Source: Reichenbachiella sp. (GTDB lineage Bacteria; Bacteroidota; Bacteroidia; Cytophagales; Cyclobacteriaceae). Taken from it: DNA of 64,000 nucleotides. How positions within the stretch are numbered: the stretch's first letter is position 1; the number at the start of each line of letters is the position of its first letter. A program made the translations under genes and the position numbers. Location of the stretch: the NCBI RefSeq assembly GCF_033344935.1, contig NZ_JAWPMM010000001.1:1-64000 (forward strand), in the 5' to 3' direction. Of this stretch, positions 1 through 64,000 are shown in pieces. The notes under the pieces were generated by a model that saw nothing but the letters and a program-made list of their open reading frames with translations, was not told the DNA's origin and ran no database searches.

Positions 1-570
1 AGAGACTTTACCAGAAGTGATTACGAGGTCCTTCTCATAGATTACCGCGGTTTTGGTAAGAGTACAGGAAAGAGAGCAGAGAAAGCTATTTATAAGGATA
101 GTCAGTATGTCTACAATCGTGTTAGATCATGGTATCCTGAAGAAAAAATTATAATATATGGAAGGTCCATGGGCTCTGGTTTTGCTGCCAAGTTGGCTTC
201 AAAGAATAATCCGAAAATGCTCATCTTGGACGCTCCATATTATAGCCTTTCTCAACTCACCTCCCGATGGCTATTTTTTCTTCCATTATCCATTTTACTC
301 AAATATCATATCCGAACAGACATCTGGATCAAGTATGTAAAGTGTCCAATTTATATTATTCACGGGACAAAAGATGGGTTAATTCCATACCGATCTAGTG
401 TAAGATTACGAAAAGAAGCACCACTGACGACTCGATTAATACCCATCCACGGAGGAAAACACAACAACCTCACTTCTTTCGATGAATATCACAACCACCT
501 GGATGAAATTCTACAAGGTAAATACGATTTAATATTCGATAAATCGCTAAAAGATTTCCTAGATTTTTAG
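1..570 (+). CDS. Alpha/beta hydrolase, 5' end outside window
   Basis: The frame is open from the first base, so the gene starts upstream of the window. The visible part reads as a serine alpha/beta hydrolase of the BEM46/YqkD-like type: a LLIDYRGFGKS strand-loop, the nucleophile elbow GRSMGSG (Ser is the expected nucleophile), HGTKDGLIP with the acidic residue, and GGKHNN with the catalytic His. All three triad positions are therefore visible in order. The substrate cannot be read from the sequence; relatives include esterases and thioesterases of unknown specificity. A start at the internal ATG near 169 would remove the fold's first strands and is rejected. Confidence 0.85.
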   Translation, partial: RDFTRSDYEVLLIDYRGFGKSTGKRAEKAIYKDSQYVYNRVRSWYPEEKIIIYGRSMGSGFAAKLASKNNPKMLILDAPYYSLSQLTSRWLFFLPLSILLKYHIRTDIWIKYVKCPIYIIHGTKDGLIPYRSSVRLRKEAPLTTRLIPIHGGKHNNLTSFDEYHNHLDEILQGKYDLIFDKSLKDFLDF

Positions 571-600
571 CTATATTGATATTAACAACATTATGATAAA

Positions 601-846
601 ATGACCCAGGTGCAATTTCTGAACATGTCCCTAGGGGAGCAGGTTCAACATATTTACAAAAATGGAACATTTGTTACCGACATTCGATACTATGAATACA
701 AGGTAAATTTGTTCTTATTAGAAGGGAATTATTTCGAAGTTTTCATCAATCACAAATCGGTGGAAATCACAAAAATATCCCCACTTAATTACCAATCGAA
801 TCGTTTGTTTTTCTACTTAGATCAGGTGAAACTTCCTAAAACCTAG
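601..846 (+). CDS. Small conserved-looking hypothetical protein (81 aa)
   Basis: This short ORF follows the hydrolase by 30 bases on the same strand and overlaps the end of the convergent TerB-like gene by four bases. It has no signal peptide or membrane segment. The composition is that of a small soluble beta-rich protein, with alternating hydrophobic and polar residues (for example YYEYKVNLFLLEGNYFEVFI). I do not recognise the family. Codon use resembles its neighbours and the ATG lies just after the upstream stop, so I take it as real. It may be co-transcribed with the hydrolase. Confidence 0.6.
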   Translation: MTQVQFLNMSLGEQVQHIYKNGTFVTDIRYYEYKVNLFLLEGNYFEVFINHKSVEITKISPLNYQSNRLFFYLDQVKLPKT

Positions 847-1289
847 GAGTGGTCAATTTCTAGGCGATGGGCTAGTTTCCGAATGGCCTCTTCTTCTTCA
901 TCAGATATACCATCAGTGATATTGGCAAAAAGGTACATCGTTTCCAGAATGAACTCTTGGTCAATTTTATTCCCTTGAATAGAAGCATGAATGGCGTTAA
1001 GAAATTTCTTATTCCATCGATCCACATTGTCTAGAAGATATCGGATTTCAGTTCTAAAGGACATGGCTATCAAATCCCGATTGTCACTTGGTGATTTGAC
1101 AAACTCAGCCGACAAGCCTCTGGTAGCCATCACAATCCCATCCCACTCTTCCTGATCAAGTTTACCGTCACTCATACACACCAATAAGGCTGGGTATAAC
1201 TTTGCTAAATAATTGAATTGATCTTCAGGGATTTTGATTTTTCTAGCTTTGATATACTCTAGATAGAGTTGATGCAGTTGTGGAGTCAT
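843..1289 (-). CDS. TerB-like (tellurite-resistance B fold) protein
   Basis: A soluble helical protein of about 148 residues from the ATG at 1289. The longer frame would need a TTG at 1340 and adds 17 unconvincing residues. Two acidic loops, SDGKLDQEEWDGI and ITDGISDEEEEAI, are spaced as in TerB/DjlA-like metal-binding helical domains, where such loops resemble degenerate EF hands. No signal peptide is present. TerB-like domains are widespread and mostly uncharacterised, so the name describes a fold and not tellurite resistance. It is convergent with the small gene at 601-846 and lies just downstream of the MltF-like gene on the same strand. Confidence 0.6.
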   Translation of the reverse strand: MTPQLHQLYLEYIKARKIKIPEDQFNYLAKLYPALLVCMSDGKLDQEEWDGIVMATRGLSAEFVKSPSDNRDLIAMSFRTEIRYLLDNVDRWNKKFLNAIHASIQGNKIDQEFILETMYLFANITDGISDEEEEAIRKLAHRLEIDHS

Positions 1290-1367
1290 AGGAATATGTG
1301 ACGGATTAATATTTCTAAAGATAATACCTAAATTGAACAATTAGGGTGTCTATTAGAAGTATTCCAA

Positions 1368-2873
1368 TTATTCGCTTTGTTCGGTTGCAACACCCTCACT
1401 CTGGTCTAGCTGAAGATAGCGACTATATCGATATAAAATATCATCCACATAATCAACAGGTTCATCTCCTCTACAATAACCAAATTTGACAACCGGATCA
1501 GTATAATATTTCTTTTTTGATTTTAACCTCAAATAATTAGACACATCCTCCCAATTTTGTGGATCTCCTCCATACTTTTCTGCTAGTCGAGCGGCATCTT
1601 GCACATGACCTTGACCTACATTGTAAGAAGCTAAAACAAATTTGGACTGCTCTTCCATGTCAGTTATTTCCTTCCATACACCTTCTAACCATAGTATATG
1701 TTTCACACCAGCTTTGATATTTTGAGAAGGACTAAACAAATTCTTAACCCCATATGACCGGCCGGTTTTTGGCATTACTTGCATCAATCCTCTTGCACCA
1801 ACCCAAGACTCAGCATTTGGGTCAAAACGTGACTCTTTAGAAATTTGTGCCGCTAGCAAGCGCCAATCCCAATTTAATTTTTCCGCACCCAACTTTATTA
1901 AACTATCATACGGTGAGATCCTTTCTGCATTTTTTGAGAAAAAGTCACTCTGCATCATTCTTTTACTATTTCTGGTACTTTTGAAATACTTATCGTACAA
2001 CGCATAGTAGTCATTGGTTCGCTTCATGTCCCCAATCCAAGCATTAAGTGTATCCAACAATTGTGGTGCGTTTTTTCTTACTCCCCAAGCGATCTGTTGA
2101 GGAAAGCTGATAGCTGTTTTTACATCAATATTTGAAAAGTATCTGGCATTAACCAAAGCCACATCTTCATCTGCCACAGTATAGTCAATCTTGCCCTCTG
2201 CCACCATTTCGATAAGCGCTTCAGTTTCCAACTCATCGAATTCTTCAACCACCAAAATATCCCCCCCGATTTCTTCTGCTAAATGTTTAAGCCTTGAAGT
2301 GTAAGCAGATCCCTTTCTCACATAAACTTCCTTCCCTATTAATTCTATTGGATTTCTGACGTAAGTCTTTTCGATTTCATGGAGCTTCATTTCTCTCCAA
2401 TTGTCAGGCTTACGTTGAACCAACACCTGCCTAACAAAATTGTGCGGAGTGGTAAAATCCATGAATTTTTGGCGTTCTTTAGTGACAGATAAATTGTAGG
2501 CCAAAATGTCCCCTTGCCCACCATTCAGTTTTCTAAAGCCTTCTTCAAGACTTGGGGTGATATCAAATCGGATTTCGATACCAATACTCTGAGCAAAAAG
2601 GGACAACAACTCGTATTCGTAACCCATGGGTTCCCCTCGGTAAAGAAACATTCCTGTAGAGCTATTATCAACAATCGCTGTGAAATATCCTCTTTCTTTA
2701 ATCTGATCAAAATCCATTTTGATCATCTGCTCGGGGTCATAGCCATAAGTAGAATCCTCAACTTGAGGACCACCTTCAAGCGCCGTCATTTCTAAATTGG
2801 ACCGTTTGCAAGAAAGGAGACTGAAAACTAGTCCCAATGAGCAAACTACTATGTATTTATTTATCACTTTCAT
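1368..2873 (-). CDS. MltF-like membrane-bound lytic murein transglycosylase
   Basis: The 501-residue product begins with a lipoprotein signal peptide ending in SLLSC (Cys22), so it is probably anchored in the outer or inner membrane. Residues about 55-300 form a periplasmic solute-binding domain of family 3 (GYFTAIVDNSSTGMF, GDILAYNLSVTKERQ). Residues about 320-480 form an SLT lysozyme-like domain with the catalytic Glu near 347 in ISKESRFDP, followed by GARGLMQVMP and ASYNVGQGHV. This two-domain order matches MltF, which cleaves peptidoglycan glycan strands to 1,6-anhydro-muropeptides. It lies downstream of dxs on the same strand with a 95-base gap, so it may have its own promoter. Confidence 0.9.
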   Translation of the reverse strand: MKVINKYIVVCSLGLVFSLLSCKRSNLEMTALEGGPQVEDSTYGYDPEQMIKMDFDQIKERGYFTAIVDNSSTGMFLYRGEPMGYEYELLSLFAQSIGIEIRFDITPSLEEGFRKLNGGQGDILAYNLSVTKERQKFMDFTTPHNFVRQVLVQRKPDNWREMKLHEIEKTYVRNPIELIGKEVYVRKGSAYTSRLKHLAEEIGGDILVVEEFDELETEALIEMVAEGKIDYTVADEDVALVNARYFSNIDVKTAISFPQQIAWGVRKNAPQLLDTLNAWIGDMKRTNDYYALYDKYFKSTRNSKRMMQSDFFSKNAERISPYDSLIKLGAEKLNWDWRLLAAQISKESRFDPNAESWVGARGLMQVMPKTGRSYGVKNLFSPSQNIKAGVKHILWLEGVWKEITDMEEQSKFVLASYNVGQGHVQDAARLAEKYGGDPQNWEDVSNYLRLKSKKKYYTDPVVKFGYCRGDEPVDYVDDILYRYSRYLQLDQSEGVATEQSE

Positions 2874-2968
2874 AAAAGCGTGGAACGCTAAAATACAATA
2901 TACGTATTTTGAAACACACCAAGATTAGAATTAATGTGATAATGAAATTTTCCTGAAAAAACTTTAGC

Positions 2969-4882
2969 TTATACAGGCTCGAATGTCAATAGCTTTTTGG
3001 CCGATTGGTAAAGACCCTCAGGGTCAAAGCCACACTCTTTGTGCAATTCCATTTGGGTACCATGTTCAACGACCTCATCGGGAATGCCAAGGCGAACTAC
3101 TTTACTTTGGTAGCCATGATCAGCCATAAACTCTAGGATCGCACTTCCAAATCCTCCTTGCAGACAGCCATCCTCAACAGTGATTACATATTTATAGTTT
3201 TTGAAAACCTCGTGCAGCATCTCTTCGTCGAGCGGCTTGACAAATCTCATATCAAAATGTCCAACAGAAAGGCCATCCTTTTCAAGCCTTTCACATGCTT
3301 CAACGGCATAATTTCCAATATGTCCAAAAGTCAAATAAGCTAATTCTTCACCTTCTCTGAGTTTTCTACCCTTACCTACTTTGATTTCTTCAAATGGAGT
3401 TTTCCAATCAGGCATTACACCATTACCCCGGGGATATCTTATAGAAAATGGCCCTTGATCTGGGAGTTGAGCGGTATACATTAGGTTTCTTAACTCCTCC
3501 TCATTCATTGGAGCAGAAATGATCATATTAGGAATACATCTGAAAAAAGAGATGTCATAATTACCATGATGAGTAGGTCCATCAGCTCCTGCAAATCCAG
3601 CTCTATCTAGGCAAAAGACTACATTAAGATTTTGAATGGCCACGTCATGAATCACTTGATCGTACGCGCGCTGCATGAAGGTCGAATAAATGTTGCAAAA
3701 AGGCACCAGCCCCTGCGTGGCCAATCCTGCTGAAAACGTCACCGCATGTTGTTCGGCAATACCGACATCATATGCACGGTCCGGCATGGCCTTCATCATT
3801 ATATTCATAGAAGACCCTGAAGGCATGGCTGGAGTAATCCCCATAATTTTATCATTCTTTTCAGCCAACTCTACTATCGTATGACCAAAGACCTCTTGAT
3901 ATTTAGGAGGCTGTGGGGTTTCGTATACTTTTTTATGGATTTCTCCGGTAAACTTGTCGAACGTACCTGGAGCATGCCATTTGGTTTGATCTTTTTCGGC
4001 CAAAGAATAACCCTTCCCTTTTTTGGTCAGGCAATGCAGAATTTTTGGCCCAGGAATGTCTTTTAAATCTTTCAAGACACTGGTCAGGTGATTGACATCA
4101 TGGCCATCGATAGGCCCGAAGTACCTTAAATTAAGAGATTCAAATAAATTACTTTGTTTTAACAAAAAGGACTTTACACTGCTTTCTACTTTCGATCCAA
4201 TTTCTTGAGCATTCGGTCCGAATTTGCTGATTTTTCCCAAAATATTCCAAACCTCATCACGCATCTTGTTGTACGTCTTGGAAGTCGTGATGTCGGTCAA
4301 ATAATCTCTCAATGCCCCCACGTTCGGATCAATCGACATGCAGTTATCATTAAGAATGATGAGCAGATTTGAATTTGAAACACCTGCATGGTTCATAGCT
4401 TCAAAGGCCATACCTCCTGTCATTGCCCCATCTCCTATGACTGCAATGTGTTGTCTATCTTTTTCATTTTTATGACGAGACGCCTCAGCCATTCCTAATG
4501 CAGCAGAAATAGACGTAGACGAATGACCAACGCCAAACGCATCGTATTCACTTTCTTTTCTCTTTGGAAAACCTGAAAGGCCTTTGAAAAATCTATTGGT
4601 ATGAAATTGATCTCTTCGCCCAGTTAATATTTTATGACCATAGGCTTGATGTCCTACATCCCACACCAACTGATCTTCGGGAGTATTGAAAACATGATGG
4701 AGGGCAACTGTTAACTCCACTACGCCTAAACTGGCACCAAAATGGCCACCATAAACAGACACCACGTCTACAATGTATTGACGAAGTTCTTCAGATAGCT
4801 TGACCAACTGGACAGCATCTAAATCCTTCATGTCCGCGGGAGAGTTGATTTGGGCGAGTAACTTACCGGGCTCGATTTGCAT
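2969..4882 (-). CDS. dxs: 1-deoxy-D-xylulose-5-phosphate synthase
   Basis: Condenses pyruvate and glyceraldehyde 3-phosphate to DXP, the entry step of the MEP isoprenoid pathway; cytoplasmic and thiamine-diphosphate dependent. The 637-residue length is normal. Diagnostic segments are WDVGHQAYGHKILTGR, the TPP/Mg motif GDGAMTGG at residues 150-157, GHDV in the middle, and the transketolase pyrimidine domain with DVGIAEQHAVTFSAGLA and DRAGFAGADGPTHHG. The C-terminal transketolase domain is complete. It is transcribed away from the GH3 gene at 5009, so the 126-base gap between them should hold two divergent promoters; a TAGTTTTG element on the minus strand at 4955-4962 is a possible -7 box. Confidence 0.97.
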   Translation of the reverse strand: MQIEPGKLLAQINSPADMKDLDAVQLVKLSEELRQYIVDVVSVYGGHFGASLGVVELTVALHHVFNTPEDQLVWDVGHQAYGHKILTGRRDQFHTNRFFKGLSGFPKRKESEYDAFGVGHSSTSISAALGMAEASRHKNEKDRQHIAVIGDGAMTGGMAFEAMNHAGVSNSNLLIILNDNCMSIDPNVGALRDYLTDITTSKTYNKMRDEVWNILGKISKFGPNAQEIGSKVESSVKSFLLKQSNLFESLNLRYFGPIDGHDVNHLTSVLKDLKDIPGPKILHCLTKKGKGYSLAEKDQTKWHAPGTFDKFTGEIHKKVYETPQPPKYQEVFGHTIVELAEKNDKIMGITPAMPSGSSMNIMMKAMPDRAYDVGIAEQHAVTFSAGLATQGLVPFCNIYSTFMQRAYDQVIHDVAIQNLNVVFCLDRAGFAGADGPTHHGNYDISFFRCIPNMIISAPMNEEELRNLMYTAQLPDQGPFSIRYPRGNGVMPDWKTPFEEIKVGKGRKLREGEELAYLTFGHIGNYAVEACERLEKDGLSVGHFDMRFVKPLDEEMLHEVFKNYKYVITVEDGCLQGGFGSAILEFMADHGYQSKVVRLGIPDEVVEHGTQMELHKECGFDPEGLYQSAKKLLTFEPV

Positions 4883-5008
4883 AAACTAAATGTACTGTTA
4901 TAATTTCAAAGCACCAAAAGGTGGCATTATATGTGTCTTTAGACAAAGTGCCTGCAAAACTAAACAGAATTACTTACTTATATTGCATCGAATTTTTTCA
5001 CTAATAGT

Positions 5009-6115
5009 ATGAGCAAAATTTTTCCTTTTCTCTTTTTGGTATTGTCTACCACTTCAGTCCATGCACAACAAGTTGCCGAAACTGAAGATAGCGTGAGTCT
5101 TGATGTCATGATAGGTCAAATGATATTGACCGGGATTGGTGATTTTTCTTATTTGCCCGATGATGCTGAAATCTTGAATGAAATCAAAGCCGGAAAAGTG
5201 GGTGGAATTATTCTTTTCGAAAAAAACATTAATTCAGAAAGGCCGAAAATTCAACTCAAACGCACCATTGACTCCTTAAAATCCGCAGCTTCGATTCCAC
5301 TATTCATAAGTATTGACGAAGAAGGAGGACGTGTAAACCGATTAAAACCAAAATATGGTTTCCCTATCACAAAACAGGCGGGTGAATTAGGAGCGATAAA
5401 CAATTTAGACACCACAGCTTTCTATGCAAACAATACTGCCTCTACTCTCAACGAATATGGTATTAATGTAAATTATGCACCCGATGTGGATGTCGCCATT
5501 AATCCAGACAATCCAGTCATAGCCAAACTAGGAAGAAGTTATTCTGGGGATGCCAAAATTGTAGCCCGTCACGCACAAAAAGTAATTGACGTACATCGAG
5601 AGAATAATGTACTGACAGTACTGAAACATTTCCCTGGGCATGGCAGCTCTAGAAATGACTCACACTTTGGCGTAGCTGATGTCAGCGACACGTGGCAGTT
5701 TGCTGAACTCATGCCTTACAAATACTTGCTTGATTCGGGAAGAGTAGATGCTATTATGACCGCGCATATTGTTAACGAACATTTGGACCCCGACAAACTA
5801 CCTGCCACACTCTCCCCTTACATCATTACCAACATATTAAGAGGTGTACTGAACTATCAGGGAGTAGTCTTTACAGACGACATGCAAATGCATGCGATTT
5901 CTAAAAACTTTGGATTTGAAGAATCAATTAAAATGGCCATCAATGCGGGCGTGGATGTGATGCTGTTTTGCAATAACGTGCCCGGTAACGAAAGGCGAAC
6001 TCCATCTCAAATTCATGACATCATTAGCAATTATGTAGCTCAAGGGGAAATATCAAAAGATCGTATTAGAGCGTCATATAACCGTATTATGCAACTTAAA
6101 TCCAAACTCAAATGA
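5009..6115 (+). CDS. Glycoside hydrolase family 3, NagZ-like beta-N-acetylhexosaminidase
   Basis: A secreted or periplasmic GH3 enzyme of 368 residues with a Sec signal peptide (about 1-19, ending near VHAQQ). The (beta/alpha)8 GH3 barrel shows FISIDEEGGRVNRL, the NagZ signature KHFPGHGSS with the following DSHFG near residues 205-215, and the nucleophile segment FTDDMQMHAI near 288-296. NagZ enzymes remove GlcNAc from anhydro-muropeptides or hydrolyse short glycans. The presence of a signal peptide differs from cytoplasmic NagZ of enterobacteria but is usual in Bacteroidota. The stop overlaps the next gene's start by ATGA, indicating translational coupling with the DUF4920 lipoprotein. Confidence 0.9.
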   Translation: MSKIFPFLFLVLSTTSVHAQQVAETEDSVSLDVMIGQMILTGIGDFSYLPDDAEILNEIKAGKVGGIILFEKNINSERPKIQLKRTIDSLKSAASIPLFISIDEEGGRVNRLKPKYGFPITKQAGELGAINNLDTTAFYANNTASTLNEYGINVNYAPDVDVAINPDNPVIAKLGRSYSGDAKIVARHAQKVIDVHRENNVLTVLKHFPGHGSSRNDSHFGVADVSDTWQFAELMPYKYLLDSGRVDAIMTAHIVNEHLDPDKLPATLSPYIITNILRGVLNYQGVVFTDDMQMHAISKNFGFEESIKMAINAGVDVMLFCNNVPGNERRTPSQIHDIISNYVAQGEISKDRIRASYNRIMQLKSKLK

Positions 6116-6588
6116 AACATGTCATTTTACTTTCAACCCTATTGCTTGCTCTTTTCTCCTGTTCGGAAAAAAGCAATTCCGAGAAAAAGATTAATTCCGT
6201 AACCTATGGAGAATCGTTCGATGCGTCTCGAGCCCAGGATATTTCTCAACTCTCCTCATTAATGGAAACGACTGACTCCGTCTCTATTGTCCTTTCAGGA
6301 ACAATTGAAAAGACCTGTGCTGTAAAGGGCTGTTGGATGCAACTAAGAACTGGAGAAAAAAACAATCTTAGAGTTACATTTAAAGATTACTCCTTTTTTG
6401 TTCCCAAAAGCGGTGCTGAAGGAAACAAAGCTGTTATTAATGGATTTTGTGTAAAGCAAGAAACATCAGTCGAAGAACTACGTCACTATGCAAAAGACGC
6501 AGGCGAATCGGATGAAGCTATCGCTTTAATCACTGAACCAAAGATGGAGTACAATTTTGTGGCAAGTGGTGTAATCATTGAAAATTAA
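6112..6588 (+). CDS. DUF4920-type lipoprotein
   Basis: A 158-residue lipoprotein; the signal peptide ends in LFSC (Cys17). The mature part contains GTIEKTCAVKGCWMQL with two cysteines, and RVTFKDYSFFVPK, which I recognise as the DUF4920 pattern found in Bacteroidota. Function is unknown; the Cys pair in KTCAVKGCW suggests metal binding or a disulfide, which is an inference. It is coupled to the GH3 gene by a four-base overlap. Confidence 0.75.
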   Translation: MKHVILLSTLLLALFSCSEKSNSEKKINSVTYGESFDASRAQDISQLSSLMETTDSVSIVLSGTIEKTCAVKGCWMQLRTGEKNNLRVTFKDYSFFVPKSGAEGNKAVINGFCVKQETSVEELRHYAKDAGESDEAIALITEPKMEYNFVASGVIIEN

Positions 6589-6654
6589 GTTCCCTTTTAA
6601 TCTTCAAATAACTAATTTTGGGTTCTCTTTAATTAACCTTCCTTGAAGAAAAAT

Positions 6655-7080
6655 ATGAAACGTTGTCTATTGGGCTTGATCATTTCAAGTCAACTTATGT
6701 TAATTGGCTGTGGAGAAGACAGTACGGAGAGTGTTATATTGGGCACATGGTTAGCTACTCATATTGATAGGGAGGATTGTGACGATCCCCTAAATAACGG
6801 GGCCTTAAACTGTATTTATAATCTGGAAAGATGCATTTCTTGCTTGGAACTCGTTCTTAACAGGGATGGTACATATTCGCTCACCGGTAATTTTGATGCT
6901 AGTCCAAATGCAGAGTCAGGCGATTACGAAGCCAAAAATAGTGTCATTACTCTTGACCCATCTGATGGTGACCCTTACGATCTACCTATCTCTAACGTAA
7001 CAGAAACTAATATGATTATAGATCTGCCATTAACAAATGGCTGCACAGCTATTATCACCTTGGAAAATTCCGATTGCTAA
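6655..7080 (+). CDS. Small lipocalin-like lipoprotein
   Basis: Start chosen at ATG 6655; the alternative TTG at 6643 only adds four residues. The signal peptide MKRCLLGLIISSQLMLIGC carries a clear lipobox (LIGC), so the protein is lipidated. The mature region opens with VILGTWLATHIDRE and later RDGTYSLTGN and GDYEAKNSVITLD, the strand pattern of lipocalin-like or DUF5004-type domains of Bacteroidota. Six cysteines occur in the mature part (DCDDPLNNGALNC, RCISC, GCTA and the terminal SDC), suggesting disulfides. Ligand unknown. It lies before the nucleotide-sugar genes with a 36-base gap but probably does not belong to that pathway. Confidence 0.65.
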   Translation: MKRCLLGLIISSQLMLIGCGEDSTESVILGTWLATHIDREDCDDPLNNGALNCIYNLERCISCLELVLNRDGTYSLTGNFDASPNAESGDYEAKNSVITLDPSDGDPYDLPISNVTETNMIIDLPLTNGCTAIITLENSDC

Positions 7081-7116
7081 GAAGTCTTCAAACCTCAGTT
7101 CTGAAATAAAAACCTC

Positions 7117-7986
7117 ATGAAAGGAATCATATTGGCAGGCGGCTCTGGAACCAGACTTCATCCACTAACCATGGCGGTCAGTAAGCAAATACTTCCAGTA
7201 TTTGATAAGCCAATGATTTATTACCCCCTTTCTACTCTTATGCTTGCTGGAATAAGAGAAATTTTAATTATCTCAACGCCCAGAGATTTGCCTGTTTTTG
7301 AGGAGCTTCTCGGGGATGGGAGTCATCTTGGCTGCGATTTCCAATATGCGGTTCAGGAAAAACCCGAAGGTTTAGCCCAGGCATTCATTATTGGAAAAGC
7401 CTTTATTGGCTCAGACAAAGTCGCTCTCGTTTTAGGAGATAATATCTTTTACGCCTCTGGAATATCAAAAAAATTACAGAAATGCACCAACCCCGAAGGA
7501 GGAATTGTATTTGGTTACCATGTGCAAGACCCTGAAAGATACGGGGTAATAGAGTTTGACGAATCCAGTAAAGCTTTGTCAATTGAAGAAAAGCCTTCAA
7601 ACCCAAAATCTAATTATGCGGTTCCTGGATTATACTTTTATGACAACGAAGTGGTGGAAATTAGTGAATCAATAAAACCAAGTGCCAGAGGCGAACTTGA
7701 AATAACTTCTGTTAACAATGTTTATTTAGAACAAGGAAGGCTGAATGTGCAAATTCTTGATAGAGGAACGGCGTGGTTAGATACTGGTACTTTTGCTTCG
7801 CTAAACGAAGCGAGTTCATTCGTGAAAATAATTGAAGAGCGCCAGGGACTAAAAATAGGCTGTGTCGAAGAGGTCGCTTATAAAATGAATTTCATCAATG
7901 GGGACCAATTAGAGAGAATTGCCATGCCTTTAATAAAAAGTGGATATGGTGAATATTTACTGAACTTGTTACCTCATCCAAAATGA
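7117..7986 (+). CDS. rmlA: Glucose-1-phosphate thymidylyltransferase
   Basis: Makes dTDP-glucose from dTTP and glucose 1-phosphate, the first step to dTDP-rhamnose and related deoxysugars. The 289-residue length is typical of the short RmlA form. Seen: the nucleotide-binding signature [11 protein letters not shown] at residues 8-18, the [17 protein letters not shown] segment, LGDNIFY, and [19 protein letters not shown]. The stop overlaps the rmlC start by ATGA, so the two are translationally coupled. It is the first gene of the long polysaccharide locus. rmlB and rmlD are not in this window, so the dTDP-sugar pathway needs genes elsewhere. Confidence 0.95.
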
Positions 7987-8534
7987 AAATAGAAAGACTT
8001 TCTCTTAATGGTGCTTTTCACTTGCAACCCAACATTCTTGAGGACCATAGGGGCTATTTTTTTGAATGGTTTAACCAAAGAATTTTCAGAGAACAAACCG
8101 GTATCGATTTTCAGCCCAAGCAATTTAACTGCTCAAGATCAACCTTTGGAGTACTTCGAGGCATGCACTTTCAAAAACAACCTCATGCTCAATCTAAGCT
8201 GGTGACCGTGACCAAAGGAGAAATACAGGATGTAATAATTGACTTGAGGCAAGATTCGCCTACTTTTGGAAAGCATTTTTCAGTCATTCTTTCTGAAAAG
8301 AAAAAAAATCAACTCTTTGTTCCCAAAGGCTTTGCCCATGGTTTTCTAGTGTTGTCTGAACAAGCAGAGATTTTTTATGCGATAGATGATTTTTATGCGC
8401 CAGATTTCGAGGATGGGCTTTGTCATAATGATGAAAACTTAAATATTAAATGGGCATTGGACGAGAAAGATATCATCCTGTCTGAGAGAGATAAAACTTA
8501 CAGTGCTTTTGACAATACTGTATCAAAATTTTAA
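7983..8534 (+). CDS. rmlC: dTDP-4-dehydrorhamnose 3,5-epimerase
   Basis: A cupin-fold epimerase of 183 residues, the usual size. It shows the RmlC hallmarks: [20 protein letters not shown] with the catalytic His, the KLV...[11 protein letters not shown] strand pair, SPTFGKH and [15 protein letters not shown]. It inverts C3 and C5 of dTDP-4-keto-6-deoxyglucose. Overlap with rmlA indicates one operon. The 4-ketosugar producer RmlB is missing nearby; the next gene is a related SDR but a different enzyme (UDP-glucuronate decarboxylase). Confidence 0.93.
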
Positions 8535-8540
8535 ATACAA

Positions 8541-9485
8541 ATGAATAAGAAAAGAGTATTAATTACAGGCGGAGCGGGTTTTCTAGGTTCACACTTGTGC
8601 GATAGATTTTTAAAAGAAGGTTGTCATGTCATTGCTATGGATAATCTTATAACAGGGTCATTAGACAATATTGAGCATCTATTTCATCGAGAAGATTTTG
8701 AATTCTATAATCACGATGTGTCAAAGTTTGTACACGTCTCTGGGGATCTTGATTATATCATGCACTTCGCCTCACCTGCCAGTCCGATAGACTACCTAAA
8801 AATGCCCATACAAACTTTGAAGGTTGGATCATTAGGTACTCACAATCTACTAGGCCTTGCCAAGGCGAAAAAAGCAAGAATGCTAATAGCCTCTACTTCG
8901 GAAGTTTATGGAGACCCCCTAGTTCACCCGCAAACGGAAGACTACTGGGGCAACGTAAATCCCGTTGGACCAAGAGGAGTGTACGATGAAGCTAAGCGTT
9001 TCCAAGAGGCCATGACTATGGCCTATCATACCTTTCATGGAGTAGAAACAAGAATAGTACGAATATTTAATACATATGGTCCAAGAATGCGTCTCGATGA
9101 TGGTCGCGTATTGCCAGCATTTATTGGTCAGGCATTGAGAGGTGAGGATTTGACTGCCTTTGGTGATGGGTCACAGACCCGTTCGTTTTGCTATGTGGAT
9201 GATTTGGTTGAAGGCATTTATAGATTGTTACTGAGCGATTGTGCAGACCCTGTCAACATTGGCAATCCAAGTGAAATTACTATCAACCAATTCGCAGAAG
9301 AAATTTTGAAGCTTACCGGAAGCCAATCAAAAATAGCTTACAAACCACTACCAATGGATGATCCCAAACAGCGACAACCAAATATTTCAAAGGCAAAAGA
9401 AGTTTTGGATTGGGAACCTAAATTCTCCAGAAGCGAAGGGTTAAAACCAACATTGGAGTATTTTATGAAAAAAGTTAAAGGGTAA
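8541..9485 (+). CDS. UDP-glucuronate decarboxylase (UDP-xylose synthase)
   Basis: An extended short-chain dehydrogenase of 314 residues. It has the NAD-binding [10 protein letters not shown] at the N terminus, the substrate-specific segment [20 protein letters not shown] followed by [14 protein letters not shown] (catalytic Tyr-x3-Lys), and [10 protein letters not shown]. The HPQ.E.YWG.VNP and YDEAKR combination distinguishes UXS from RmlB and GalE. It converts UDP-glucuronic acid to UDP-xylose in the cytoplasm. The gene follows rmlC by six bases. It requires UDP-glucuronate, so a UDP-glucose 6-dehydrogenase must exist; the neighbouring dehydrogenase looks more like a UDP-HexNAc type. Confidence 0.9.
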
Positions 9486-9490
9486 ATTTC

Positions 9491-10741
9491 ATGGAATTCA
9501 AAGTTGCCATCATTGGACTTGGTTATGTGGGGCTACCTTTAGCTATGGCGGCTTCGGAAAAGTATCCCACAACCGGATTTGATATAAACCAGAGCCGCAT
9601 TAACGAGCTTAATAACGGTCACGATAGAACGGGCGAAGTTGATTTTTCTAAAACCCAAAAAAATAAAAACCTCTCTTTTACAACCAATGAAAAAGATTTA
9701 GCATCAGCTAATTTCTATATCATAACTGTTCCTACACCAATCGACGGAAATAACAATCCTGACATTTCTTTACTCCAAAGTGCTTCCAAGCTGGTAGGTA
9801 GTTATTTGAAAGAGAATGACATTGTTGTATATGAATCAACTGTTTATCCGGGATGTACTGAGGACGACTGTGTGCCGCTGTTAGAAAAAAACTCTGGCCT
9901 CAAATTCAATAAAGATTTTTTCTGTGGCTATTCCCCTGAAAGAATAAACCCTGGTGATAAGAATAGAGGAGTTAAAGATATATTAAAAGTGACAAGTGGA
10001 AGTACATCAGAAATTGCGGATGTAGTAGACAAATTCTATGCTTCTATTATTACAGCTGGTACGCACAAAACTTCCTCAATCAAAGTAGCCGAAGCTGCGA
10101 AAGTGATAGAAAATGCCCAGCGTGACATAAACATTGCATTCGTTAACGAACTGGCCTTAATTTTTAATCGAATCGGCATTAACACCCATGAAGTGCTTGA
10201 AGCCGCAGCTACTAAGTGGAATTTTCTGCCTTTCAAACCCGGTTTAGTTGGAGGTCATTGTATTGGTGTTGACCCTTATTATTTGACTCACAAAGCTGAA
10301 AGTGTAGGCTATTTGCCAGAAGTTATTTTAGCCGGAAGACGCATTAATGACAACATGGGTAAACATGTGGCTCAGGAGGTTGTAAAATTGATGGCAAGAA
10401 AAGGATTAGAAATAGTCAATTCAAAAGTTTTAATTCTTGGACTAACATTCAAGGAGAATTGTCCCGATATACGAAACACAAAGGTTCTTGATATTGCCAA
10501 AGAGCTTGAGGCATATAACGTTGATGTTGCTTTACATGACCCGCTAGCTGACGTGCAAGAGGTAAAAGACGAATATGGTTATGATCTAGAGCCAGAAATT
10601 TCACCTGATTATTCAGCCTATATTTTAGCAGTTTCGCACCACGAATTTGAATCGATTGAATGGGATAATCTTCGAGAAAATTCCATTATTTATGATGTCA
10701 AAGGAGTCCTACCCACAAATATTTCTGACGGGTCATTATAG
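9491..10741 (+). CDS. Nucleotide-sugar 6-dehydrogenase, WbpO/TviB-like
   Basis: A 416-residue UDP-sugar 6-dehydrogenase. The N-terminal Rossmann domain starts with [12 protein letters not shown]. Next come [15 protein letters not shown], the central dimerisation helix with [21 protein letters not shown], the catalytic-Cys motif [14 protein letters not shown], and a C-terminal UDP-binding domain ([16 protein letters not shown]). These features match the WbpO/TviB group that oxidises UDP-GlcNAc or UDP-GalNAc to the uronate rather than classical UDP-glucose dehydrogenase, but substrate assignment by eye is not certain. It supplies an acidic sugar to the polysaccharide. It ends the first nucleotide-sugar cluster; a 196-base gap follows. 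Confidence 0.9.
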
Positions 10742-10937
10742 TTTTTAAGCAGAGATGCTTTCTGATTTAACTTTTGTGACTAAGTTTGCGCCTCATTTAA
10801 CCCTACAGATAGGAAATTGAAAACATTATTTACATACAGAACACACCAATCAACAACCTGCTGTTGATGTTTTGTCTATTGCCTGATGCAACATTGGGTC
10901 TCGTTTTCATTTTTTCTTATCTAATAATTCAACAAAC

Positions 10938-11375
10938 ATGGACAGTAGGGTCAGACATATTACCAAATCAATAACTTGGCGAGCCATCGCCACCGCCACT
11001 ACGTTGAGTGTCGCGGCATACATTCAAGGGGGCATTAGTGGCTCACAGCTTGGTCTTCTTGCGGTTTTAGATGTTGTTATTAAGCTGTTACTATATTATT
11101 TCCATGAGCGCTTCTGGTTCAATTTGAAAGCTAACATCAGCCCACGCATCAGACACATAATAAAAGCGTTTACATGGCGGGCCATTGCAGGACTTACAAC
11201 CTTTATATTAGTAGTTTGGATATTCAATGAAAGTCAAGGTACACTAGAAAAAGCGGGCTGGATTGCTATCGTAGAAACTATACTTAAAATGATGTTCTAC
11301 TATGGACATGAAGAAGTCTGGTATAGAATAAATTTAGGATTGGACAACCGTAAAATAAATAATCAGTATGACTGA
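10938..11375 (+). CDS. Tandem DUF2061 membrane protein
   Basis: A 145-residue membrane protein made of two DUF2061 copies: RHITKSITWRAIATATT...KLLLYYFHERFW and RHIIKAFTWRAIAGLTT...KMMFYYGHEEVW. Each copy has two hydrophobic segments, so about four membrane helices in total. DUF2061 proteins are repeatedly found in sulfate-assimilation operons, but their biochemical role is unknown; transport or scaffolding is speculation. The stop overlaps the cysC start by eight bases, placing it at the head of the cys operon. The 196 bases upstream probably carry the operon promoter; TAAGTTTG at 10781-10788 is a possible -7 element. Confidence 0.85.
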   Translation: MDSRVRHITKSITWRAIATATTLSVAAYIQGGISGSQLGLLAVLDVVIKLLLYYFHERFWFNLKANISPRIRHIIKAFTWRAIAGLTTFILVVWIFNESQGTLEKAGWIAIVETILKMMFYYGHEEVWYRINLGLDNRKINNQYD

Positions 11376-11979
11376 AAACATCATACCACATGATCACGCG
11401 ATCAAGCAAGCGGACAGAATTAAAAAATTAGGTTATCGTCCAATCTTGATTTGGTTTGTAGGTCTTTCGGGCTCTGGCAAATCGACATTGGCCAGTGGAT
11501 TGGAATCCAAACTTTTCAATGAAGGCATTAACACCTATATTTTAGATGGAGATAACGTTCGTAGTGGACTAAACAAAGATTTGGACTTTTCTGACGAAAG
11601 CAGAAAAGAAAACCTTAGAAGAATTACTGAAGTTTCTAATTTATTTGTAGATGCGGGCACCGTAGTTCTCACCGCTTTTATTACACCTTTTGAAGAAGAA
11701 AGAAAGAAAGTAAGAGAAAAGATGGGAGAAAGTTACGTGGAAGTGTTTGTAAACTGTCCATTAGAAGAATGTGAAAAACGCGACGTCAAAGGACTATATC
11801 AAAAAGCTCGTGAAGGAAAGATTAAAAATTTCACAGGTATTGATTCACCTTTCGAAGCACCCAAAAATGCCGATATAGAAATTCCCTCTCATCAGTTATC
11901 TATTGAAGAAGGGGTTCAAAATATTTATGACCTCGTTATTAAAAAAATAAGAGTTGTCGGAAGTCAGGAGTCGGAATAG
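11368..11979 (+). CDS. cysC: Adenylylsulfate kinase
   Basis: Phosphorylates APS to PAPS, the universal sulfate donor. The 203-residue protein has the P-loop GLSGSGKSTLA, then LDGDNVRSGLNKDL, the FITPFEEERKKVRE segment and KGLYQKAREGKIKNFTG, all diagnostic. The extreme C terminus (about VVGSQESE) is encoded by a tract of three degenerate 7-base units at 11956-11976 and is probably a late addition. The S23 four-helix ORF begins on the very next base after the stop. In this locus CysC acts with CysDN downstream. PAPS can feed either sulfate reduction or sulfation; no PAPS reductase is present in the window. Confidence 0.96.
   Translation: MTENIIPHDHAIKQADRIKKLGYRPILIWFVGLSGSGKSTLASGLESKLFNEGINTYILDGDNVRSGLNKDLDFSDESRKENLRRITEVSNLFVDAGTVVLTAFITPFEEERKKVREKMGESYVEVFVNCPLEECEKRDVKGLYQKAREGKIKNFTGIDSPFEAPKNADIEIPSHQLSIEEGVQNIYDLVIKKIRVVGSQESE
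11956..11976 (+). repeat. Three degenerate 7-base direct repeats at the end of cysC
   Basis: GTCGGAA, GTCAGGA and GTCGGAA stand in tandem at the end of cysC, immediately before the S23 ORF. They encode the last CysC residues. I associate such tracts with S23 ORFs in Bacteroidota, from memory. Confidence 0.6.
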
Positions 11980-12333
11980 ATGAAATTTAAATTTGAAAAC
12001 ATATTGATTTGGCAAAAGGCCATGGACTTGGGAGAGGATGTCAATGATTTATCAAAAGCGTTTCCTGAAAAAGAAAAGTTCAACCTTTCTTCGCAAATTT
12101 GCCGAGCTGTAGACTCAGTAGCTTTGAATATTTCGGAGGGATCAATCGGTCAGTCTAATCCTGAGTTTAAAAAGTTTATGGGTTATTCTATAAGGTCACT
12201 AGCAGAAGTAGTCACTTGTCTGCATAAAGCCAAACGGAGAAAATACATCACTGATCAGGATTTTGAAAAATACTACCAAGAGTCATTTAACCTCATGAAC
12301 ATGATGGTTGCATTTAGAAAAAATATTAAATAA
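11980..12333 (+). CDS. Four-helix-bundle (S23 / 23S rRNA IVS-type) protein, copy 1
   Basis: A 117-residue all-helical protein of the S23 family, first known from ORFs in intervening sequences of 23S rRNA genes and common as free-standing ORFs in Bacteroidota. Seen: FENILIWQKAMDLGEDVNDLS, the core SSQICRAVDSVALNISEG and the third helix KKFMGYSIRSLAEVVTCL. It starts directly after the cysC stop and ends shortly before cysD, so it is an ORF inserted within a metabolic operon. A heptad GTCGGAA-like repeat lies immediately upstream and a GAAGAC/GTCTTC inverted repeat (12345-12360) just downstream. Function is unknown; it is not a known sulfur-metabolism enzyme. Confidence 0.88.
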   Translation: MKFKFENILIWQKAMDLGEDVNDLSKAFPEKEKFNLSSQICRAVDSVALNISEGSIGQSNPEFKKFMGYSIRSLAEVVTCLHKAKRRKYITDQDFEKYYQESFNLMNMMVAFRKNIK

Positions 12334-12396
12334 TTAAGATTCATGAAGACTTCTGTCTTCGGTATCCTGACAAGAAAACAAAGATTAAGTACTCAT

Positions 12397-13302
12397 ATGT
12401 CAAACTATAATCTCACTCACATCAAAGAACTTGAAGCGGAAGCAATCTATATTCTTCGTGAAGTCTTTGCCCAATTCGAGAACCCTGCTATATTATTTTC
12501 TGGAGGTAAGGATTCTATTTGTGTGGCTCATTTAGCTCGAAAAGCATTTTTTCCTTCAAAAATTCCATTTCCTTTTGTCCATGTTGATACGGGGCATAAT
12601 TTTCCTGAGACGATGGAATTTAGAAATAAATATGTTGAAGAACTTGGCGTGAAGCTCATAGTAGGATCTGTCCAAAAATCAATCGATGATGGTGCAGCAG
12701 CTGAAGAAAAGGGGAAAAACGCCAATCGAAATGCTATTCAAACGGTTACTTTGCTAGATACTATAGAAGAACATGGTTTTGATGCATGTATTGGCGGAGC
12801 TCGACGAGATGAAGAAAAAGCAAGAGCCAAAGAACGTTTCTTCTCTCATCGTGATGAGTTTGGACAATGGGACCCTAAAAATCAAAGACCAGAACTTTGG
12901 AATATTTTCAACGGCAGATGTCACCAAGGCGAACATTTTAGAGTATTCCCATTAAGCAATTGGACAGAAATGGATGTATGGCAATATATTCTTTCAGAAA
13001 ATATTGCTCTTCCTAGCCTCTATTTCGCTCACGAAAGACAGGTAATTAGAAGAAACAATACATGGTTACCAGTTTCGGACTACATCCAAATTGCAGATAA
13101 CGAAGAGATCGTTACTAAAAAAATCAGGTTCAGAACATTGGGAGATATTACCATTACAGGAGGCGATGAATCTGATGCCGATACATTGGAAAAAATCGTT
13201 GATGAAGTGGCTTCTGCTCGTCAAACAGAAAGAGGAAATAGAGAAGATGATAAACGTTCCGAAACCTCGATGGAGGATAGAAAGAAGCAAGGATACTTCT
13301 AG
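12397..13302 (+). CDS. cysD: Sulfate adenylyltransferase subunit 2
   Basis: The PAPS-reductase-fold subunit of ATP sulfurylase, which makes APS from sulfate and ATP with CysN. The start is chosen at ATG 12397 (MSNYNLTHIKELE), which gives the normal 301-residue length. The in-frame ATG at 12343 adds 18 residues that lie in the repeat tract next to the four-helix ORF and do not look like CysD. Motifs: PP-loop ILFSGGKDSICVAHLA, FVHVDTGHNFPETM, GGARRDEEKARAKER, and the conserved C terminus ETSMEDRKKQGYF. It is separated from cysN by the second four-helix ORF. Confidence 0.96.
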   Translation: MSNYNLTHIKELEAEAIYILREVFAQFENPAILFSGGKDSICVAHLARKAFFPSKIPFPFVHVDTGHNFPETMEFRNKYVEELGVKLIVGSVQKSIDDGAAAEEKGKNANRNAIQTVTLLDTIEEHGFDACIGGARRDEEKARAKERFFSHRDEFGQWDPKNQRPELWNIFNGRCHQGEHFRVFPLSNWTEMDVWQYILSENIALPSLYFAHERQVIRRNNTWLPVSDYIQIADNEEIVTKKIRFRTLGDITITGGDESDADTLEKIVDEVASARQTERGNREDDKRSETSMEDRKKQGYF

Positions 13303-13368
13303 AACTAAAATTAACTGTTTACTCTAACCATTAACTTAAAAAAGTTAACCAATCAAAACCTACAAAAG

Positions 13369-13725
13369 ATGAGAGATTTTACACAATACAAAGTTTGGAA
13401 TGACTCGGTGGATTTTGCAGTAGAAGCTTACCAAAAGACCAAAAAGTTTCCAACCGAAGAAAAATTTGGATTGATTTCTCAAATGAGACGAGCTGCTATT
13501 TCTATCCCTTCGAATATTGCCGAAGGTGCAAGCAGAAGTTCCGAAAAGGAATTTTCTCGATTTGTAGAAATATCTCTTGGATCTAGTTTCGAACTGAAAA
13601 CTCAGTTCATAATTGCTAACAGACTAGAATTTATTGAAAAAGATGATTTCAATAAATCAATTTCAGCTTTAGATGCTATTGGCAAACAACTGAACGGATT
13701 GAGAAGTTCATTAAAATTAAATTAA
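13369..13725 (+). CDS. Four-helix-bundle (S23-type) protein, copy 2
   Basis: A 118-residue S23-family protein lying between cysD and cysN. The helices are recognisable as TQYKVWNDSVDFAVEAY, ISQMRRAAISIPSNIAEGAS and FSRFVEISLGSSFELKTQ, with the family signature SNIAEGA. It is clearly diverged from copy 1 (ICRAVDSVALNISEG there), so it is not a recent tandem duplicate. It is bracketed by members of an intergenic repeat: TAACCATTAAC at 13325-13335 upstream, and GTCAAC...GTTGAC at 13734-13752 downstream. No catalytic residues are evident; such proteins form helical oligomers and may bind RNA or DNA, which is an inference. Confidence 0.88.
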   Translation: MRDFTQYKVWNDSVDFAVEAYQKTKKFPTEEKFGLISQMRRAAISIPSNIAEGASRSSEKEFSRFVEISLGSSFELKTQFIIANRLEFIEKDDFNKSISALDAIGKQLNGLRSSLKLN

Positions 13726-13733
13726 TGTTAAGG

Positions 13734-13752
13734 GTCAACGGTTAGAGTTGAC
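13734..13752. repeat. Inverted repeat between the second S23 ORF and cysN
   Basis: GTCAAC (13734-13739) and GTTGAC (13747-13752) flank GGTTAGA. It belongs to the same AACGGTTA/TAACCATTAAC-type intergenic family seen around this operon. Confidence 0.55.
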
Positions 13753-13781
13753 TCCATTTTGATTAAAAAAACTCTGTAACT

Positions 13782-15074
13782 ATGACAGAACAAAATACAA
13801 ACACTCCGCATAACAACAACGCCTACCTAGATATGGAATTGCTTCGTTTCACTACTGCGGGTAGTGTTGACGACGGGAAGAGTACATTGATTGGTCGCTT
13901 ACTCTATGATTCCAAATCAATTTTTGAAGATCAAATGGATCAAGTGGCCAAATCCAGTGAAAGAAAAGGCTTAGAACATACTGATTTGGCTCTTCTAACC
14001 GATGGTCTCAAAGATGAACGAGAACAAGGAATAACTATTGATGTAGCCTACAGGTATTTTGCCACACCTAAAAGAAAATTTATTATTGCTGATACACCAG
14101 GTCACATCCAGTATACAAGAAATATGGTGACAGGTGCATCTACCGCCAACTGCGCACTACTTTTGGTAGATGCCAGAAAAGGTGTGATAGAACAAACTAG
14201 AAGACATTCTATTATTGCATCTCTTTTGCAAATACCACATGTTGTAGTATGTGTAAACAAGATGGATTTGGTAGACCATAGTCAAGAGGTTTTTGAAAAA
14301 ATCAAAGAAGACTACGAAGCTTTTGCTTCTAAATTAGAAGTAAAAGACGTAAGATTCATTCCAATTTCAGCCTTGAACGGGGACAATGTGGTAAACAGAA
14401 GTGAGAACATGCCTTGGTATGAAGGCTCGACACTACTCTATACTTTGGAAAATATTCATATTGGTAGCGACCATAATCACATAGATTGTCGATTCCCAGT
14501 TCAAACAGTTATTCGTCCAAAAAATGACAAATACCATGATTATCGTGGGTACGCTGGAAGGATTGCAAGTGGTGTATTCAAGCCAGGCGATGAAGTCACT
14601 GTAGAACCTTCTGGATTTAGTTCAACAATCAAATCGATAGATACTTTTGACGGTGAAATCGATGAAGCTTTTGCACCTATGTCAGTTTCTATCCAATTAG
14701 AAGATGATATAGATGTGGGTCGTGGAGATATGATTGTTCGAACAAACAACAAACCTGAGCCTATTCAAGATATTGAGGTCATGATTTGTTGGTTAAACCC
14801 TCAGGGACCAAAACCAAGGGCAAAATATATTCTGCGTCATACTACTGCAGAGGCTAAAACTATGATCAAGGAAATCAGCTACAAGCTGGATATTAGCACG
14901 CTTCATAGGAATGAAGAAGATAAGGACATCAACGCTAATGATATTTGCAAAATGAAGCTTAGAACAACAAAACCGCTTTTAGCAGATTCATATAAAAAGA
15001 ATAGGGTTACAGGTAGTCTTATTCTTGTGGATGAAGCCACAAACGAAACTGTTGCTGCTGGAATGATTGTATAG
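13782..15074 (+). CDS. cysN: Sulfate adenylyltransferase subunit 1 (GTPase)
   Basis: The GTPase subunit that drives APS synthesis by CysD. At 430 residues it is the single-function form without a fused CysC domain, consistent with the separate cysC upstream. Seen: G1 TAGSVDDGKSTLIGRLLYDSK, the switch region DGLKDEREQGITIDVAYRYF, G3 DTPGH, G4 NKMDLV, and elongation-factor-like beta domains at the C terminus. The downstream gap contains an inverted repeat (15090-15135), after which cysQ follows. Confidence 0.96.
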   Translation: MTEQNTNTPHNNNAYLDMELLRFTTAGSVDDGKSTLIGRLLYDSKSIFEDQMDQVAKSSERKGLEHTDLALLTDGLKDEREQGITIDVAYRYFATPKRKFIIADTPGHIQYTRNMVTGASTANCALLLVDARKGVIEQTRRHSIIASLLQIPHVVVCVNKMDLVDHSQEVFEKIKEDYEAFASKLEVKDVRFIPISALNGDNVVNRSENMPWYEGSTLLYTLENIHIGSDHNHIDCRFPVQTVIRPKNDKYHDYRGYAGRIASGVFKPGDEVTVEPSGFSSTIKSIDTFDGEIDEAFAPMSVSIQLEDDIDVGRGDMIVRTNNKPEPIQDIEVMICWLNPQGPKPRAKYILRHTTAEAKTMIKEISYKLDISTLHRNEEDKDINANDICKMKLRTTKPLLADSYKKNRVTGSLILVDEATNETVAAGMIV

Positions 15075-15089
15075 ATAACTTGAACCATA

Positions 15090-15135
15090 GACGTTAACCA
15101 TTAACATTCTTCCTTTGAGTTAATGGTTAATCGTC
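15090..15135. repeat. Imperfect 16-bp inverted repeat between cysN and cysQ
   Basis: GACGTTAACCATTAAC (15090-15105) pairs with GTTAATGGTTAATCGTC (15119-15135), one base inserted. No T run follows, so it is not a standard terminator. Related motifs occur at 13325, 13734, 33957 and near 33836 and 35050, all intergenic. Confidence 0.75.
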
Positions 15136-15142
15136 ATAGTTA

Positions 15143-15925
15143 ATGTCAAATATGAATTTACAACCATTACTTGAAATCGCTAAAACAGCGGCCAAAAAAG
15201 CAGCTATAGAAATTCTTAGGATCTATGAAAGTGGAGACTTTAGCATTGAAGCTAAATCAGATGATTCTCCCCTTACCCAGGCGGATAAAGCCTCGCATTT
15301 GGCTATAGTAGCTGAACTTGAAAAAACGAATCTCCCCATTCTCAGTGAAGAAGGAAGAGAAATTCCTTACGAAGAACGAAAAAATTGGGATTTTTTTTGG
15401 ATGATAGATCCTTTAGATGGCACAAAAGAGTTCATTAAAAAAAATGGTGAATTTACAGTCAACATAGCGCTAATCCACAAAGGATGTCCCGTTTTAGGTG
15501 TAGTTCAAGTACCTGTTCAAAATAAGCTATACTACGCAAGTCAAAATAACGGTGCATACTTAGACCATAATGGCCAAGGTCAAAAGCTAGCAGCCAACAG
15601 CCAACAACCAAACGCAAAAGGAATAAAAGTTGTCGCGTCGCGCTCGCATCTCAATGATGAAACTCAAGCCTATATAAATCAATTGAATGAACCAGAAATT
15701 GTTAGTATGGGAAGTTCTCTAAAGTTAATTGCTGTGGCAGAAAGCAAAGCTGATCTATATCCAAGGTTTGCACCCACAATGGAATGGGATACTGCTGCAG
15801 CTCATGCAATTGTAATCGAAGCTGGAGGACAAGTTCAAATCAAAGACAGTCAATCGCAGGTAGAGTACAATAAACCTAACCTGCTCAATCCACATTTTTT
15901 AGTTACTTGTCAGCTAGGAAAATAA
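15143..15925 (+). CDS. cysQ: 3'(2'),5'-bisphosphate nucleotidase
   Basis: A member of the inositol-monophosphatase superfamily, 260 residues. Motifs are SPLTQADKASHLAI, SEEGREIPYEER, the metal-binding DPLDGTKEF, and WDTAAAHAIVIEAGG near the C terminus. The enzyme hydrolyses 3'-phosphoadenosine 5'-phosphate (PAP), the by-product of both PAPS reduction and sulfotransfer. Its pairing with cysC/D/N and an exopolysaccharide locus fits PAP recycling during sulfation. A second ATG at 15152 is nearly equivalent as a start. The wza gene begins 34 bases after the stop. Confidence 0.94.
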   Translation: MSNMNLQPLLEIAKTAAKKAAIEILRIYESGDFSIEAKSDDSPLTQADKASHLAIVAELEKTNLPILSEEGREIPYEERKNWDFFWMIDPLDGTKEFIKKNGEFTVNIALIHKGCPVLGVVQVPVQNKLYYASQNNGAYLDHNGQGQKLAANSQQPNAKGIKVVASRSHLNDETQAYINQLNEPEIVSMGSSLKLIAVAESKADLYPRFAPTMEWDTAAAHAIVIEAGGQVQIKDSQSQVEYNKPNLLNPHFLVTCQLGK

Positions 15926-15940
15926 TATTTCCTAACTTGC
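15907..15940 (+). promoter_or_regulatory. Possible promoter of the wza-wzz export genes
   Basis: TTG at 15907-15909 and TAACTTGC at 15933-15940 resemble the Bacteroidota -33/-7 elements with a 23-base spacer, at the outer limit of the usual range. The position, overlapping the end of cysQ and 20 bases before the wza start, is suitable. Confidence 0.3.
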
Positions 15941-15959
15941 GGCGAAATTAAACTTCGAT

Positions 15960-18491
15960 ATGAGGCGCATACTCTTAAGTATCTTATTATTAGCTACATC
16001 ACTTGGGCAAATAACCCATGTCCAAGCCCAAAATATTTCTGATTTACAAAATCTACAAAACCTCAATATAGATGACTTGACCCCAGAGCAAATGGGGCAT
16101 CTGGTTCAGCGATTGGAGGCCAGCGGAATGAGCGAGGAGCAACTAGTCCAAATGGCACAAATGCGTGGTATGTCTGAAGCTGACATTGCAAAACTGCGTG
16201 GTAAAATATTAGAAGCACAGGCTAGTGAAGCCGTGAACCCTGCCATGGCAGGATCTAGAATGAGAGTTAGCCCCATTGATCAAGCGGTAGTAGATGAATT
16301 GATGTTGCCATTTGAACAAATGGCACAAAAAGAAAAGGAAGATTCATTAAAAATATTCGATGATGGACTTGAAGTATTTGGTTTGAAATTTTTTCGGGAA
16401 TCTGAATTGACCTTTGAACCCAACCTCAATGTTCCCACTCCTGCCAATTACACTTTAGCTCCAGGGGATGAGCTCTATATAGATATCTGGGGCGCTTCCG
16501 AACAAAACTATCAGGTTACGATTTCACCTGAAGGCTCGATTAGAGTACCCAGCATAGGCCCTATCTATGTTAATGGGCTCAAAATGGAAGACGCCAAAAA
16601 GAAAATCATTGCTCGATTAAAGAAAATTTACAGCACTATCGGAAGGAGTTCGTTTGCGGATGTTTCTCTTGGTCAAATCAGAACCATTGCAGTTCATGTA
16701 ATTGGACAGGTCGACAAGCCAGGCACCTACACTTTAACTTCTTTCGGAACCGTTTTTAATGCTCTTTACCATGCAGGTGGGCCAACTATTAATGGCTCAT
16801 TAAGGCAAATTGAAATTTATAGAGATAGAGAATTGGTTTCAACATTTGATGCGTACAATTTTTTCATCAAAGGCATAGGTGAAAATACCACATTGAAAGA
16901 TCAGGATGTTATTATTGTCAAACCCTATATTAATAGAGTTAGGTTTCAGGGAGAAGTTAAAAGGCCGGCAGCTTATGAATTAACTGAAAAGGAAACATTT
17001 GACGATCTATTATACTTTGCTGGTGGTTTGTCCAAAAATGCTTATGACGGTACTATAAACGTGATACGTGTCCAAGGCAATTTTAGAACAGTAAAATCAA
17101 TTGCTCGGGAAGAAAGAGAAACCTTTAAAATGAAAAATGGTGATGAGGTTTTCATTCCAGAAATTTCCGAAGAATTTGTAAGTAGAGTCACTATTGAAGG
17201 GCCAGTGCTCAATCCTGGAGAATATGAATTGACAGACAGCCTAACACTTGCTGAACTAATTAAAAAAGCAGATGGCCTTCGAGGAGATGCGTTTATGGAG
17301 CGCGGTGTTATAATCCGAAGAAATAAGGATTTCTCTCTTTCCAATATATCTTTCGACCCAACAAAGATTATAGCTGGAGAATCGGATGTGATCTTACAAA
17401 ACAATGATTTGGTTACCTTCCAATCCATTTATGACCTAAGAGAATCTTATCAGCTGACCATTGAAGGAGAAGTGCTTAAGCCTGGTTCTATCAATTATGT
17501 AGAAGACATGACTGTCGAAGACCTCATTTATTTATCTGGCGGGTTCAAAGAATCTGCAGCCCGATCATTTGTAGAAGTCGCCAGACGAGTACACCCAGAT
17601 AGTAGTCAAGACATTAATCAATCTGCCCAAATTCACAACTTCCCCATTAGTAAAAATCTGAACCTTTCCAGTGAAGCATCCAGTTTTAAATTGGCTCCTT
17701 ATGACTTAGTGGTAGTTCGTAAAAGCCCTTTCTTTCAAGATCAGGAGATAGTAGAAGTGGAAGGCGAAGCCAAATTTCCTGGCAAGTATTCATTAAAAAC
17801 TAAAGATGAAAGAATTTCATCTTTATTAAAAAGAGCGGGAGGTCTTTCTCGTTACGCTTATGCCAAGGGAGCGACTCTTATCAGAAGAACTGAATATTAC
17901 AAGGCCCCAAAAAAATCAGATGCCGTGGATGCAGATGGAAATGTCATTGCAGATGTTAAGATAGATGACGATGCAGCAGAAATCAGAAGACAGGACTTAA
18001 CCAATAGGTTTAGAAAAGAAGGCTTTTCAGTAAGCGATAGTCTGGAAATTTTTCGTCAACAAGAATCGATCGGTATTGATTTGGTTAAAATATTAGAACA
18101 ACCAGGGTCTAAATATGACCTCATTCTTAGAAAAGGTGACATTCTAAGTATTCCCAGAGAATATCAAACGGTGCGTGTCAGAGGAGAAGTACTCTATCCG
18201 AGCAATATTCAGCACAACAAAGGCTCAAAATTCAAACACTATATTTCAAGTGCAGGGGGCTTTGACCAAAGAGCCAAAAAATCAAAGTCCTATGCGATCT
18301 ATGCCAATGGATCGGCCGCCCAAACTCGGAGTTTTTTATGGATTAGAAACTATCCTAAGGTTGAGCCTGGCATGGAGATCGTGGTGCCTAAGAAACCAGA
18401 AAAACAACCCATGAGCCCTCAAGCTTGGGTTGCGATGGCTTCCAGTATAGCCACTATTGCACTTATTGTTAGTCAAATCATGTCCAATTAA
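15960..18491 (+). CDS. Wza-type polysaccharide export protein with multiple SLBB domains
   Basis: A long (843 residues) outer-membrane polysaccharide export protein with a Sec signal peptide (about 1-23, ending HVQAQ). A Gln/Met-rich helical N-terminal region (LTPEQMGHLVQRLEASGMSEEQ) precedes the Poly_export domain (YTLAPGDELYIDIWGASEQNY). Several SLBB repeats follow, recognisable as VHVIGQVDKPGTYTL, VRFQGEVKRPAAYEL, VTIEGPVLNPGEYEL, LTIEGEVLKPGSINY, VEVEGEAKFPGKYSL and VRVRGEVLYPSN. A C-terminal hydrophobic helix (VAMASSIATIALIVSQI) could cross the membrane. E. coli Wza has fewer SLBB copies; long versions are usual in Bacteroidota. The wzz gene starts one base after the stop. Confidence 0.93.
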   Translation: MRRILLSILLLATSLGQITHVQAQNISDLQNLQNLNIDDLTPEQMGHLVQRLEASGMSEEQLVQMAQMRGMSEADIAKLRGKILEAQASEAVNPAMAGSRMRVSPIDQAVVDELMLPFEQMAQKEKEDSLKIFDDGLEVFGLKFFRESELTFEPNLNVPTPANYTLAPGDELYIDIWGASEQNYQVTISPEGSIRVPSIGPIYVNGLKMEDAKKKIIARLKKIYSTIGRSSFADVSLGQIRTIAVHVIGQVDKPGTYTLTSFGTVFNALYHAGGPTINGSLRQIEIYRDRELVSTFDAYNFFIKGIGENTTLKDQDVIIVKPYINRVRFQGEVKRPAAYELTEKETFDDLLYFAGGLSKNAYDGTINVIRVQGNFRTVKSIAREERETFKMKNGDEVFIPEISEEFVSRVTIEGPVLNPGEYELTDSLTLAELIKKADGLRGDAFMERGVIIRRNKDFSLSNISFDPTKIIAGESDVILQNNDLVTFQSIYDLRESYQLTIEGEVLKPGSINYVEDMTVEDLIYLSGGFKESAARSFVEVARRVHPDSSQDINQSAQIHNFPISKNLNLSSEASSFKLAPYDLVVVRKSPFFQDQEIVEVEGEAKFPGKYSLKTKDERISSLLKRAGGLSRYAYAKGATLIRRTEYYKAPKKSDAVDADGNVIADVKIDDDAAEIRRQDLTNRFRKEGFSVSDSLEIFRQQESIGIDLVKILEQPGSKYDLILRKGDILSIPREYQTVRVRGEVLYPSNIQHNKGSKFKHYISSAGGFDQRAKKSKSYAIYANGSAAQTRSFLWIRNYPKVEPGMEIVVPKKPEKQPMSPQAWVAMASSIATIALIVSQIMSN

Positions 18492-18492
18492 C

Positions 18493-19563
18493 ATGGCAGA
18501 AGAAAGAGAACATAAAGTCATACATGACGACGAGATCGACTTGATAGAACTGGCCAAAACCATTTGGGCAGGACGTCGCTTTATTGCAAAAGTGACTGGG
18601 ATATTTGCTATTATTGGGTTGGTTATTGCCTTCACCAGCCCGGTCGAGTATGAAGCTTCTTGTAAGCTGCTGCCTGAAAGTCAAGAAGCACAAATGCCCA
18701 ACATGGGAGGGTTAGCTGGTCTCGCTGGTCTCGCTGGAGTAGATTTGAGTAGCATGTCAGGTTCATCAGGTGTGCTTACTCCTCAGCTTTACCCTGAGAT
18801 TGTCAATAGCTTGCCTTTCATTTTAGAAGTCTTGAATGACACGGTATATTTTGAACAAATGGATTTACATACCACGTCCTTTCATTATTTCAAGGAAATA
18901 AAAAAACCAAGCCTACTTGGATACGCCATGAAATACACGATTGGTTTGCCAGGATTACTCAAGAAAGCCGTTCAGGGGGAAGAAAGTGCAAAAGAAAACG
19001 CCTCTCCTTTTTATCGTTTATCAAAAGAAGATTGGAAGATCATAGAAAAATTCAAAGAAAGAATTTCGATTGAGATAGATGCTGAGACTGGAATTATTGA
19101 GGTCTTGATTGAATTGCCAGATCCTTATGCCGCTGCTCAAATTGCCAAAAAAATTGAACTAATGGTTACTGAGGCTGTTATAGAATATAAGACTGACAAA
19201 TCAATAAAAAACCTAGAATTTATCCTGGAAACCTACAATGAAGCTAAAGCTGAATTCGAAAAGGTACAATTGAGACTCGCACGAGCCACAGATCGCAATA
19301 AAAATGTATCCTCCGCTACAGGTCAAATAGAACTTAAGAAAATTGAGCATGAATATGACATTGCGTTTGATGTATATAAAGGGCTTTCTTCTCAGGTCGA
19401 ACAAGCGAAAATTAAATTGAAAGAAGAGACACCAGTATTTACAATATTAGAACCTGTTAGAATTCCTGAGGATAAGAGTAAACCGAAAAGGGCAATAATT
19501 TTATGCGTAATGATTTTTTTGGGTTTATCAACTAGTGCTTTGATTAAGGCTATAGGTAAATAA
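18493..19563 (+). CDS. Wzz-type chain-length determinant (polysaccharide co-polymerase), no kinase domain
   Basis: The start is placed at ATG 18493 (MAEEREHKVIHDDEIDLIEL), directly after wza; a longer frame from 18457 would run into wza. The Wzz N-terminal motif DLIELAKTIWAGRRFIAKVT leads into the first membrane helix (IFAIIGLVIAF). A long periplasmic region with coiled-coil character (residues about 230-320) follows, then PVRIPEDKSKPKRA and a final membrane helix. No cytoplasmic tyrosine-kinase domain is present, so this is a PCP-1-like protein. It regulates polymer length together with the Wzy-like protein at 25317. A Gly/Leu/Ala run (GGLAGLAGLAGVD) near residue 75 is a local codon-level repeat. 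Confidence 0.88.
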   Translation: MAEEREHKVIHDDEIDLIELAKTIWAGRRFIAKVTGIFAIIGLVIAFTSPVEYEASCKLLPESQEAQMPNMGGLAGLAGLAGVDLSSMSGSSGVLTPQLYPEIVNSLPFILEVLNDTVYFEQMDLHTTSFHYFKEIKKPSLLGYAMKYTIGLPGLLKKAVQGEESAKENASPFYRLSKEDWKIIEKFKERISIEIDAETGIIEVLIELPDPYAAAQIAKKIELMVTEAVIEYKTDKSIKNLEFILETYNEAKAEFEKVQLRLARATDRNKNVSSATGQIELKKIEHEYDIAFDVYKGLSSQVEQAKIKLKEETPVFTILEPVRIPEDKSKPKRAIILCVMIFLGLSTSALIKAIGK

Positions 19564-19574
19564 ATATCAGTTAT

Positions 19575-20303
19575 ATGATTCATCTACGGAAATCCATTAA
19601 TAGACTCGCCTCGTCTAATTCCAGCAGGCATTATCTTAAGAAATTTGCCTTTGAAGCTGGGAAAAGAGTTAATAAAAACTCGATGATACTAGATGCTGGG
19701 GCCGGGGATTGTATTTATAGAAAGTACTTCAAGCATGCCAAATATGAATCGGCAGATTTTTGTCAGGTGGATAAATTTTACGCTCCAGTAACATACGTAT
19801 GTGATTTGGATAATATTCCAGTTGAAAACGAAAGGTATGATTTTGTATTTTTGTCGCAAGTATTGGAACATTTACCGAATCCCCAATCTGTATTAACAGA
19901 ATTGAATAGAGTATTAAAACCTAATGGTGAATTATGGCTGTCCGCTCCATTTTTTTATGAAGAGCACGAAAAACCTTATGATTTTTATCGATATACACAA
20001 TTTGGATTTACTCATTTGCTTAACCAAGCTGGCTATAAAGTAAAGTCGATTTCTTGGCTGGAGGGTTATTATGGCACTATGGGTTATCAATTTAAAACAA
20101 TGTATAGAAGTATTCCAATAAATCCTAAATTTTACGGCAAGGGGCTTGGTTCTTATCTAAGTGCTTTGTTTTCTGCACTATTAAAACCATTGTTTTTTTT
20201 GTTAATGGTACACTTTAATCGTCTTGATAAAAGATTTATTTTCACTGATAATGGTTATTGCAAAAATTATAAAGTTGTAGCAATCAAGGAGAGTGAGTTA
20301 TAG
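19575..20303 (+). CDS. Class I SAM-dependent methyltransferase
   Basis: A 242-residue methyltransferase of the Methyltransf_11 type. The SAM-binding motif is ILDAGAGDCIYRKYF; motif II/III are FVFLSQVLEHLPNPQ and LNRVLKPNGELWLSAPFFYEEHE. The latter EH-EKPYDFYRYTQFG segment is typical of methyltransferases in surface-polysaccharide clusters, which modify sugars or lipid-linked intermediates. A hydrophobic stretch near residues 190-215 (LSALFSALLKPLFFLL) may touch the membrane. It is the first gene of the AT-rich assembly section and overlaps the next gene (flippase) by 11 bases. Confidence 0.85.
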   Translation: MIHLRKSINRLASSNSSRHYLKKFAFEAGKRVNKNSMILDAGAGDCIYRKYFKHAKYESADFCQVDKFYAPVTYVCDLDNIPVENERYDFVFLSQVLEHLPNPQSVLTELNRVLKPNGELWLSAPFFYEEHEKPYDFYRYTQFGFTHLLNQAGYKVKSISWLEGYYGTMGYQFKTMYRSIPINPKFYGKGLGSYLSALFSALLKPLFFLLMVHFNRLDKRFIFTDNGYCKNYKVVAIKESEL

Positions 20304-21735
20304 TTCAAATCTAACAGGTAAAACAATTGGAAATATTAAAGTTTCCATGTTAAGTCAGTTTATTCGATTTGTTATTCAGATTTTTGGCAATTTGGTGTTT
20401 ACCTATTTTTTATTGCCTGAAGATTTTGGACATATTGCTATGGCTCAAACTATTATAGGCCTTTTAAATATTTTCAAGGACATGGGGCTCATGCAGCCAA
20501 TAATTCAATTTGACCGAATCAGTAAAACTCAGAAATCATCAATTTTTTGGCTCAATATTAGTGTGACAACAATTCTTTCAATTTTGCTGATTCTTATTGC
20601 GCCAATTATTGCCACTTTTTTTCAACAGGACGAGCTCTTCAAAATTATTTGCTTACTAATTATCCCTTTCTACCTGAATAGTCTAGGAATGGTGCATGAA
20701 GGCTTTTTGAGAAGATATTTAAGGATTGCATTAGTTGCCAAAATACAACTTTTTTCTATGATATTTAGCTATACTATAGCTCTTATTTCTTTATACTTTT
20801 TCAAGAATTATTATATTATAATTCTGCAACAAATTGTTTTTGCAGCAATAAATCTATTGTTTATTTTGATTTATTATCAATGGTTGCCAGCATTTGTCTT
20901 TGAATTAAAACGAATCTCTCCTTTTTATAAGTTTGGAATAGATGTATTAGGAAGCAATTTATTAAATTTTAGCTCGAGAAATATTGACAATGTCTTGATT
21001 GGTAAGGTATTTGGAATATCTATATTAGGACAATATAACAGAGCATATAGTTTGCTAACATTACCATTAAATCAAATAAATAATCCTATTGGGAATGCTC
21101 TTTTGCCTACATTGAGTCGGGTGAAAAATATTGGAGAATCTTACAGGAAGGTTTATTTTAGTACTGTAACAAGTATCGTTTTTGTTCTTTATCCAGCCTT
21201 TGTTCTTAGTTTCTATTTTGCTCAGAATTTATTTGATCTTTTCTTTGGAGACAAATGGAATTTGTCTGTAGTTTATTTTAAAATATTGATTATAAATTCT
21301 TTCATTCAAGTAATTACTAACACCTTTGGGTGGTTGTTCGTCTCTCAGGGTAGAAGTAAAGATATTTTTCATTGGACATTAATTGGAAGTTGTATCAATA
21401 TACTCGCATTTGTTTCGGGAATGATCTGGGGAGTTACTGGTATGATTTGGTTATATACAATTTTAGGGTATTCACTAAAAGCACCAATTATTACTTGGTT
21501 GTTGTGCAAGAAGGGACCAATACGGTTGAAGGATTTTAAACAACTTGTTTTGCTAGGAATGGCTTCTGTCATCATGACTTTTTCAGTAATATTTCTTCTT
21601 GAGAAATTAAATTTGAATTTTCATTTTCTTATGAAGGCGGGTGCTGTTTATGCTGTTGTTCTTATCATCACATTGCCATTGCTACCTAAATATATTACCA
21701 ATAAACTAAAAAATAAACTGAATCAATTCATATGA
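20293..21735 (+). CDS. Wzx-type lipopolysaccharide/polysaccharide flippase
   Basis: A polytopic membrane protein of 480 residues in the MOP superfamily (WzxC/MviN relatives) with about 12-14 predicted helices. Family segments include VSMLSQFIRFVIQIFGNLVF, YFLLPEDFGHIAMAQTIIG and NFSSRNIDNVLIGKVFG, the last typical of WzxC/TuaB-like flippases. It translocates undecaprenyl-PP-linked repeat units across the inner membrane. The GTG start at 20293 lies within the preceding gene; the internal ATG at 20347 (MLSQF) is an alternative. Its presence with a Wzy-like protein establishes a Wzx/Wzy-dependent pathway. Confidence 0.9.
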   Translation: MSYSSNLTGKTIGNIKVSMLSQFIRFVIQIFGNLVFTYFLLPEDFGHIAMAQTIIGLLNIFKDMGLMQPIIQFDRISKTQKSSIFWLNISVTTILSILLILIAPIIATFFQQDELFKIICLLIIPFYLNSLGMVHEGFLRRYLRIALVAKIQLFSMIFSYTIALISLYFFKNYYIIILQQIVFAAINLLFILIYYQWLPAFVFELKRISPFYKFGIDVLGSNLLNFSSRNIDNVLIGKVFGISILGQYNRAYSLLTLPLNQINNPIGNALLPTLSRVKNIGESYRKVYFSTVTSIVFVLYPAFVLSFYFAQNLFDLFFGDKWNLSVVYFKILIINSFIQVITNTFGWLFVSQGRSKDIFHWTLIGSCINILAFVSGMIWGVTGMIWLYTILGYSLKAPIITWLLCKKGPIRLKDFKQLVLLGMASVIMTFSVIFLLEKLNLNFHFLMKAGAVYAVVLIITLPLLPKYITNKLKNKLNQFI

Positions 21736-22733
21736 TTGCAACGATTAATTTAATGGACACCTCCGTTACAACGGATAATATAGGCGATAAAATTATCTGT
21801 AATTCTATAGTAAATGAATTGAACCATATTTTGAATAAGGTATATGTAACCAACACTTCAACACATGATGATATTGGAGCAACTGGTAGGAAAAGCATTA
21901 ATAAAGCAGATATCTCTGTTCTTCTAGGCACAAACGCCTTGTCGAGTTACTTTAAAGTAGGAAGACCCGACATATGGAAGATTAATTTTAAAGACTTGGT
22001 TTCACTAAGCAATAAAGTTCTCTTATGTGGAGCAGGTTGGAGAAATTATCAGGGTGAAACATCTATTTTGCAGAAATTGACATATCAGAGAATATTAACA
22101 AAGCAATGGATACATTCTGTTAGAGATAGCCATACAAAAAACATGCTAGCCAAATGTGGAATATCAAATGTAGTCAATACATCTTGCCCAACATTATGGA
22201 GCTTAGATCAAGAGTTTTGTAAAACTATTCCGACACAAAAATCAGGTAGAGTCGTGTTCACATTAACTAGGCACAAGCCTGATCCAAATGATTTGGTGAT
22301 GATAATGGTATTAATTGAAAATTACGATCGGGTTCTTTTTTGGCCACAACAAATTGAAGATTATGATTATCTATCTGGTCTAGTAACTAAAGAGTTATTT
22401 AATGAAATTGAATTAGTTCCTCCCTCACTATCGGCATACGATTGTTTATTGGATGAAAAAGATATTGATTTTGTTGGGACAAGACTTCATGGCGGTATTC
22501 GCGCCATACAAAAAGGAAATCGAGCTTTAGTTGTCTCAATAGACAATCGTGCTACTGAAATAAGTAGAGACACTAAGTTGCCAACGATCAAGCGTAGTGT
22601 AATACCAGATCAATTAGAGACAATGATTCGAGGTTCGTTTGAAACGAATATTGTATTACCGCATGACGAAATTAATAGGTGGAAGGATCAGTTTTTAAAA
22701 ATAATCCCAAAAAAATTATACGATCATAAATAA
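21732..22733 (+). CDS. Polysaccharide pyruvyl transferase family protein
   Basis: A 333-residue cytoplasmic protein with the CsaB/WcaK pattern: an N-terminal TDNIGDKIICNSIVNELN segment, LGTNALSSYFK, HSVRDSHTKNML with conserved Arg, and near the C terminus VGTRLHGGIRAIQKGNRALV, the strongest family signature. Such enzymes transfer pyruvate from PEP to form ketal pyruvyl groups on sugars, which adds negative charge to the polymer; some members may have other roles. It overlaps wzx by four bases and its stop overlaps the next glycosyltransferase start by one base. Confidence 0.85.
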   Translation: MIATINLMDTSVTTDNIGDKIICNSIVNELNHILNKVYVTNTSTHDDIGATGRKSINKADISVLLGTNALSSYFKVGRPDIWKINFKDLVSLSNKVLLCGAGWRNYQGETSILQKLTYQRILTKQWIHSVRDSHTKNMLAKCGISNVVNTSCPTLWSLDQEFCKTIPTQKSGRVVFTLTRHKPDPNDLVMIMVLIENYDRVLFWPQQIEDYDYLSGLVTKELFNEIELVPPSLSAYDCLLDEKDIDFVGTRLHGGIRAIQKGNRALVVSIDNRATEISRDTKLPTIKRSVIPDQLETMIRGSFETNIVLPHDEINRWKDQFLKIIPKKLYDHK

Positions 22734-23905
22734 TGAGGACAAATATATTAGTATATCCAGGGTTAAAATATTTACCTCGTTCATGCACCTTTATTTATAG
22801 GCAATTATTAGGTGTTTCAGAGCAGTTTATACCCCATGTTATTTATTCACATGAAGAAAATATGGATATATTTCCTCTGAAAACAGTTGTTAAAAGAAAA
22901 AGACCGCTTATTGAAAAGGTCAAGAATAGATTATTCTCCGAATCTGGGTGGAACATCAGCTATTTATCTTGCTACGAAGAAAAATTCATTGAAGATTATA
23001 TAAAAAAAAATAACATTAAACTCATTCATGCCCATTTCGGGCATCACGGTATAAAAATGTTGCCTATCGCTAGAAAGCTAAATATACCTTTGATAGTTAC
23101 ACTTCATGGAATGGATATCACAGTATATACCAAGAACAAAGCTTATGTGAAGGCCCTAGGTAAATTGGCAGAATACGCACTTATTATATGTGTTTCAAAG
23201 AATATCCAACGAAGACTGTCATTGTTGAGTATAAAACCAAATAAGGATATCCTTCACTATATAGGGATACCTATTGAAAAATTTTCATATGTAAAACGAA
23301 CTCCTTTAAAGATCAAAATGGAAAGAGGAGATAAAATTGTTTTTTGTCAAGTTTCCAGACTTGAAGAGAAAAAGGGTATAAAATATAGTTTATTGGCATT
23401 TGCGGAAGTATTAAAATTCTACCCGAATTCTGAATATCGAATTGCAGGAGATGGAACCCTATTAAGCGAATTAAGAAAGTTTACAAAAACACTCCAAATA
23501 TCTCATAAAGTTAAGTTTCTCGGGAGCGTGACTTCTGATGAGGTTGTGGAACTATTCGCAAAATCAGATGTCTTTCTACATCATAGTATTACTGCGAAAA
23601 ATGGTGATCAAGAGGGATTGCCAACTGTCATAGGAGAAGCAATGTCAACAGGTTTAATTGTTCTATCCACCAATCATTCAGGAATCCCTGATTTAATTAG
23701 AGATGGTCAAGATGGTTTTTTGGTGGACGAAAAAGATGTGGACACCTATGTCGAAAGGCTAAAAAGTGCATTGAATTTATCAGATTTTAGTATGAATGTT
23801 GTTGCCAAGGAACGTGTTGATGATTTTTTTAATTTAAAAAAACAAAATCAACTGTTATCGGAAATATATTTGGCGGAAATTTCAGAATATCGTGGCATGA
23901 AATAA
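22733..23905 (+). CDS. Glycosyltransferase family 4 (GT-B), WcaL-like
   Basis: A retaining GT-B glycosyltransferase of 390 residues. The N-terminal half contains IHAHFGHHGIKMLPIARK and VTLHGMDITVY, as in WcaL/AmsK-like enzymes that read a GT4 N-domain. The C-terminal GT4 domain has CQVSRLEEKKGIKYSLLAF, the E-x7-E region HHSITAKNGDQEGLPTVIGEAMSTG, and VLSTNHSGIPDLI. Donor and acceptor cannot be deduced. It is tightly linked to the pyruvyltransferase upstream. A 248-base weakly coding gap follows. Confidence 0.9.
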   Translation: MRTNILVYPGLKYLPRSCTFIYRQLLGVSEQFIPHVIYSHEENMDIFPLKTVVKRKRPLIEKVKNRLFSESGWNISYLSCYEEKFIEDYIKKNNIKLIHAHFGHHGIKMLPIARKLNIPLIVTLHGMDITVYTKNKAYVKALGKLAEYALIICVSKNIQRRLSLLSIKPNKDILHYIGIPIEKFSYVKRTPLKIKMERGDKIVFCQVSRLEEKKGIKYSLLAFAEVLKFYPNSEYRIAGDGTLLSELRKFTKTLQISHKVKFLGSVTSDEVVELFAKSDVFLHHSITAKNGDQEGLPTVIGEAMSTGLIVLSTNHSGIPDLIRDGQDGFLVDEKDVDTYVERLKSALNLSDFSMNVVAKERVDDFFNLKKQNQLLSEIYLAEISEYRGMK

Positions 23906-23951
23906 TTCATAGAAAACCAATCATTGACTTGTATATAGGATTTTGACATTA

Positions 23952-24161
23952 ATGATGAATTATATTTGTAGCCTATCCATTCTGTTAACAGAATTGGCTT
24001 TAGCACTGCAAAAAACAAGAATGATGGTGATGCATATGATTGTTCTTGGGTCTTGTATATACGTCTTCGCACAAATAGTACTTAATTACCTGTTTAATCA
24101 AGACTTTACAAATGATATACTACAATTGCTTAAAATAAAAAAAGTTGACAACGATGGGTAA
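23952..24161 (+). CDS. Possible small membrane protein or gene remnant
   Basis: A hydrophobic ORF of about 69 codons from ATG 23952, with two membrane-like stretches (ICSLSILLTELALAL and MIVLGSCIYVFAQIVLNYLF). It fills part of an unusually wide gap in an otherwise tightly packed operon and overlaps the next glycosyltransferase by a few bases. I recognise no family. It may be a short membrane peptide, or what is left of a deleted gene. An antisense ORF also covers part of the gap, so coding status is uncertain. Confidence 0.3.
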   Translation: MMNYICSLSILLTELALALQKTRMMVMHMIVLGSCIYVFAQIVLNYLFNQDFTNDILQLLKIKKVDNDG

Positions 24162-25329
24162 TCAAATTGTTATCTGTCTATCCAATGAAAGCTACGATGC
24201 AAAAATTTGGACCAATAAGCAACATTTAATGTCGCGTTTGTCGAAACATCCAAACTATGACATCATGTATATTGATCAAGGCATGTCATCTAGATATATA
24301 AGGCAAGCAATCACAGAAAAAAACTGGAAATATTTTTTGCGCCCTCTAAAAAAAATGGGTGAAGGGCTTACAATTTTTTCGCCGTATTTCCTGCCGTTAA
24401 TCAAAGGAGGAAGGGTTAAACGCTGGAGCTGGCTGCTGCTCTTTTGGTTTATTAAATTTTACATAAAAAAGATAGAATATACCAAGATCATTTTTTGGAC
24501 CTATCAGCCTCAGGCTTGGTACTTAATTAAACACGTCAAAAAAGTACCTGGAACGACAATACTTTATGATTGTGTGGATGAATTTGCCACACAGCCATTT
24601 TATAAAAATAATGAAAACCGTACTAAGGAACTTCTTCAAATTGAAGCACTTCTAACAAAAAAGTCTGACATTGTTACAACGACTTCAAAAGCCTTATGCC
24701 ATGATAAAATTGAAATTAATCCAAATACTCACTATATACACAACGTCGGGGATTTTAACCACTTCAAACAACCCAACGGGGAACTCTCTTCTGAGGAGCA
24801 TTTATGGCTAGCAGATGATAGGGTCAAAGTTTTATATGCAGGGGTCATTGATGACTACAAAACTGACCTTGACCTAATTTATTCGATTGCTAAAGAACTA
24901 AAGGATAGTCATTTGTTCGTCTTCATTGGCCCAATTCGCATTTCAGATGAAAAGATATTCAAAAAAATTGATGGACAAAATAACACACTCTTTATAGGCA
25001 CTAAACCATATTTGGAAATTCCTAACTTTCTTCATAATGCCGATTTACTATGGTTGCCTTATTCGATATCAACACATACGAACAGAGTATTCCCTTTGAA
25101 GTTGTTTGAGTATTTATCCACTGGCAAATTTATATTGTCAAGAAACCTTACTAGCATCGAAGAGTATGGTAAGTATATCAGTACTTTTGAGACTATTGAG
25201 CAAGCAGTTCTCCATTTGAAACAGTGGCCCATGTCAGATTCTATTATAAAAAAAGAGCAGCGGATACAATTGGCTAGCAAAAATACTTGGGAATCGCGTT
25301 TGGAAAACATCTTAAAATGTATACCCTAA
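24154..25329 (+). CDS. Glycosyltransferase (TuaH-like GT-B)
   Basis: A 391-residue GT-B protein starting at ATG 24154 (MGNQIVICLSNESYDAKIWT); a TTG nine bases earlier is less likely. Segments ILYDCVDEFATQPFY, LLTKKSDIVTTTSKAL, VLYAGVIDDYKTDLDLI and LLWLPYSISTHTNRVFPLK followed by LFEYLSTGKFILSRN resemble TuaH and similar glycosyltransferases in teichuronic-acid and exopolysaccharide clusters. The donor sugar is unknown. Its 3' end overlaps the polymerase gene by 13 bases, indicating coupled translation. Confidence 0.87.
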   Translation: MGNQIVICLSNESYDAKIWTNKQHLMSRLSKHPNYDIMYIDQGMSSRYIRQAITEKNWKYFLRPLKKMGEGLTIFSPYFLPLIKGGRVKRWSWLLLFWFIKFYIKKIEYTKIIFWTYQPQAWYLIKHVKKVPGTTILYDCVDEFATQPFYKNNENRTKELLQIEALLTKKSDIVTTTSKALCHDKIEINPNTHYIHNVGDFNHFKQPNGELSSEEHLWLADDRVKVLYAGVIDDYKTDLDLIYSIAKELKDSHLFVFIGPIRISDEKIFKKIDGQNNTLFIGTKPYLEIPNFLHNADLLWLPYSISTHTNRVFPLKLFEYLSTGKFILSRNLTSIEEYGKYISTFETIEQAVLHLKQWPMSDSIIKKEQRIQLASKNTWESRLENILKCIP

Positions 25330-26654
25330 TAGAAAAACCCCGTAAACTTTTTTTTGATCTTTTAATGGCGGCTTTTCCTGCTAGTGGAGTTATCATTCCA
25401 ATAGGCCGGGATTGGACCCCCGTTCAATTAATAACGATCCTTTCCACGCTCATTCTAATATTAGAATTAATTTTTAATAAAAGAGCAAGTATCAAAATCA
25501 ACACGAATTTTCTGACGCTTTTTGTACTCTTTCTGGCAACTTGTGTAGTTTCAATTCTTTTCAAGCCTGATACCCCATCAATTACATTTAACTCACATTC
25601 CAATTATGCGGCATCGTACCATACTCTGGATTTGCTTTATCTCGCCTGGATGATTCTAAATCTAGTAATGGTCATTTTGATATACAATGTGATTGATTCT
25701 TATGAAGTATTTTATAGAGCTTTAAAGATTATGCTTCTCTCATCTATATTCTATGCATTTTATGCTTACTATCAATACATAATAGTTTTGATTTTCGGAG
25801 AGGGAGCAAGATCTCTTGTTTATGTTTTCAAAGAAGAGTACCTATGGGGGCCGGAAGCAATTAGATCTCCGTCCCTTTCAAGAGAACCACTTTTTTATTC
25901 ATTCTACCTTTCTGGAATTATTTTTCTTTGTGTTTCAATACTATTTAAAAAGGGTCACTCGTTGTTCACAAAAATTGGCCTCCCTAAGACTACCATTGTT
26001 TGGATTCTGATAATCAATAGCATTGCATTTTTTTCTGGCAAGCCAACAGCGGGCTTTGTTAGTTTAATTGTTGCCGTAAGTTTTTTCTTGATAAGAAATA
26101 TCAAGTTTTCATCAAGAATCAAGGTTAACTTTTTAAAGAAGGGTCTATGGTATACTCTCATTGTATTACCCATTTTTGTAGGCTTCATATATCTCAACCA
26201 AAACAGAATTGCACGGAGACTGACCAGTGCCGCTGATATGTCATCCGGATATGTTAGAGTGGTGTCAGTACTCGAGGGAATAGATAGTATTAAAAAATAC
26301 CCCATTACTGGTTATGGAATTTCTAATAGCCAATTTTTTATTTCTACAGTTGTAATTCACAATATGTATATAAACTTGGTTGCAGAGACTGGAATTATTG
26401 GATTTTTGGCCTTTATGTCCATTTTACTTTTTTTATGGTTCAAGATTTCCAAACAGAGTAAAATGCCTGGGAATTCAGGCGCACTTGGTCAGTGGTTTCT
26501 TGTCTTTTTAGTGGCTGTCCTTATTCAGTGGATGTCGATGCATGCTTTTTCAATCCCAATATTTTGGTTTTATTGTGGCTTAATTCTCACCTCGATAAAA
26601 CTTGGACAAAATAGACCTCAAAATCAAATTTCCACAAATGAAATCATTGAGTAA
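25317..26654 (+). CDS. O-antigen ligase/polymerase family membrane protein (Wzy-like)
   Basis: About 445 residues with 10 or more hydrophobic helices; start taken at ATG 25317 (MYTLIEKPRK), inside the upstream gene's last codons. The Wzy_C-type region is visible as a periplasmic loop with GYVRVVSVLEGIDSIKKYP and ITGYGISNSQFFIS...HNMYINLVAETGIIGFLAF, the hallmark of the O-antigen ligase superfamily. In a cluster that also has wzx and wzz it is the probable repeat-unit polymerase. It overlaps the acyltransferase gene by 17 bases. Confidence 0.87.
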   Translation: MYTLIEKPRKLFFDLLMAAFPASGVIIPIGRDWTPVQLITILSTLILILELIFNKRASIKINTNFLTLFVLFLATCVVSILFKPDTPSITFNSHSNYAASYHTLDLLYLAWMILNLVMVILIYNVIDSYEVFYRALKIMLLSSIFYAFYAYYQYIIVLIFGEGARSLVYVFKEEYLWGPEAIRSPSLSREPLFYSFYLSGIIFLCVSILFKKGHSLFTKIGLPKTTIVWILIINSIAFFSGKPTAGFVSLIVAVSFFLIRNIKFSSRIKVNFLKKGLWYTLIVLPIFVGFIYLNQNRIARRLTSAADMSSGYVRVVSVLEGIDSIKKYPITGYGISNSQFFISTVVIHNMYINLVAETGIIGFLAFMSILLFLWFKISKQSKMPGNSGALGQWFLVFLVAVLIQWMSMHAFSIPIFWFYCGLILTSIKLGQNRPQNQISTNEIIE

Positions 26655-27849
26655 ATCTCTGGCAAGAACAACCAGCGGAAGATATATCAATCAAATAGAT
26701 GGATTGCGTTTTATCGCAATTTTTCCGGTACTGCTACACCACCTGGCGGAAAGAATTTATAGAGCAATGTCTGGTCAACAGACATTAAATGATAATGATG
26801 TTTTCTTGTACCAGCTACTTCCCAGTGGCAGATTGGGAGTTGAAATATTTTTTGTAATAAGTGGCTTCGTCATATCCATGCCGCTACTTAAAAATTGGAT
26901 AAATACTAAAAATGTAAAATTCAGCTATCGAAGGTATCTGTTAAAGAGAATTACTCGATTAGAACCTCCATACTTATTGATAATGGCCAGTAGTTTTATT
27001 CTATTGTTTTTATTGAATCAGTTAAATATAGACTTTTCTGGTGGTACCCGATCATTCTCTTCCAATTCTCTGACATTGACAAATAGCTTTATTGCCAGTC
27101 TCTTTTATGGACATGGCATTATTTATAATAGCTTTCCAAAACTAAACCCACCAGCCTGGTCTTTGGAAATAGAATTTCAATTCTATCTTATTGCACCAAT
27201 TTTAATACTTCTAAGTATTTCAATCGCGAATAAATTACCACGCAAAGATTATATTGTCATAATTTTATTGTTGATGATTTTTACAATTAAACTAATTGGG
27301 TCAAGTTTCATTCCTCTTTCGTTACAAAAATATTATATCACCAATTATTTCGAATTTTTTATTCTAGGCTTCATCTTTTCATTCTTCTACTTTACAAGTT
27401 TTTTTCAAAATATTTTATTGAAAAGAAGCTCGAGCTTAGTTTTTGTTTTTGGAATAATACTTGCATATGTTGGAGATCATTACAGGTTGTCCAAAGAAGG
27501 GTGGAATTCAATATATGATTTCTTCAGAATTTTAGGAATCTTTCTTATTTTCTTTGGTTCTTTTAGTGGTGGTCTTGGCCAAAAATTTACCGAGAAAAAA
27601 TGGATTAGTATTTTAGGGGGTATGTGCTATTCTATATACTTAATTCATCTTTTTATATTTCAAGTCGGTGTTTCAATAATGTTTAAATATCTTTGCTTTG
27701 GATCATTTGCTCTCAATTTACTTACTTATTCAATTATTCTAATACCCTTAACATTTATTGCATCGGCCGCTTTCTTTATTTTAGTTGAGAAGCCCTGTAT
27801 GAATCCAGATTGGTATAAGCTATTAATCAAAAAATTCAAACACAATTAA
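26638..27849 (+). CDS. Acyltransferase family 3 membrane protein
   Basis: A membrane acyltransferase of about 403 residues (start ATG 26638, within the end of the polymerase gene). The family-3 pattern is clear: QIDGLRFIAIFPVLLHHL with the catalytic His, GRLGVEIFFVISGFVISMPLL, RRYLLKRITRLEPPYLL, and PPAWSLEIEFQFYLIAPI. About ten helices follow. Such proteins O-acylate (often O-acetylate) extracytoplasmic polysaccharides. This adds an acyl decoration to the predicted polymer. Confidence 0.92.
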   Translation: MKSLSKSLARTTSGRYINQIDGLRFIAIFPVLLHHLAERIYRAMSGQQTLNDNDVFLYQLLPSGRLGVEIFFVISGFVISMPLLKNWINTKNVKFSYRRYLLKRITRLEPPYLLIMASSFILLFLLNQLNIDFSGGTRSFSSNSLTLTNSFIASLFYGHGIIYNSFPKLNPPAWSLEIEFQFYLIAPILILLSISIANKLPRKDYIVIILLLMIFTIKLIGSSFIPLSLQKYYITNYFEFFILGFIFSFFYFTSFFQNILLKRSSSLVFVFGIILAYVGDHYRLSKEGWNSIYDFFRILGIFLIFFGSFSGGLGQKFTEKKWISILGGMCYSIYLIHLFIFQVGVSIMFKYLCFGSFALNLLTYSIILIPLTFIASAAFFILVEKPCMNPDWYKLLIKKFKHN

Positions 27850-27872
27850 TTTCTATCACAAACCGATATTCC

Positions 27873-28517
27873 ATGAGTTTTATTAAAACCAAAGCAAAAG
27901 AATTTTTAGCTCCTATATTATACAAACGATTAAACTCTGGGTTACAACCAGAAAGGCTGTACTACTATTTAGATACTCTCTGGAATAAAAAAGATGTTGA
28001 AGGAGGAGTTTTGGAAATCGGTTGCCATCTCGCAGGAACGTCTATTATTGCTAAGAACATGCTTTCAAAACTTGGTATTCAAAAGAGTTATGACTGTTTG
28101 GATACGTTCGGAGGGTTTGTTAAAGAACAATTTGAAAATGATGCAGACATGCATAAAGTACCTGCTAAAAATGGGGCCTTTTTTGCTTCTAATTCAAAAA
28201 AATTGGTTCAAAAAATACTGAAAATTCACAATCGTGAGGATATTACTCTTATTCAAGGTGATATTGTTTCCTTTAATGCCAATCAATTAAATACACCAAT
28301 TTCCATCTGCCTTTTGGATGTAGATCTGGAAATTCCAATATATGAGGGCCTCAAAAAGATTTACCCATTGCTTTCAGAGAATGGGGTAATTTTAGTTGAC
28401 GACTGTCCAGAAGGAACAAGCTGGGGAGGAGCACGAAAAGGGTATGAAAGCTTCATGAAAGAAATAGGCCTCGCACCTAAATATAAATTTGGTTTCGGGG
28501 TTCTTAATAAGAATTAG
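27873..28517 (+). CDS. TylF/MycF-type O-methyltransferase-like protein
   Basis: A 214-residue class I methyltransferase-fold protein. VEGGVLEIGCHLAGTSIIAK fits the SAM site, DCLDTFGGF follows, and ICLLDVDLEIPIYEGLKKIYPLL plus GVILVDDCPEG carry the acidic residues that bind a divalent metal in TylF/MycF macrolide-sugar O-methyltransferases. It probably methylates a sugar hydroxyl of the repeat unit. Gaps to both neighbours are short (23 and 45 bases), so it belongs to the same operon. Specificity is not readable from sequence. Confidence 0.78.
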   Translation: MSFIKTKAKEFLAPILYKRLNSGLQPERLYYYLDTLWNKKDVEGGVLEIGCHLAGTSIIAKNMLSKLGIQKSYDCLDTFGGFVKEQFENDADMHKVPAKNGAFFASNSKKLVQKILKIHNREDITLIQGDIVSFNANQLNTPISICLLDVDLEIPIYEGLKKIYPLLSENGVILVDDCPEGTSWGGARKGYESFMKEIGLAPKYKFGFGVLNKN

Positions 28518-28562
28518 AACAAAATTTATTGAGCTCTGGTTTGAGCTATTTGAAAGTCTTGA

Positions 28563-29513
28563 ATGAAAGCAGCTACAAAATCCTACAAATCATTAAACAC
28601 ATTCAAGCAGTATTATACACTTGAATCTACTGACTACTGGCATCTTCAATATCCACTAAACTCATCTTGGGAAGAATACTATTGGGACATGTCAGAAAAA
28701 GCTTTCCAATGTACATTGCATAGGGATGAACAAGGTGTAACTACATATACAGGAGAAGATGGAGCAATTTATTATTCATCCATTGAATTGGCTCAATATG
28801 CTATGGCTTCATATCAAGCTTACCTAATTACAGAAAAGCATACATGGCTTGACGATTCAGTCCTTCACATTGAAAAGTTTGTGAATATGGCTCAGTCTTA
28901 TAAGGAAAGTGAACTTACTGTACTCAACACCTACCCAATAGCATTATACAAAATAGATCACCCTTGGCCAACTTCTCTTGGTTTTGGAGTTGCCATTTCG
29001 CTTTTAGTTAGATTATATGAACTTTTGAAAAAAGAAGAATATTTAATCTTTGCAAAAAAATTAGCACAGAATTTTTTTATCAAGGTAGACAATGGAGGTG
29101 TATTGAGAAAAATTAATAATTTGATGATCTTTGAAGAATATCCTACCAAAGAATTATCGGGTGTTCTCAATGGGCACATCTTTGGATTGTGGGGATTAAA
29201 AGATCTGGGAAAATACGATCAACTTTACGAGACCCATTTCAACAATTTGTCTATTAATCTAGCAGAGAATCTTAAAGTTTGGAATGGTAATTTTTGGAGT
29301 TTATACGACGCTAGTCATCTAGTTGGCAAAAGGAAAAATTATGCCAGTGCTCACTATCACCTTTTACATGTTAAAATGATAATGGTGATGTATAAACTTA
29401 CAGGAAATGCTGTTTTTGCTAACTTTGCGGAAACTCTTATTCGACAAAAGTTTGGAGTCTGGTCAAGAGTCAAAGCTCTCTTCGTCAAAGTCTTTTTTCG
29501 ATTATTTAACTAA
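28563..29513 (+). CDS. D-glucuronyl C5-epimerase-like protein
   Basis: A 316-residue protein without signal peptide or membrane helix. It carries the C-terminal signature of heparan/heparosan D-glucuronyl C5-epimerase (GLCE): EEYPT at 191-195, VLNGHIFGLWGLKDL at 201-215, WSLYDASHL at 246-253 and SAHYHLLHVKMI at 262-273. Tyr193, Tyr248 and Tyr265 align with the three tyrosines I recall as catalytic in the animal enzyme, with similar spacing (55 and 17 here against about 60 and 18). The upstream part is an (alpha/alpha) helical region (NTYPIALYKIDHPWPTSLG). GLCE enzymes convert D-glucuronate to L-iduronate within a polymer. Here it would act in the cytoplasm on lipid-linked units or nascent chain, which is an inference. 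Confidence 0.75.
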   Translation: MKAATKSYKSLNTFKQYYTLESTDYWHLQYPLNSSWEEYYWDMSEKAFQCTLHRDEQGVTTYTGEDGAIYYSSIELAQYAMASYQAYLITEKHTWLDDSVLHIEKFVNMAQSYKESELTVLNTYPIALYKIDHPWPTSLGFGVAISLLVRLYELLKKEEYLIFAKKLAQNFFIKVDNGGVLRKINNLMIFEEYPTKELSGVLNGHIFGLWGLKDLGKYDQLYETHFNNLSINLAENLKVWNGNFWSLYDASHLVGKRKNYASAHYHLLHVKMIMVMYKLTGNAVFANFAETLIRQKFGVWSRVKALFVKVFFRLFN

Positions 29514-29518
29514 TTGGC

Positions 29519-30646
29519 TTGAACATTCTAATTCTATCCAAGGACTATCCACCGACTATTGGAGGCGTTGAAACGTACTCTTATCACGTTGCAGAGGGCT
29601 TATCAAAAAATCATGATGTTACCGTCGTATCTTTTCAAGGAAAGCATTATATCAATTCTTGGAAGGACACCGCCAATGTTATAAGAATTAATTCGCTATT
29701 GAATAATGAGTTATTCAAAGCTGTTTCGCTTCTCTTAAATCTTCTAATAATCCTCAGTTCAAAAAAATACGATCTGATTTATGCTACGACTTGGAAAGTC
29801 TCTGTGCCTTTTGCTTTATTAAATATTTTATTCAAAATAAAATTTCTAATTGTATGCCATGGAGCTGAAATAACGAGACATAAACATAAGCGTCCAATCA
29901 TGAAAATGATGAAGTGGGTATTAAATAAGGCCGATTCTATTTTCACGGTTAGTACATTTACTAGAGACAAAGTGATTGAATATTCAAAAGTTAGTCCAGA
30001 TAAAATACATGTGATTCCAAATGGTGTAGATTTTTCTAAACTGGTTCCACTGGATAAAAACGAGTCCAGAAATAAATTGGGCTTTGCTAAAGATCAATTT
30101 GTATTCTTAACAGTTTCAAGAGTAGACTCAAGAAAAGGGCATGATATTGTTATAAAAGCTATTAAAAGTTTAATAGTAAAGAAGTTTAATGTCCTGTACG
30201 TAATAGTAGGAGATGGACCTTCTATAAATTCACTGAAGGAGCTGACCGAAAATTGGGGTTTGCAGGAACAAGTTAAATTTGCGGGGTTCGTTTCCAATGA
30301 AGAACTCGATGAGTATTATTCTGCCAGCGATGTTTTTGTAATGCTAAATACCATGAAAGATGATCGAGACTTTGAAGGCTTTGGTTTGGTCTTTGCAGAA
30401 GCTGGGTATTATGGTTTACCTCTAATAGGAGGCAATAATGCCGGACCGAAAGAAGTCATCATAGATAGCATCTCAGGTTACCTAGTAAATGATGTCATAG
30501 AAGAATTAGCTGAAAAATTGTCACTACTTTACAGCGATCGCAATCATTCAAAAAAACTTGGAGAGGAAGCCAAAAAAATTAGCCAAAAAGAATTTTCATT
30601 AAAAAAACTTATAGAAAGAATTGAATTAAAGATTCAAACATTGTAG
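29519..30646 (+). CDS. Glycosyltransferase family 4 (GT-B)
   Basis: A 375-residue GT4 enzyme. The N-terminal donor-sugar loop reads LILSKDYPPTIGGVETYSYHVAEGL, typical of PimB/WaaG-type GT4 proteins; then VCHGAEITRHKHKRP, SIFTVSTFTRDKVIEYS, VIPNGVDFSKLVPL, LTVSRVDSRKGHDIVIKA and the E-x7-E region FEGFGLVFAEAGYYGLP. The start appears to be TTG at 29519, five bases after the previous stop. No ATG fits before the conserved N-terminal strand. The next gene starts on the base after the stop. Confidence 0.93.
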   Translation: MNILILSKDYPPTIGGVETYSYHVAEGLSKNHDVTVVSFQGKHYINSWKDTANVIRINSLLNNELFKAVSLLLNLLIILSSKKYDLIYATTWKVSVPFALLNILFKIKFLIVCHGAEITRHKHKRPIMKMMKWVLNKADSIFTVSTFTRDKVIEYSKVSPDKIHVIPNGVDFSKLVPLDKNESRNKLGFAKDQFVFLTVSRVDSRKGHDIVIKAIKSLIVKKFNVLYVIVGDGPSINSLKELTENWGLQEQVKFAGFVSNEELDEYYSASDVFVMLNTMKDDRDFEGFGLVFAEAGYYGLPLIGGNNAGPKEVIIDSISGYLVNDVIEELAEKLSLLYSDRNHSKKLGEEAKKISQKEFSLKKLIERIELKIQTL

Positions 30647-31426
30647 ATGAAAAACAATAAAGATTTAATTACAATAATATCTCCATTATACAATGCTGAG
30701 CATTTCATTTTGGAAACAATTAATTCAGTATTAAATCAAACATACAATAATTGGGAATGGATATTAATCGATGATGCTTCGAGTGATAATTCTGTAGATC
30801 TATTATTACCATATAGTGAAAATGATAGCAGAATCAAGTTATTTAGATTAAAGGAAAATGTAGGAGCTGGAGAAGCTAGAAATATTGGATTAAGTCATTC
30901 TCATGGCAATTATATTACTTTTCTTGATGCGGATGATTATTGGGACAAAGACAAATTGCAAACCCAACTTCATTTCCATCTAGAGAATAATTGTTGCTTT
31001 TCATATTCTTGGTATTACAATGTTGATTCAAGAAGCAATCTTTTATCAAGATCCAGAACACCAAACAATGTCTCCTTTCGTTTGCTAAAATTTAACAACT
31101 ACATTCTTACTTCTAGTATAATGTGTAATAAAGAAACTATAGATGGACTTACATTTCCAAAAATTAGAAAAAGGCAAGATTGGGTCTTTTTTTTGAAACT
31201 CTTAAAAAGATCACATATTGCGTACGCTATTGAAAAAGAACTGGTTTATTACAGAAGTAATGCAAATTCTTTAAGCGCTAACAAACTATCACTAGTTAAG
31301 CCAAATTATATTATGTTTCGGGATTACATCTATTCTGGAAGATGCATTCCAGCTATACTACATTTTTTCATTTTTCTTCCCCTCTATGTTCACAACAAAT
31401 TAATTAATAAGAAAAAAATGAAATGA
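30647..31426 (+). CDS. Glycosyltransferase family 2 (GT-A)
   Basis: An inverting GT2 enzyme of 259 residues: TIISPLYNAEHFILETINSV, WEWILIDDASSDNSVDLL, GAGEARNIGLSHSHGNYITFLDADD with the DxD metal site, and RQDWVFFLKLLKR downstream. A hydrophobic C-terminal stretch (AILHFFIFLPLYVHNKLI) may associate with the membrane. It directly abuts the GT4 gene (no gap) and overlaps the following epimerase by ATGA. The sugar transferred is unknown. Confidence 0.93.
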   Translation: MKNNKDLITIISPLYNAEHFILETINSVLNQTYNNWEWILIDDASSDNSVDLLLPYSENDSRIKLFRLKENVGAGEARNIGLSHSHGNYITFLDADDYWDKDKLQTQLHFHLENNCCFSYSWYYNVDSRSNLLSRSRTPNNVSFRLLKFNNYILTSSIMCNKETIDGLTFPKIRKRQDWVFFLKLLKRSHIAYAIEKELVYYRSNANSLSANKLSLVKPNYIMFRDYIYSGRCIPAILHFFIFLPLYVHNKLINKKKMK

Positions 31427-32394
31427 AAATTTTAATCACAGGAGGGTCAGGATTCATTGGAACCCACTTAATCAAATCTTTATTTTCTTTAAAAGGAGAG
31501 ATCTCAATTCTAAATGTTGATCTTAACAATAGTCCTATTCTACACCCGCATTTAAAAACGGTCATTACTGACATAAGATCAAATAATTTACACAACATCC
31601 TTGCCGAAAGTTCTGATTTTGATCAATGTATACACTTAGCAGCTATATGCAAAGAGCCTGGCTATGAATGGAAAGAATATTTCGAAACAAATCATGTCGG
31701 AACCAAAAACATAATATCACTTTGTGACAAACTGAATATTCCTAAAATCATCTTCACAAGCACAATGATGGTGTATAAAGCAGGGGAAGAACAAAAAACA
31801 GAATTATCTCAAACTGACCCTGACACAGCTTATGGTATTTCAAAACTATTAGCTGAAAAAGAACTTGAAAAATGGAAATACAGAGGAACAGATAGGGAAT
31901 TGAAGATTATCCGTCCTGCCGTTGTTTTTGGGGAAAATGAGAATGCAAACTTTACCAGATTATATAAAAGTCTAAAAAAGGGCTTTTTCCCATATGTAGG
32001 AAAAAAAACAACTATTAAAAGCAATATTTATGTTCATGAATTAAACTCTTTCATCATTTTCCTAATGACAAAGCCAACAAAATCCAACATTTATAATTTT
32101 GGCTTTCCTGAATTATCGTCGATAAACCATATAACTAGCACCTTTAATGAGGTCTTCGGCATTAAGGCCTTTCGCCCAACAATTCCTTTAAGGATAATGA
32201 TCCTACTGGCTCACTTCTTTCAACTTTTGAATCGCTTTGGGTTTAAAAATAGTATACACCCAAGAAGGATTGAAAAACTATATTATTCCACTGATATATA
32301 TCCGAAAGCAGCACTTGATGAAGGTTATCAATTCAAATTCAACTTATCCAGTGCTTTAGAAGATTGGAAAAAATCAGATGATATTAATATGTAG
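31423..32394 (+). CDS. NAD-dependent epimerase/dehydratase (extended SDR)
   Basis: A 323-residue SDR with the Rossmann motif ITGGSGFIGTHLIKSL, an HLAAICKEPGYEW loop, FTSTMMVYKAG, and the catalytic YGISK (Tyr-x3-Lys). The C-terminal half (RPAVVFGENENANFTRLY, YVHELNSFIIFL) is typical of UDP-hexose 4-epimerase-like or reductase members in O-antigen clusters. Specificity is uncertain: it could be a UDP-GlcNAc/GalNAc 4-epimerase or a 4-keto reductase. It ends the tightly coupled operon; wcaJ follows after 61 bases. Confidence 0.85.
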   Translation: MKILITGGSGFIGTHLIKSLFSLKGEISILNVDLNNSPILHPHLKTVITDIRSNNLHNILAESSDFDQCIHLAAICKEPGYEWKEYFETNHVGTKNIISLCDKLNIPKIIFTSTMMVYKAGEEQKTELSQTDPDTAYGISKLLAEKELEKWKYRGTDRELKIIRPAVVFGENENANFTRLYKSLKKGFFPYVGKKTTIKSNIYVHELNSFIIFLMTKPTKSNIYNFGFPELSSINHITSTFNEVFGIKAFRPTIPLRIMILLAHFFQLLNRFGFKNSIHPRRIEKLYYSTDIYPKAALDEGYQFKFNLSSALEDWKKSDDINM

Positions 32395-32455
32395 ATTATC
32401 AATTTGTAGTTTTTCCCTATCTTAGCAACCCAAAACTAAGCCTAGCATCTTTGAC

Positions 32456-33835
32456 ATGCAGAAAAGGAGATTGTCCAAATATTTTCCTACCTTATTTCTG
32501 TTCATAGACCTTTTGTTCTTGAACATCGGATTCTTTGTTGCCAATTACGTACGGTTCAATACCTTTTGGTTTCAAGGCGATCGCTATCCATTTCTTTTTG
32601 TTTTTCTGAATATCACTTGGGTTGTTATCTTCTTTGTCACCAAGCTGGACAGGGTTGATCGTGAACGAAGTGTAGTAGATTATATATCTCAAATTCTTCT
32701 TGGTCTTACGATTAATCTAGCGGTGGTGTTTACCATGTGGGCCTCTACCCGCGCCTATTTCTACTCTAGAGAGCACCTCTTTTATACCTATTTGATTTTT
32801 TCTGTGCTCATCGTCGGCTGGAGAGTTGGATTCATTAATATACTTCGTTTCTATCGCACCAAAGGGTATAACATAAGGAACATCATTATTGTAGGTTATG
32901 GACCTATTGGTAGAAACCTCAAAAGACATTTAGAGAACAATCCAGAAATTGGTTACAAGTTCAAAGGTTTTTTTGACCACAAAACAGAGCAACCAGAAGT
33001 AACCGGACCTGTTGAATCTGTGGCTTCATACGCCAAAGAAAACGGCATTGATGTTATATTTTGTTGTTTACCTAAACTATTTGAACAAGACGTAAAGCCT
33101 TTGATAGATTTTGCAGAAAACAATTTGATCACAATCAAATTACTCTCAGATTTCAGTAAAGTGGGGAATAAGAAATTGGAAGTACAACAGTATGGAAACA
33201 TTCCTGTGCTTAATGTCAGTTCTATTCCTCTTGATCGGATGATCAATCGATTTGCTAAAAGAACCTTTGATGTGCTGTTCTCATCTTTTGTCATGGTTTT
33301 TATCCTTTCCTGGTTGATACCACTGATTGGTTTACTGATTAAATTAGAATCCCCTGGCCCAATTTTCTTTATTCAAAATAGACATGGTAGAGGAAATAGA
33401 TATTTCCCTTGTTGGAAATTCCGAACCATGGTAGTTAATAAGGATGCTGATTCAAAACAGGCTACTAAAAATGACCCTCGAGTCACTCGAACTGGCGCGA
33501 TTCTTCGTAGAACGAGCTTGGACGAATTACCCCAATTCATCAATGTGTTTTTGGGAAACATGTCAGTCGTAGGCCCAAGACCTCACCCTATTAAGCTTAA
33601 CGAAGAATATTCCCCAAAAATTGATCGATTTATCCAAAGACATGCGGTAAAGCCTGGAGTAACAGGGTTAGCACAAGCCAAAGGTTATCGTGGGGAAACT
33701 TCAAGGTTCAGCGAAATGTATGGTCGTGTTAAGCTGGATCGCTTTTATGTCAAAAACTGGAGCTTGCTATTTGATGTCAAAATCATCCTGATGACGATCT
33801 ACTCTATCGTATTCAAAACAGAGAAAGCCTATTAA
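32456..33835 (+). CDS. Undecaprenyl-phosphate phosphoglycosyltransferase (WcaJ-type)
   Basis: The initiating enzyme of polymer synthesis; transfers a sugar phosphate (usually glucose-1-P) from UDP-sugar to undecaprenyl phosphate. The 459 residues comprise four N-terminal membrane helices, a CoA-binding-like Rossmann domain (NIIIVGYGPIGRNLKRHL at about 141), a fifth hydrophobic hairpin, and the catalytic Bac_transf domain: CWKFRTMVVNKD near 320, RRTSLDELPQFINVFLGNMS (the DE pair), VGPRPHP and VKPGVTGLAQAKGYRGE. It terminates the polysaccharide locus and is followed by a 187-base gap carrying intergenic repeats. Confidence 0.94.
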   Translation: MQKRRLSKYFPTLFLFIDLLFLNIGFFVANYVRFNTFWFQGDRYPFLFVFLNITWVVIFFVTKLDRVDRERSVVDYISQILLGLTINLAVVFTMWASTRAYFYSREHLFYTYLIFSVLIVGWRVGFINILRFYRTKGYNIRNIIIVGYGPIGRNLKRHLENNPEIGYKFKGFFDHKTEQPEVTGPVESVASYAKENGIDVIFCCLPKLFEQDVKPLIDFAENNLITIKLLSDFSKVGNKKLEVQQYGNIPVLNVSSIPLDRMINRFAKRTFDVLFSSFVMVFILSWLIPLIGLLIKLESPGPIFFIQNRHGRGNRYFPCWKFRTMVVNKDADSKQATKNDPRVTRTGAILRRTSLDELPQFINVFLGNMSVVGPRPHPIKLNEEYSPKIDRFIQRHAVKPGVTGLAQAKGYRGETSRFSEMYGRVKLDRFYVKNWSLLFDVKIILMTIYSIVFKTEKAY

Positions 33836-34022
33836 CCTTAACCGTCAACTTTTCACCATTGACATTGAGGATTATCTAAATACAACCTCGACAGGTTAAT
33901 AACTCTTCATTAAAATTGATTGTAAAAAATCAACTTTTTCCCTTGCCAATTCTTTTGTTAATGGTTAATTGTTAGCGGTTAAAGTTGTTCTATACTAACT
34001 TCGCCTTTTTAATAATACAACC
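33836..34022. repeat. Intergenic region with related inverted motifs between wcaJ and pheS
   Basis: This 187-base gap contains CTTAACCGTCAAC near its left end and GTTAATGGTTAA (33957-33968) followed by GTTAGCGGTTAAAG near its right end; the outer two are approximate inverted copies. TAACTTCG at 33996-34003 may be the pheS -7 box. No ORF is apparent. Confidence 0.5.
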
Positions 34023-35048
34023 ATGTTTGACAAGGTAGAAGAATACAAAGCCCTGATTAAATCTGCAGAAGCCAAAGCTGCGGATGATTTAGAACAGTTC
34101 AGGATGAAGTTCATCAGTAAAAAAAGTGTCGTCACTGAACTTTTTAATGACTTCAAAAGTGTCCCCAACGATCAGAAAAAAGCTTTTGGTCAAGCATTGA
34201 ATGAATTGAAAACTTTAGCTCAAGAGAAATTCAAAGCTCTTGCAGACTCTTTAGGTAGTAGTTCAACTGAAGGCGCTAGCCAAGGATTGGATCTGACTTT
34301 GCCGGATGTCCCAAACGAAAACGGCAGCGTACATCCCCTGACCATCACACGAAACAAAATCATCGAGATTTTTGAGCGGATGGGATTCAACGTGGCTAGT
34401 GGACCGGAAATAGAAGAAGATTTTTACAATTTCACTGCACTCAACTTTCCAGAGAATCATCCAGCCAGAGAGATGCAAGATACTTTCTTCATTGAAAAAA
34501 ATCCTGACAAAGTATTGAGAACGCATACTTCCAATGTTCAGATCAGGATGATGGAAGGCGGTAAGCCTCCTTTTAGATCAATCATGCCTGGGCGTGTGTA
34601 TAGAAATGAAGCCATTTCCGCCAGAGCACACTGCTTCTTTCATCAAGTAGAAGGATTGTATGTCGATAAAAATGTAGGGTTCAAAGACCTCAAGCAAACC
34701 GTATATCATTTTGTGAAAGAAATGTTCGGAGAAAATACCAAAGTGAGATTCAGACCCTCGTACTTTCCTTTCACCGAACCAAGTGCAGAAATTGACATCA
34801 GCTGCTTTATTTGCCAAGGTAAAGGATGTAATGTTTGTAAATACACCAATTGGGTGGAGATCGCAGGGTCGGGCATGGTAGACCCTAATGTATTAGCTAA
34901 TTGCGGCATAGACCCAGAAGAGTATACTGGCTTTGCATTCGGGATGGGCATTGAGCGTATCGCGATGCTTAAATATCAAATCAACGATTTACGTCTGTTC
35001 TCAGAAAATGACGTGCGATTCTTAAGACAGTTTCAAGGAACTTTCTGA
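34023..35048 (+). CDS. pheS: Phenylalanyl-tRNA synthetase alpha subunit
   Basis: A class II aminoacyl-tRNA synthetase subunit of 341 residues, full length. An N-terminal coiled coil (1-90) is followed by HPLTITRNKIIEIFERMGF, motif 2 (PFRSIMPGRVYRNEAISARAH), RFRPSYFPFTEPSAEID and motif 3 (GFAFGMGIERIAML). A CFICQGKGCNVC cluster with four cysteines precedes the NWVEIAGSGMV segment. pheT is not adjacent. Upstream, TAACTTCG at 33996-34003 could be a -7 element. The next genes are a convergent toxin-antitoxin pair. Confidence 0.97.
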   Translation: MFDKVEEYKALIKSAEAKAADDLEQFRMKFISKKSVVTELFNDFKSVPNDQKKAFGQALNELKTLAQEKFKALADSLGSSSTEGASQGLDLTLPDVPNENGSVHPLTITRNKIIEIFERMGFNVASGPEIEEDFYNFTALNFPENHPAREMQDTFFIEKNPDKVLRTHTSNVQIRMMEGGKPPFRSIMPGRVYRNEAISARAHCFFHQVEGLYVDKNVGFKDLKQTVYHFVKEMFGENTKVRFRPSYFPFTEPSAEIDISCFICQGKGCNVCKYTNWVEIAGSGMVDPNVLANCGIDPEEYTGFAFGMGIERIAMLKYQINDLRLFSENDVRFLRQFQGTF

Positions 35049-35071
35049 CGTCAACGTTAACCCTAGAGAAC

Positions 35072-35431
35072 CTATGGTTGGCGATTGATTTTTTTCATTA
35101 ATGTCAACACTTCCTCATTCAAGGCAGGTTCCAGATCTTTCAGACGATCCCATAGATTCAAGGAAGTATGCAAAACCGAAAGAATGTAGATGGTGTCGTC
35201 AAGAATATCACAAATTAAAAAGTGCTTTTGTACAGGATAGACCTTAAACCTGAAGGATATCTTATCATTCTTTTTTAAAAGCCCAATATTCTCTCGCAAA
35301 AGAGAAAAAATTTCTTCAAAGCCCTGAAGATATTTCAGGGCTGTTCTCTCACCCCACTCCGTCACAGAGTAATCATAAATCTCCTGAATATCCTCTAATG
35401 CCCTGTCCGTAAAATAAAGAGTTCTCTTCAA
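35072..35431 (-). CDS. ParE/RelE-family toxin
   Basis: A 119-residue protein with the ParE fold signature: YFTDRALEDIQEIYDYSVTEWGERTALKYLQGF, then FRFKVYPVQKHFLICDILDDTIYILSVLH. Members inhibit DNA gyrase or, in RelE-like cases, cleave mRNA; which applies here is unknown. Its start overlaps the antitoxin's stop by four bases, the normal order antitoxin then toxin on the minus strand. The length is slightly greater than typical ParE (about 100 residues) because of a charged C-terminal tail. Confidence 0.88.
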   Translation of the reverse strand: MKRTLYFTDRALEDIQEIYDYSVTEWGERTALKYLQGFEEIFSLLRENIGLLKKNDKISFRFKVYPVQKHFLICDILDDTIYILSVLHTSLNLWDRLKDLEPALNEEVLTLMKKINRQP

Positions 35432-35691
35432 GACTTACGTCTTTTGTGGGCTTTTAAATCTGTCATCAAATCACCAGAAAACTCATGCACTCGGCCATTC
35501 AATATATCCTGGTAACCTTCAATGATCGAACTTCTTACTTTTGCGGCCTGAAGTCTTTCACTTTCGTGACGAATTAGATCGCGCACGTATTCACTTGGCG
35601 TAGCATAAAGTGTTCCGCTTCCTGACTGACTAGATACAAACTTCTTCATTTCATCAGTCAATGCAATATTTAGTGATTCTGTTTTTACCAT
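35428..35691 (-). CDS. ParD-family antitoxin
   Basis: A short (about 87 residues) antitoxin starting MVKTESLNIALTDEMKKFV, with the ribbon-helix-helix N-terminal domain and the ParD phrase TPSEYVRDLIRHESERLQAAK. The intrinsically flexible C-terminal part (EFSGDLMTDLKAHKRRKS) would wrap the toxin. It probably binds its own promoter just upstream, near 35700-35750. The module lies between pheS and asnB and is convergent with pheS. Confidence 0.88.
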   Translation of the reverse strand: MVKTESLNIALTDEMKKFVSSQSGSGTLYATPSEYVRDLIRHESERLQAAKVRSSIIEGYQDILNGRVHEFSGDLMTDLKAHKRRKS

Positions 35692-35697
35692 ATCCAC

Positions 35698-36000
35698 TTC
35701 TTTAAATTTATTTAAAACTACAATATCCTTTATATATTGTCAATATTTGCAGAGTCAATAGGCAATTCAAGTATTGAATTATATGGTATCGAAGCAGTAT
35801 GCCCGAAAATTTCACTGTTTGACTCCGATTTTTTCGGAGGAGTTTTGAAATTTTCTAGACTTTTGCCTACTTTTTTGGCACTGCGGCGGCGTACCGCTGA
35901 AAAAACCGTGCCGCCGGGCGGTAGGAGCCCGTCCGACTTGAGGACAATACCACCTGAACATGGTTAACTTCAAATAACAACAAAAAATAGTTCTCAAAAT
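35698..36000. other. Intergenic region with GC-rich island between parD and asnB
   Basis: This 303-base stretch has no convincing gene. It holds a small hairpin (CTCCGA/TCGGAG at 35823-35839) and a GC-rich block at about 35881-35940 with CGGCGGC (35884-35890) inverted as GCCGCCG (35910-35916). The block contrasts sharply with AT-rich surroundings. The parDE promoter should lie near its left end and the asnB promoter near its right end. Confidence 0.6.
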
Positions 36001-37875
36001 ATGTGCGGCATCACAGGCATTCTGGCATTTAACGAAGTTGGTAGATTTAATCTGACTAACCTGGAGCAAGCTACTTTAGCTTTAGCTCATCGTGGCCCAG
36101 ATAACCATGGCACCTATATCAATCATTTGGTAGGATTGGGTCATCGGCGACTCTCGATCATTGATACAAGCGAAAACGCAAATCAACCATTCGAAATTAT
36201 GGATGGTCGATACATTATTACTTTCAATGGTGAAATTTTTAATTATCAATCCCTCAGAAAAGAATTGGTTTCAAAAGGCATCCAATTCAAATCTGATTCA
36301 GATACCGAAGTTTTACTCCACCTTTACGCCCAAGAAGGAAAGCGCTGTTTAGATAAACTTAATGGCTTCTTCGCATTTGCCATTTATGACACAAAAGAAA
36401 AATCACTATTTATAGCCAGGGATAGATTGGGCATCAAACCACTCCTCTTTTACCAAGATGAGTTTAAGTTTCTTTTTGCGTCTGAAATGAGTGCCATGCT
36501 GGCTCTTGGGATAGACAAAGCAATCGATCCTGAAGCACTTAACTATTACCTACAACTCAATTACACGCCTGCTCCTTTAACCATGATTGAGGGAGTGAAA
36601 AAACTTGAACCCGGACATTATATTTTTATCCAAGACGGAAAAGTTGATATACAGCGATATTATAATATACCGGCTGACGAAGAAAATACTTTCACTGATT
36701 ACAATGTAACAAAAAACCAGCTGCAAACGCTTCTAGAAAAGTCCGTGGCTAGACGAATGATAGCTGATGTTCCTTTGGGTTGTTTTTTAAGCGGTGGTAT
36801 AGACTCCAGTGTGATAACAGCTGTAGCATCCAGTCAAACCCAATCACTTAAGACTTTCTCTATCGGATTTGAGAGCAATAAGTTCTTCGATGAAACGCAA
36901 TATGCCGAATTAGTTGCCAAAAAATTCAAAACAGATCACACCACGTTCAAACTTACCAATGACGAGATTACTAGTCATCTCGCTGATATTGTAGATCACA
37001 TCGATGAACCTTTTGCAGATTCATCAGCTATTCCAGTTTTTCTACTGAGCAAGAAGACACGAGAGCATGTCACCGTGGCCCTTTCTGGAGACGGTGCAGA
37101 TGAAATTTTCTCTGGATACAACAAACATGAAGCCTGGTGGAAAATCGAATACAACACAAAATTTAAGACACTTATTGCTCTGGCTCAGCCGTTTGCTAAG
37201 CTCATGCCTAAATCAAGATCCGGAGCAATTAGTAATGCAGCCAGGCAAGTGGTTCGATTTGCTGAAGCTATGAAACTCAGCCCAGCGGATCGCTATTGGT
37301 TTTTGGCTTCTTTTACTTCACAATCCAAAGTCGACGATTTACTAACGAAGCCCTTTCTAAATAATGAGCAAAGAATATCATGGATGAATTCTATGAATAA
37401 TTACAAGGACATGAATGACGTTCTAAGGTTAGATTCAGAATTCGTTCTTCCTAATGATATGCTTAAGAAGGTTGATCTAATGTCGATGGCTAATAGTCTA
37501 GAGGTACGTGTGCCCTTTTTAGATCATGAATTGGTCGAATTTGTCTTTAGCCTACCTGAGTCTATGAAAATTAATAGCTCAATCCGAAAAAGAATATTGC
37601 AAGATGCATATCGCGATATCCTTCCATCAGAACTATATAATAGACCAAAAAAGGGATTTGAAATACCTTTACTAGACTGGCTCAAGTCCTCACTAAAAAA
37701 TGAACTCACTACACATCTATTTGATAGAGACCTGATTGAAAGCCAGGGTTTATTTAGTTGGGATGAAGTAATGGCACTCCAAAAGCAATTGTTCTCAAGA
37801 AACCCCGAGGATAGCCATGCACGTGTTTGGGGGCTTTACGTTTTCCAAAAGTGGTTTACCAAGTATCTTGAATAA
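36001..37875 (+). CDS. asnB: Asparagine synthase (glutamine-hydrolysing)
   Basis: A 624-residue AsnB-type amidotransferase. The N-terminal glutaminase begins MCGITGIL so that Cys2 becomes the nucleophile; RLSIIDTSENANQP and FNGEIFNY follow. The synthetase domain has the PPi loop FLSGGIDSSVI, ALSGDGADEIFSGY and KVDLMSMANSLEVRVPFLD. Enzymes of this type occur both as biosynthetic AsnB and as amide-forming enzymes of polysaccharide clusters. Its location just beyond the exopolysaccharide locus could mean amidation of a uronic acid, but biosynthetic asparagine supply is equally possible. Confidence 0.93.
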   Translation: MCGITGILAFNEVGRFNLTNLEQATLALAHRGPDNHGTYINHLVGLGHRRLSIIDTSENANQPFEIMDGRYIITFNGEIFNYQSLRKELVSKGIQFKSDSDTEVLLHLYAQEGKRCLDKLNGFFAFAIYDTKEKSLFIARDRLGIKPLLFYQDEFKFLFASEMSAMLALGIDKAIDPEALNYYLQLNYTPAPLTMIEGVKKLEPGHYIFIQDGKVDIQRYYNIPADEENTFTDYNVTKNQLQTLLEKSVARRMIADVPLGCFLSGGIDSSVITAVASSQTQSLKTFSIGFESNKFFDETQYAELVAKKFKTDHTTFKLTNDEITSHLADIVDHIDEPFADSSAIPVFLLSKKTREHVTVALSGDGADEIFSGYNKHEAWWKIEYNTKFKTLIALAQPFAKLMPKSRSGAISNAARQVVRFAEAMKLSPADRYWFLASFTSQSKVDDLLTKPFLNNEQRISWMNSMNNYKDMNDVLRLDSEFVLPNDMLKKVDLMSMANSLEVRVPFLDHELVEFVFSLPESMKINSSIRKRILQDAYRDILPSELYNRPKKGFEIPLLDWLKSSLKNELTTHLFDRDLIESQGLFSWDEVMALQKQLFSRNPEDSHARVWGLYVFQKWFTKYLE

Positions 37876-37971
37876 TTCTATCAATGAATTAAAAATTCAA
37901 TCTTACATCAAGCTAATTATTAAAGATTTAGGTTAATTTTAATTCATTCGACTTCCATTAAATCAACTGGC

Positions 37972-38838
37972 ATGCAATACTTGAAGAAATTTCTGGTCTG
38001 TTTGGATTCTACTCCACTCGATGAGCACATTATACAATACAGCTCCATGGCTGCGGAACTCACGGGGTGTGAAAAGGTGTACTTTGTTCATATTGCTCAA
38101 AAAAACTTAAGTCTAAAAGTCAAAAAATACTTTCAGGAAAAAATTCAGGAGCACTTTACTGCTAGTTGTGAAACCGAAATGCAAATCCATCAAGGAAACA
38201 ATGCAGTTCAGATTTTAAAATGGTCTGAATTTAAAATTGTAGACTTGGTCATTTTAGGCATTAAACCAAAATCTGAATCTACAGGAAAGCACGCGGCTCG
38301 GTTGATCAATGCTGCACAATGCTCTGTACTGCTCGTTCCACCGACAGCTAAGCTAAAATTATCCAGAGTCATTATCCCGCTTGACTTTTCGGCAAGCTCT
38401 ATTACTGCGCTTAATGCAGCTATGAATTTCAAAGAAAAGGTTACAGATATCGAAATATTGCTGCATCATGTTTATTTCGTGCCGTCTGGCTATACACATA
38501 CAGGCAAAAGCTATGATGAGATGGCTGACATCATGGACAAAAATAAAAGACGTGAGTATGAGCAGTTTAAACGTGAATACTCAGTAGACGAATCAAAATT
38601 TGAAGTTATATTCGAATTGGATGAAGACCAAAACCCGTCGGATAACATCTACGAAATGGCCAAAGAAAGAAATGCAGATATGATTATCGTAGCCTCTCGA
38701 GGAAGAACTAAAATGGCTTCCCTATTAAAAGGGAGCACTGCTGTCAACTTGATTAGCTACGATCGCGAAATTGCATGCCTTGTAGTGAAAAATAAAGCAG
38801 AAAACATGGGCTTCTTTGAAGCTTTGCTAAAACTCTAA
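37972..38838 (+). CDS. Tandem-domain universal stress protein
   Basis: A 288-residue cytoplasmic protein with two UspA folds. The first, degenerate copy begins KFLVCLDSTPLDEHIIQYSS and ends DLVILGIKPKSES...CSVLLVPP. The second starts RVIIPLDFSASSITALNAAM and carries the ATP-binding signature ADMIIVASRGRTKMASLLKGST near the C terminus. It probably binds ATP and responds to stress or starvation. The stop overlaps the convergent lipoprotein gene by four bases. Confidence 0.88.
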   Translation: MQYLKKFLVCLDSTPLDEHIIQYSSMAAELTGCEKVYFVHIAQKNLSLKVKKYFQEKIQEHFTASCETEMQIHQGNNAVQILKWSEFKIVDLVILGIKPKSESTGKHAARLINAAQCSVLLVPPTAKLKLSRVIIPLDFSASSITALNAAMNFKEKVTDIEILLHHVYFVPSGYTHTGKSYDEMADIMDKNKRREYEQFKREYSVDESKFEVIFELDEDQNPSDNIYEMAKERNADMIIVASRGRTKMASLLKGSTAVNLISYDREIACLVVKNKAENMGFFEALLKL

Positions 38839-39383
38839 TATTTGATAAGGTTTACTTTAATTTGGTAACTAGAGGGATCAAGGCCGATAAGCTTTCTGCT
38901 TCCAACAATTTTATAACTATCTAATTTTCCTTGCACTAAGGTCAATTGAATAGCTTGATTCTCTTGATAAAGATAGTTTTCATTTTGAAAATTTACCTCA
39001 CAGAAGTTAATCTTCCCATTATCCAAAGTTAGCACGACCGATACTGGCCCCTTTTTTTCCTTCGCTTTCCGTTCAAAAATAACGCTGTCCTTTATTTGGA
39101 TTTTGGAGTAATTCGTTGACCTAATCAATCTTGAGTACGAAACATCCAAAAGTGCTTTTAAATCTTTCTTGATTAATGTAGTATCAAATTCAAGAACCAA
39201 AACCTCTTCCGTTTCATCCAACTTCACCAGTTTGTTTAGCTGATGGCCCGTCTGCATTTCGGCAAGCGATTTCAAAGTCTGATCTAACATTTCAATATCA
39301 GAATCTGCGGAAATACTGATATCATCGGGAGATAGACAAGAAATAAATAACCCTAAAAGTGGAAAAGCGAAAAACTTATTCAT
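38835..39383 (-). CDS. Hypothetical lipoprotein
   Basis: A 182-residue protein with a signal peptide ending LFISC (Cys16), so it is lipidated. The mature region is mixed alpha/beta and mildly acidic; I recognise no domain. It contains a helical segment (SDIEMLDQTLKSLAEMQ) followed by beta strands (EEVLVLEFDTTLI, GPVSVVLTLDNGKINF). It is divergent from prfA; the shared intergenic region holds a perfect 12-base inverted repeat at 39443-39479. Confidence 0.7.
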   Translation of the reverse strand: MNKFFAFPLLGLFISCLSPDDISISADSDIEMLDQTLKSLAEMQTGHQLNKLVKLDETEEVLVLEFDTTLIKKDLKALLDVSYSRLIRSTNYSKIQIKDSVIFERKAKEKKGPVSVVLTLDNGKINFCEVNFQNENYLYQENQAIQLTLVQGKLDSYKIVGSRKLIGLDPSSYQIKVNLIKY

Positions 39384-39442
39384 GAGGTAAATTTCGTCTG
39401 GTGTCTTGGATTAAAAAAGTGTTTACGAGAATTAGATAGCTT

Positions 39443-39479
39443 AGATTCCAAAAGGATGAATAAGGATCTTTTGGAATCT
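39443..39479. repeat. Perfect 12-bp inverted repeat in the prfA / lipoprotein divergent region
   Basis: AGATTCCAAAAG (39443-39454) and CTTTTGGAATCT (39468-39479) are exact inverted copies around a 13-base loop. It lies between divergent promoters, so it could be an operator or an RNA leader hairpin of either gene. Confidence 0.65.
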
Positions 39480-39538
39480 TTAGTTTCATCAAATAACCAA
39501 CCGAGTATTTATTAGATTTGCTTTCAAATTTGTTGAAA

Positions 39539-40609
39539 ATGAAAGAGAAGTTAGAGGAAATCAAGCATAGATTCGAAGAAGTAGGACAACTAATAGTTCA
39601 GCCAGACGCCATGTCGGATATGTCTTACTATTCAAAACTGAGCAAGGAATATAAGGACCTCGAAAAGATTGTCAATAAATACGAAGAATATAAAATCGTC
39701 CTTGAAAACCTAACCAATTCGAAAGAAATTCTGGAAACCGAAAAAGATCCTGAATTCCGAGAAATGGCAAAAATGGAATTGGACGAGTTAGAGCCAAAAA
39801 AAGAAGAGCTAGAGGAGGAAATCAAACAAATGTTGATTCCAAAAGATCCTAACGACGACAAGAATAGTATCCTTGAAATCCGTGCTGGAACCGGGGGAGA
39901 TGAAGCTGCAATTTTCGCAGGAGACCTCTTCAGAATGTATCAGAGATATTGCGAAAAACAAGGCTGGAAATTAGGCGTGATGGATTTGACCGAAGGCAGC
40001 TCTGGAGGCTACAAAGAAATCATAAGTATGATCTCAGGTGAAGATGTTTATGGTAAAATGAAATTTGAATCTGGAGTTCATAGAGTACAGCGAGTACCAG
40101 CTACTGAGACTCAAGGGCGTGTGCATACTTCGGCAGCTACTGTTGCCGTGCTGCCTGAGATGGAAGAAGTAGATGTGCAGATCGACATGAATGATGTAAG
40201 AAAAGACACCTTCTGTTCGAGTGGGCCAGGTGGTCAGTCTGTGAACACGACTTATTCGGCTATTCGTTTGACTCATATGCCTACTGGCTTGGTGGTTTCT
40301 TGTCAGGATGAAAAGAGCCAAATCAAAAACCTAGAAAAAGCCCTCAAAGTGCTCAGAGGTAGAATTTATGACATTGAATTAAAAAAACACAACGACGAAG
40401 TCGGTGCGCAAAGAAAATCCATGGTCGGAAGTGGAGACCGATCAGATAAAATTCGAACTTACAACTACCCTCAAGGAAGAGTAACTGATCATAGAATAGG
40501 ATATTCTCAGCACAACTTGCCAACTGTAATGGACGGAGAAATTGGCGAATTCATAGAACAATTGAGAATAGCTGAAAATGCTGAAAAATTAAAAGACGGG
40601 GAAGTTTAG
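39539..40609 (+). CDS. prfA: Peptide chain release factor 1
   Basis: Recognises UAA/UAG stop codons and triggers peptide release. Start taken at ATG 39539 ([17 protein letters not shown]), which gives 356 residues, normal for RF1; an upstream in-frame start would add seven residues. The codon-recognition region contains [21 protein letters not shown], and the peptidyl-transferase motif GGQ is in [11 protein letters not shown] near residue 230. The class-I RF tail [21 protein letters not shown]-type segment is intact. Confidence 0.97.
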
Positions 40610-40611
40610 TC

Positions 40612-42015
40612 TTGAAACTCCTTCGCCATTCCATATTGTTTTGTATTGTAGGCTTATTCGCTATGTTGGGGTGCGAACCTTCGACAGAGGAGATTTCATT
40701 TGACCCTGACTTAAGGCTCACCTACTCTACAGATACCATCACTTTTGATACATTATTCAGTTCGGTTGGCAGTATTACCAAACGCTTTAAAATCTACAAT
40801 CCCAATGACAAAGCTATTCAACTGAATCAATTGTCGCTGGGAACAGGAAATCAGTCTTCCTATTCTCTTACTGTGAATGGTGCAAAAGATAAATCATTCC
40901 AAAATGAGATCATTTATGGAAATGACAGCCTACTGGTTTTAGTGGAAGTCCTAATAGATCCCAGTGACCAAGACCTACCATTTTTAGTCAAAGATTCTGT
41001 AGAAATAGTATATAATGCAAGATCAGAAAGCATCAAGCTGGTCTCCTGGGGTCAGGATGCTGTATTTATCAATAATGAGGCCATTACCTGCAATACCACA
41101 TGGACCAAGGAGCGCCCATATGTCGTTTATGATTCCGCATGGGTGGCTCAAGGTTGCCAACTTATAGTAGAGGCAGGTACAAAAATCTATATCGACAATG
41201 ATGCTTTGTTTACCATTGCAGGCTCCATAGTCGTTCAAGGTACCTCAGATGAAAAAGTTGAAATTTCTGACACTCGATTGGATGCAAAATATGACGAAGC
41301 TCCTGGTCAATGGGGAAGTTTATTTTTCTTTCCAGGCAGCACGGGTAACCTCATTGATCATGCTATTATCAAGAACGGTACTACAGGTATTATCATGGCG
41401 ATAAATTTGAATAATGGGGATGGAGCTGAACTACAGCTAAGCAACACTTCAATACAACACATGTCTGAATCAGGCATCGCAGCCTTTGCGGGAACTATTG
41501 ATGCACATAACCTCGAGATATTTCATTGCCAAAATCAATTGTTTGGTGGCTTTGCTGGCGGTATTTACACTTTTAACCATTGTACTTTTTCCAACGAGCC
41601 CAATGATTTCACTCGTGAGGGAGCTTCCGTCGGATTTACCAACTATTTAGAATTCAGTGATGGTACAATACTGGCCAACGAACTATCTCTCCAACTGACC
41701 AATTCTATCGTTTGGGGAAGAGAAGATGAAGAGTTGGCTGTAGACTTGTCTTCCGCGGCAGTTGCTACTGTCAACGTAGAAAGAAACATCATCCGTTCGT
41801 CTGATCAAAGCTGGGCCATTCTAAACAACTTTATAAGCCAGGAAGACAACTACCCAGGATTCTATGCTCCTAACTTTTATGATTATCAAATTGATTCCCT
41901 ATCCAACGCCAGAGATTCAGCACTAATCTCTTTGGTCACTCATGATATTTTAGGAACTACACGAGACGCCATGCCTGATATAGGAGCCTATGAAAGAAAA
42001 GATTCTATTCCTTAG
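40612..42015 (+). CDS. Lipoprotein with right-handed beta-helix-like region
   Basis: A 467-residue lipoprotein (signal peptide ending AMLGC). Only a TTG at 40612, three bases after the prfA stop, precedes the signal peptide correctly. After a beta-sandwich-like N-terminal half (TITFDTLFSSVGSITKRFKIYN, SLLVLVEVLIDP), a parallel beta-helix region follows (WGSLFFFPGSTGNLIDHAIIKNG-type repeats, LQLSNTSIQHMSESGIAAF). The end, DIGAYERKD, is a common terminus of polymorphic-repeat and choice-of-anchor proteins of Bacteroidota. It is probably surface exposed; substrate unknown. Confidence 0.75.
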   Translation: MKLLRHSILFCIVGLFAMLGCEPSTEEISFDPDLRLTYSTDTITFDTLFSSVGSITKRFKIYNPNDKAIQLNQLSLGTGNQSSYSLTVNGAKDKSFQNEIIYGNDSLLVLVEVLIDPSDQDLPFLVKDSVEIVYNARSESIKLVSWGQDAVFINNEAITCNTTWTKERPYVVYDSAWVAQGCQLIVEAGTKIYIDNDALFTIAGSIVVQGTSDEKVEISDTRLDAKYDEAPGQWGSLFFFPGSTGNLIDHAIIKNGTTGIIMAINLNNGDGAELQLSNTSIQHMSESGIAAFAGTIDAHNLEIFHCQNQLFGGFAGGIYTFNHCTFSNEPNDFTREGASVGFTNYLEFSDGTILANELSLQLTNSIVWGREDEELAVDLSSAAVATVNVERNIIRSSDQSWAILNNFISQEDNYPGFYAPNFYDYQIDSLSNARDSALISLVTHDILGTTRDAMPDIGAYERKDSIP

Positions 42016-42617
42016 GAATGCGACCAGTTATCCTCATCGGTTTGGTCATTAGGTGATAAGCCCAAGATATCTCCGTCTGTACTCACACCCAATCCCAGCA
42101 CCGTCCTGTTGGCATAACAGAAATAACTGACCACTTGATTGATCTCAAGTATTTCACCGTCTGTCAACCCCAGGTTTCGAAGCTTTACGACATCCTCTTC
42201 CATCATTTTGGCAGGGTTTAAAGTCAGCTTCCTGGCATAGTCAAACACCGCACATTCCTGTGCAGAAAAAACCTGTTCAGGTTGATCTTCTCGAAATGCT
42301 GAGTTTATCTTTTCAGCCCTTTCATCATTTTTCAACAGTCTCTTCATACCCTCATAATGATGATCTACACAATAGGAACAACCATTGAGCATACTCACAT
42401 ACACTCCCAAAGCTTCAAGAAAATGAACCGGTGTGTCATTCGTACTATTATGTAACACATACTTATAGAGCGCCATATGACCTTCCAAACTATATGGCCT
42501 CAGGCTATGTACTTTCAATATATTATCTATGTACTCCCCAGGTCCTTTGATTCGATCATAGATCTTTCTCAATTTCCCTTTGGACTCCTGGTAATCAATT
42601 TCCTCTATCCAAGACAT
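42012..42617 (-). CDS. AhpD/carboxymuconolactone decarboxylase-family peroxidase-related protein
   Basis: A 201-residue all-helical protein of the uncharacterised peroxidase-related group: IEEIDYQESKGKLRKIYD, ILKVHSLRPYSLEGHMALY, and the redox motif NGCSYCVDHHYEGM with a Cys-x2-Cys-x3-His as in AhpD. The C-terminal part (EILEINQVVSYFCYANRTV) is also typical. It may take part in peroxide or thiol redox chemistry. It is convergent with the beta-helix lipoprotein (four-base overlap). Confidence 0.88.
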   Translation of the reverse strand: MSWIEEIDYQESKGKLRKIYDRIKGPGEYIDNILKVHSLRPYSLEGHMALYKYVLHNSTNDTPVHFLEALGVYVSMLNGCSYCVDHHYEGMKRLLKNDERAEKINSAFREDQPEQVFSAQECAVFDYARKLTLNPAKMMEEDVVKLRNLGLTDGEILEINQVVSYFCYANRTVLGLGVSTDGDILGLSPNDQTDEDNWSHS

Positions 42618-42727
42618 ATCTTAAGCGTTTTTGAATAAATATAGAATATCGAAATCTCAGTTAGTGGTAAAATTTCATTAAGAAGAATTAAATATGATTT
42701 TAATTGTTATAATACTATTTTTATTCT

Positions 42728-43642
42728 GTGCTAACCAAACTTAAAAATCGAATTAGGCTATTCTTCGGATTTTCAGCCTCGGAAACCAATGGCCTTCTCC
42801 TATTAGTTCCTATCCTATTGCTGATCCTCGCAGCTCCTTCAATTTTAAAATCTGTACTAGCCAGTAACTCCACCCAAAGCGATTTAGAGGATCAACGCAT
42901 ACTTCGAGCTTGGCTGGAAGAATCAAAAAGTAAACTCAAATCCGACGACGGTGTGACCTTCATTCCTACGTTCTTCGACCCAAATCAAATCAACAGCGAC
43001 AAATGGGTGCAACTTGGATTCAAAAAGAACATCGCAAAGAGAATTGTCAATTATAGAGCAAAAGGTGGGGTGTTCAGAAAAAAAGAGGACTTGCTGAAAA
43101 TATATGGAATCAACCAAAAGTTAGTAACAGCTTACTACGATTATATCGTCCTACCAAAACCTGAAACACAGCCCAAAGCCGCTTTACCAAAATTCAAACA
43201 AGCCATCGAAAAAATGGTTGTTGAAAAGAATAACGTGAAATTCGATTTGAATTTGGCTGACACTGCTCAGTTTCAATTAGTAAAAGGAATTGGACCAGTA
43301 TTATCCGAAAGGATTGTAAAATATAGAGAGATGTTGGGCGGTTTTACCAGCACCGAACAACTACAAGAGGTATATGGCATCAAACCCGAAGTCTATCAAC
43401 GAATGTTGAACGATTTTGACGTTCTGGTTGCATCCAATAAGAAAATTAATATCAATGAGGACTCCATTTCTTTTCTTGCCAAACATCCTTATTTGAGTTA
43501 TAAAACCAGTCGGGCAATCATAAAATACCGCGCGCAGCATGGCGACTACCAGTCTGTAGATGATTTGAAAAAAATTCATACTATATCTGATTCCCTATTT
43601 CAAAGAATAAAACCTTATCTGAAAGTAGAAACGACAGAATGA
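42728..43642 (+). CDS. ComEA-like helix-hairpin-helix protein with membrane anchor
   Basis: A 304-residue protein. The N terminus (RLFFGFSASETNGLLLLVPILLLILAAP) contains one membrane helix. At least three HhH motifs follow: LGFKKNIAKRIVNYRAKGGVFRK-type at about 100, VKGIGPVLSERIVKYREMLGGF at about 190, and YLSYKTSRAIIKYRAQHGDY at about 260. HhH motifs bind DNA non-specifically; ComEA-like proteins take part in DNA uptake, but multi-HhH Bacteroidota proteins are not well characterised. The start is GTG at 42728; no ATG fits before the conserved N terminus. Confidence 0.85.
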   Translation: MLTKLKNRIRLFFGFSASETNGLLLLVPILLLILAAPSILKSVLASNSTQSDLEDQRILRAWLEESKSKLKSDDGVTFIPTFFDPNQINSDKWVQLGFKKNIAKRIVNYRAKGGVFRKKEDLLKIYGINQKLVTAYYDYIVLPKPETQPKAALPKFKQAIEKMVVEKNNVKFDLNLADTAQFQLVKGIGPVLSERIVKYREMLGGFTSTEQLQEVYGIKPEVYQRMLNDFDVLVASNKKININEDSISFLAKHPYLSYKTSRAIIKYRAQHGDYQSVDDLKKIHTISDSLFQRIKPYLKVETTE

Positions 43643-43699
43643 TAGGGGTGCCTAGGGAAAATCAATATCCTTTTCTATTTTACGTCCAGAACTTATCTC

Positions 43700-46600
43700 A
43701 TGAGAGAAATACTTCAGTCGTACTTAAGAAGGTTAACCAATTTATCAGGAAATAGTCGATCCATATTCCTGCCTAAGCTTCCTGTTGGTCAGTTTATTGA
43801 TCTTCATGAATTCGACTTTGCACAGAACGAACCCTCCTTTAAAATCCTAGAAGAAATACTTGCAAGAAAGGCAAAAATCTCCCTTTGCGATATCCAAAAT
43901 AGCAGAGACCAAGATTCTAACCATCTCTCTAAAAAACTCAAACAGCTCAAAAGAGAAGATCATTTGATTTTTGAAGAGCGAGGTGCCAGAGATTTGTACA
44001 TCGGCTGGCCATTTATAAAAGGTAAATTTTCTGATGGCACATTGGCCAGATGCCCACTGCTATTTTTTCCTGTTGCTTTAGAATTTGATAAGAAAGATTG
44101 GTATTTAGTAAGCCGTAAGGACGTGAATGTGACCATGAACAAGTCCTTCCTACTTGCCTACGCCTATTTTAATCAGCTTCCGGCAAATGAAAATTTGCTT
44201 GAAAGGGTATTCGACGATTTTGACAAAGAAAGTAAAGGGTTTCGTACCGACCTTTACGAATTAATGAAGGAGGAAAAACTTGAAATAAACTTCAACCAAG
44301 ATAATTTCACAGATCAACTCACTTCATTCAAGCCTTTCAAAAGAGCTGACCTGGAACAATCGGAAAAGGATGGCGAACTCAAACTCTACCCAGAAGCCGT
44401 CCTTGGCATTTTCCCACAGGCCGGCTCCTATCTGGTACCCGATTACCTTACACTACTCGAGCACACTAAGTTATCCTCCTTAGAAGGCTTTTTTGCTGAA
44501 AGAAATTTGGATGAGGAACAAAGTGACGACACCTCCTACTACCGCTTTCTCAAGCGAGTAAAAGAAGACCAGACTTTTACTCCATTTAAAATGGATGCTT
44601 ATCAGGAGAACGTAATAAAGGCAATTAAAAAAGGCAATTCTGCTGTTGTCCAAGGTCCACCTGGGACTGGTAAATCTCAACTCATTTGTAATCTAGTGGC
44701 CGATTACATTGCTAGAGGCAAAAATGTACTTGTGGTAAGTCAGAAGCGCGCGGCATTGGATGTGGTATTTGAAAGACTAAAAGAAAAGGAATTAAATGAT
44801 TTCATTGGCCTACTCCATGACTTCAAAAATGATAGAAAGCCCATCTATGAGCAGCTAGAAGGTCAAATTGATCGACTAGAAGACTACCAGTCGGTAAATA
44901 ATTCACTAGACGCCATCCAACTCGAACGGAACTTTCTAAAGACAAGTAGAAGAATAGATCAGCTTGACGAGGAGCTTTCGGAGTTCAAAAAATTCCTGTT
45001 CGACGAATCAGAATGTGGCCTTTCTATAAAAGAGTTGTACTTAACTTCGAGTCCACACGAATCGGCTATTCCGCTTAATTTAGAATACCGAAATTTTAGA
45101 TTTGACAGTCTTGATGAATTCAAAAGGAAGCTGGAAACCTATAGCAAGTATGGAGAAACCTTTCTCAATGAACATCATCCGTGGTTCAATCGAAAGTCAT
45201 TTTCTACTCATAAAGTCTCCGATCTCAATTTGATTTCTAAACATCTGGATGAAATTAAGCCTTACATCAGTGTCTTAGAAACGGTTACAGAAAAGGCCAT
45301 TGGCAAAAAGGTCTCGTTCGAAGATGTGGTCGAGATCATTAAAAAATATGAGGAAATAGAACATCTGGTATCTGTTCTGAAAGATCCATTGGTTTTTAAT
45401 GCGCTGAATTTGGTTCTAAGAAATGTTCAGCGAACAGTAAGCAAAGAAAAACTTGTAGAGACAGAAAAATTAGTCATGCAGTGCTATGAGGGTCATGGTG
45501 CAGAACTCTCTCTAAAATCAGAAGAACTCGGGAGATTTCAGGAAGCACTAGACCGAAGTTTGGATGCACGAAAAAGTATCTTCAAATGGCTCAGGTGGAA
45601 ATTATTCTCAAAGGATAAGATCTTTATTACTCGAGTACTTGTCAATAACGGGCTAAAAAGTGACCGCTCAGGATTTGATACGTTGGTACAAAAAGTAGAC
45701 AACAGACTGAATCTTGAACACAACCTAAGCTTACTTAAGGACGAACCAGCTTTACGCCCATTTCCTAAAGTCTATTCTAAAATTGAGATAAAGAACTGGT
45801 TTTTCTATCAAAAACAAGCCGCTGAAGCTCAAACGACACTGGATGGTATTCGCCATATGAACGAATACATTTCACCACTTACGTTAAATCAGTCAGAATA
45901 TACGAGCCAGCTTGCCGGCTTACTGACCGCTCTGGAACCCATTGGGAATAAACTGGCAGAATGGGAAGTGTATTTTTCTATCCCACAACTACGCCTCATG
46001 TTTGCCGGTCAGTTGGACATCGAGCAACTGCTTTCATCACTCAAACAAGATTTTGACTCGTTATGTGAATTCGACAAACTTCAGTCTGAATTCCGAGAGG
46101 ATGAGCTGAGTATAGTCAATAGACTTTTGGAAAATGAACCTCGTGTAAATGCCGAAAGTTGGTGGCAACTATTTGACAATAGTTTGCGCTTGGCATGGAT
46201 CGAACATATAGAGTTAAAATATCCTATTCTTCGTTCTGTTTCCTCGCAGAAATTCGAGGACATGCAAACAGAATTGCAGGATTGCGTGAAGGACAAGCTC
46301 AGAATGAGTGTAGAAACACTCCTGTTAAAGTCTAGAGAGAGAGTTTATAAAAACGTAGAATACAATAGGCTAAACAATAGGGTCACCTATCGAGATGTCT
46401 ATCATCAGGTCACTAAAAAAAGGCGTATTTGGCCAGTTAGAAAGCTGATTGCCAATTACCCTCGAGAAGTATTTGATCTTATTCCTTGCTGGCTGGCCTC
46501 TCCAGAATCTGCCTCAGCCATCTTTCCTATGGAAAAGGTATTTGACTTAGTAATCTTTGATGAAGCCTCTCAGTGTTTTGTAGAAAAGGGCATCCCCGCT

Positions 46601-47725
46601 ATGTTCAGAGGGAAACAAGTAGTAATTGCTGGTGACGACAAACAGCTACGTCCGAATGATTTGTATAAAATCCGCTGGGAGGATGACAACGAACAGGATA
46701 TCGCCGAATTAGATTTTGACTCTTTGCTTGATTTGGGTAGTCAGTACCTGATGCAGGTTCAGCTCAATGGTCACTATAGAAGTAAAAATCTTGATTTGAT
46801 TCGGTTTTCCAATGAACACTTCTACGGACAGCGGTTAAAAATGCTTCCTGATTTTAATGATCTGAACCTAAAACAGTCGGCCATTGATTATGTGAAAGTA
46901 GAAGGCTTCTGGCAAAACAACACCAATCACGAAGAAGCAGAAAGAGTCGCTCAAATCATCGAAACTTTATTAAAGAAAAACCCAGAGGTAGAAATTGGGG
47001 TGGTCACCTTCAATGCTGCCCAGCAGATGTATATTTTAGATTTTCTGGAAGAATACGCCTTGGAACATGGCTTGATCATTCCAGATTCATTGATTGTAAA
47101 AAACATCGAGAATATCCAAGGAGACGAGAAAGATGTCATCATATTCTCTACCGTATATGCTCCAGATCTAAAAGGGAAAATGAATATGAACTTTGGCAGC
47201 TTAAATACAGAAGGAGGCGAAAACAGATTGAATGTAGCGGTGACCAGAGCAAGAGAAAAAATCTATTTGGTGACCAGCATTATGCCTCAACAACTCCGGG
47301 TAGATGACACTAAAAACGAAGGACCAAAGCTCTTGAAGAAATACCTGGAATATGCCCTTGCCATATCTGAAAAAACTTTAGTCCCCGCCGAAAAATCAAC
47401 AGACAACCATTCTCCTTCTTGGTTCCTCAAGAATAAAATAGAAGCATTGGGGTTTGAGCATTTCGAATCATTGCAAATAGATCATACTTTACCGTTTGTA
47501 GACTTGGCGCTGAAATACCATGACCAATATTTAGCCGCTATCATCACCGATGATGACTTATACCATCAAGATATTTCTATCAAGGCCTCACATGTCTACA
47601 GGCCATTCACTCTCAAACAGAAAAATTGGACATTCAATATGATCTCCAGCCGTCAGTACTGGATAGATGCAGAACATATCAAGGAGCGAATCAATAGAAT
47701 GATTGCACGCTCAATTGAAAAGTAG
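43700..47725 (+). CDS. Large superfamily 1 helicase (AAA_11/AAA_12, Upf1/Dna2-like)
   Basis: A 1341-residue SF1 helicase. The first 300 residues are a non-catalytic region (GWPFIKGKFSDGTLARCPLLFFPVAL, like DUF4011-type N domains). Walker A is GPPGTGKSQLICNL near 318, Walker B is VIFDEASQCFVEKGIPAMF near 953, motif III is VIAGDDKQLRPNDLYK, and motifs V/VI are NIENIQGDEKDVIIFSTVY and RLNVAVTRAREKIYLVTS. A long coiled-coil-rich insert (380-900) separates motif I from motif II. The final ~120 residues could be a degenerate nuclease-like domain (FVDLALKYHDQYLAAI), but no clear catalytic residues are visible. It stands alone; nearest neighbours are not defence genes. Confidence 0.88.
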   Translation: MREILQSYLRRLTNLSGNSRSIFLPKLPVGQFIDLHEFDFAQNEPSFKILEEILARKAKISLCDIQNSRDQDSNHLSKKLKQLKREDHLIFEERGARDLYIGWPFIKGKFSDGTLARCPLLFFPVALEFDKKDWYLVSRKDVNVTMNKSFLLAYAYFNQLPANENLLERVFDDFDKESKGFRTDLYELMKEEKLEINFNQDNFTDQLTSFKPFKRADLEQSEKDGELKLYPEAVLGIFPQAGSYLVPDYLTLLEHTKLSSLEGFFAERNLDEEQSDDTSYYRFLKRVKEDQTFTPFKMDAYQENVIKAIKKGNSAVVQGPPGTGKSQLICNLVADYIARGKNVLVVSQKRAALDVVFERLKEKELNDFIGLLHDFKNDRKPIYEQLEGQIDRLEDYQSVNNSLDAIQLERNFLKTSRRIDQLDEELSEFKKFLFDESECGLSIKELYLTSSPHESAIPLNLEYRNFRFDSLDEFKRKLETYSKYGETFLNEHHPWFNRKSFSTHKVSDLNLISKHLDEIKPYISVLETVTEKAIGKKVSFEDVVEIIKKYEEIEHLVSVLKDPLVFNALNLVLRNVQRTVSKEKLVETEKLVMQCYEGHGAELSLKSEELGRFQEALDRSLDARKSIFKWLRWKLFSKDKIFITRVLVNNGLKSDRSGFDTLVQKVDNRLNLEHNLSLLKDEPALRPFPKVYSKIEIKNWFFYQKQAAEAQTTLDGIRHMNEYISPLTLNQSEYTSQLAGLLTALEPIGNKLAEWEVYFSIPQLRLMFAGQLDIEQLLSSLKQDFDSLCEFDKLQSEFREDELSIVNRLLENEPRVNAESWWQLFDNSLRLAWIEHIELKYPILRSVSSQKFEDMQTELQDCVKDKLRMSVETLLLKSRERVYKNVEYNRLNNRVTYRDVYHQVTKKRRIWPVRKLIANYPREVFDLIPCWLASPESASAIFPMEKVFDLVIFDEASQCFVEKGIPAMFRGKQVVIAGDDKQLRPNDLYKIRWEDDNEQDIAELDFDSLLDLGSQYLMQVQLNGHYRSKNLDLIRFSNEHFYGQRLKMLPDFNDLNLKQSAIDYVKVEGFWQNNTNHEEAERVAQIIETLLKKNPEVEIGVVTFNAAQQMYILDFLEEYALEHGLIIPDSLIVKNIENIQGDEKDVIIFSTVYAPDLKGKMNMNFGSLNTEGGENRLNVAVTRAREKIYLVTSIMPQQLRVDDTKNEGPKLLKKYLEYALAISEKTLVPAEKSTDNHSPSWFLKNKIEALGFEHFESLQIDHTLPFVDLALKYHDQYLAAIITDDDLYHQDISIKASHVYRPFTLKQKNWTFNMISSRQYWIDAEHIKERINRMIARSIEK

Positions 47726-47726
47726 A

Positions 47727-48212
47727 TTATTCAGCTTCAGGCTTCTGGACCTTCAACCCAAAAGATAAAATTCCGGGCAAATTCTCCATTCGCATAAACT
47801 GCTTCACCTTGAAGTTATAAACACCCGCGTAAGGAAATTTTTGATCTTCAAATACTGGAACTGCTCGGTCGAATAAATCACCTAGTCCTTCGCCTAATGG
47901 TTCCCCTGTTTTTTTGTCAAAAAGAACCAATTCCTGAAGTTCGGAAGACAACATTTCTCCTGCCGAATCTTCAAGATAATACTTCAAAAAGAGGTTATAA
48001 TATGGGTAGTCGACGGCATACCTCACATTGTATTGAACTTGATAAATAGATGTGGTGTCCTCTATTTCAAATTGGAATGAAACCAAAGAGTCCAAATGCC
48101 AAAGTCCTTCCTGAATATCCGATTGCTCATTGATAACAGTTTTGTCACCACAGGCCACCATAGATAAGGAAACACTGAAAACGATCAAAAATTGATAAAT
48201 TGATTTTAGCAT
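47727..48212 (-). CDS. gldH: Gliding-motility lipoprotein GldH
   Basis: A 161-residue lipoprotein (signal ending SMVAC) starting at ATG 48212, four bases after the PSP1 gene; a longer frame runs into that gene and is rejected. The sequence features GLWHLDSLVSFQFEIEDT, VQYNVRYAVDYPYYNLFLKYYLED and the C-terminal FPYAGVYNFKVKQFMRMENLPGI match GldH. GldH is required for gliding and the associated type 9 secretion in Flavobacterium. The gldH-PSP1 adjacency is common in Bacteroidota and supports the call. Only one base separates its end from the convergent helicase gene. Confidence 0.85.
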   Translation of the reverse strand: MLKSIYQFLIVFSVSLSMVACGDKTVINEQSDIQEGLWHLDSLVSFQFEIEDTTSIYQVQYNVRYAVDYPYYNLFLKYYLEDSAGEMLSSELQELVLFDKKTGEPLGEGLGDLFDRAVPVFEDQKFPYAGVYNFKVKQFMRMENLPGILSFGLKVQKPEAE

Positions 48213-48216
48213 GAGT

Positions 48217-49389
48217 CTAATCAGGTTTTTTCTTGTTGAATTTATTCTTTCCTCCGCGCTTCTTATTGCGACGATTTTTATTTTTCGGCTTGTTATTGCT
48301 CCCCTTTCGGAATTTCTTATCCATTCGCTCCAAGTCACTATTCAATGATTGTGACTCTCGGTTCTCACCTCCCACTTTATCTTCCAATAAAGTCTCCGGC
48401 TTCTTGCCTTCAGCATTTAATTTTTGAACCTCTTTTACTCGATCAGTATCCAGTGCAATCCAGGCGTTATCATTCTTATACCCAAACCACATGATCTTTC
48501 TAAAGATATCCGTTTTTTGTAAGCGAGCCTCACCTTTGTCAGTGAGCAATCCTGCCTCCACTTTAGGAATATCCTTCAGCGCATCCATATAGGTCTCCAA
48601 TTCATAATTGAGGCAGCACTTCAATCGCCCGCATTGTCCAGACAATTTACTTGGGTTAAGCGAAAGGTTTTGATACCGAGCAGCGGATGTGGATACATTC
48701 TTAAAATCCGACAACCACGTAGAACAACACAGTTCGCGTCCGCAAGACCCAATGCCCCCAAGCCTTCCAGCCTCTTGACGTAAACTGATCTGGCGCATTT
48801 CTACACGAATCTTAAACTCACCAGCCAATCTTTTGATTAACTCTCTGAAATCTACTCGTTCATCTGCCGAGTAATAAAATGTGGCTTTAGAATTATCCGC
48901 TTGATATTCGACATCTGTCAGTTTCATAGCCAAACTCAATTCAGTGATAATTTCGCGCGAGCGAAACATCGTTGGGTTTTCACGGTTCTTTACCGACTCA
49001 AATTTCTCTAAGTCTTTTTGTGAGGCGACACGATAGATGCTTCGAATTTCGTCATCGTCTTTAACCTTCTTTTTCTTCATCTGAAGACGAACCAACTCCC
49101 CTTGCAAGGACACATACCCCACATGATGTCCATTGGGTACATCTACCACTACCGGATCTCCTGGGTATATTTCTAAATCATTGGAGTTTCGAAAGAATTC
49201 TTTTCTTCCATTTTTGAATCTTACTTCGAAAATGTCGAATTGATATTTGGCAGGAGTCTCCATATTAGAGAGCCAATCAAAAGTATTCATCTTGTTGCAG
49301 CCTCCACTGCTACAACCGCCATTGCTCTTACATCCTTTTATACTTCCGTCTGCAGCGGTCAATGTGCTGCAAGTACTGCATCCCGACAT
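48217..49389 (-). CDS. PSP1-domain protein (RicT/YaaT-like)
   Basis: A 390-residue cytoplasmic protein. The N terminus is cysteine-rich (GCSTCSTL, GCKSNGGCSSGGCNK), then the PSP1 domain with FRNSNDLEIYPGDPVVVDVP, YYSADERVDFRELIKRLA, and the conserved Cys motifs GSCGRELCCSTWLSDF and GQCGRLKCCLNYE. In Bacillus, RicT (YaaT) is part of the RicAFT complex that binds Fe-S clusters and affects RNA processing. The C terminus is a Lys/Asn/Arg-rich tail. The Gly/Cys-rich start is unusual and worth comparing across the phylum. It is directly upstream of gldH in one operon. Confidence 0.88.
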   Translation of the reverse strand: MSGCSTCSTLTAADGSIKGCKSNGGCSSGGCNKMNTFDWLSNMETPAKYQFDIFEVRFKNGRKEFFRNSNDLEIYPGDPVVVDVPNGHHVGYVSLQGELVRLQMKKKKVKDDDEIRSIYRVASQKDLEKFESVKNRENPTMFRSREIITELSLAMKLTDVEYQADNSKATFYYSADERVDFRELIKRLAGEFKIRVEMRQISLRQEAGRLGGIGSCGRELCCSTWLSDFKNVSTSAARYQNLSLNPSKLSGQCGRLKCCLNYELETYMDALKDIPKVEAGLLTDKGEARLQKTDIFRKIMWFGYKNDNAWIALDTDRVKEVQKLNAEGKKPETLLEDKVGGENRESQSLNSDLERMDKKFRKGSNNKPKNKNRRNKKRGGKNKFNKKKPD

Positions 49390-49481
49390 GTTGTCTTTGC
49401 TTTTATCAGCCTTAAATATAATGAAGAATTGTTATCCCCATTCTTATCAAATGACGGTATATTTTTCTAATCGGAGGTTTC

Positions 49482-50759
49482 TCAGAGTGCCAACAAATCC
49501 TGACCAATATCCTTTCGGAAATTCATGCCTTCCCATTGGATAAATTGTAGGTTTCCATAAGACTGATCAAGTGCAGACTGAATGTCCGACCCCAAGCCAG
49601 TTGATGCAATCACACGCCCGCCATTGGTTACAGTTTCTTCTCCTTTTTGAGATGTTCCAGCATGAAAAACAATACCCTTGAAGTCAGAGTCTAAACCAGA
49701 CATTGTTCTTCCTTTTTCATACGAGCCAGGATAGCCTTCTGCCACAGCTACTACCGTGGTGGCTGTTTCAGGCTTTATAACTAGTTGCTCTTTGCCTAGT
49801 TCTTTTTTAGCTGCTGCTGCTAAATGAGAAAGAAAATCAGACTCAATTCTTGGCATCACGACTTCTGTCTCAGGGTCACCCATTCTCACATTGTACTCGA
49901 TCACAAAAGGTTCTCCATTTACATTCATCAATCCGATGAAAAGAAAACCAATAAAATCGATGCCGTCGGCCTGCAAACCATCAACAGTTGGTTTGATCAC
50001 CTTGTCTTCCACTTTTTTCATGAAAGCTTCATCTGCGAATGATACCGGCGATACAGCTCCCATTCCTCCTGTATTCGGACCAGTGTCTCCTTCGCCAATT
50101 CGCTTGTAATCTTTGGCCTCTGGCAATGTCATATAAGACTTGCCATCAGTCAGCACAAATACCGAAAGTTCGATACCATGTAGATATTCTTCTATCAATA
50201 CTTTGCTACTGGCATCACCGAATTGACCGTCAAGCATTTCTTTAAGAGAGCTTTCGGCCTCCTTAATGTCTTCTGTAATAATTACTCCCTTGCCTGCTGC
50301 CAAGCCATCTGCTTTCAGCACGTAAGGAGCCTCTACCTTTTTCAAAAATTCCAGCCCATCTGCAAGGTTCTCCGCAGTCACCGTCAATGATCCTGCCGTT
50401 GGAATATTGTTTCGCACCATAAAGGCTTTAGAGAAGTCTTTGCTTCCTTCTAGTTGAGCGCCCACTTCGTCTGGCCCTACCATCAATATATCCTTCAATT
50501 CCGCTTGAGCAGCAAAATAATTTCGAATGCCTTTCACCAATGGCTCTTCTGGGCCCACTACCATCAAGTCAATGTTGTGTTCCATAACAGCTTTACCAAG
50601 CGCCTCAAAGTCGTTGACACCAATGGCGAGGTTTTCTGCAACTGCAGCCGTTCCGGCATTTCCAGGTGCTACATATAGATTATCACATTTTGGGCTTTGT
50701 TTGATTTTCCAGGCTAGCGCGTGTTCGCGTCCACCAGCTCCTATCACAAGTACGTTCAT
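49482..50759 (-). CDS. purD: Phosphoribosylamine-glycine ligase
   Basis: Catalyses the second step of de novo purine synthesis (PRA + glycine + ATP to GAR). The 425-residue ATP-grasp enzyme begins MNVLVIGAGGREHALAWKI and contains YVAPGNAGTAAVAENLAI, VVGPEEPLVKGI, KADGLAAGKGVII, GEGDTGPNTGGMGAVSP and NVRMGDPETEVVMPRI. All are standard PurD blocks. It is co-directional with PSP1, with a 92-base gap. Confidence 0.97.
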   Translation of the reverse strand: MNVLVIGAGGREHALAWKIKQSPKCDNLYVAPGNAGTAAVAENLAIGVNDFEALGKAVMEHNIDLMVVGPEEPLVKGIRNYFAAQAELKDILMVGPDEVGAQLEGSKDFSKAFMVRNNIPTAGSLTVTAENLADGLEFLKKVEAPYVLKADGLAAGKGVIITEDIKEAESSLKEMLDGQFGDASSKVLIEEYLHGIELSVFVLTDGKSYMTLPEAKDYKRIGEGDTGPNTGGMGAVSPVSFADEAFMKKVEDKVIKPTVDGLQADGIDFIGFLFIGLMNVNGEPFVIEYNVRMGDPETEVVMPRIESDFLSHLAAAAKKELGKEQLVIKPETATTVVAVAEGYPGSYEKGRTMSGLDSDFKGIVFHAGTSQKGEETVTNGGRVIASTGLGSDIQSALDQSYGNLQFIQWEGMNFRKDIGQDLLAL

Positions 50760-50817
50760 GAATACATTCGATTTTACTCTCTTGAGAGATATAATATCCC
50801 GACAATCCTATCGGGCA

Positions 50818-50871
50818 ATTTTGCAACTCAATTCTTGTCTGTCATTAACTAGATTGAGTTGAAAGCAAAAT
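50818..50871. repeat. Inverted repeat between purD and recQ
   Basis: ATTTTGCAACTCAAT (50818-50832) pairs with ATTGAGTTGAAAGCAAAAT (50853-50871) with a small bulge. It follows the recQ stop on the minus strand and precedes purD's start, so it may serve as a recQ terminator or purD leader element. CCCGA/TCGGG at 50798-50815 is a second small palindrome closer to purD. Confidence 0.55.
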
Positions 50872-50919
50872 TAAACCAATTCATGAATCGGCTATAAAAT
50901 TGAAAGAATATCTGGGTGT

Positions 50920-53109
50920 TTAATTAGCGTATTCGGACATGAATTTGATTCGCATCAATCGAACTTCATCCTCAGAGTAACCGTCCTGTTCTAGCTCATC
51001 CATAGCCACATCGAGGTTATCCGTATCAGCCGACATAAAATAATCTAGCAAATCATCCTGGCGTTCCTCATCAATGAACTGATCAATGTAGTAGTCCAAA
51101 TTGAGTTTAGTTCCAGAAAAACAAATGTTTTCAATTTCGGTAAGTACCTCGTCAAAAGAAATGTTTTTGATCTCAGCCACTTCTTCCAAATCTACCTTTC
51201 GGTCGATTTGCTGGATCAAGAAGATTTTAATTTTAGACTTGTTTACCGCAGATTTAATTACCACATCGGAAGCTGTCTCCAAATCATTTTCTTTTACATA
51301 ATTGGCTATCGCATCAATAAACGGTTTGCCAAATTTCATCACCTTACCCATACCAACGCCATTGACTTGAGCCAAGTCTTCCTTGGTGGTTGGGTAAGTG
51401 GTAGCCATCTCTTCTAAAGACGGGTCTTGGAAAATGACATAGGGAGGAAGGTCCTTCTGTTTTGCTACTTTTTTTCTAATTCCTTTGAGAATATCATAAA
51501 GATCCTCATCATGGGCTTTTCCGTTAGCATCTACACCGTTGTCATGGTCGAGATTTTCAACCGTATAATCATGGTCTCTCGACAACTCAATCGAAAATGG
51601 TTTCTTTAGGAAATCATGACCTTTTTGAGTCACCTTTAGAACGCCAATGTTTTCAATATCCTTAGTTAAAAATTCATTGAGTAATGTTTGACGAACGACC
51701 GAGCGCCAAAATACTTCTGTCTCATTTTTGCCGATGCCAAAAACATCCAGTTTGCTGTGATTATAGCTTTTCACATATTGACTTTCAATTCCCCTCAGTA
51801 CATTAACCAGGTGCTTAATACCAAAACGCTCTTCTGTTTTTATGGCTGTTTTGATTGCTTTAGCAATGAACTCTTGGCCTTCAAAAAGCTCTTTGGGGTG
51901 AGCGCAATTGTCACAAAGGCCCCGATCTGAACAATCAGGATCCATATATTCTTCTCCAAAATAATGCAATAGTTGCTTCCTGCGACAAACAGAAGACTCT
52001 GCATAGGAAGACACTTCTTCCAATAGTAATTTGGCATTTTCCCTTTCAGTAACCGGCTTGTCCTTATTGAATTTCTCCAATTTGATGATGTCATCCAACG
52101 TATAAAACAGGATACACTTACCTTCTAGTCCATCTCGTCCTGCGCGACCGGTTTCCTGATAATAGCCTTCAAGGGATTTAGGGGCATCGTAGTGCACAAC
52201 AAACCGAACATCTGGCTTATCGATTCCCATACCAAAGGCAATAGTTGCTACGATTACATCGATGTCTTCATTGAGAAATCCATCCTGATGTCTCATCCTT
52301 ACGCCACTCTCTAATCCTGCATGATAGGGCGCTGCATTCACATCATTTACTTTAAGCAATTCGGCAATCTCCTCTACCTTTTTTCTACTCAAACAATAGA
52401 TAATACCCGAGGTGCCTTTTTGTTCTTTTACGAATCGGATCAACTGCTTTTTTACATCAACCTTAGGTCTGATTTCGTAATAAAGATTTTTTCTATTGAA
52501 AGAAGATTTGAATACATCAGCTTCCTCCATTTGAAGGTTCTTTTGAATATCCAATTGCACTTTAGGTGTGGCAGTAGCCGTCAACGCTATAATTGGAATA
52601 TCTCCAAATTGACCGATAATAGACTTTATTTTTCGATATTCCGGACGGAAATCATGACCCCACTCTGATATACAGTGTGCCTCATCAATTGCCGCAAAAG
52701 AGATTTTTGCCTGGCCCAAAAATTCAATGTTTTCTTCCTTGGTAAGAGATTCGGGTGCTACATATAGAAGTTTCACTTTTCCAGACAAGGTGTCTTCCTT
52801 CACTCGTTTCATTTCTGTTTTGTTCAGAGTAGAATTCATGAAGCGAGCATTGACTCCAAAGGCATTGAGTTGGTCGACTTGATTTTTCATCAAGGCAATC
52901 AGCGGTGAAATAACGATAGCTGTGCCTTCACTGATTATCGCTGGCAATTGGTAACACAGAGATTTCCCTGCTCCTGTCGGCATTAATACGAATGTATTTC
53001 GGCCTGAAAGTAGGTTGGTAATAATTTGTTCTTGGTTACCTCGGAAATTACTAAAGCCAAATATTTCTTTCAGTTTTCCCCTCAGTTCATCCTCCTGGCA
53101 TGCAATCAT
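50920..53109 (-). CDS. recQ: ATP-dependent DNA helicase RecQ
   Basis: A 3'-5' DNA helicase of 729 residues. Helicase motifs: LMPTGAGKSLCYQLPA (motif I at 42-57), IDEAHCISEWGHDFRPEY (motif II, DEAH), LTATATPK, and GRAGRDGLEGKCILFY (motif VI). The RecQ zinc site has four Cys in VCRRKQLLHYFGEEYMDPDC...GLCDNC. A winged-helix RQC region and an HRDC-like domain (PPYVIFQDPSLEEMATTYP) follow. A C-terminal extension (DDLLDYFMSADTDNLDVAMD) is acidic. It acts in recombination and replication-fork repair. It is divergent from manC. Confidence 0.97.
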   Translation of the reverse strand: MIACQEDELRGKLKEIFGFSNFRGNQEQIITNLLSGRNTFVLMPTGAGKSLCYQLPAIISEGTAIVISPLIALMKNQVDQLNAFGVNARFMNSTLNKTEMKRVKEDTLSGKVKLLYVAPESLTKEENIEFLGQAKISFAAIDEAHCISEWGHDFRPEYRKIKSIIGQFGDIPIIALTATATPKVQLDIQKNLQMEEADVFKSSFNRKNLYYEIRPKVDVKKQLIRFVKEQKGTSGIIYCLSRKKVEEIAELLKVNDVNAAPYHAGLESGVRMRHQDGFLNEDIDVIVATIAFGMGIDKPDVRFVVHYDAPKSLEGYYQETGRAGRDGLEGKCILFYTLDDIIKLEKFNKDKPVTERENAKLLLEEVSSYAESSVCRRKQLLHYFGEEYMDPDCSDRGLCDNCAHPKELFEGQEFIAKAIKTAIKTEERFGIKHLVNVLRGIESQYVKSYNHSKLDVFGIGKNETEVFWRSVVRQTLLNEFLTKDIENIGVLKVTQKGHDFLKKPFSIELSRDHDYTVENLDHDNGVDANGKAHDEDLYDILKGIRKKVAKQKDLPPYVIFQDPSLEEMATTYPTTKEDLAQVNGVGMGKVMKFGKPFIDAIANYVKENDLETASDVVIKSAVNKSKIKIFLIQQIDRKVDLEEVAEIKNISFDEVLTEIENICFSGTKLNLDYYIDQFIDEERQDDLLDYFMSADTDNLDVAMDELEQDGYSEDEVRLMRIKFMSEYAN

Positions 53110-53318
53110 CTTCTTCTCAATTTATATACCGGATACATAATTTAACAAAAAATGAGCTAACCACAGTTAGCCCTGCAAAATTTCGTTTCCGGTCGCTGGT
53201 TAATTATTATTTAAATTATACAAATACCATGATAAAATCAATTGATACTAGATGATCCTATCACAATCCTGTTACTAATTCTTTAATCAATTAGTTACGC
53301 ATACTATTATTCTCCTTC

Positions 53319-53326
53319 TATATTTG
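53319..53326 (+). promoter_or_regulatory. Possible -7 element of manC
   Basis: TATATTTG fits TAnnTTTG exactly and lies 25 bases before the manC ATG. A good -33 TTG at the usual distance is not evident, so the call is weak. Confidence 0.35.
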
Positions 53327-53351
53327 TCGTCCAATTCAAATTTAGAAAAGG

Positions 53352-54425
53352 ATGAAATCAGAAGTATTTGTAGTAATTATGGCTGGGGGTGTTGGAAGTA
53401 GATTTTGGCCGTATAGCCGAAACTCTCGCCCGAAACAATTTATCGATGTTTTGGGCAACGGTAAATCACTACTACAAATGACTTACCAGCGTTTCTTGCC
53501 AACGGCAAGCAAAGATAACATATTGGTGGTAACTAATGACATCTATGCAGATCTGGTCCAGGAACAGTTGCCTGACATCAATCCAGACCATATTCTTACG
53601 GAACCTGCCCGAAGAAATACAGCCCCTTGCATCGCATATGCAGCATATAAAATTAGAAAGAAGAATCCAGATGCCGTGATGGTGGTTACACCTGCCGATC
53701 ATGCCATTTTTCAAGAACAAAATTTTACGAATGTCATCAAAATTGCAACTGACACCGCAGTTGGTACAAATAAATTATTGACCGTAGGCATCACACCAAA
53801 CCGACCTGAAACAGGTTATGGCTACATTCAATATTTGGAAGACAATGCTGAAGTAAAAAAAGTAAAAACTTTTACTGAAAAGCCAGAACTGGCATTAGCC
53901 AAGAAATTTTTAGAAAGTGGCGACTTTGTTTGGAACGCAGGTATTTTTGTTTGGTCCATTTCTGCCATTGTGAAGTCTTTTGAAAATTCAATGCCTGATA
54001 TGGCCGAAGCATTTGAAGGAGGAAGTGACAAATACTATGGGGCAAATGAAAAAGCCTATATCGATAAAATCTACCCTCAGTGTGAAAATATTTCCATCGA
54101 CTATGGCATTCTAGAAAAGTCGAAAGAAGTCTTCGTAGTTCAAGGCACTTTTGACTGGTCTGATTTAGGATCATGGAATTCCCTTCATGAAATCAGAGAA
54201 AAGGATGAAAACGACAACGTAGTGGATGGCCAGGTAATCCTTGGTGATTGCAAGGATAACATCGTGAAATCTGAAACTAAAAGACTTCTTGTACTAGATA
54301 ATCTAGAAGGATATTTGGTCGGAGATTTTGACGATGTGCTTATCGTGTGTAAGAAAGATCAGGATGCTCGGTTTAGAGAATATGTAGCGCAAGCCAAAAA
54401 GCTCAAAGGGGATAAATACCTCTAG
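53352..54425 (+). CDS. manC: Mannose-1-phosphate guanylyltransferase
   Basis: Synthesises GDP-mannose from GTP and mannose 1-phosphate. At 357 residues it lacks the fused isomerase of long ManC proteins. The nucleotide-binding signature GGVGSRFWPYSRNSRPKQF is at residues 12-30; EPARRNTAPCIAYAA, TPADHAIF, TEKPELALAKKFLESGDFVWNAGIFVW and DYGILEKSKEV follow. Probably provides GDP-mannose or GDP-fucose precursors for surface glycans, including possibly the polymer encoded upstream. It overlaps the convergent rlmB by four bases. A TATATTTG -7 box lies at 53319-53326. Confidence 0.95.
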   Translation: MKSEVFVVIMAGGVGSRFWPYSRNSRPKQFIDVLGNGKSLLQMTYQRFLPTASKDNILVVTNDIYADLVQEQLPDINPDHILTEPARRNTAPCIAYAAYKIRKKNPDAVMVVTPADHAIFQEQNFTNVIKIATDTAVGTNKLLTVGITPNRPETGYGYIQYLEDNAEVKKVKTFTEKPELALAKKFLESGDFVWNAGIFVWSISAIVKSFENSMPDMAEAFEGGSDKYYGANEKAYIDKIYPQCENISIDYGILEKSKEVFVVQGTFDWSDLGSWNSLHEIREKDENDNVVDGQVILGDCKDNIVKSETKRLLVLDNLEGYLVGDFDDVLIVCKKDQDARFREYVAQAKKLKGDKYL

Positions 54426-55195
54426 CTTCGCTGCCTCATACTTTCGAAAAGTATGACTCCAGCAGCCACAGATACATTTAAGGAATCAATCTGGCCTACG
54501 ACTGGGATCATCAATTTTTCATCTGCAGCTTTGAGTAGTTCTTCTGAAATACCGTCTTCTTCAGATCCCATGATAATGGCGGTTGGAACCGATAAATCTG
54601 CATCAAACACCTTTTTCTCTGTCTTTTCCGTACAAGCGACAATTTGAAAACCACTGTCTTTCAAATATTTAACTGAGTGTGTCAGACTGTCTTCTTTGCA
54701 AATTGGCAAATAACTCAGGGCACCAGCTGAAGTTTTAACAGCATCAGAATTAATCATAGCTCCTCCCTTAGTAGGAATCACGACACCATTAACTCCTGCG
54801 CATTCCGCCGAACGACAGATCGCCCCAAAGTTGCGCACATCAGTCACTCGATCCAAGATAAGCACCAAAGGGGCCAATCCATTTTCATAACTATTGGCCA
54901 CAATGTTGTGAAGCGTCACAAAATCAATTGGAGAAACAAATGCCACTACACCCTGATGATTTTTCCTAGTCAATCGATTCAGTTTTTCGACAGGAACCTT
55001 TGACACAGTGACCATTGAACCTCTCAGCAATTCTACCAGTTCTTTGGTTAAATCGTTCTTGAGGTCTTTTTGAAGGAAAATTCTTTCTACCGTTTTACCT
55101 GATTTGATAGTTTCGATCACTGCACGAGTGCCAAAGATCATATTGTCAGGCTCTTCTTTTCTTGGGGGTCTCTTTACAAATCTCCGGTTCTCCAT
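54422..55195 (-). CDS. rlmB: 23S rRNA (guanosine-2'-O-)-methyltransferase, SpoU family
   Basis: A SPOUT-fold rRNA/tRNA ribose methyltransferase of about 257 residues (start ATG 55195, MENRRFVKRPPRK). The N-terminal substrate-binding domain (MIFGTRAVIETIKSGKTVERIFLQ) precedes the trefoil-knot domain with LILDRVTDVRNFGAICRSAECAGVNGV, SAGALSYLPICK and IMGSEEDGISEELL...IPVVGQIDSLNVSVAAGVILFE. These are the three SpoU motifs. RlmB methylates G2251 of 23S rRNA in E. coli. The start lies inside the end of the GWxTD gene, giving a 22-base overlap. Confidence 0.93.
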   Translation of the reverse strand: MENRRFVKRPPRKEEPDNMIFGTRAVIETIKSGKTVERIFLQKDLKNDLTKELVELLRGSMVTVSKVPVEKLNRLTRKNHQGVVAFVSPIDFVTLHNIVANSYENGLAPLVLILDRVTDVRNFGAICRSAECAGVNGVVIPTKGGAMINSDAVKTSAGALSYLPICKEDSLTHSVKYLKDSGFQIVACTEKTEKKVFDADLSVPTAIIMGSEEDGISEELLKAADEKLMIPVVGQIDSLNVSVAAGVILFESMRQRS

Positions 55196-56379
55196 TGTTG
55201 TACTGCCGTAAACCACGCCTTATTGAGCGACTTCTCGCGAATGAGGGAATAGTGGTATTGAACAAATAAGTTGCGTGTTTTGGCAAAAGTAAACTTTAAA
55301 TCACCATCAAATGTCTTGTATTCCCATATTTCTATCTCTTCTTTTTTAGTCACTACCTCTGGTGGCCCAAACACAATATAGATCATGCCCCGATCGGTTT
55401 TCCATCCATTTTTGTAATCTGTAAAAAGTGCATTGGCAAATTTGACCGACCGAAAGTACTTTTTGATTGTTTCTGAAGCCAGCTCTTTATCATCAATATG
55501 GCTCAACCAAAAATTATTGAAAGCCAACTTTTTATCTTCAGCTGCATTCAATTCTTCAAATTCATCGCCAGTACATATATACTTTAGCGTTTCTATTAGT
55601 TCTTCTACTTTCTTTGTTCGAGGATAATATTCTTTGTGACTTAGAATTGAAACGCCCTTATCCGAAGCTGTATCATTCTGAACGAAATAGAGGTAGTCCG
55701 CCTTGTTGAGCATCATTCCTCTCTTAAAACCAAGCACTCTATCAATTTTTAGCATCTCTGATGTAGCTCCATTTTCCACCACCATTGGAGGAATGGCCGC
55801 TGGAAATTCTTCCTTGTACAAGTAAGCAAAGTATTGTACATCGTCACTTCTCTCTTCATCGATTTCTTCAAACCAAACAGAGTCCCCTTTTTTATAACCG
55901 TTATAAAACATGGCCTCATTATCTCCGCCATAGATAATATTAGATAGAGGGAATGCTAACCCATCGTTAATTGGAATTCCATATAAATAGGGGCGGTCCA
56001 GAAAGGAAAATTTAACCACCAAATAGTTATTTTCTGGTTTGGCATAGAAATCAAGTGCTATGACATTTTTGATGAATCCAGAATCAATGTTTATAGCTAT
56101 TGGCTGAATCAAATCCTCTTGACCTGAATTAATTTTTTTCTGCTCGGAAAGCTCAAAACCAACTAAACTATCGGTCGGGAGCACTTTGACCAGATGAAAA
56201 GTTAGTATCAGTTTATACAGCGAATCCTCTTTAGCAATTTGATGATCGATTTTCACCGGATCATGATTATACAAGTAACTGAAATTTTCTTTTGTTAAAT
56301 CATGACCGAGGATTTTTTGGTTCAAAACCAACAGGAACAAAATAACAAAAGCGACTTTGAAGAATTTGAAAATGCACAT
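55174..56379 (-). CDS. GWxTD-domain protein
   Basis: About 401 residues from ATG 56379; a signal peptide (MCIFKFFKVAFVILFLLVL) directs export. The C-terminal domain carries the GWxTD signature in NGWKTDRGMIYIVFGPPEVV followed by EIWEYKTFDGDLKFTF. A helical region with FWLSHIDDKELASETIKKYF precedes it. The N-terminal half is a beta-rich region (KLILTFHLVKVLPTDSLVGFEL). GWxTD proteins are common in Bacteroidota, often next to membrane or secretion genes, but no function is established. It is operonic with rlmB. Confidence 0.88.
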   Translation of the reverse strand: MCIFKFFKVAFVILFLLVLNQKILGHDLTKENFSYLYNHDPVKIDHQIAKEDSLYKLILTFHLVKVLPTDSLVGFELSEQKKINSGQEDLIQPIAINIDSGFIKNVIALDFYAKPENNYLVVKFSFLDRPYLYGIPINDGLAFPLSNIIYGGDNEAMFYNGYKKGDSVWFEEIDEERSDDVQYFAYLYKEEFPAAIPPMVVENGATSEMLKIDRVLGFKRGMMLNKADYLYFVQNDTASDKGVSILSHKEYYPRTKKVEELIETLKYICTGDEFEELNAAEDKKLAFNNFWLSHIDDKELASETIKKYFRSVKFANALFTDYKNGWKTDRGMIYIVFGPPEVVTKKEEIEIWEYKTFDGDLKFTFAKTRNLFVQYHYSLIREKSLNKAWFTAVQQWRTGDL

Positions 56380-56438
56380 GAAACTAATATAAATCAATTT
56401 AGAGATTAACGTATAAAATTGGCTTATTTTTGCGGCCT

Positions 56439-57212
56439 ATGGCAACATACACTACAGAAATAGCGTCGGACAAAATCATCTCCGACAACCCAATACACCA
56501 AAGATTGCTTCAGGCTTATTATGAAGCCAAGCCTTACATCAAAGGAAAAGTGCTAGAACCTGGTTGTGGAGAAGGTCGAGGAATTGCGGTACTTTCTCCA
56601 TTAGCAGAGACCTATTTAGCGCTAGATAAAATCGAAGAAGTGGTAGAAAATCTGAAACCACAATTTCCGGAAGTTGAATTTAGAGCAGCGGTGTTTCCTC
56701 CATTTGATAATATAGAGGATAATTCAATCGACACGATAATCACTTTTCAGGTGATCGAACATATCAAGAACGACAAGCTTTTTCTACAAGAAATTCACCG
56801 GGTATTAAAACCAGGTGGGCAAGCCGTGATTACCACACCCAATATTAAGATGTCCCTTTCGAGAAACCCATGGCATGAGCGCGAATACACCAATCAGGAA
56901 TTGAAAGACCTCGCCGGTAATATTTTTTCCAAAGTAGAAATGAAAGGTATTGCGGGTAATGAAAAAGTGATGGAATATCATGAGCAGAATAGAGCGTCAG
57001 TAGCTCGAATTACTCGATTCGATGTTTTCAATTTACAATACAGACTACCAAACGCACTGTTAAGAATTCCTTATGACTTGCTCAACAGGCTCAATCGAAA
57101 CAACCTTCAAAAACAAGATGAAGGGCTAGTAACCGAGATAGATCGAAGTGATTATTTCCTTAGAGAGGAGCACGAAGAAAACCTTGATCTTTTTTGTGTA
57201 GTTACAAAATGA
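56439..57212 (+). CDS. Class I SAM-dependent methyltransferase
   Basis: A 257-residue methyltransferase (start ATG 56439, MATYTTEIASDKIIS). Motif I is VLEPGCGEGRGIAVLSPL; later motifs are DTIITFQVIEHIKNDKLFLQEIHRVLKPGGQAVITTPN. The Methyltransf_11-type order is complete. The target could be a lipid, a quinone precursor or a protein; the sequence does not decide. TATTTTTG at 56425-56432 just before the start could be a -7 element, which would imply a very short leader. The small membrane protein at 57245 follows. Confidence 0.85.
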   Translation: MATYTTEIASDKIISDNPIHQRLLQAYYEAKPYIKGKVLEPGCGEGRGIAVLSPLAETYLALDKIEEVVENLKPQFPEVEFRAAVFPPFDNIEDNSIDTIITFQVIEHIKNDKLFLQEIHRVLKPGGQAVITTPNIKMSLSRNPWHEREYTNQELKDLAGNIFSKVEMKGIAGNEKVMEYHEQNRASVARITRFDVFNLQYRLPNALLRIPYDLLNRLNRNNLQKQDEGLVTEIDRSDYFLREEHEENLDLFCVVTK

Positions 57213-57244
57213 TGTAGATTGGTGAAAACTAATCTGATCTATTT

Positions 57245-57469
57245 ATGGCTTGGGGAAAGAAACCATGGCAAGGGGGTTCTGAAAAGGATGCTAACATAAC
57301 TTCAAGAAAGGAAGAACGTGAGTACGAATTTGATGCATTCAACTTCACTAGCCAATATAGAAGCAAAAAAGAAGCGAATAGCACCTTAAAGGGTGGACTG
57401 ATCCTAATCGGTTTAATAGTTTTTGGTATGTTATTTTTAGTTTTATTGGCAGCAGTTTTTGGAAACTAA
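57245..57469 (+). CDS. Small single-pass membrane protein (74 aa)
   Basis: A short protein with a soluble charged N-terminal part (MAWGKKPWQGG, then KEEREYEFDAFNF) and one C-terminal membrane helix (GLILIGLIVFGMLFLVLLAAVF). The stretch LKGGLILIGL recurs as FKGGLILISF in the next, smaller ORF, so the two may be tandem paralogues. I recognise no family. The downstream ORF overlaps its stop. Confidence 0.6.
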   Translation: MAWGKKPWQGGSEKDANITSRKEEREYEFDAFNFTSQYRSKKEANSTLKGGLILIGLIVFGMLFLVLLAAVFGN

Positions 57470-57638
57470 GAAACATATCGAAAATAAGCATTCGGTACCT
57501 CTTCGGAAAATACCCAAAGCATCTTGGTATTCAAAATTCAAAAGTCCATACCAAAGTAACAGAGAGCTCAAAAATTATTTCAAAGGCGGACTTATCTTGA
57601 TTTCTTTTATGGCACTATTTTTTGGATTGCTTTATTGA
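57459..57638 (+). CDS. Very small single-pass membrane protein (59 aa), paralogue of the preceding gene
   Basis: An ORF of 59 codons starting at TTG 57459, overlapping the stop of the preceding small gene in another frame. Its product has a basic N-terminal half (ETKKHIENKHSVPLRKIP) and ends with NYFKGGLILISFMALFFGLLY, a single membrane helix. The similarity of FKGGLILI to LKGGLILI upstream, plus YQSNRELK against YRSKKEANSTLK, supports a tandem duplicate with shared topology. Small size and TTG start make it easy to miss in annotation. Function unknown. Confidence 0.5.
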   Translation: METKKHIENKHSVPLRKIPKASWYSKFKSPYQSNRELKNYFKGGLILISFMALFFGLLY

Positions 57639-57679
57639 TTAGTCGTCACTTATCTCTAGCAACTAGCCTACCATTTTCA

Positions 57680-57708
57680 TTGAAAATTGCGGACATTAAA
57701 TATATTTG
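57680..57708 (+). promoter_or_regulatory. Probable Bacteroidota-type promoter of tRNA-Val
   Basis: TTG at 57680-57682 and TATATTTG at 57701-57708, 18 bases apart, match the Bacteroidota sigma-A pattern TTG / TAnnTTTG. The -7 box ends 13 bases before the tRNA's first base, as expected. Basis: visible sequence plus known consensus; not tested. Confidence 0.5.
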
Positions 57709-57721
57709 CACCCACGCAACC

Positions 57722-57796
57722 GGGTCGTTAGCTCAGCTGGTTTAGAGCACCGCCTTGACAGGGCGGGGGTCGCTGGTTCGAATCCAGTACGACCCA
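57722..57796 (+). tRNA. tRNA-Val (anticodon GAC)
   Basis: The cloverleaf folds cleanly by hand. Acceptor stem GGGTCGT pairs with ACGACCC, followed by discriminator A. The D arm is GCTC/GAGC, the anticodon stem CCGCC/GGCGG encloses TTGACAG with anticodon GAC (Val, reads GUC/GUU), and the T arm GCTGG/CCAGT encloses TTCGAAT. The CCA end is not encoded. A terminator hairpin follows and a partial copy of the 3' end occurs 144 bases downstream. Confidence 0.97.
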
Positions 57797-57801
57797 CTTC
57801 A

Positions 57802-57828
57802 ATGGCAGCCTTTTGGCTGTCATTTTTT
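57802..57828 (+). terminator. Rho-independent terminator after tRNA-Val
   Basis: ATGGCAGCC and GGCTGTCAT form a nine-pair stem (one G-U) with a TTTT loop, followed directly by a T run. It ends the tRNA transcript. Confidence 0.8.
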
Positions 57829-57924
57829 ATTTATGCCATTGGATGAGAACCTTAAGTTCGAAATCGAATCGCTAAAAGCGATGAAGATTCATGAGGGGTA
57901 GAGCGCATGGCGGTGCGTATGAGT

Positions 57925-57942
57925 AATCCAGTACGACCCACT
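57925..57942 (+). repeat. Direct repeat of the tRNA-Val 3' end
   Basis: AATCCAGTACGACCCACT at 57781-57798 (tRNA T-arm, acceptor and two flanking bases) is repeated exactly at 57925-57942. Upstream of the second copy, from about 57893, GGGGTAGAGCGCATGGCGG and similar bases loosely recall the tRNA D arm and anticodon stem, so this may be a decayed tRNA copy or an old attachment-site scar. No integrase is present between or near the copies. Confidence 0.75.
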
Positions 57943-58035
57943 CAAACCAAAAATCCACCATTTCCATTTTTTTGATTTGTTACTAACCTTCTGTTTGATG
58001 TACCTTTCTTATTCTATTGAATTAAAAACCAAGAA

Positions 58036-61000
58036 ATGAAACATCTATTAACCCTTCTTCTCATTACTGCTACGCTGGTCGCTCCAGCACAGAGCAAAAA
58101 GAAATTCTCTATTCAAAAAGCTGAAGAATCAGCATTGAGCCAGACTTCGTTCGATGGCCTAAAATTTCGTCACGTCGGGCCAGCACTGATGTCTGGTCGA
58201 ATCGCCGACTTTGCCGTAAACCCTGATGACCCCACGGAATACTATGTAGCCGTGGCTTCAGGAGGTGTGTGGAAAACCACCAACAATGGCAACACCTACG
58301 AACCCATATTTGACAGCCAAGGCAGTTACTCTACTGGAGTAGTTACCATGGATCCCAACAATCACAATGTGATCTGGGTAGGCACAGGTGAAAACAACAA
58401 CCAGCGAAGTGTGGCCTACGGTGATGGGGTTTACAAATCACTAGATGGTGGTAAAACTTGGAAAAACATGGGCTTAGAAAAATCAGAGCATATTGGCTCG
58501 ATCGTAGTAGATCCAAACAATTCAGACATAGTATATGTGGCTGCCATCGGGCCGCTTTGGAGTGATGGAGGAGACAGAGGCCTATACAAAACCACCAATG
58601 GTGGAGATACTTGGCACCGAGTCTTGCATATCGACAAGCACACCGGTGTAAACGAAGTCCATCTAGACCCAAGAAATCCAGAAGTGCTCTATGCCACCGC
58701 ACATCAAAGAAGACGCCATGTTTTTACCTACATCGGTGGTGGCCCTGGTTCTGGTATCCACAAGTCAACAGACGGTGGAAAAACATGGAAAGAAATCAAC
58801 AGCGGTTTACCAAAAGTTGATTTGGGGCGAATAGGCTTGGCCATTTCACCGGCTAATCCTGAATACATCTATGCCATCGTAGAAGCCGCTCGCGGCGAAG
58901 GAGGGTTTTATATTTCGACCACAAGGGGCGAGTCATGGGAGAAAAGAGGTAGTTATGTTTCAAGTGGAAATTACTACCAAGAAATTGTGCCTGACCCTGT
59001 AAATCCAGATAAAATCTATGCCATGGACACTTGGATGCAGGTTTCGGTAGACGGCGGTCGAACTTTCAAAAATGTAGGTGAGGATTCCAAACATGTAGAC
59101 AATCACTGCCTTTGGATCAATCCTGAAAACACCAAGCACTTATTGGCTGGATGTGACGGTGGCATTTATGAAACATGGAACAGCGGTAAGCACTGGTCAT
59201 ACAAAGCCAATTTATCCATCACACAGTTCTACAAAGTATCTGTAGACAACGCCAAGCCTTTTTACCATATCTATGGCGGAACTCAGGATAACTTAAGCAT
59301 GGGCGGCCCATCTCGTACAGTGAGTGCCAGCAGCATTGTGAATTCGGACTGGTACATTACGCAAAATGGAGATGGCTTCGAAACGCAAATCGATCCTGAT
59401 AACACAGATATCGTCTATGCGCAATATCAATATGGTGGCTTGACACGATTCGACAAAAAAAGTGGAGAGCAAAAAGGCATTCAACCCAAACCAAGAAAAG
59501 GAGAAAATGAATACCGATGGAACTGGGATGCGCCCTTGCAGGTTAGCAACCACAAACCGCAAAGACTGTACTTTGCGGCCAACAAGCTATTCCGTAGTGA
59601 CGACCGAGGGGATAGCTGGGAAGTGCTGGGCGATGACCTTACTGCTCAAATAGACAGAAACAAACTGGAAGTCATGGACCGTATCTGGAGTGTGGACGCT
59701 GTTGCTAAAAATGGCTCTACTTCACCTTACGGAACCATCGTGGCTTTTTCCGAATCTCCATTGGATGAAAATCTACTCGTGGTAGGCACAGATGACGGAC
59801 TGATTCAAATCTCCAAAAACGGCGGACAATCCTGGAATAAATCTTCTAACTTTCCCGGCATTCCAGCCAATACATATGTGAATATGGTATTCACTTCGAA
59901 ACACGACAAGAATGTCATCTACGCCGTTTTCAACGATCACAAACGAGGCAACTTCAAGCCTTACCTTTTGAAATCTTATGATCAAGGAAGCACCTGGACA
60001 AGTATCACAGCTAATCTTCCAACAAGAGGTTCTACTTATTGCATCGAAGAAGATCATGAGGATGCCAATCTTCTTTTTGCAGGTACAGAATTCGGTGCTT
60101 TCTTCTCCGACAACGGCGGACAAGAATGGAAGCAACTCAAAGCTGGCTTGCCAACCATCGCTGTGCGCGACATGGCCATTCAGAAGGACGAAAATGATTT
60201 GGTACTAGGTACTTTCGGACGTGGCTTTTATGTGCTGGATGATTACTCGTCGTTGAGAAATATCAGCAGTGCTTTGAGCAAAACTGCCGAGCTCTTTCCG
60301 GTAAGAGAAGGGCTACTTTTTGAATACTCTTATCCTTACGGCCTCAAGGGCAAATCCATGCAGGGAGATAATTTCTATACAGCTGAAAATTTAGGTTCTG
60401 AAGTGACCTTTACTTACTTCATCAAAGAGGATATCAAATCGAAAGCAGACCAGCGAAAGGAGCAAGAAGCTGAAAATCTGAAAAAGAAAGCAAACAATTA
60501 TTTCCCAACTTATGGGGCGTTGAAAGCCGAAAAAGAAGAAGAGAAGCCGACACTGCTCTTTACCATTCAAGATTCAAAAGGAAATGTGGTAAGAAAGTTA
60601 AGTACCACTCCGGCTAAAGGCATCAACCGTCTCAACTGGGACTTGCGCAATACACCTAAAGGCCCGGTAGACCTCAGCACACCTGCTTTCTACAATCCTT
60701 GGGCAGGCTCCAACGAAGGTACAATGGTACCTCCAGGCAACTACAGCGTGACCATGGCTTCCATTGTAGGCGGCAAAGAAACCGTACTAGGCAAGCAGTC
60801 CTTCAATCTGATCCCGATCAACAATACCACCTTGCCAGCAGCGGACAGAGCCGCCTTGGCGGAGTTTATGACCAAGGTCGGTATATTGGAAGGCCGAGTA
60901 TCTAGTGTAGCCCAGGCCATCAGCGAAATGAATAGTGACATGAAATATATCAAAGCCGCTATTCTGGAAACACCAACCGCACAAAGTGAATTGATGACGA

Positions 61001-61314
61001 CTTACCAATCCATCAAAGACGAATTGAATGCCTTGAGTATTAAAGTAAATGGTGATCCGTATAAATCTGATCTGGACATGGGACAAGTGCCATCATTGAG
61101 CAGCAGAGTGGGATCACTGGCTTGGGAACAGGCCACCTCCACTTCAGCCCCTACTCAAACGCATCAGGACGTGTACAAAATCACCGCAGAAGAACTGGAG
61201 CCAGTTTACGCTGCCACCAAAGAACTGCTAGAAGTGAAAATGGCCAATTTCAAAAAACAACTCAAAGCAGCCGGCGCGCCGTACACGCCAAGGAATTTGA
61301 GATTTTTGGATTAA
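58036..61314 (+). CDS. Large secreted BNR/sortilin-like beta-propeller protein
   Basis: A 1092-residue exported protein with a Sec signal (about 1-20, TLLLITATLVAPAQS). Residues about 40-780 form beta-propellers with repeated Asp-box (BNR) motifs such as KSLDGGKTWKNMG, KTTNGGDTWHRVL, KSTDGGKTWKEIN, VSVDGGRTFKNVG, ISKNGGQSWNKSS and SDNGGQEWKQL, as in VPS10/sortilin-like and plant photosystem assembly families. The C-terminal ~300 residues have an Ig-like segment (GINRLNWDLRNTPKGPVDL, the FlgD-like pattern) and a helical tail (LSSRVGSLAWEQATS). Often annotated as glycosyl hydrolase, but no catalytic residues of a glycosidase are visible, so that name is unsafe. No T9SS sorting domain is evident at the end. 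Confidence 0.88.
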   Translation: MKHLLTLLLITATLVAPAQSKKKFSIQKAEESALSQTSFDGLKFRHVGPALMSGRIADFAVNPDDPTEYYVAVASGGVWKTTNNGNTYEPIFDSQGSYSTGVVTMDPNNHNVIWVGTGENNNQRSVAYGDGVYKSLDGGKTWKNMGLEKSEHIGSIVVDPNNSDIVYVAAIGPLWSDGGDRGLYKTTNGGDTWHRVLHIDKHTGVNEVHLDPRNPEVLYATAHQRRRHVFTYIGGGPGSGIHKSTDGGKTWKEINSGLPKVDLGRIGLAISPANPEYIYAIVEAARGEGGFYISTTRGESWEKRGSYVSSGNYYQEIVPDPVNPDKIYAMDTWMQVSVDGGRTFKNVGEDSKHVDNHCLWINPENTKHLLAGCDGGIYETWNSGKHWSYKANLSITQFYKVSVDNAKPFYHIYGGTQDNLSMGGPSRTVSASSIVNSDWYITQNGDGFETQIDPDNTDIVYAQYQYGGLTRFDKKSGEQKGIQPKPRKGENEYRWNWDAPLQVSNHKPQRLYFAANKLFRSDDRGDSWEVLGDDLTAQIDRNKLEVMDRIWSVDAVAKNGSTSPYGTIVAFSESPLDENLLVVGTDDGLIQISKNGGQSWNKSSNFPGIPANTYVNMVFTSKHDKNVIYAVFNDHKRGNFKPYLLKSYDQGSTWTSITANLPTRGSTYCIEEDHEDANLLFAGTEFGAFFSDNGGQEWKQLKAGLPTIAVRDMAIQKDENDLVLGTFGRGFYVLDDYSSLRNISSALSKTAELFPVREGLLFEYSYPYGLKGKSMQGDNFYTAENLGSEVTFTYFIKEDIKSKADQRKEQEAENLKKKANNYFPTYGALKAEKEEEKPTLLFTIQDSKGNVVRKLSTTPAKGINRLNWDLRNTPKGPVDLSTPAFYNPWAGSNEGTMVPPGNYSVTMASIVGGKETVLGKQSFNLIPINNTTLPAADRAALAEFMTKVGILEGRVSSVAQAISEMNSDMKYIKAAILETPTAQSELMTTYQSIKDELNALSIKVNGDPYKSDLDMGQVPSLSSRVGSLAWEQATSTSAPTQTHQDVYKITAEELEPVYAATKELLEVKMANFKKQLKAAGAPYTPRNLRFLD

Positions 61315-61329
61315 TGCAATTACTCATCA

Positions 61330-61355
61330 TAGGCCAGGGTTTAAACCCTGACCTA
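61330..61355. repeat. Near-perfect palindrome downstream of the BNR gene
   Basis: A 26-base palindrome (arms TAGGCCAGGGTTT and AAACCCTGACCTA, one mismatch) lies 15 bases after the BNR stop. It contains TTTAAA at the centre. It precedes the T-rich terminator and may be a separate regulatory or repeat element. Confidence 0.6.
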
Positions 61356-61370
61356 TGGATTTATGAAATC

Positions 61371-61404
61371 AAAAGGTGGTGTCAAGACGGCGTCACCTTT
61401 TTTG
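61371..61404 (+). terminator. Probable rho-independent terminator of the BNR gene
   Basis: AAAAGGTGGTGTC and GGCGTCACCTTTT pair imperfectly around a short loop, ending in a run of T and TTTTGTTTT. Position and orientation fit termination of the 58036-61314 transcript. Confidence 0.65.
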
Positions 61405-61477
61405 TTTTGGGATTTGGTATAATTGAGTCTGAAAAGAATTATGTGGTATTCAATTGTTATCTATCAAAATACATGAA

Positions 61478-62029
61478 ATGAACCCTTACCGAACCATATG
61501 GCTTAGCCCCAAACAAACTTTTAATGAACTTATTTTAACAAAAAACTCTCAACCCTTATATGGAATCCCTTTATTTATACTTGGTTTATCGTTGGGGATA
61601 AATATTTCACACGTTATGGGAAGCGTGTTCGGCGAAGGAGATACCATAATTGGTATCATAACGGGAATAATAATTTCTACTGCCTTAATCTTCTTGTTTC
61701 TAGGCTTTATTTATCCATGGTTATTGAGAATAATTGGATCATTATGGAATGGAAAAGGTACTCTTAATCAACTTACTAATGTTGTTTCTATTTCATTTAT
61801 TCCCTACGGAATAATCGTATCCTTTCAAATTCTATTGTTGTCCTTTGGGTTGGATCCTAATTCTGAAAAAGTTTATGGAGGTTTAACGATTGTGGTTTCG
61901 ATGTGGACATTGAGCCTTTTTATTATCGGTGTTTCTAAAATACAGGGGTTTAGCTACGGCTTTGCTCTTTTGAATATTCTTATGAGCCAATTACCATTTC
62001 TATTGTTAAGACTCGCGTTGAGGAGTTAA
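61478..62029 (+). CDS. Yip1-family membrane protein
   Basis: A 183-residue polytopic protein starting at ATG 61478 (MNPYRTIWLSPKQTFNELI), the characteristic opening of bacterial Yip1-domain proteins. About five membrane helices follow (PLFILGLSLGINI, IIGIITGIIISTALIFLFLG, GIIVSFQILLL, TIVVSMWTLSLFIIGV and ALLNILMSQLPFLLL). Function is unknown; relatives in eukaryotes act in vesicle traffic, which does not transfer. A frame extending upstream to 61454 is less likely. Confidence 0.85.
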   Translation: MNPYRTIWLSPKQTFNELILTKNSQPLYGIPLFILGLSLGINISHVMGSVFGEGDTIIGIITGIIISTALIFLFLGFIYPWLLRIIGSLWNGKGTLNQLTNVVSISFIPYGIIVSFQILLLSFGLDPNSEKVYGGLTIVVSMWTLSLFIIGVSKIQGFSYGFALLNILMSQLPFLLLRLALRS

Positions 62030-62045
62030 TCTAATAAATCTACTC

Positions 62046-62132
62046 TTGCCAGACCTGTTCTGGCATCTGCCTGACTAACCGAAACAGATTGCGGAATAAA
62101 TCCGCAAAAACAAAACTCGATCAAAGCTACTG
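62046..62132. repeat. REP-like repeat, copy 1 (flanking the S37 peptidase gene)
   Basis: About 85 bases that recur with a few substitutions at 63651-63735. The copy contains two small hairpins: GCCAG...CTGGC at its left end and GCGGA...TCCGC in the middle, plus the shared phrases CATCTGCCTGACTAACCGA and TCGATCAAAGC. It overlaps the 3' end of an AraC gene remnant exactly as copy 2 overlaps the intact AraC gene. Confidence 0.85.
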
Positions 62133-62210
62133 CTTCATATATTGCGAAGGAGTGTAATTCGCGAATGATGTCCAACACCTCTCATATGCGTTCAAGCATG
62201 GCCTACCATT
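62127..62210 (-). pseudogene. 3' remnant of an AraC-family regulator
   Basis: Read on the minus strand, the frame ending at a TAG (62127-62129) gives NAYERCWTSFANYTPSQYMK then Q and stop. It aligns with the end of the intact AraC gene (NFNRKFKSLTNHTPSQYQK): the shared core is TPSQY with Arg, Ser, Asn and Lys in register. Only about 25 codons remain and an in-frame stop lies upstream, so the rest of the gene is gone. This, with the adjacent repeat, is a partial segmental duplication. Confidence 0.7.
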
Positions 62211-62229
62211 TCACCAAGGTCCACTCATT

Positions 62230-62265
62230 AAAGAGGCTGTCTCAAAAGTATGAGACAGCCTCTTT
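62230..62265. terminator. Perfect 15-bp hairpin, bidirectional terminator or IS-end-like element
   Basis: AAAGAGGCTGTCTCA and TGAGACAGCCTCTTT are perfect inverted copies around a six-base loop. Located five bases after the S37 gene's stop (minus strand), so it can terminate that gene; the flanking A/T runs allow both directions. The arm GAGGCTGTCTCA resembles the terminal inverted repeats I associate with some IS elements, but no transposase is present. Confidence 0.8.
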
Positions 62266-62270
62266 AATTT

Positions 62271-63542
62271 TCATTCCAACCAAACCCTCAACGAGTCATA
62301 AATCTGCTGCTGCTGAAGAGAATCCAAATCTTTGATTCTGGTGCGATGCGTACCGTCTGGTTTCACAAACTTCATCGTGCTTTTGCCTTTAGGCTCTACG
62401 GCGCAACCGCCCCAAGGATCGAGACCTCCATAAATCCAGATCATCTGCTCGCCCTGATTTTCTACATAATCTTTCACGGCAGGCATGTACCGGTCATTGT
62501 AAGTCAGGTCCACGCCCTTCGGTGCAAATGCACGGTGACTGTACCTGTCTTGACTCAGCCATTCGCTCAGATCTGTGGTATCCATCACGTAATACCCCAA
62601 CTCTCGCATGTGCTGATAGTAAGACGGCAAACCTGATTCGTACGATTGATCAGAAAAGTTGCTCACGCCAGATACACCATTCAGATATCGGTAAGCAGAG
62701 TCCAGCGAGGCTTTTTCATCTGGTATTTGGCTGCAATCGCCATTCCATTGCCAAAACGAAAACAGATACTCCAAAATGGCATATTCCAAAGCCACCTCAT
62801 GGCCAATCGCGAAAGTCAACGAATCAGCTCTGGTTGTTTCAATCATGAGGTTTAGTACCTCATCTTTATTTTTCAAAAGCCTCTTTTGAAGATTTTTCAC
62901 CTTCTTCCTGCAATCTGAAGACCCCACGCGATTCACCAGCTCCCAAGGACGAACGTCCGCCGTATCCAAAATAATCGGGGCCACATAGGGCACCACCACA
63001 TCGGCATCTTCAGGATATTTGGATTTATAAATCATAGCGGTTTCTCCTCCCTTGCTGATGCCGGATATCAGCCATTTTCCAGTTTTGTAAATCTTCCGAA
63101 AGGCCTGATTGATTCGGTGATAATCCTCCACAGCTTGGTCATTCGTCAGGTACTCCCACGGAATGTTATCAGGCTTAGATTCTCCATAAAATCGATATTC
63201 CACGATGATCAAATTCAATCCCAAATTTTTGCTAATCTCTCTTTCCGTCAGATAAGCATCATAGCCGCCCGTCTCCAAATGCACCGGCGCTACATAGTCC
63301 GTATGATACAAATAAATGTACTGATCAAAAGTGCCCAATTCAGGATTGTTGTGATCCAGAAATTGGAGTAATTTAACTTTATAGGCTTCCTGATAAGGCT
63401 CTCCGAAGGCAATAGCCTCTACCGTGGCTCCAGGGAATAAGTCAATGATTTGATTCTTCAAGTCGGCGTTGACTTGCTGGGTAGAGTGGCACTGAATCAT
63501 GAGTACACTGATCAGTGAAAGGATTAATATTTTTGTTTTCAT
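62271..63542 (-). CDS. S37-type (tripeptidyl aminopeptidase) lipoprotein serine peptidase
   Basis: A 423-residue lipoprotein (lipobox LMIQC, Cys18) with an alpha/beta-hydrolase peptidase of the S37/S28 type. The catalytic triad is visible: Ser163 in SGISKGGET, Asp375 in YGGLDPWGG and His399 in DGTHR. EYRFYGESKP near 115-124 is the conserved oxyanion-loop region. S37 enzymes remove N-terminal tripeptides or prolyl peptides; here it would work at the cell surface or in the periplasm. The gene is bracketed by two REP-like repeats and has the 15-bp hairpin at its end and a nested palindrome upstream. Confidence 0.88.
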   Translation of the reverse strand: MKTKILILSLISVLMIQCHSTQQVNADLKNQIIDLFPGATVEAIAFGEPYQEAYKVKLLQFLDHNNPELGTFDQYIYLYHTDYVAPVHLETGGYDAYLTEREISKNLGLNLIIVEYRFYGESKPDNIPWEYLTNDQAVEDYHRINQAFRKIYKTGKWLISGISKGGETAMIYKSKYPEDADVVVPYVAPIILDTADVRPWELVNRVGSSDCRKKVKNLQKRLLKNKDEVLNLMIETTRADSLTFAIGHEVALEYAILEYLFSFWQWNGDCSQIPDEKASLDSAYRYLNGVSGVSNFSDQSYESGLPSYYQHMRELGYYVMDTTDLSEWLSQDRYSHRAFAPKGVDLTYNDRYMPAVKDYVENQGEQMIWIYGGLDPWGGCAVEPKGKSTMKFVKPDGTHRTRIKDLDSLQQQQIYDSLRVWLE

Positions 63543-63559
63543 AGTTTAATCAATAATTA

Positions 63560-63639
63560 TTGTCATTTCGAACGGATGTGAGAAATCTCATCGGGAGATG
63601 GTAGGTACGCTAAGATTTCTCCTTACGTCGAAATGACAA
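63560..63639. repeat. Nested intergenic palindrome
   Basis: Outer arms TTGTCATTTCGA (63560-63571) and TCGAAATGACAA (63628-63639) are perfect 12-base inverted repeats; inner arms GAGAAATCT (63580-63588) and AGATTTCTC (63613-63621) form a second stem. This architecture resembles a common dispersed intergenic palindrome of Bacteroidota (recalled, not searched). It lies 17 bases upstream of the S37 gene start, so its RNA form could be in the 5' leader. Confidence 0.8.
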
Positions 63640-63650
63640 GGAAATTTCAA

Positions 63651-63735
63651 TTGCCAGACCTGTTCCGGCATCTGCCTGACTAACCGACACAGATCGCGGA
63701 ATAAATCCGCGAATAGCTGCTCGATCAAAGCAACT
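63651..63735. repeat. REP-like repeat, copy 2 (3' end of AraC gene)
   Basis: Second copy of the 62046-62132 repeat, with the same two hairpins (left one has one G-U equivalent change, CCGGC). It begins downstream of and includes the last codons and stop of the AraC gene on the minus strand. Confidence 0.85.
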
Positions 63736-64000
63736 GTTCCTGAAAATGCACCTTCTGATACTGTGAAGGTGTGTGATTAGTCAAAGACTTAAATTTTCGA
63801 TTAAAGTTGGATAGGTTCACGAAGCCTGAGCGATAGCACACTTCGGTTACGTTGATTTCTTTGTTGAGTAAAAGTTTGCACGCATGTGCCACGCGGAGTT
63901 CATTCAAGAAACTCACATAGGTCTTTCGGGTTCTCTGTTTGAAATATCTACAAAACGCAGAAGGTGTCATATTCGCTACCTCCGCCACTTCGTCTAGGGT
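63725..64000 (-). CDS. AraC-family transcriptional regulator, 5' end outside window
   Basis: The C-terminal DNA-binding domain of an AraC/XylS regulator: TLDEVAEVANMTPSAFCRYFKQRTRKTYV forms the first helix-turn-helix and VTEVCYRSGFVNLSNFNRKFKSLTNHTPSQYQK the second, the family's strongest signature. About 92 codons are visible and the frame is open to the window edge. The ligand-sensing N-terminal region lies beyond 64000. The regulator is on the same strand as the S37 gene and upstream of it, so it could control that gene, which is an inference. Confidence 0.93.
   Translation of the reverse strand, partial: TLDEVAEVANMTPSAFCRYFKQRTRKTYVSFLNELRVAHACKLLLNKEINVTEVCYRSGFVNLSNFNRKFKSLTNHTPSQYQKVHFQEQLL

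Follow-up and report, generated by a model that had tools for sequence, protein, structure and literature searches.

The window analysed here, a stretch of 64,000 nucleotides of Reichenbachiella sp. DNA, encodes a 316-residue protein that, judged from its sequence and predicted fold, belongs to the D-glucuronyl C5-epimerase family as a divergent bacterial representative of minimal build with a predicted epimerase activity, and its gene lies within an exopolysaccharide cluster of the Wzx/Wzy type. Our reading as a whole, which we hold with moderate confidence, is that of a minimal alpha/alpha-barrel C5-epimerase, cytoplasmic and membrane-near, that acts on a hexuronate in an undecaprenyl-linked repeat ahead of Wzx. 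For example, consider an exopolysaccharide repeat unit under assembly on undecaprenyl. The protein would remain cytoplasmic, its basic C-terminal tail keeping it close to the inner membrane, and would invert C5 of a hexuronic acid in the lipid-linked unit, most likely converting D-GlcA to L-IdoA, before the unit is flipped by Wzx. Within the barrel, E192, Y193, Y248 and Y265, together with N203, would take the proton off C5 and put it back, as is thought for their counterparts in human GLCE.

The first-pass annotation of this DNA had placed the gene correctly: the frame is intact, opens with ATG on the plus strand and has exactly the bounds given in Table 1. The GLCE-like signature that it had recognised is likewise present, with EEYP at residues 191-194, VLNG at 201-204, GLKDL at 211-215, YDASH at 248-252 and YHLLH at 265-269, and the three tyrosines fall at 193, 248 and 265, as it had claimed. 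The search it had proposed against the GLCE C-terminal family, PF06662, returned 115.5 bits, the cut-off being 23.3; neither NCBIfam nor PHROGs held a match for the protein. In the PDB, phmmer with the single sequence found zebrafish GLCE (4pw2, 1.1e-11) and human GLCE (6hzz, 6.5e-11), and a family profile of 17 sequences reached 8.5e-52 for 6hzz and 2.4e-49 for 4pw2, the first protein other than GLCE being the GH76 alpha-1,6-mannanase 4v1r at 2.7e-6. These E-values, together with the fold comparison below, rule out a chance resemblance to GLCE. A second PF06662 match in the same genome is a 695-residue protein of a different kind, whose N-terminus looks thioredoxin-like by eye.

The family profile aligns to positions 105-139 of the 6hzz chain and then to 309-523, skipping 140-308: the bacterial proteins match the animal enzyme in its helical part and lack the intervening stretch. 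The animal enzyme is described as having a beta-hairpin, a beta-sandwich and a catalytic alpha domain (PMC13308652). Of the initial label "heparan-type", then, the assignment to the GLCE C-terminal family stands, but the label itself is too narrow, because both beta domains are missing, because short members lie near glycan genes in 13 of the 15 neighbourhoods read, and because the name "D-glucuronyl C5-epimerase family protein" is already in use for such a protein in two public plasmid records. Judged by its domains, the protein would fall outside heparan-type GLCE in the strict animal sense.

A predicted model of the protein, built from eight sequences and replacing a poorer first model (pLDDT 48.5), has a mean pLDDT of 59.1 and a pTM of 0.64. 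Its best ten-residue blocks score 77-93, and values below 50 cover nearly all of residues 1-71 as well as 93-97, 113-135 and 243-262, the last being the loop with Y248. Foldseek gave 486 matches, eight of them at E <= 0.001 and every one of these GLCE (2.9e-6). In VIA-align 2 the human and zebrafish GLCE chains came first over 264-269 residues, with Z running from 20.7 for 6i01_A (rmsd 5.4 A, 266 residues) down to 20.1 for 4pw2. The next chain, from a putative glycosyl hydrolase, scored 13.5; lower still were GH76 6u4z (13.0), the D-mannose isomerase 5x32 (12.7) and 3gt5 of the GlcNAc 2-epimerase family (12.4). The alpha/alpha-barrel, whose comparison with human GLCE had been suggested as a check, is thus borne out by a model of modest confidence (pLDDT 59). 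The same comparison bears on whether some other alpha/alpha-barrel sugar enzyme, such as a GH76 glycosidase or an AGE epimerase, has been misread as GLCE from mere resemblance of fold, a suspicion fed by the weak matches that PF06662 makes to other proteins, including the 695-residue one. The Pfam score, the profile E-value, the Z of 20 against 13.5 and the five catalytic residues discussed next refute this explanation, and we give it practically no weight.

The key catalytic residues of human GlcE are given as E499, Y500, N510, Y560 and Y578 (PMC13308652), a numbering offset by 90 from that of the 6hzz chain. In the alignment all five are present in the 316-residue protein, as E192, Y193, N203, Y248 and Y265; in chain 6i01_A, Phe replaces Y578. 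The full set is kept in 17 of the 22 bacterial and phage rows, our protein counted, and is broken in L014 (Y to A), in L010 and L015 (N to D and Y to F) and in a phage protein described below (Y to M). The row for L068 is too short for judging the five positions, and L050, cut by a contig end, is left out of the 23-row alignment. L010 and L015 form a sub-branch near glycosyltransferase genes, and their substitutions at two catalytic positions can be read as a sign of altered or lost activity. That relatives have lost catalytic residues, and that C5-epimerases and lyases share their first step, speaks for another possibility, in which our protein is a uronate-specific lyase, or an inactive epimerase, that has retained the C5-proton site. 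We judge this improbable for a protein that keeps all five residues in an intact frame, has no signal-like N-terminus and is encoded in a biosynthetic cluster.

One feature escaped the first-pass annotation. A motif WxSAxxQG, which is our own observation on the 23 aligned rows rather than a published definition, reads WPTSLGFG in the 316-residue protein, with T137 and F141, whereas S and Q occupy these places in each of the 22 other rows, the human one among them. L054 was dropped from the relatives as an unrelated frame (its match covers residues 3-41 only). In a phylogeny that excludes L067 and L068, the protein sits on a branch of 2.02 changes per column; the tree does not resolve the deep forks and does not place the protein. 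With F141 and T137 deviating on so long a branch, the protein may have shifted in substrate or in activity.

Table 1. Positions in the window of the C5-epimerase-family gene, its sites and the genes around it
Feature	Position	Strand	Basis
UDP-glucuronate decarboxylase (UXS) homologue, consumes UDP-GlcA	8541..9485	+	PDB 4gll 8.2e-109
Nucleotide-sugar dehydrogenase, nearest model TviB	9491..10741	+	529 bits, cut-off 592
Polysaccharide export (Wza-like) protein	15960..18491	+	TIGR03027 1.5e-36, TIGR03028 5.8e-36, both below cut-offs
Probable polysaccharide co-polymerase (Wzz/Wzc-type)	18457..19563	+	position and appearance; NCBIfam none at 1e-30
Methyltransferase	19575..20303	+	PF08241 8.9e-13
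Wzx flippase	20293..21735	+	PF13440 2.7e-67
Polysaccharide pyruvyl transferase	21732..22733	+	PF04230 4.4e-12
GT4 glycosyltransferase	22733..23905	+	PF00534 8e-36
Glycosyltransferase, nearest NCBIfam model TuaH	24145..25329	+	below model cut-off
Wzy-type polymerase/ligase, borderline	25287..26654	+	PF04932 31.6 bits, cut-off 31.7
Acyltransferase 3	26602..27849	+	PF01757 3e-29
TylF-type methyltransferase	27873..28517	+	PF05711 1.7e-6
C5-epim_C (GLCE-like) protein, 316 aa, cytosolic type	28563..29513	+	ATG start; PF06662 2.6e-33
PF06662-matched stretch	28944..29432	+	profile positions 18-184 of 188
Codons 137-141 (T S L G F)	28971..28985	+	23-row alignment
Codons of E192 and Y193 (human E499, Y500)	29136..29141	+	alignment; roles as described in PMC13308652
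Codon of N203 (human N510)	29169..29171	+	alignment; role as described in PMC13308652
Codon of Y248 (human Y560)	29304..29306	+	alignment; role as described in PMC13308652
Codon of Y265 (human Y578)	29355..29357	+	alignment; role as described in PMC13308652
Cationic tail formed by the last 24 residues, net charge +6	29439..29510	+	proposed peripheral membrane contact
GT4 glycosyltransferase	29519..30646	+	PF00534 8.2e-41
GT2 glycosyltransferase, nearest NCBIfam model TuaG	30647..31426	+	below model cut-off
NAD-dependent sugar epimerase/dehydratase-like protein	31423..32394	+	NCBIfam
WcaJ-type undecaprenyl-phosphate glucose phosphotransferase (initiating enzyme)	32456..33835	+	TIGR03023 442.6 bits, cut-off 410.75

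The genomic setting is also as first described: the gene follows a methyltransferase gene after 45 bases and is itself followed, 5 bases on, by a GT4 gene; the cluster is of the Wzx/Wzy type, with a borderline Wzy_C match. It runs along one strand and includes, besides Wzx and the Wzy_C protein, a Wza-like exporter and a WcaJ-type initiating transferase, along with several glycosyltransferases, a pyruvyl transferase and an acyltransferase (Table 1). Its G+C content is 0.29-0.36 between 19 and 33 kb, compared with 0.37-0.42 in the flanks, which would fit exchangeable polysaccharide loci, where low G+C is frequent. Downstream, a 119-residue ORF on the minus strand (35072-35431) has what we take to be a resemblance to RelE/ParE-type toxins. 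Directly before the polysaccharide export genes, at 11368-15925, lie CysC, CysD, CysN and CysQ, genes of PAPS synthesis and recycling that may feed either sulfation or cysteine synthesis; the latter role is suggested because a second PAPS_reduct protein, probably CysH, is encoded elsewhere in the genome. Sulfotransfer_1 or Sulfotransfer_3 matches occur at three places elsewhere in the genome and at none within the 64-kb window. The idea of a heparan-sulfate-like locus, which the Cys genes had suggested, was dropped in view of the second PAPS_reduct protein and the absence of these sulfotransferase families from the window.

What the substrate might be is best approached through the sugar-nucleotide genes. 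For four cluster proteins, the closest NCBIfam models include TuaB, TuaC, TuaG and TuaH, named for teichuronic acid genes, all with scores far below the cut-offs; none of the cluster genes was identified as a glucuronosyltransferase, the glycosyltransferases resembling TuaC, TuaG and TuaH below cut-off. Elsewhere in the genome a Ugd-type dehydrogenase gene stands beside a galE-like gene (types read from the sequences), and together with the UXS in the window it suggests that UDP-GlcA can be supplied. The dehydrogenase adjoining the UXS, at 9491-10741, is closer to the TviB type, a UDP-GlcNAc dehydrogenase, than to UDP-glucose dehydrogenase, and its nearest solved structure is 4r16, a hypothetical UDP-ManNAcA dehydrogenase (4.6e-55). 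From these genes we consider a uronic acid the likely substrate and GlcA the best guess for it. The glucuronate substrate and glycosaminoglycan-like product of the first-pass annotation stay hypothetical: the window has no Sulfotransfer_1 or Sulfotransfer_3 match, its dehydrogenase is TviB-like, and Phe takes the place of a Gln that every other aligned row keeps. The same dehydrogenase invites a different assignment, in which the same C5-epimerase chemistry would act on an N-acetylhexosaminuronic acid (GlcNAcA or GalNAcA) to give a HexNAcA of, say, the L-altro, L-ido or L-gulo configuration. Both its resemblance to TviB, a UDP-GlcNAc C6 dehydrogenase, and its nearest structure point that way, and the change of Q to F in WxSAxxQG could fit an altered sugar. 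Yet its 529 bits fall short of the TviB cut-off of 592, the UXS beside it uses UDP-GlcA, a Ugd-type gene is available elsewhere in the genome, and we know of no tested C5-epim_C family member that acts on HexNAcA; on balance we think this assignment unlikely, although it is the alternative to which we give most weight. The 252 ORFs of the 15 relatives' neighbourhoods include no relative of either the window dehydrogenase or the genome's Ugd, and a plasmid cluster of Priestia has a C5-epimerase gene and a nucleotide-sugar dehydrogenase gene within 8 kb of each other.

As to where epimerisation of the presumed GlcA would take place, the protein has no signal-like start, in keeping with the initial annotation: its N-terminus is hydrophilic, with a maximum 15-residue mean hydropathy of -0.73 in the first 45 residues. 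A strongly hydrophobic start is absent from 15 of 17 alignment rows (values up to 1.21, our protein included), the other two, L009 and L012, being lipoprotein-like with values of 2.25 and 2.74; this alignment excludes L013, a near copy of L012, and L050, cut by the contig end. The starts of the L064 and Priestia proteins are not lipoprotein-like. At the other end of the chain, the charge of the tail is at least +3 in 15 of 16 family members from the window and the relatives' loci and at least +5 in 12 of them, compared with 23.6% and 5.4%, respectively, of the 258 further proteins of 150 residues or more encoded at the same places; the 16 members are not independent, because they are related. 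Exceptions are the lipoprotein-like L062 protein (-3) and the Priestia plasmid protein (-1), and the member in genome G183 has a tail of +7 yet no glycan-gene match nearby. Amphipathicity of the tail does not rise above shuffles in single sequences (a fraction of 0.21 of the shuffles reach that of our protein), and charge alone stands out. From this charge we propose that the tail touches the inner membrane.

The competing location is beyond the membrane, where the protein would act on exported material, either in the periplasm or once the polymer is complete, in the manner of GLCE, which works in the Golgi, or of periplasmic AlgG. It gains some appeal from L009, L012 and L013, C5-epim_C relatives with lipoprotein-like starts and acidic tails (-3 each), and from published descriptions in which GlcE and DS-epimerase act at the polymer level (PMC13308652) and AlgG is periplasmic and AlgE extracellular (PMC4432689). 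Human GlcE is described as acting on substrates of at least six sugars (PMC13308652), a minimum that exceeds many repeat units and so counts against epimerisation of the repeat unit. Nonetheless, the 316-residue protein has neither a signal-like nor a lipoprotein-like start, the lipoprotein-like relatives differ from it in their acidic tails, and no glycan-gene match was found at L062, the one neighbourhood of theirs that was read. Taken together, these observations make action after export a very improbable explanation, and we continue with cytoplasmic action as the preferred one.

Comparison with known C5-epimerases helps to place the protein. With animal GLCE (EC 5.1.3.12; PDB 6hzz, 6i01, 4pw2, 4pxq) it shares the C-terminal alpha-barrel, the EEYP...VLNG...YD..H...YH..H signature and the five catalytic residues, and it differs in having no beta-hairpin domain, beta-sandwich domain or hydrophobic N-terminus, in an identity of about 24% over 199 aligned positions, and in F141, where the animal enzyme has Gln. 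The AlgG and AlgE mannuronan C5-epimerases also invert C5 of uronic acids in bacterial exopolysaccharide, and their fold is a beta-helix, unlike the GLCE barrel. An active bacterial GLCE is known in Bermanella RED65_08024 (PMC13308652, PMC4432689). In vitro, that enzyme turns GlcA residues of desulfated heparan sulfate into IdoA, its natural target being given as unknown (PMC4432689), and a GlcE-like mechanism has been proposed for it from sequence alignment (PMC13308652). By its published description (PMC13308652, PMC4432689, PMC12350261) it is, like our protein, a bacterial member of the GLCE kind, but the gene studied here sits in a defined Wzx/Wzy-type cluster. Cytoplasmic epimerisation before the flip is the bold part of our proposal, and it is open to direct test. 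A precedent in the pathway exists in Agl32 of Halobacterium salinarum, a C5-epimerase of archaeal N-glycosylation that acts on a lipid-linked oligosaccharide before membrane crossing (PMC13308652). Agl32, too, is predicted to consist of the helical domain alone and is encoded in a glycan-assembly cluster, but its model is described as having none of the GlcE catalytic residues at matching places (PMC13308652), whereas our protein keeps all five and is set apart from Agl32, as described, on that account. Because its residues match GLCE and its place matches Agl32, the protein is most likely GLCE-like in its working and Agl32-like in its position in the pathway.

Protein-level matches to the 316-residue protein at 1e-5 occur in 2 of 390 genomes of the same order and protein-level matches in 13 of 395 genomes of the phylum sample, its own genome included in both counts. 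PF06662 matches at 0.001 in 38 of 296 genomes, above the cut-off in 23 of these, of which 14 are strong (117 bits or more, own included) and the rest weak; among 14 named control genomes there are matches in two, one of them above the cut-off. The protein has no close relative: identities with the remaining bacterial and phage rows are 18-29%. Short C5-epim_C proteins of 309-320 residues from Ignavibacterium (L049, L051-L053), the Priestia plasmid NZ_CP151784 and genome G558 (L064) similarly lack a hydrophobic N-terminus and have glycosyltransferase genes nearby wherever the neighbourhood was read; they differ in being 22-28% identical to our protein and in retaining the Q of WxSAxxQG. Neighbourhoods were read at 15 loci (L049, L051, L053 and L055-L066, with L050, L052 and genomes G262 and G054 left out). 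Glycosyltransferase, flippase or WcaJ-like genes are close by in 13 of them, the other two, L060 and L062, giving no glycan-gene match nearby in phmmer searches with the window proteins and Pfam searches of chosen ORFs. AsnB-type amidotransferase genes accompany the epimerase gene in 7 of the 15 and sulfotransferase genes in at least three (L058, L061 and L064). At L064, which belongs to the same-family genome G558, Sulfotransfer_1 and AsnB-type amidotransferase genes lie near the C5-epimerase gene (13140-15872), a setting that would suit a sulfated uronate glycan better than the window's cluster does.

We tentatively extend the proposal to the group, with a confidence a little short of even: GLCE relatives that are short, have no signal sequence and are encoded in bacterial Wzx/Wzy clusters may epimerise undecaprenyl-linked uronate in the cytoplasm, held by their tails, and so provide a general route, preceding polymerisation, to L-iduronate or another L-hexuronate. 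A search of one open literature collection found no publication that links a glucuronyl C5-epimerase with undecaprenyl, and L-iduronate has been reported in a Pseudoalteromonas polysaccharide (PMC3210612). If the proposal is true, C5 inversion in bacteria need not await the finished polymer, and a source of bacterial iduronate becomes directly testable through a compact member in a defined Wzx/Wzy-type cluster. Such a compact member might also become a simple tool enzyme for heparin-like sugars.

The frame matched at G054:C12:250149-250937 is listed as containing a single internal TGA. Viral contigs scanned by protein gave no relative confirmed by tblastn, while a motif-pattern scan of viral contigs returned four loci, two of which are family members, and a second pattern returned one chance match. 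L067 and L068 are C5-epim_C proteins on IMG/VR contigs classed as viral, which may be phage or host DNA. Fifteen records of the phage collection match at 0.01, all of them Pseudomonas aeruginosa phages, and one was scanned. In this phage, MK511013.1, a 548-residue "hypothetical" protein encoded at 30830-32476 (L073:5815-7461) has a C5-epim_C domain (PF06662 4e-35); its gene has a tail protein gene on one side and, beyond one small gene, an anti-repressor gene on the other, and its product could alter or bind host glycans.
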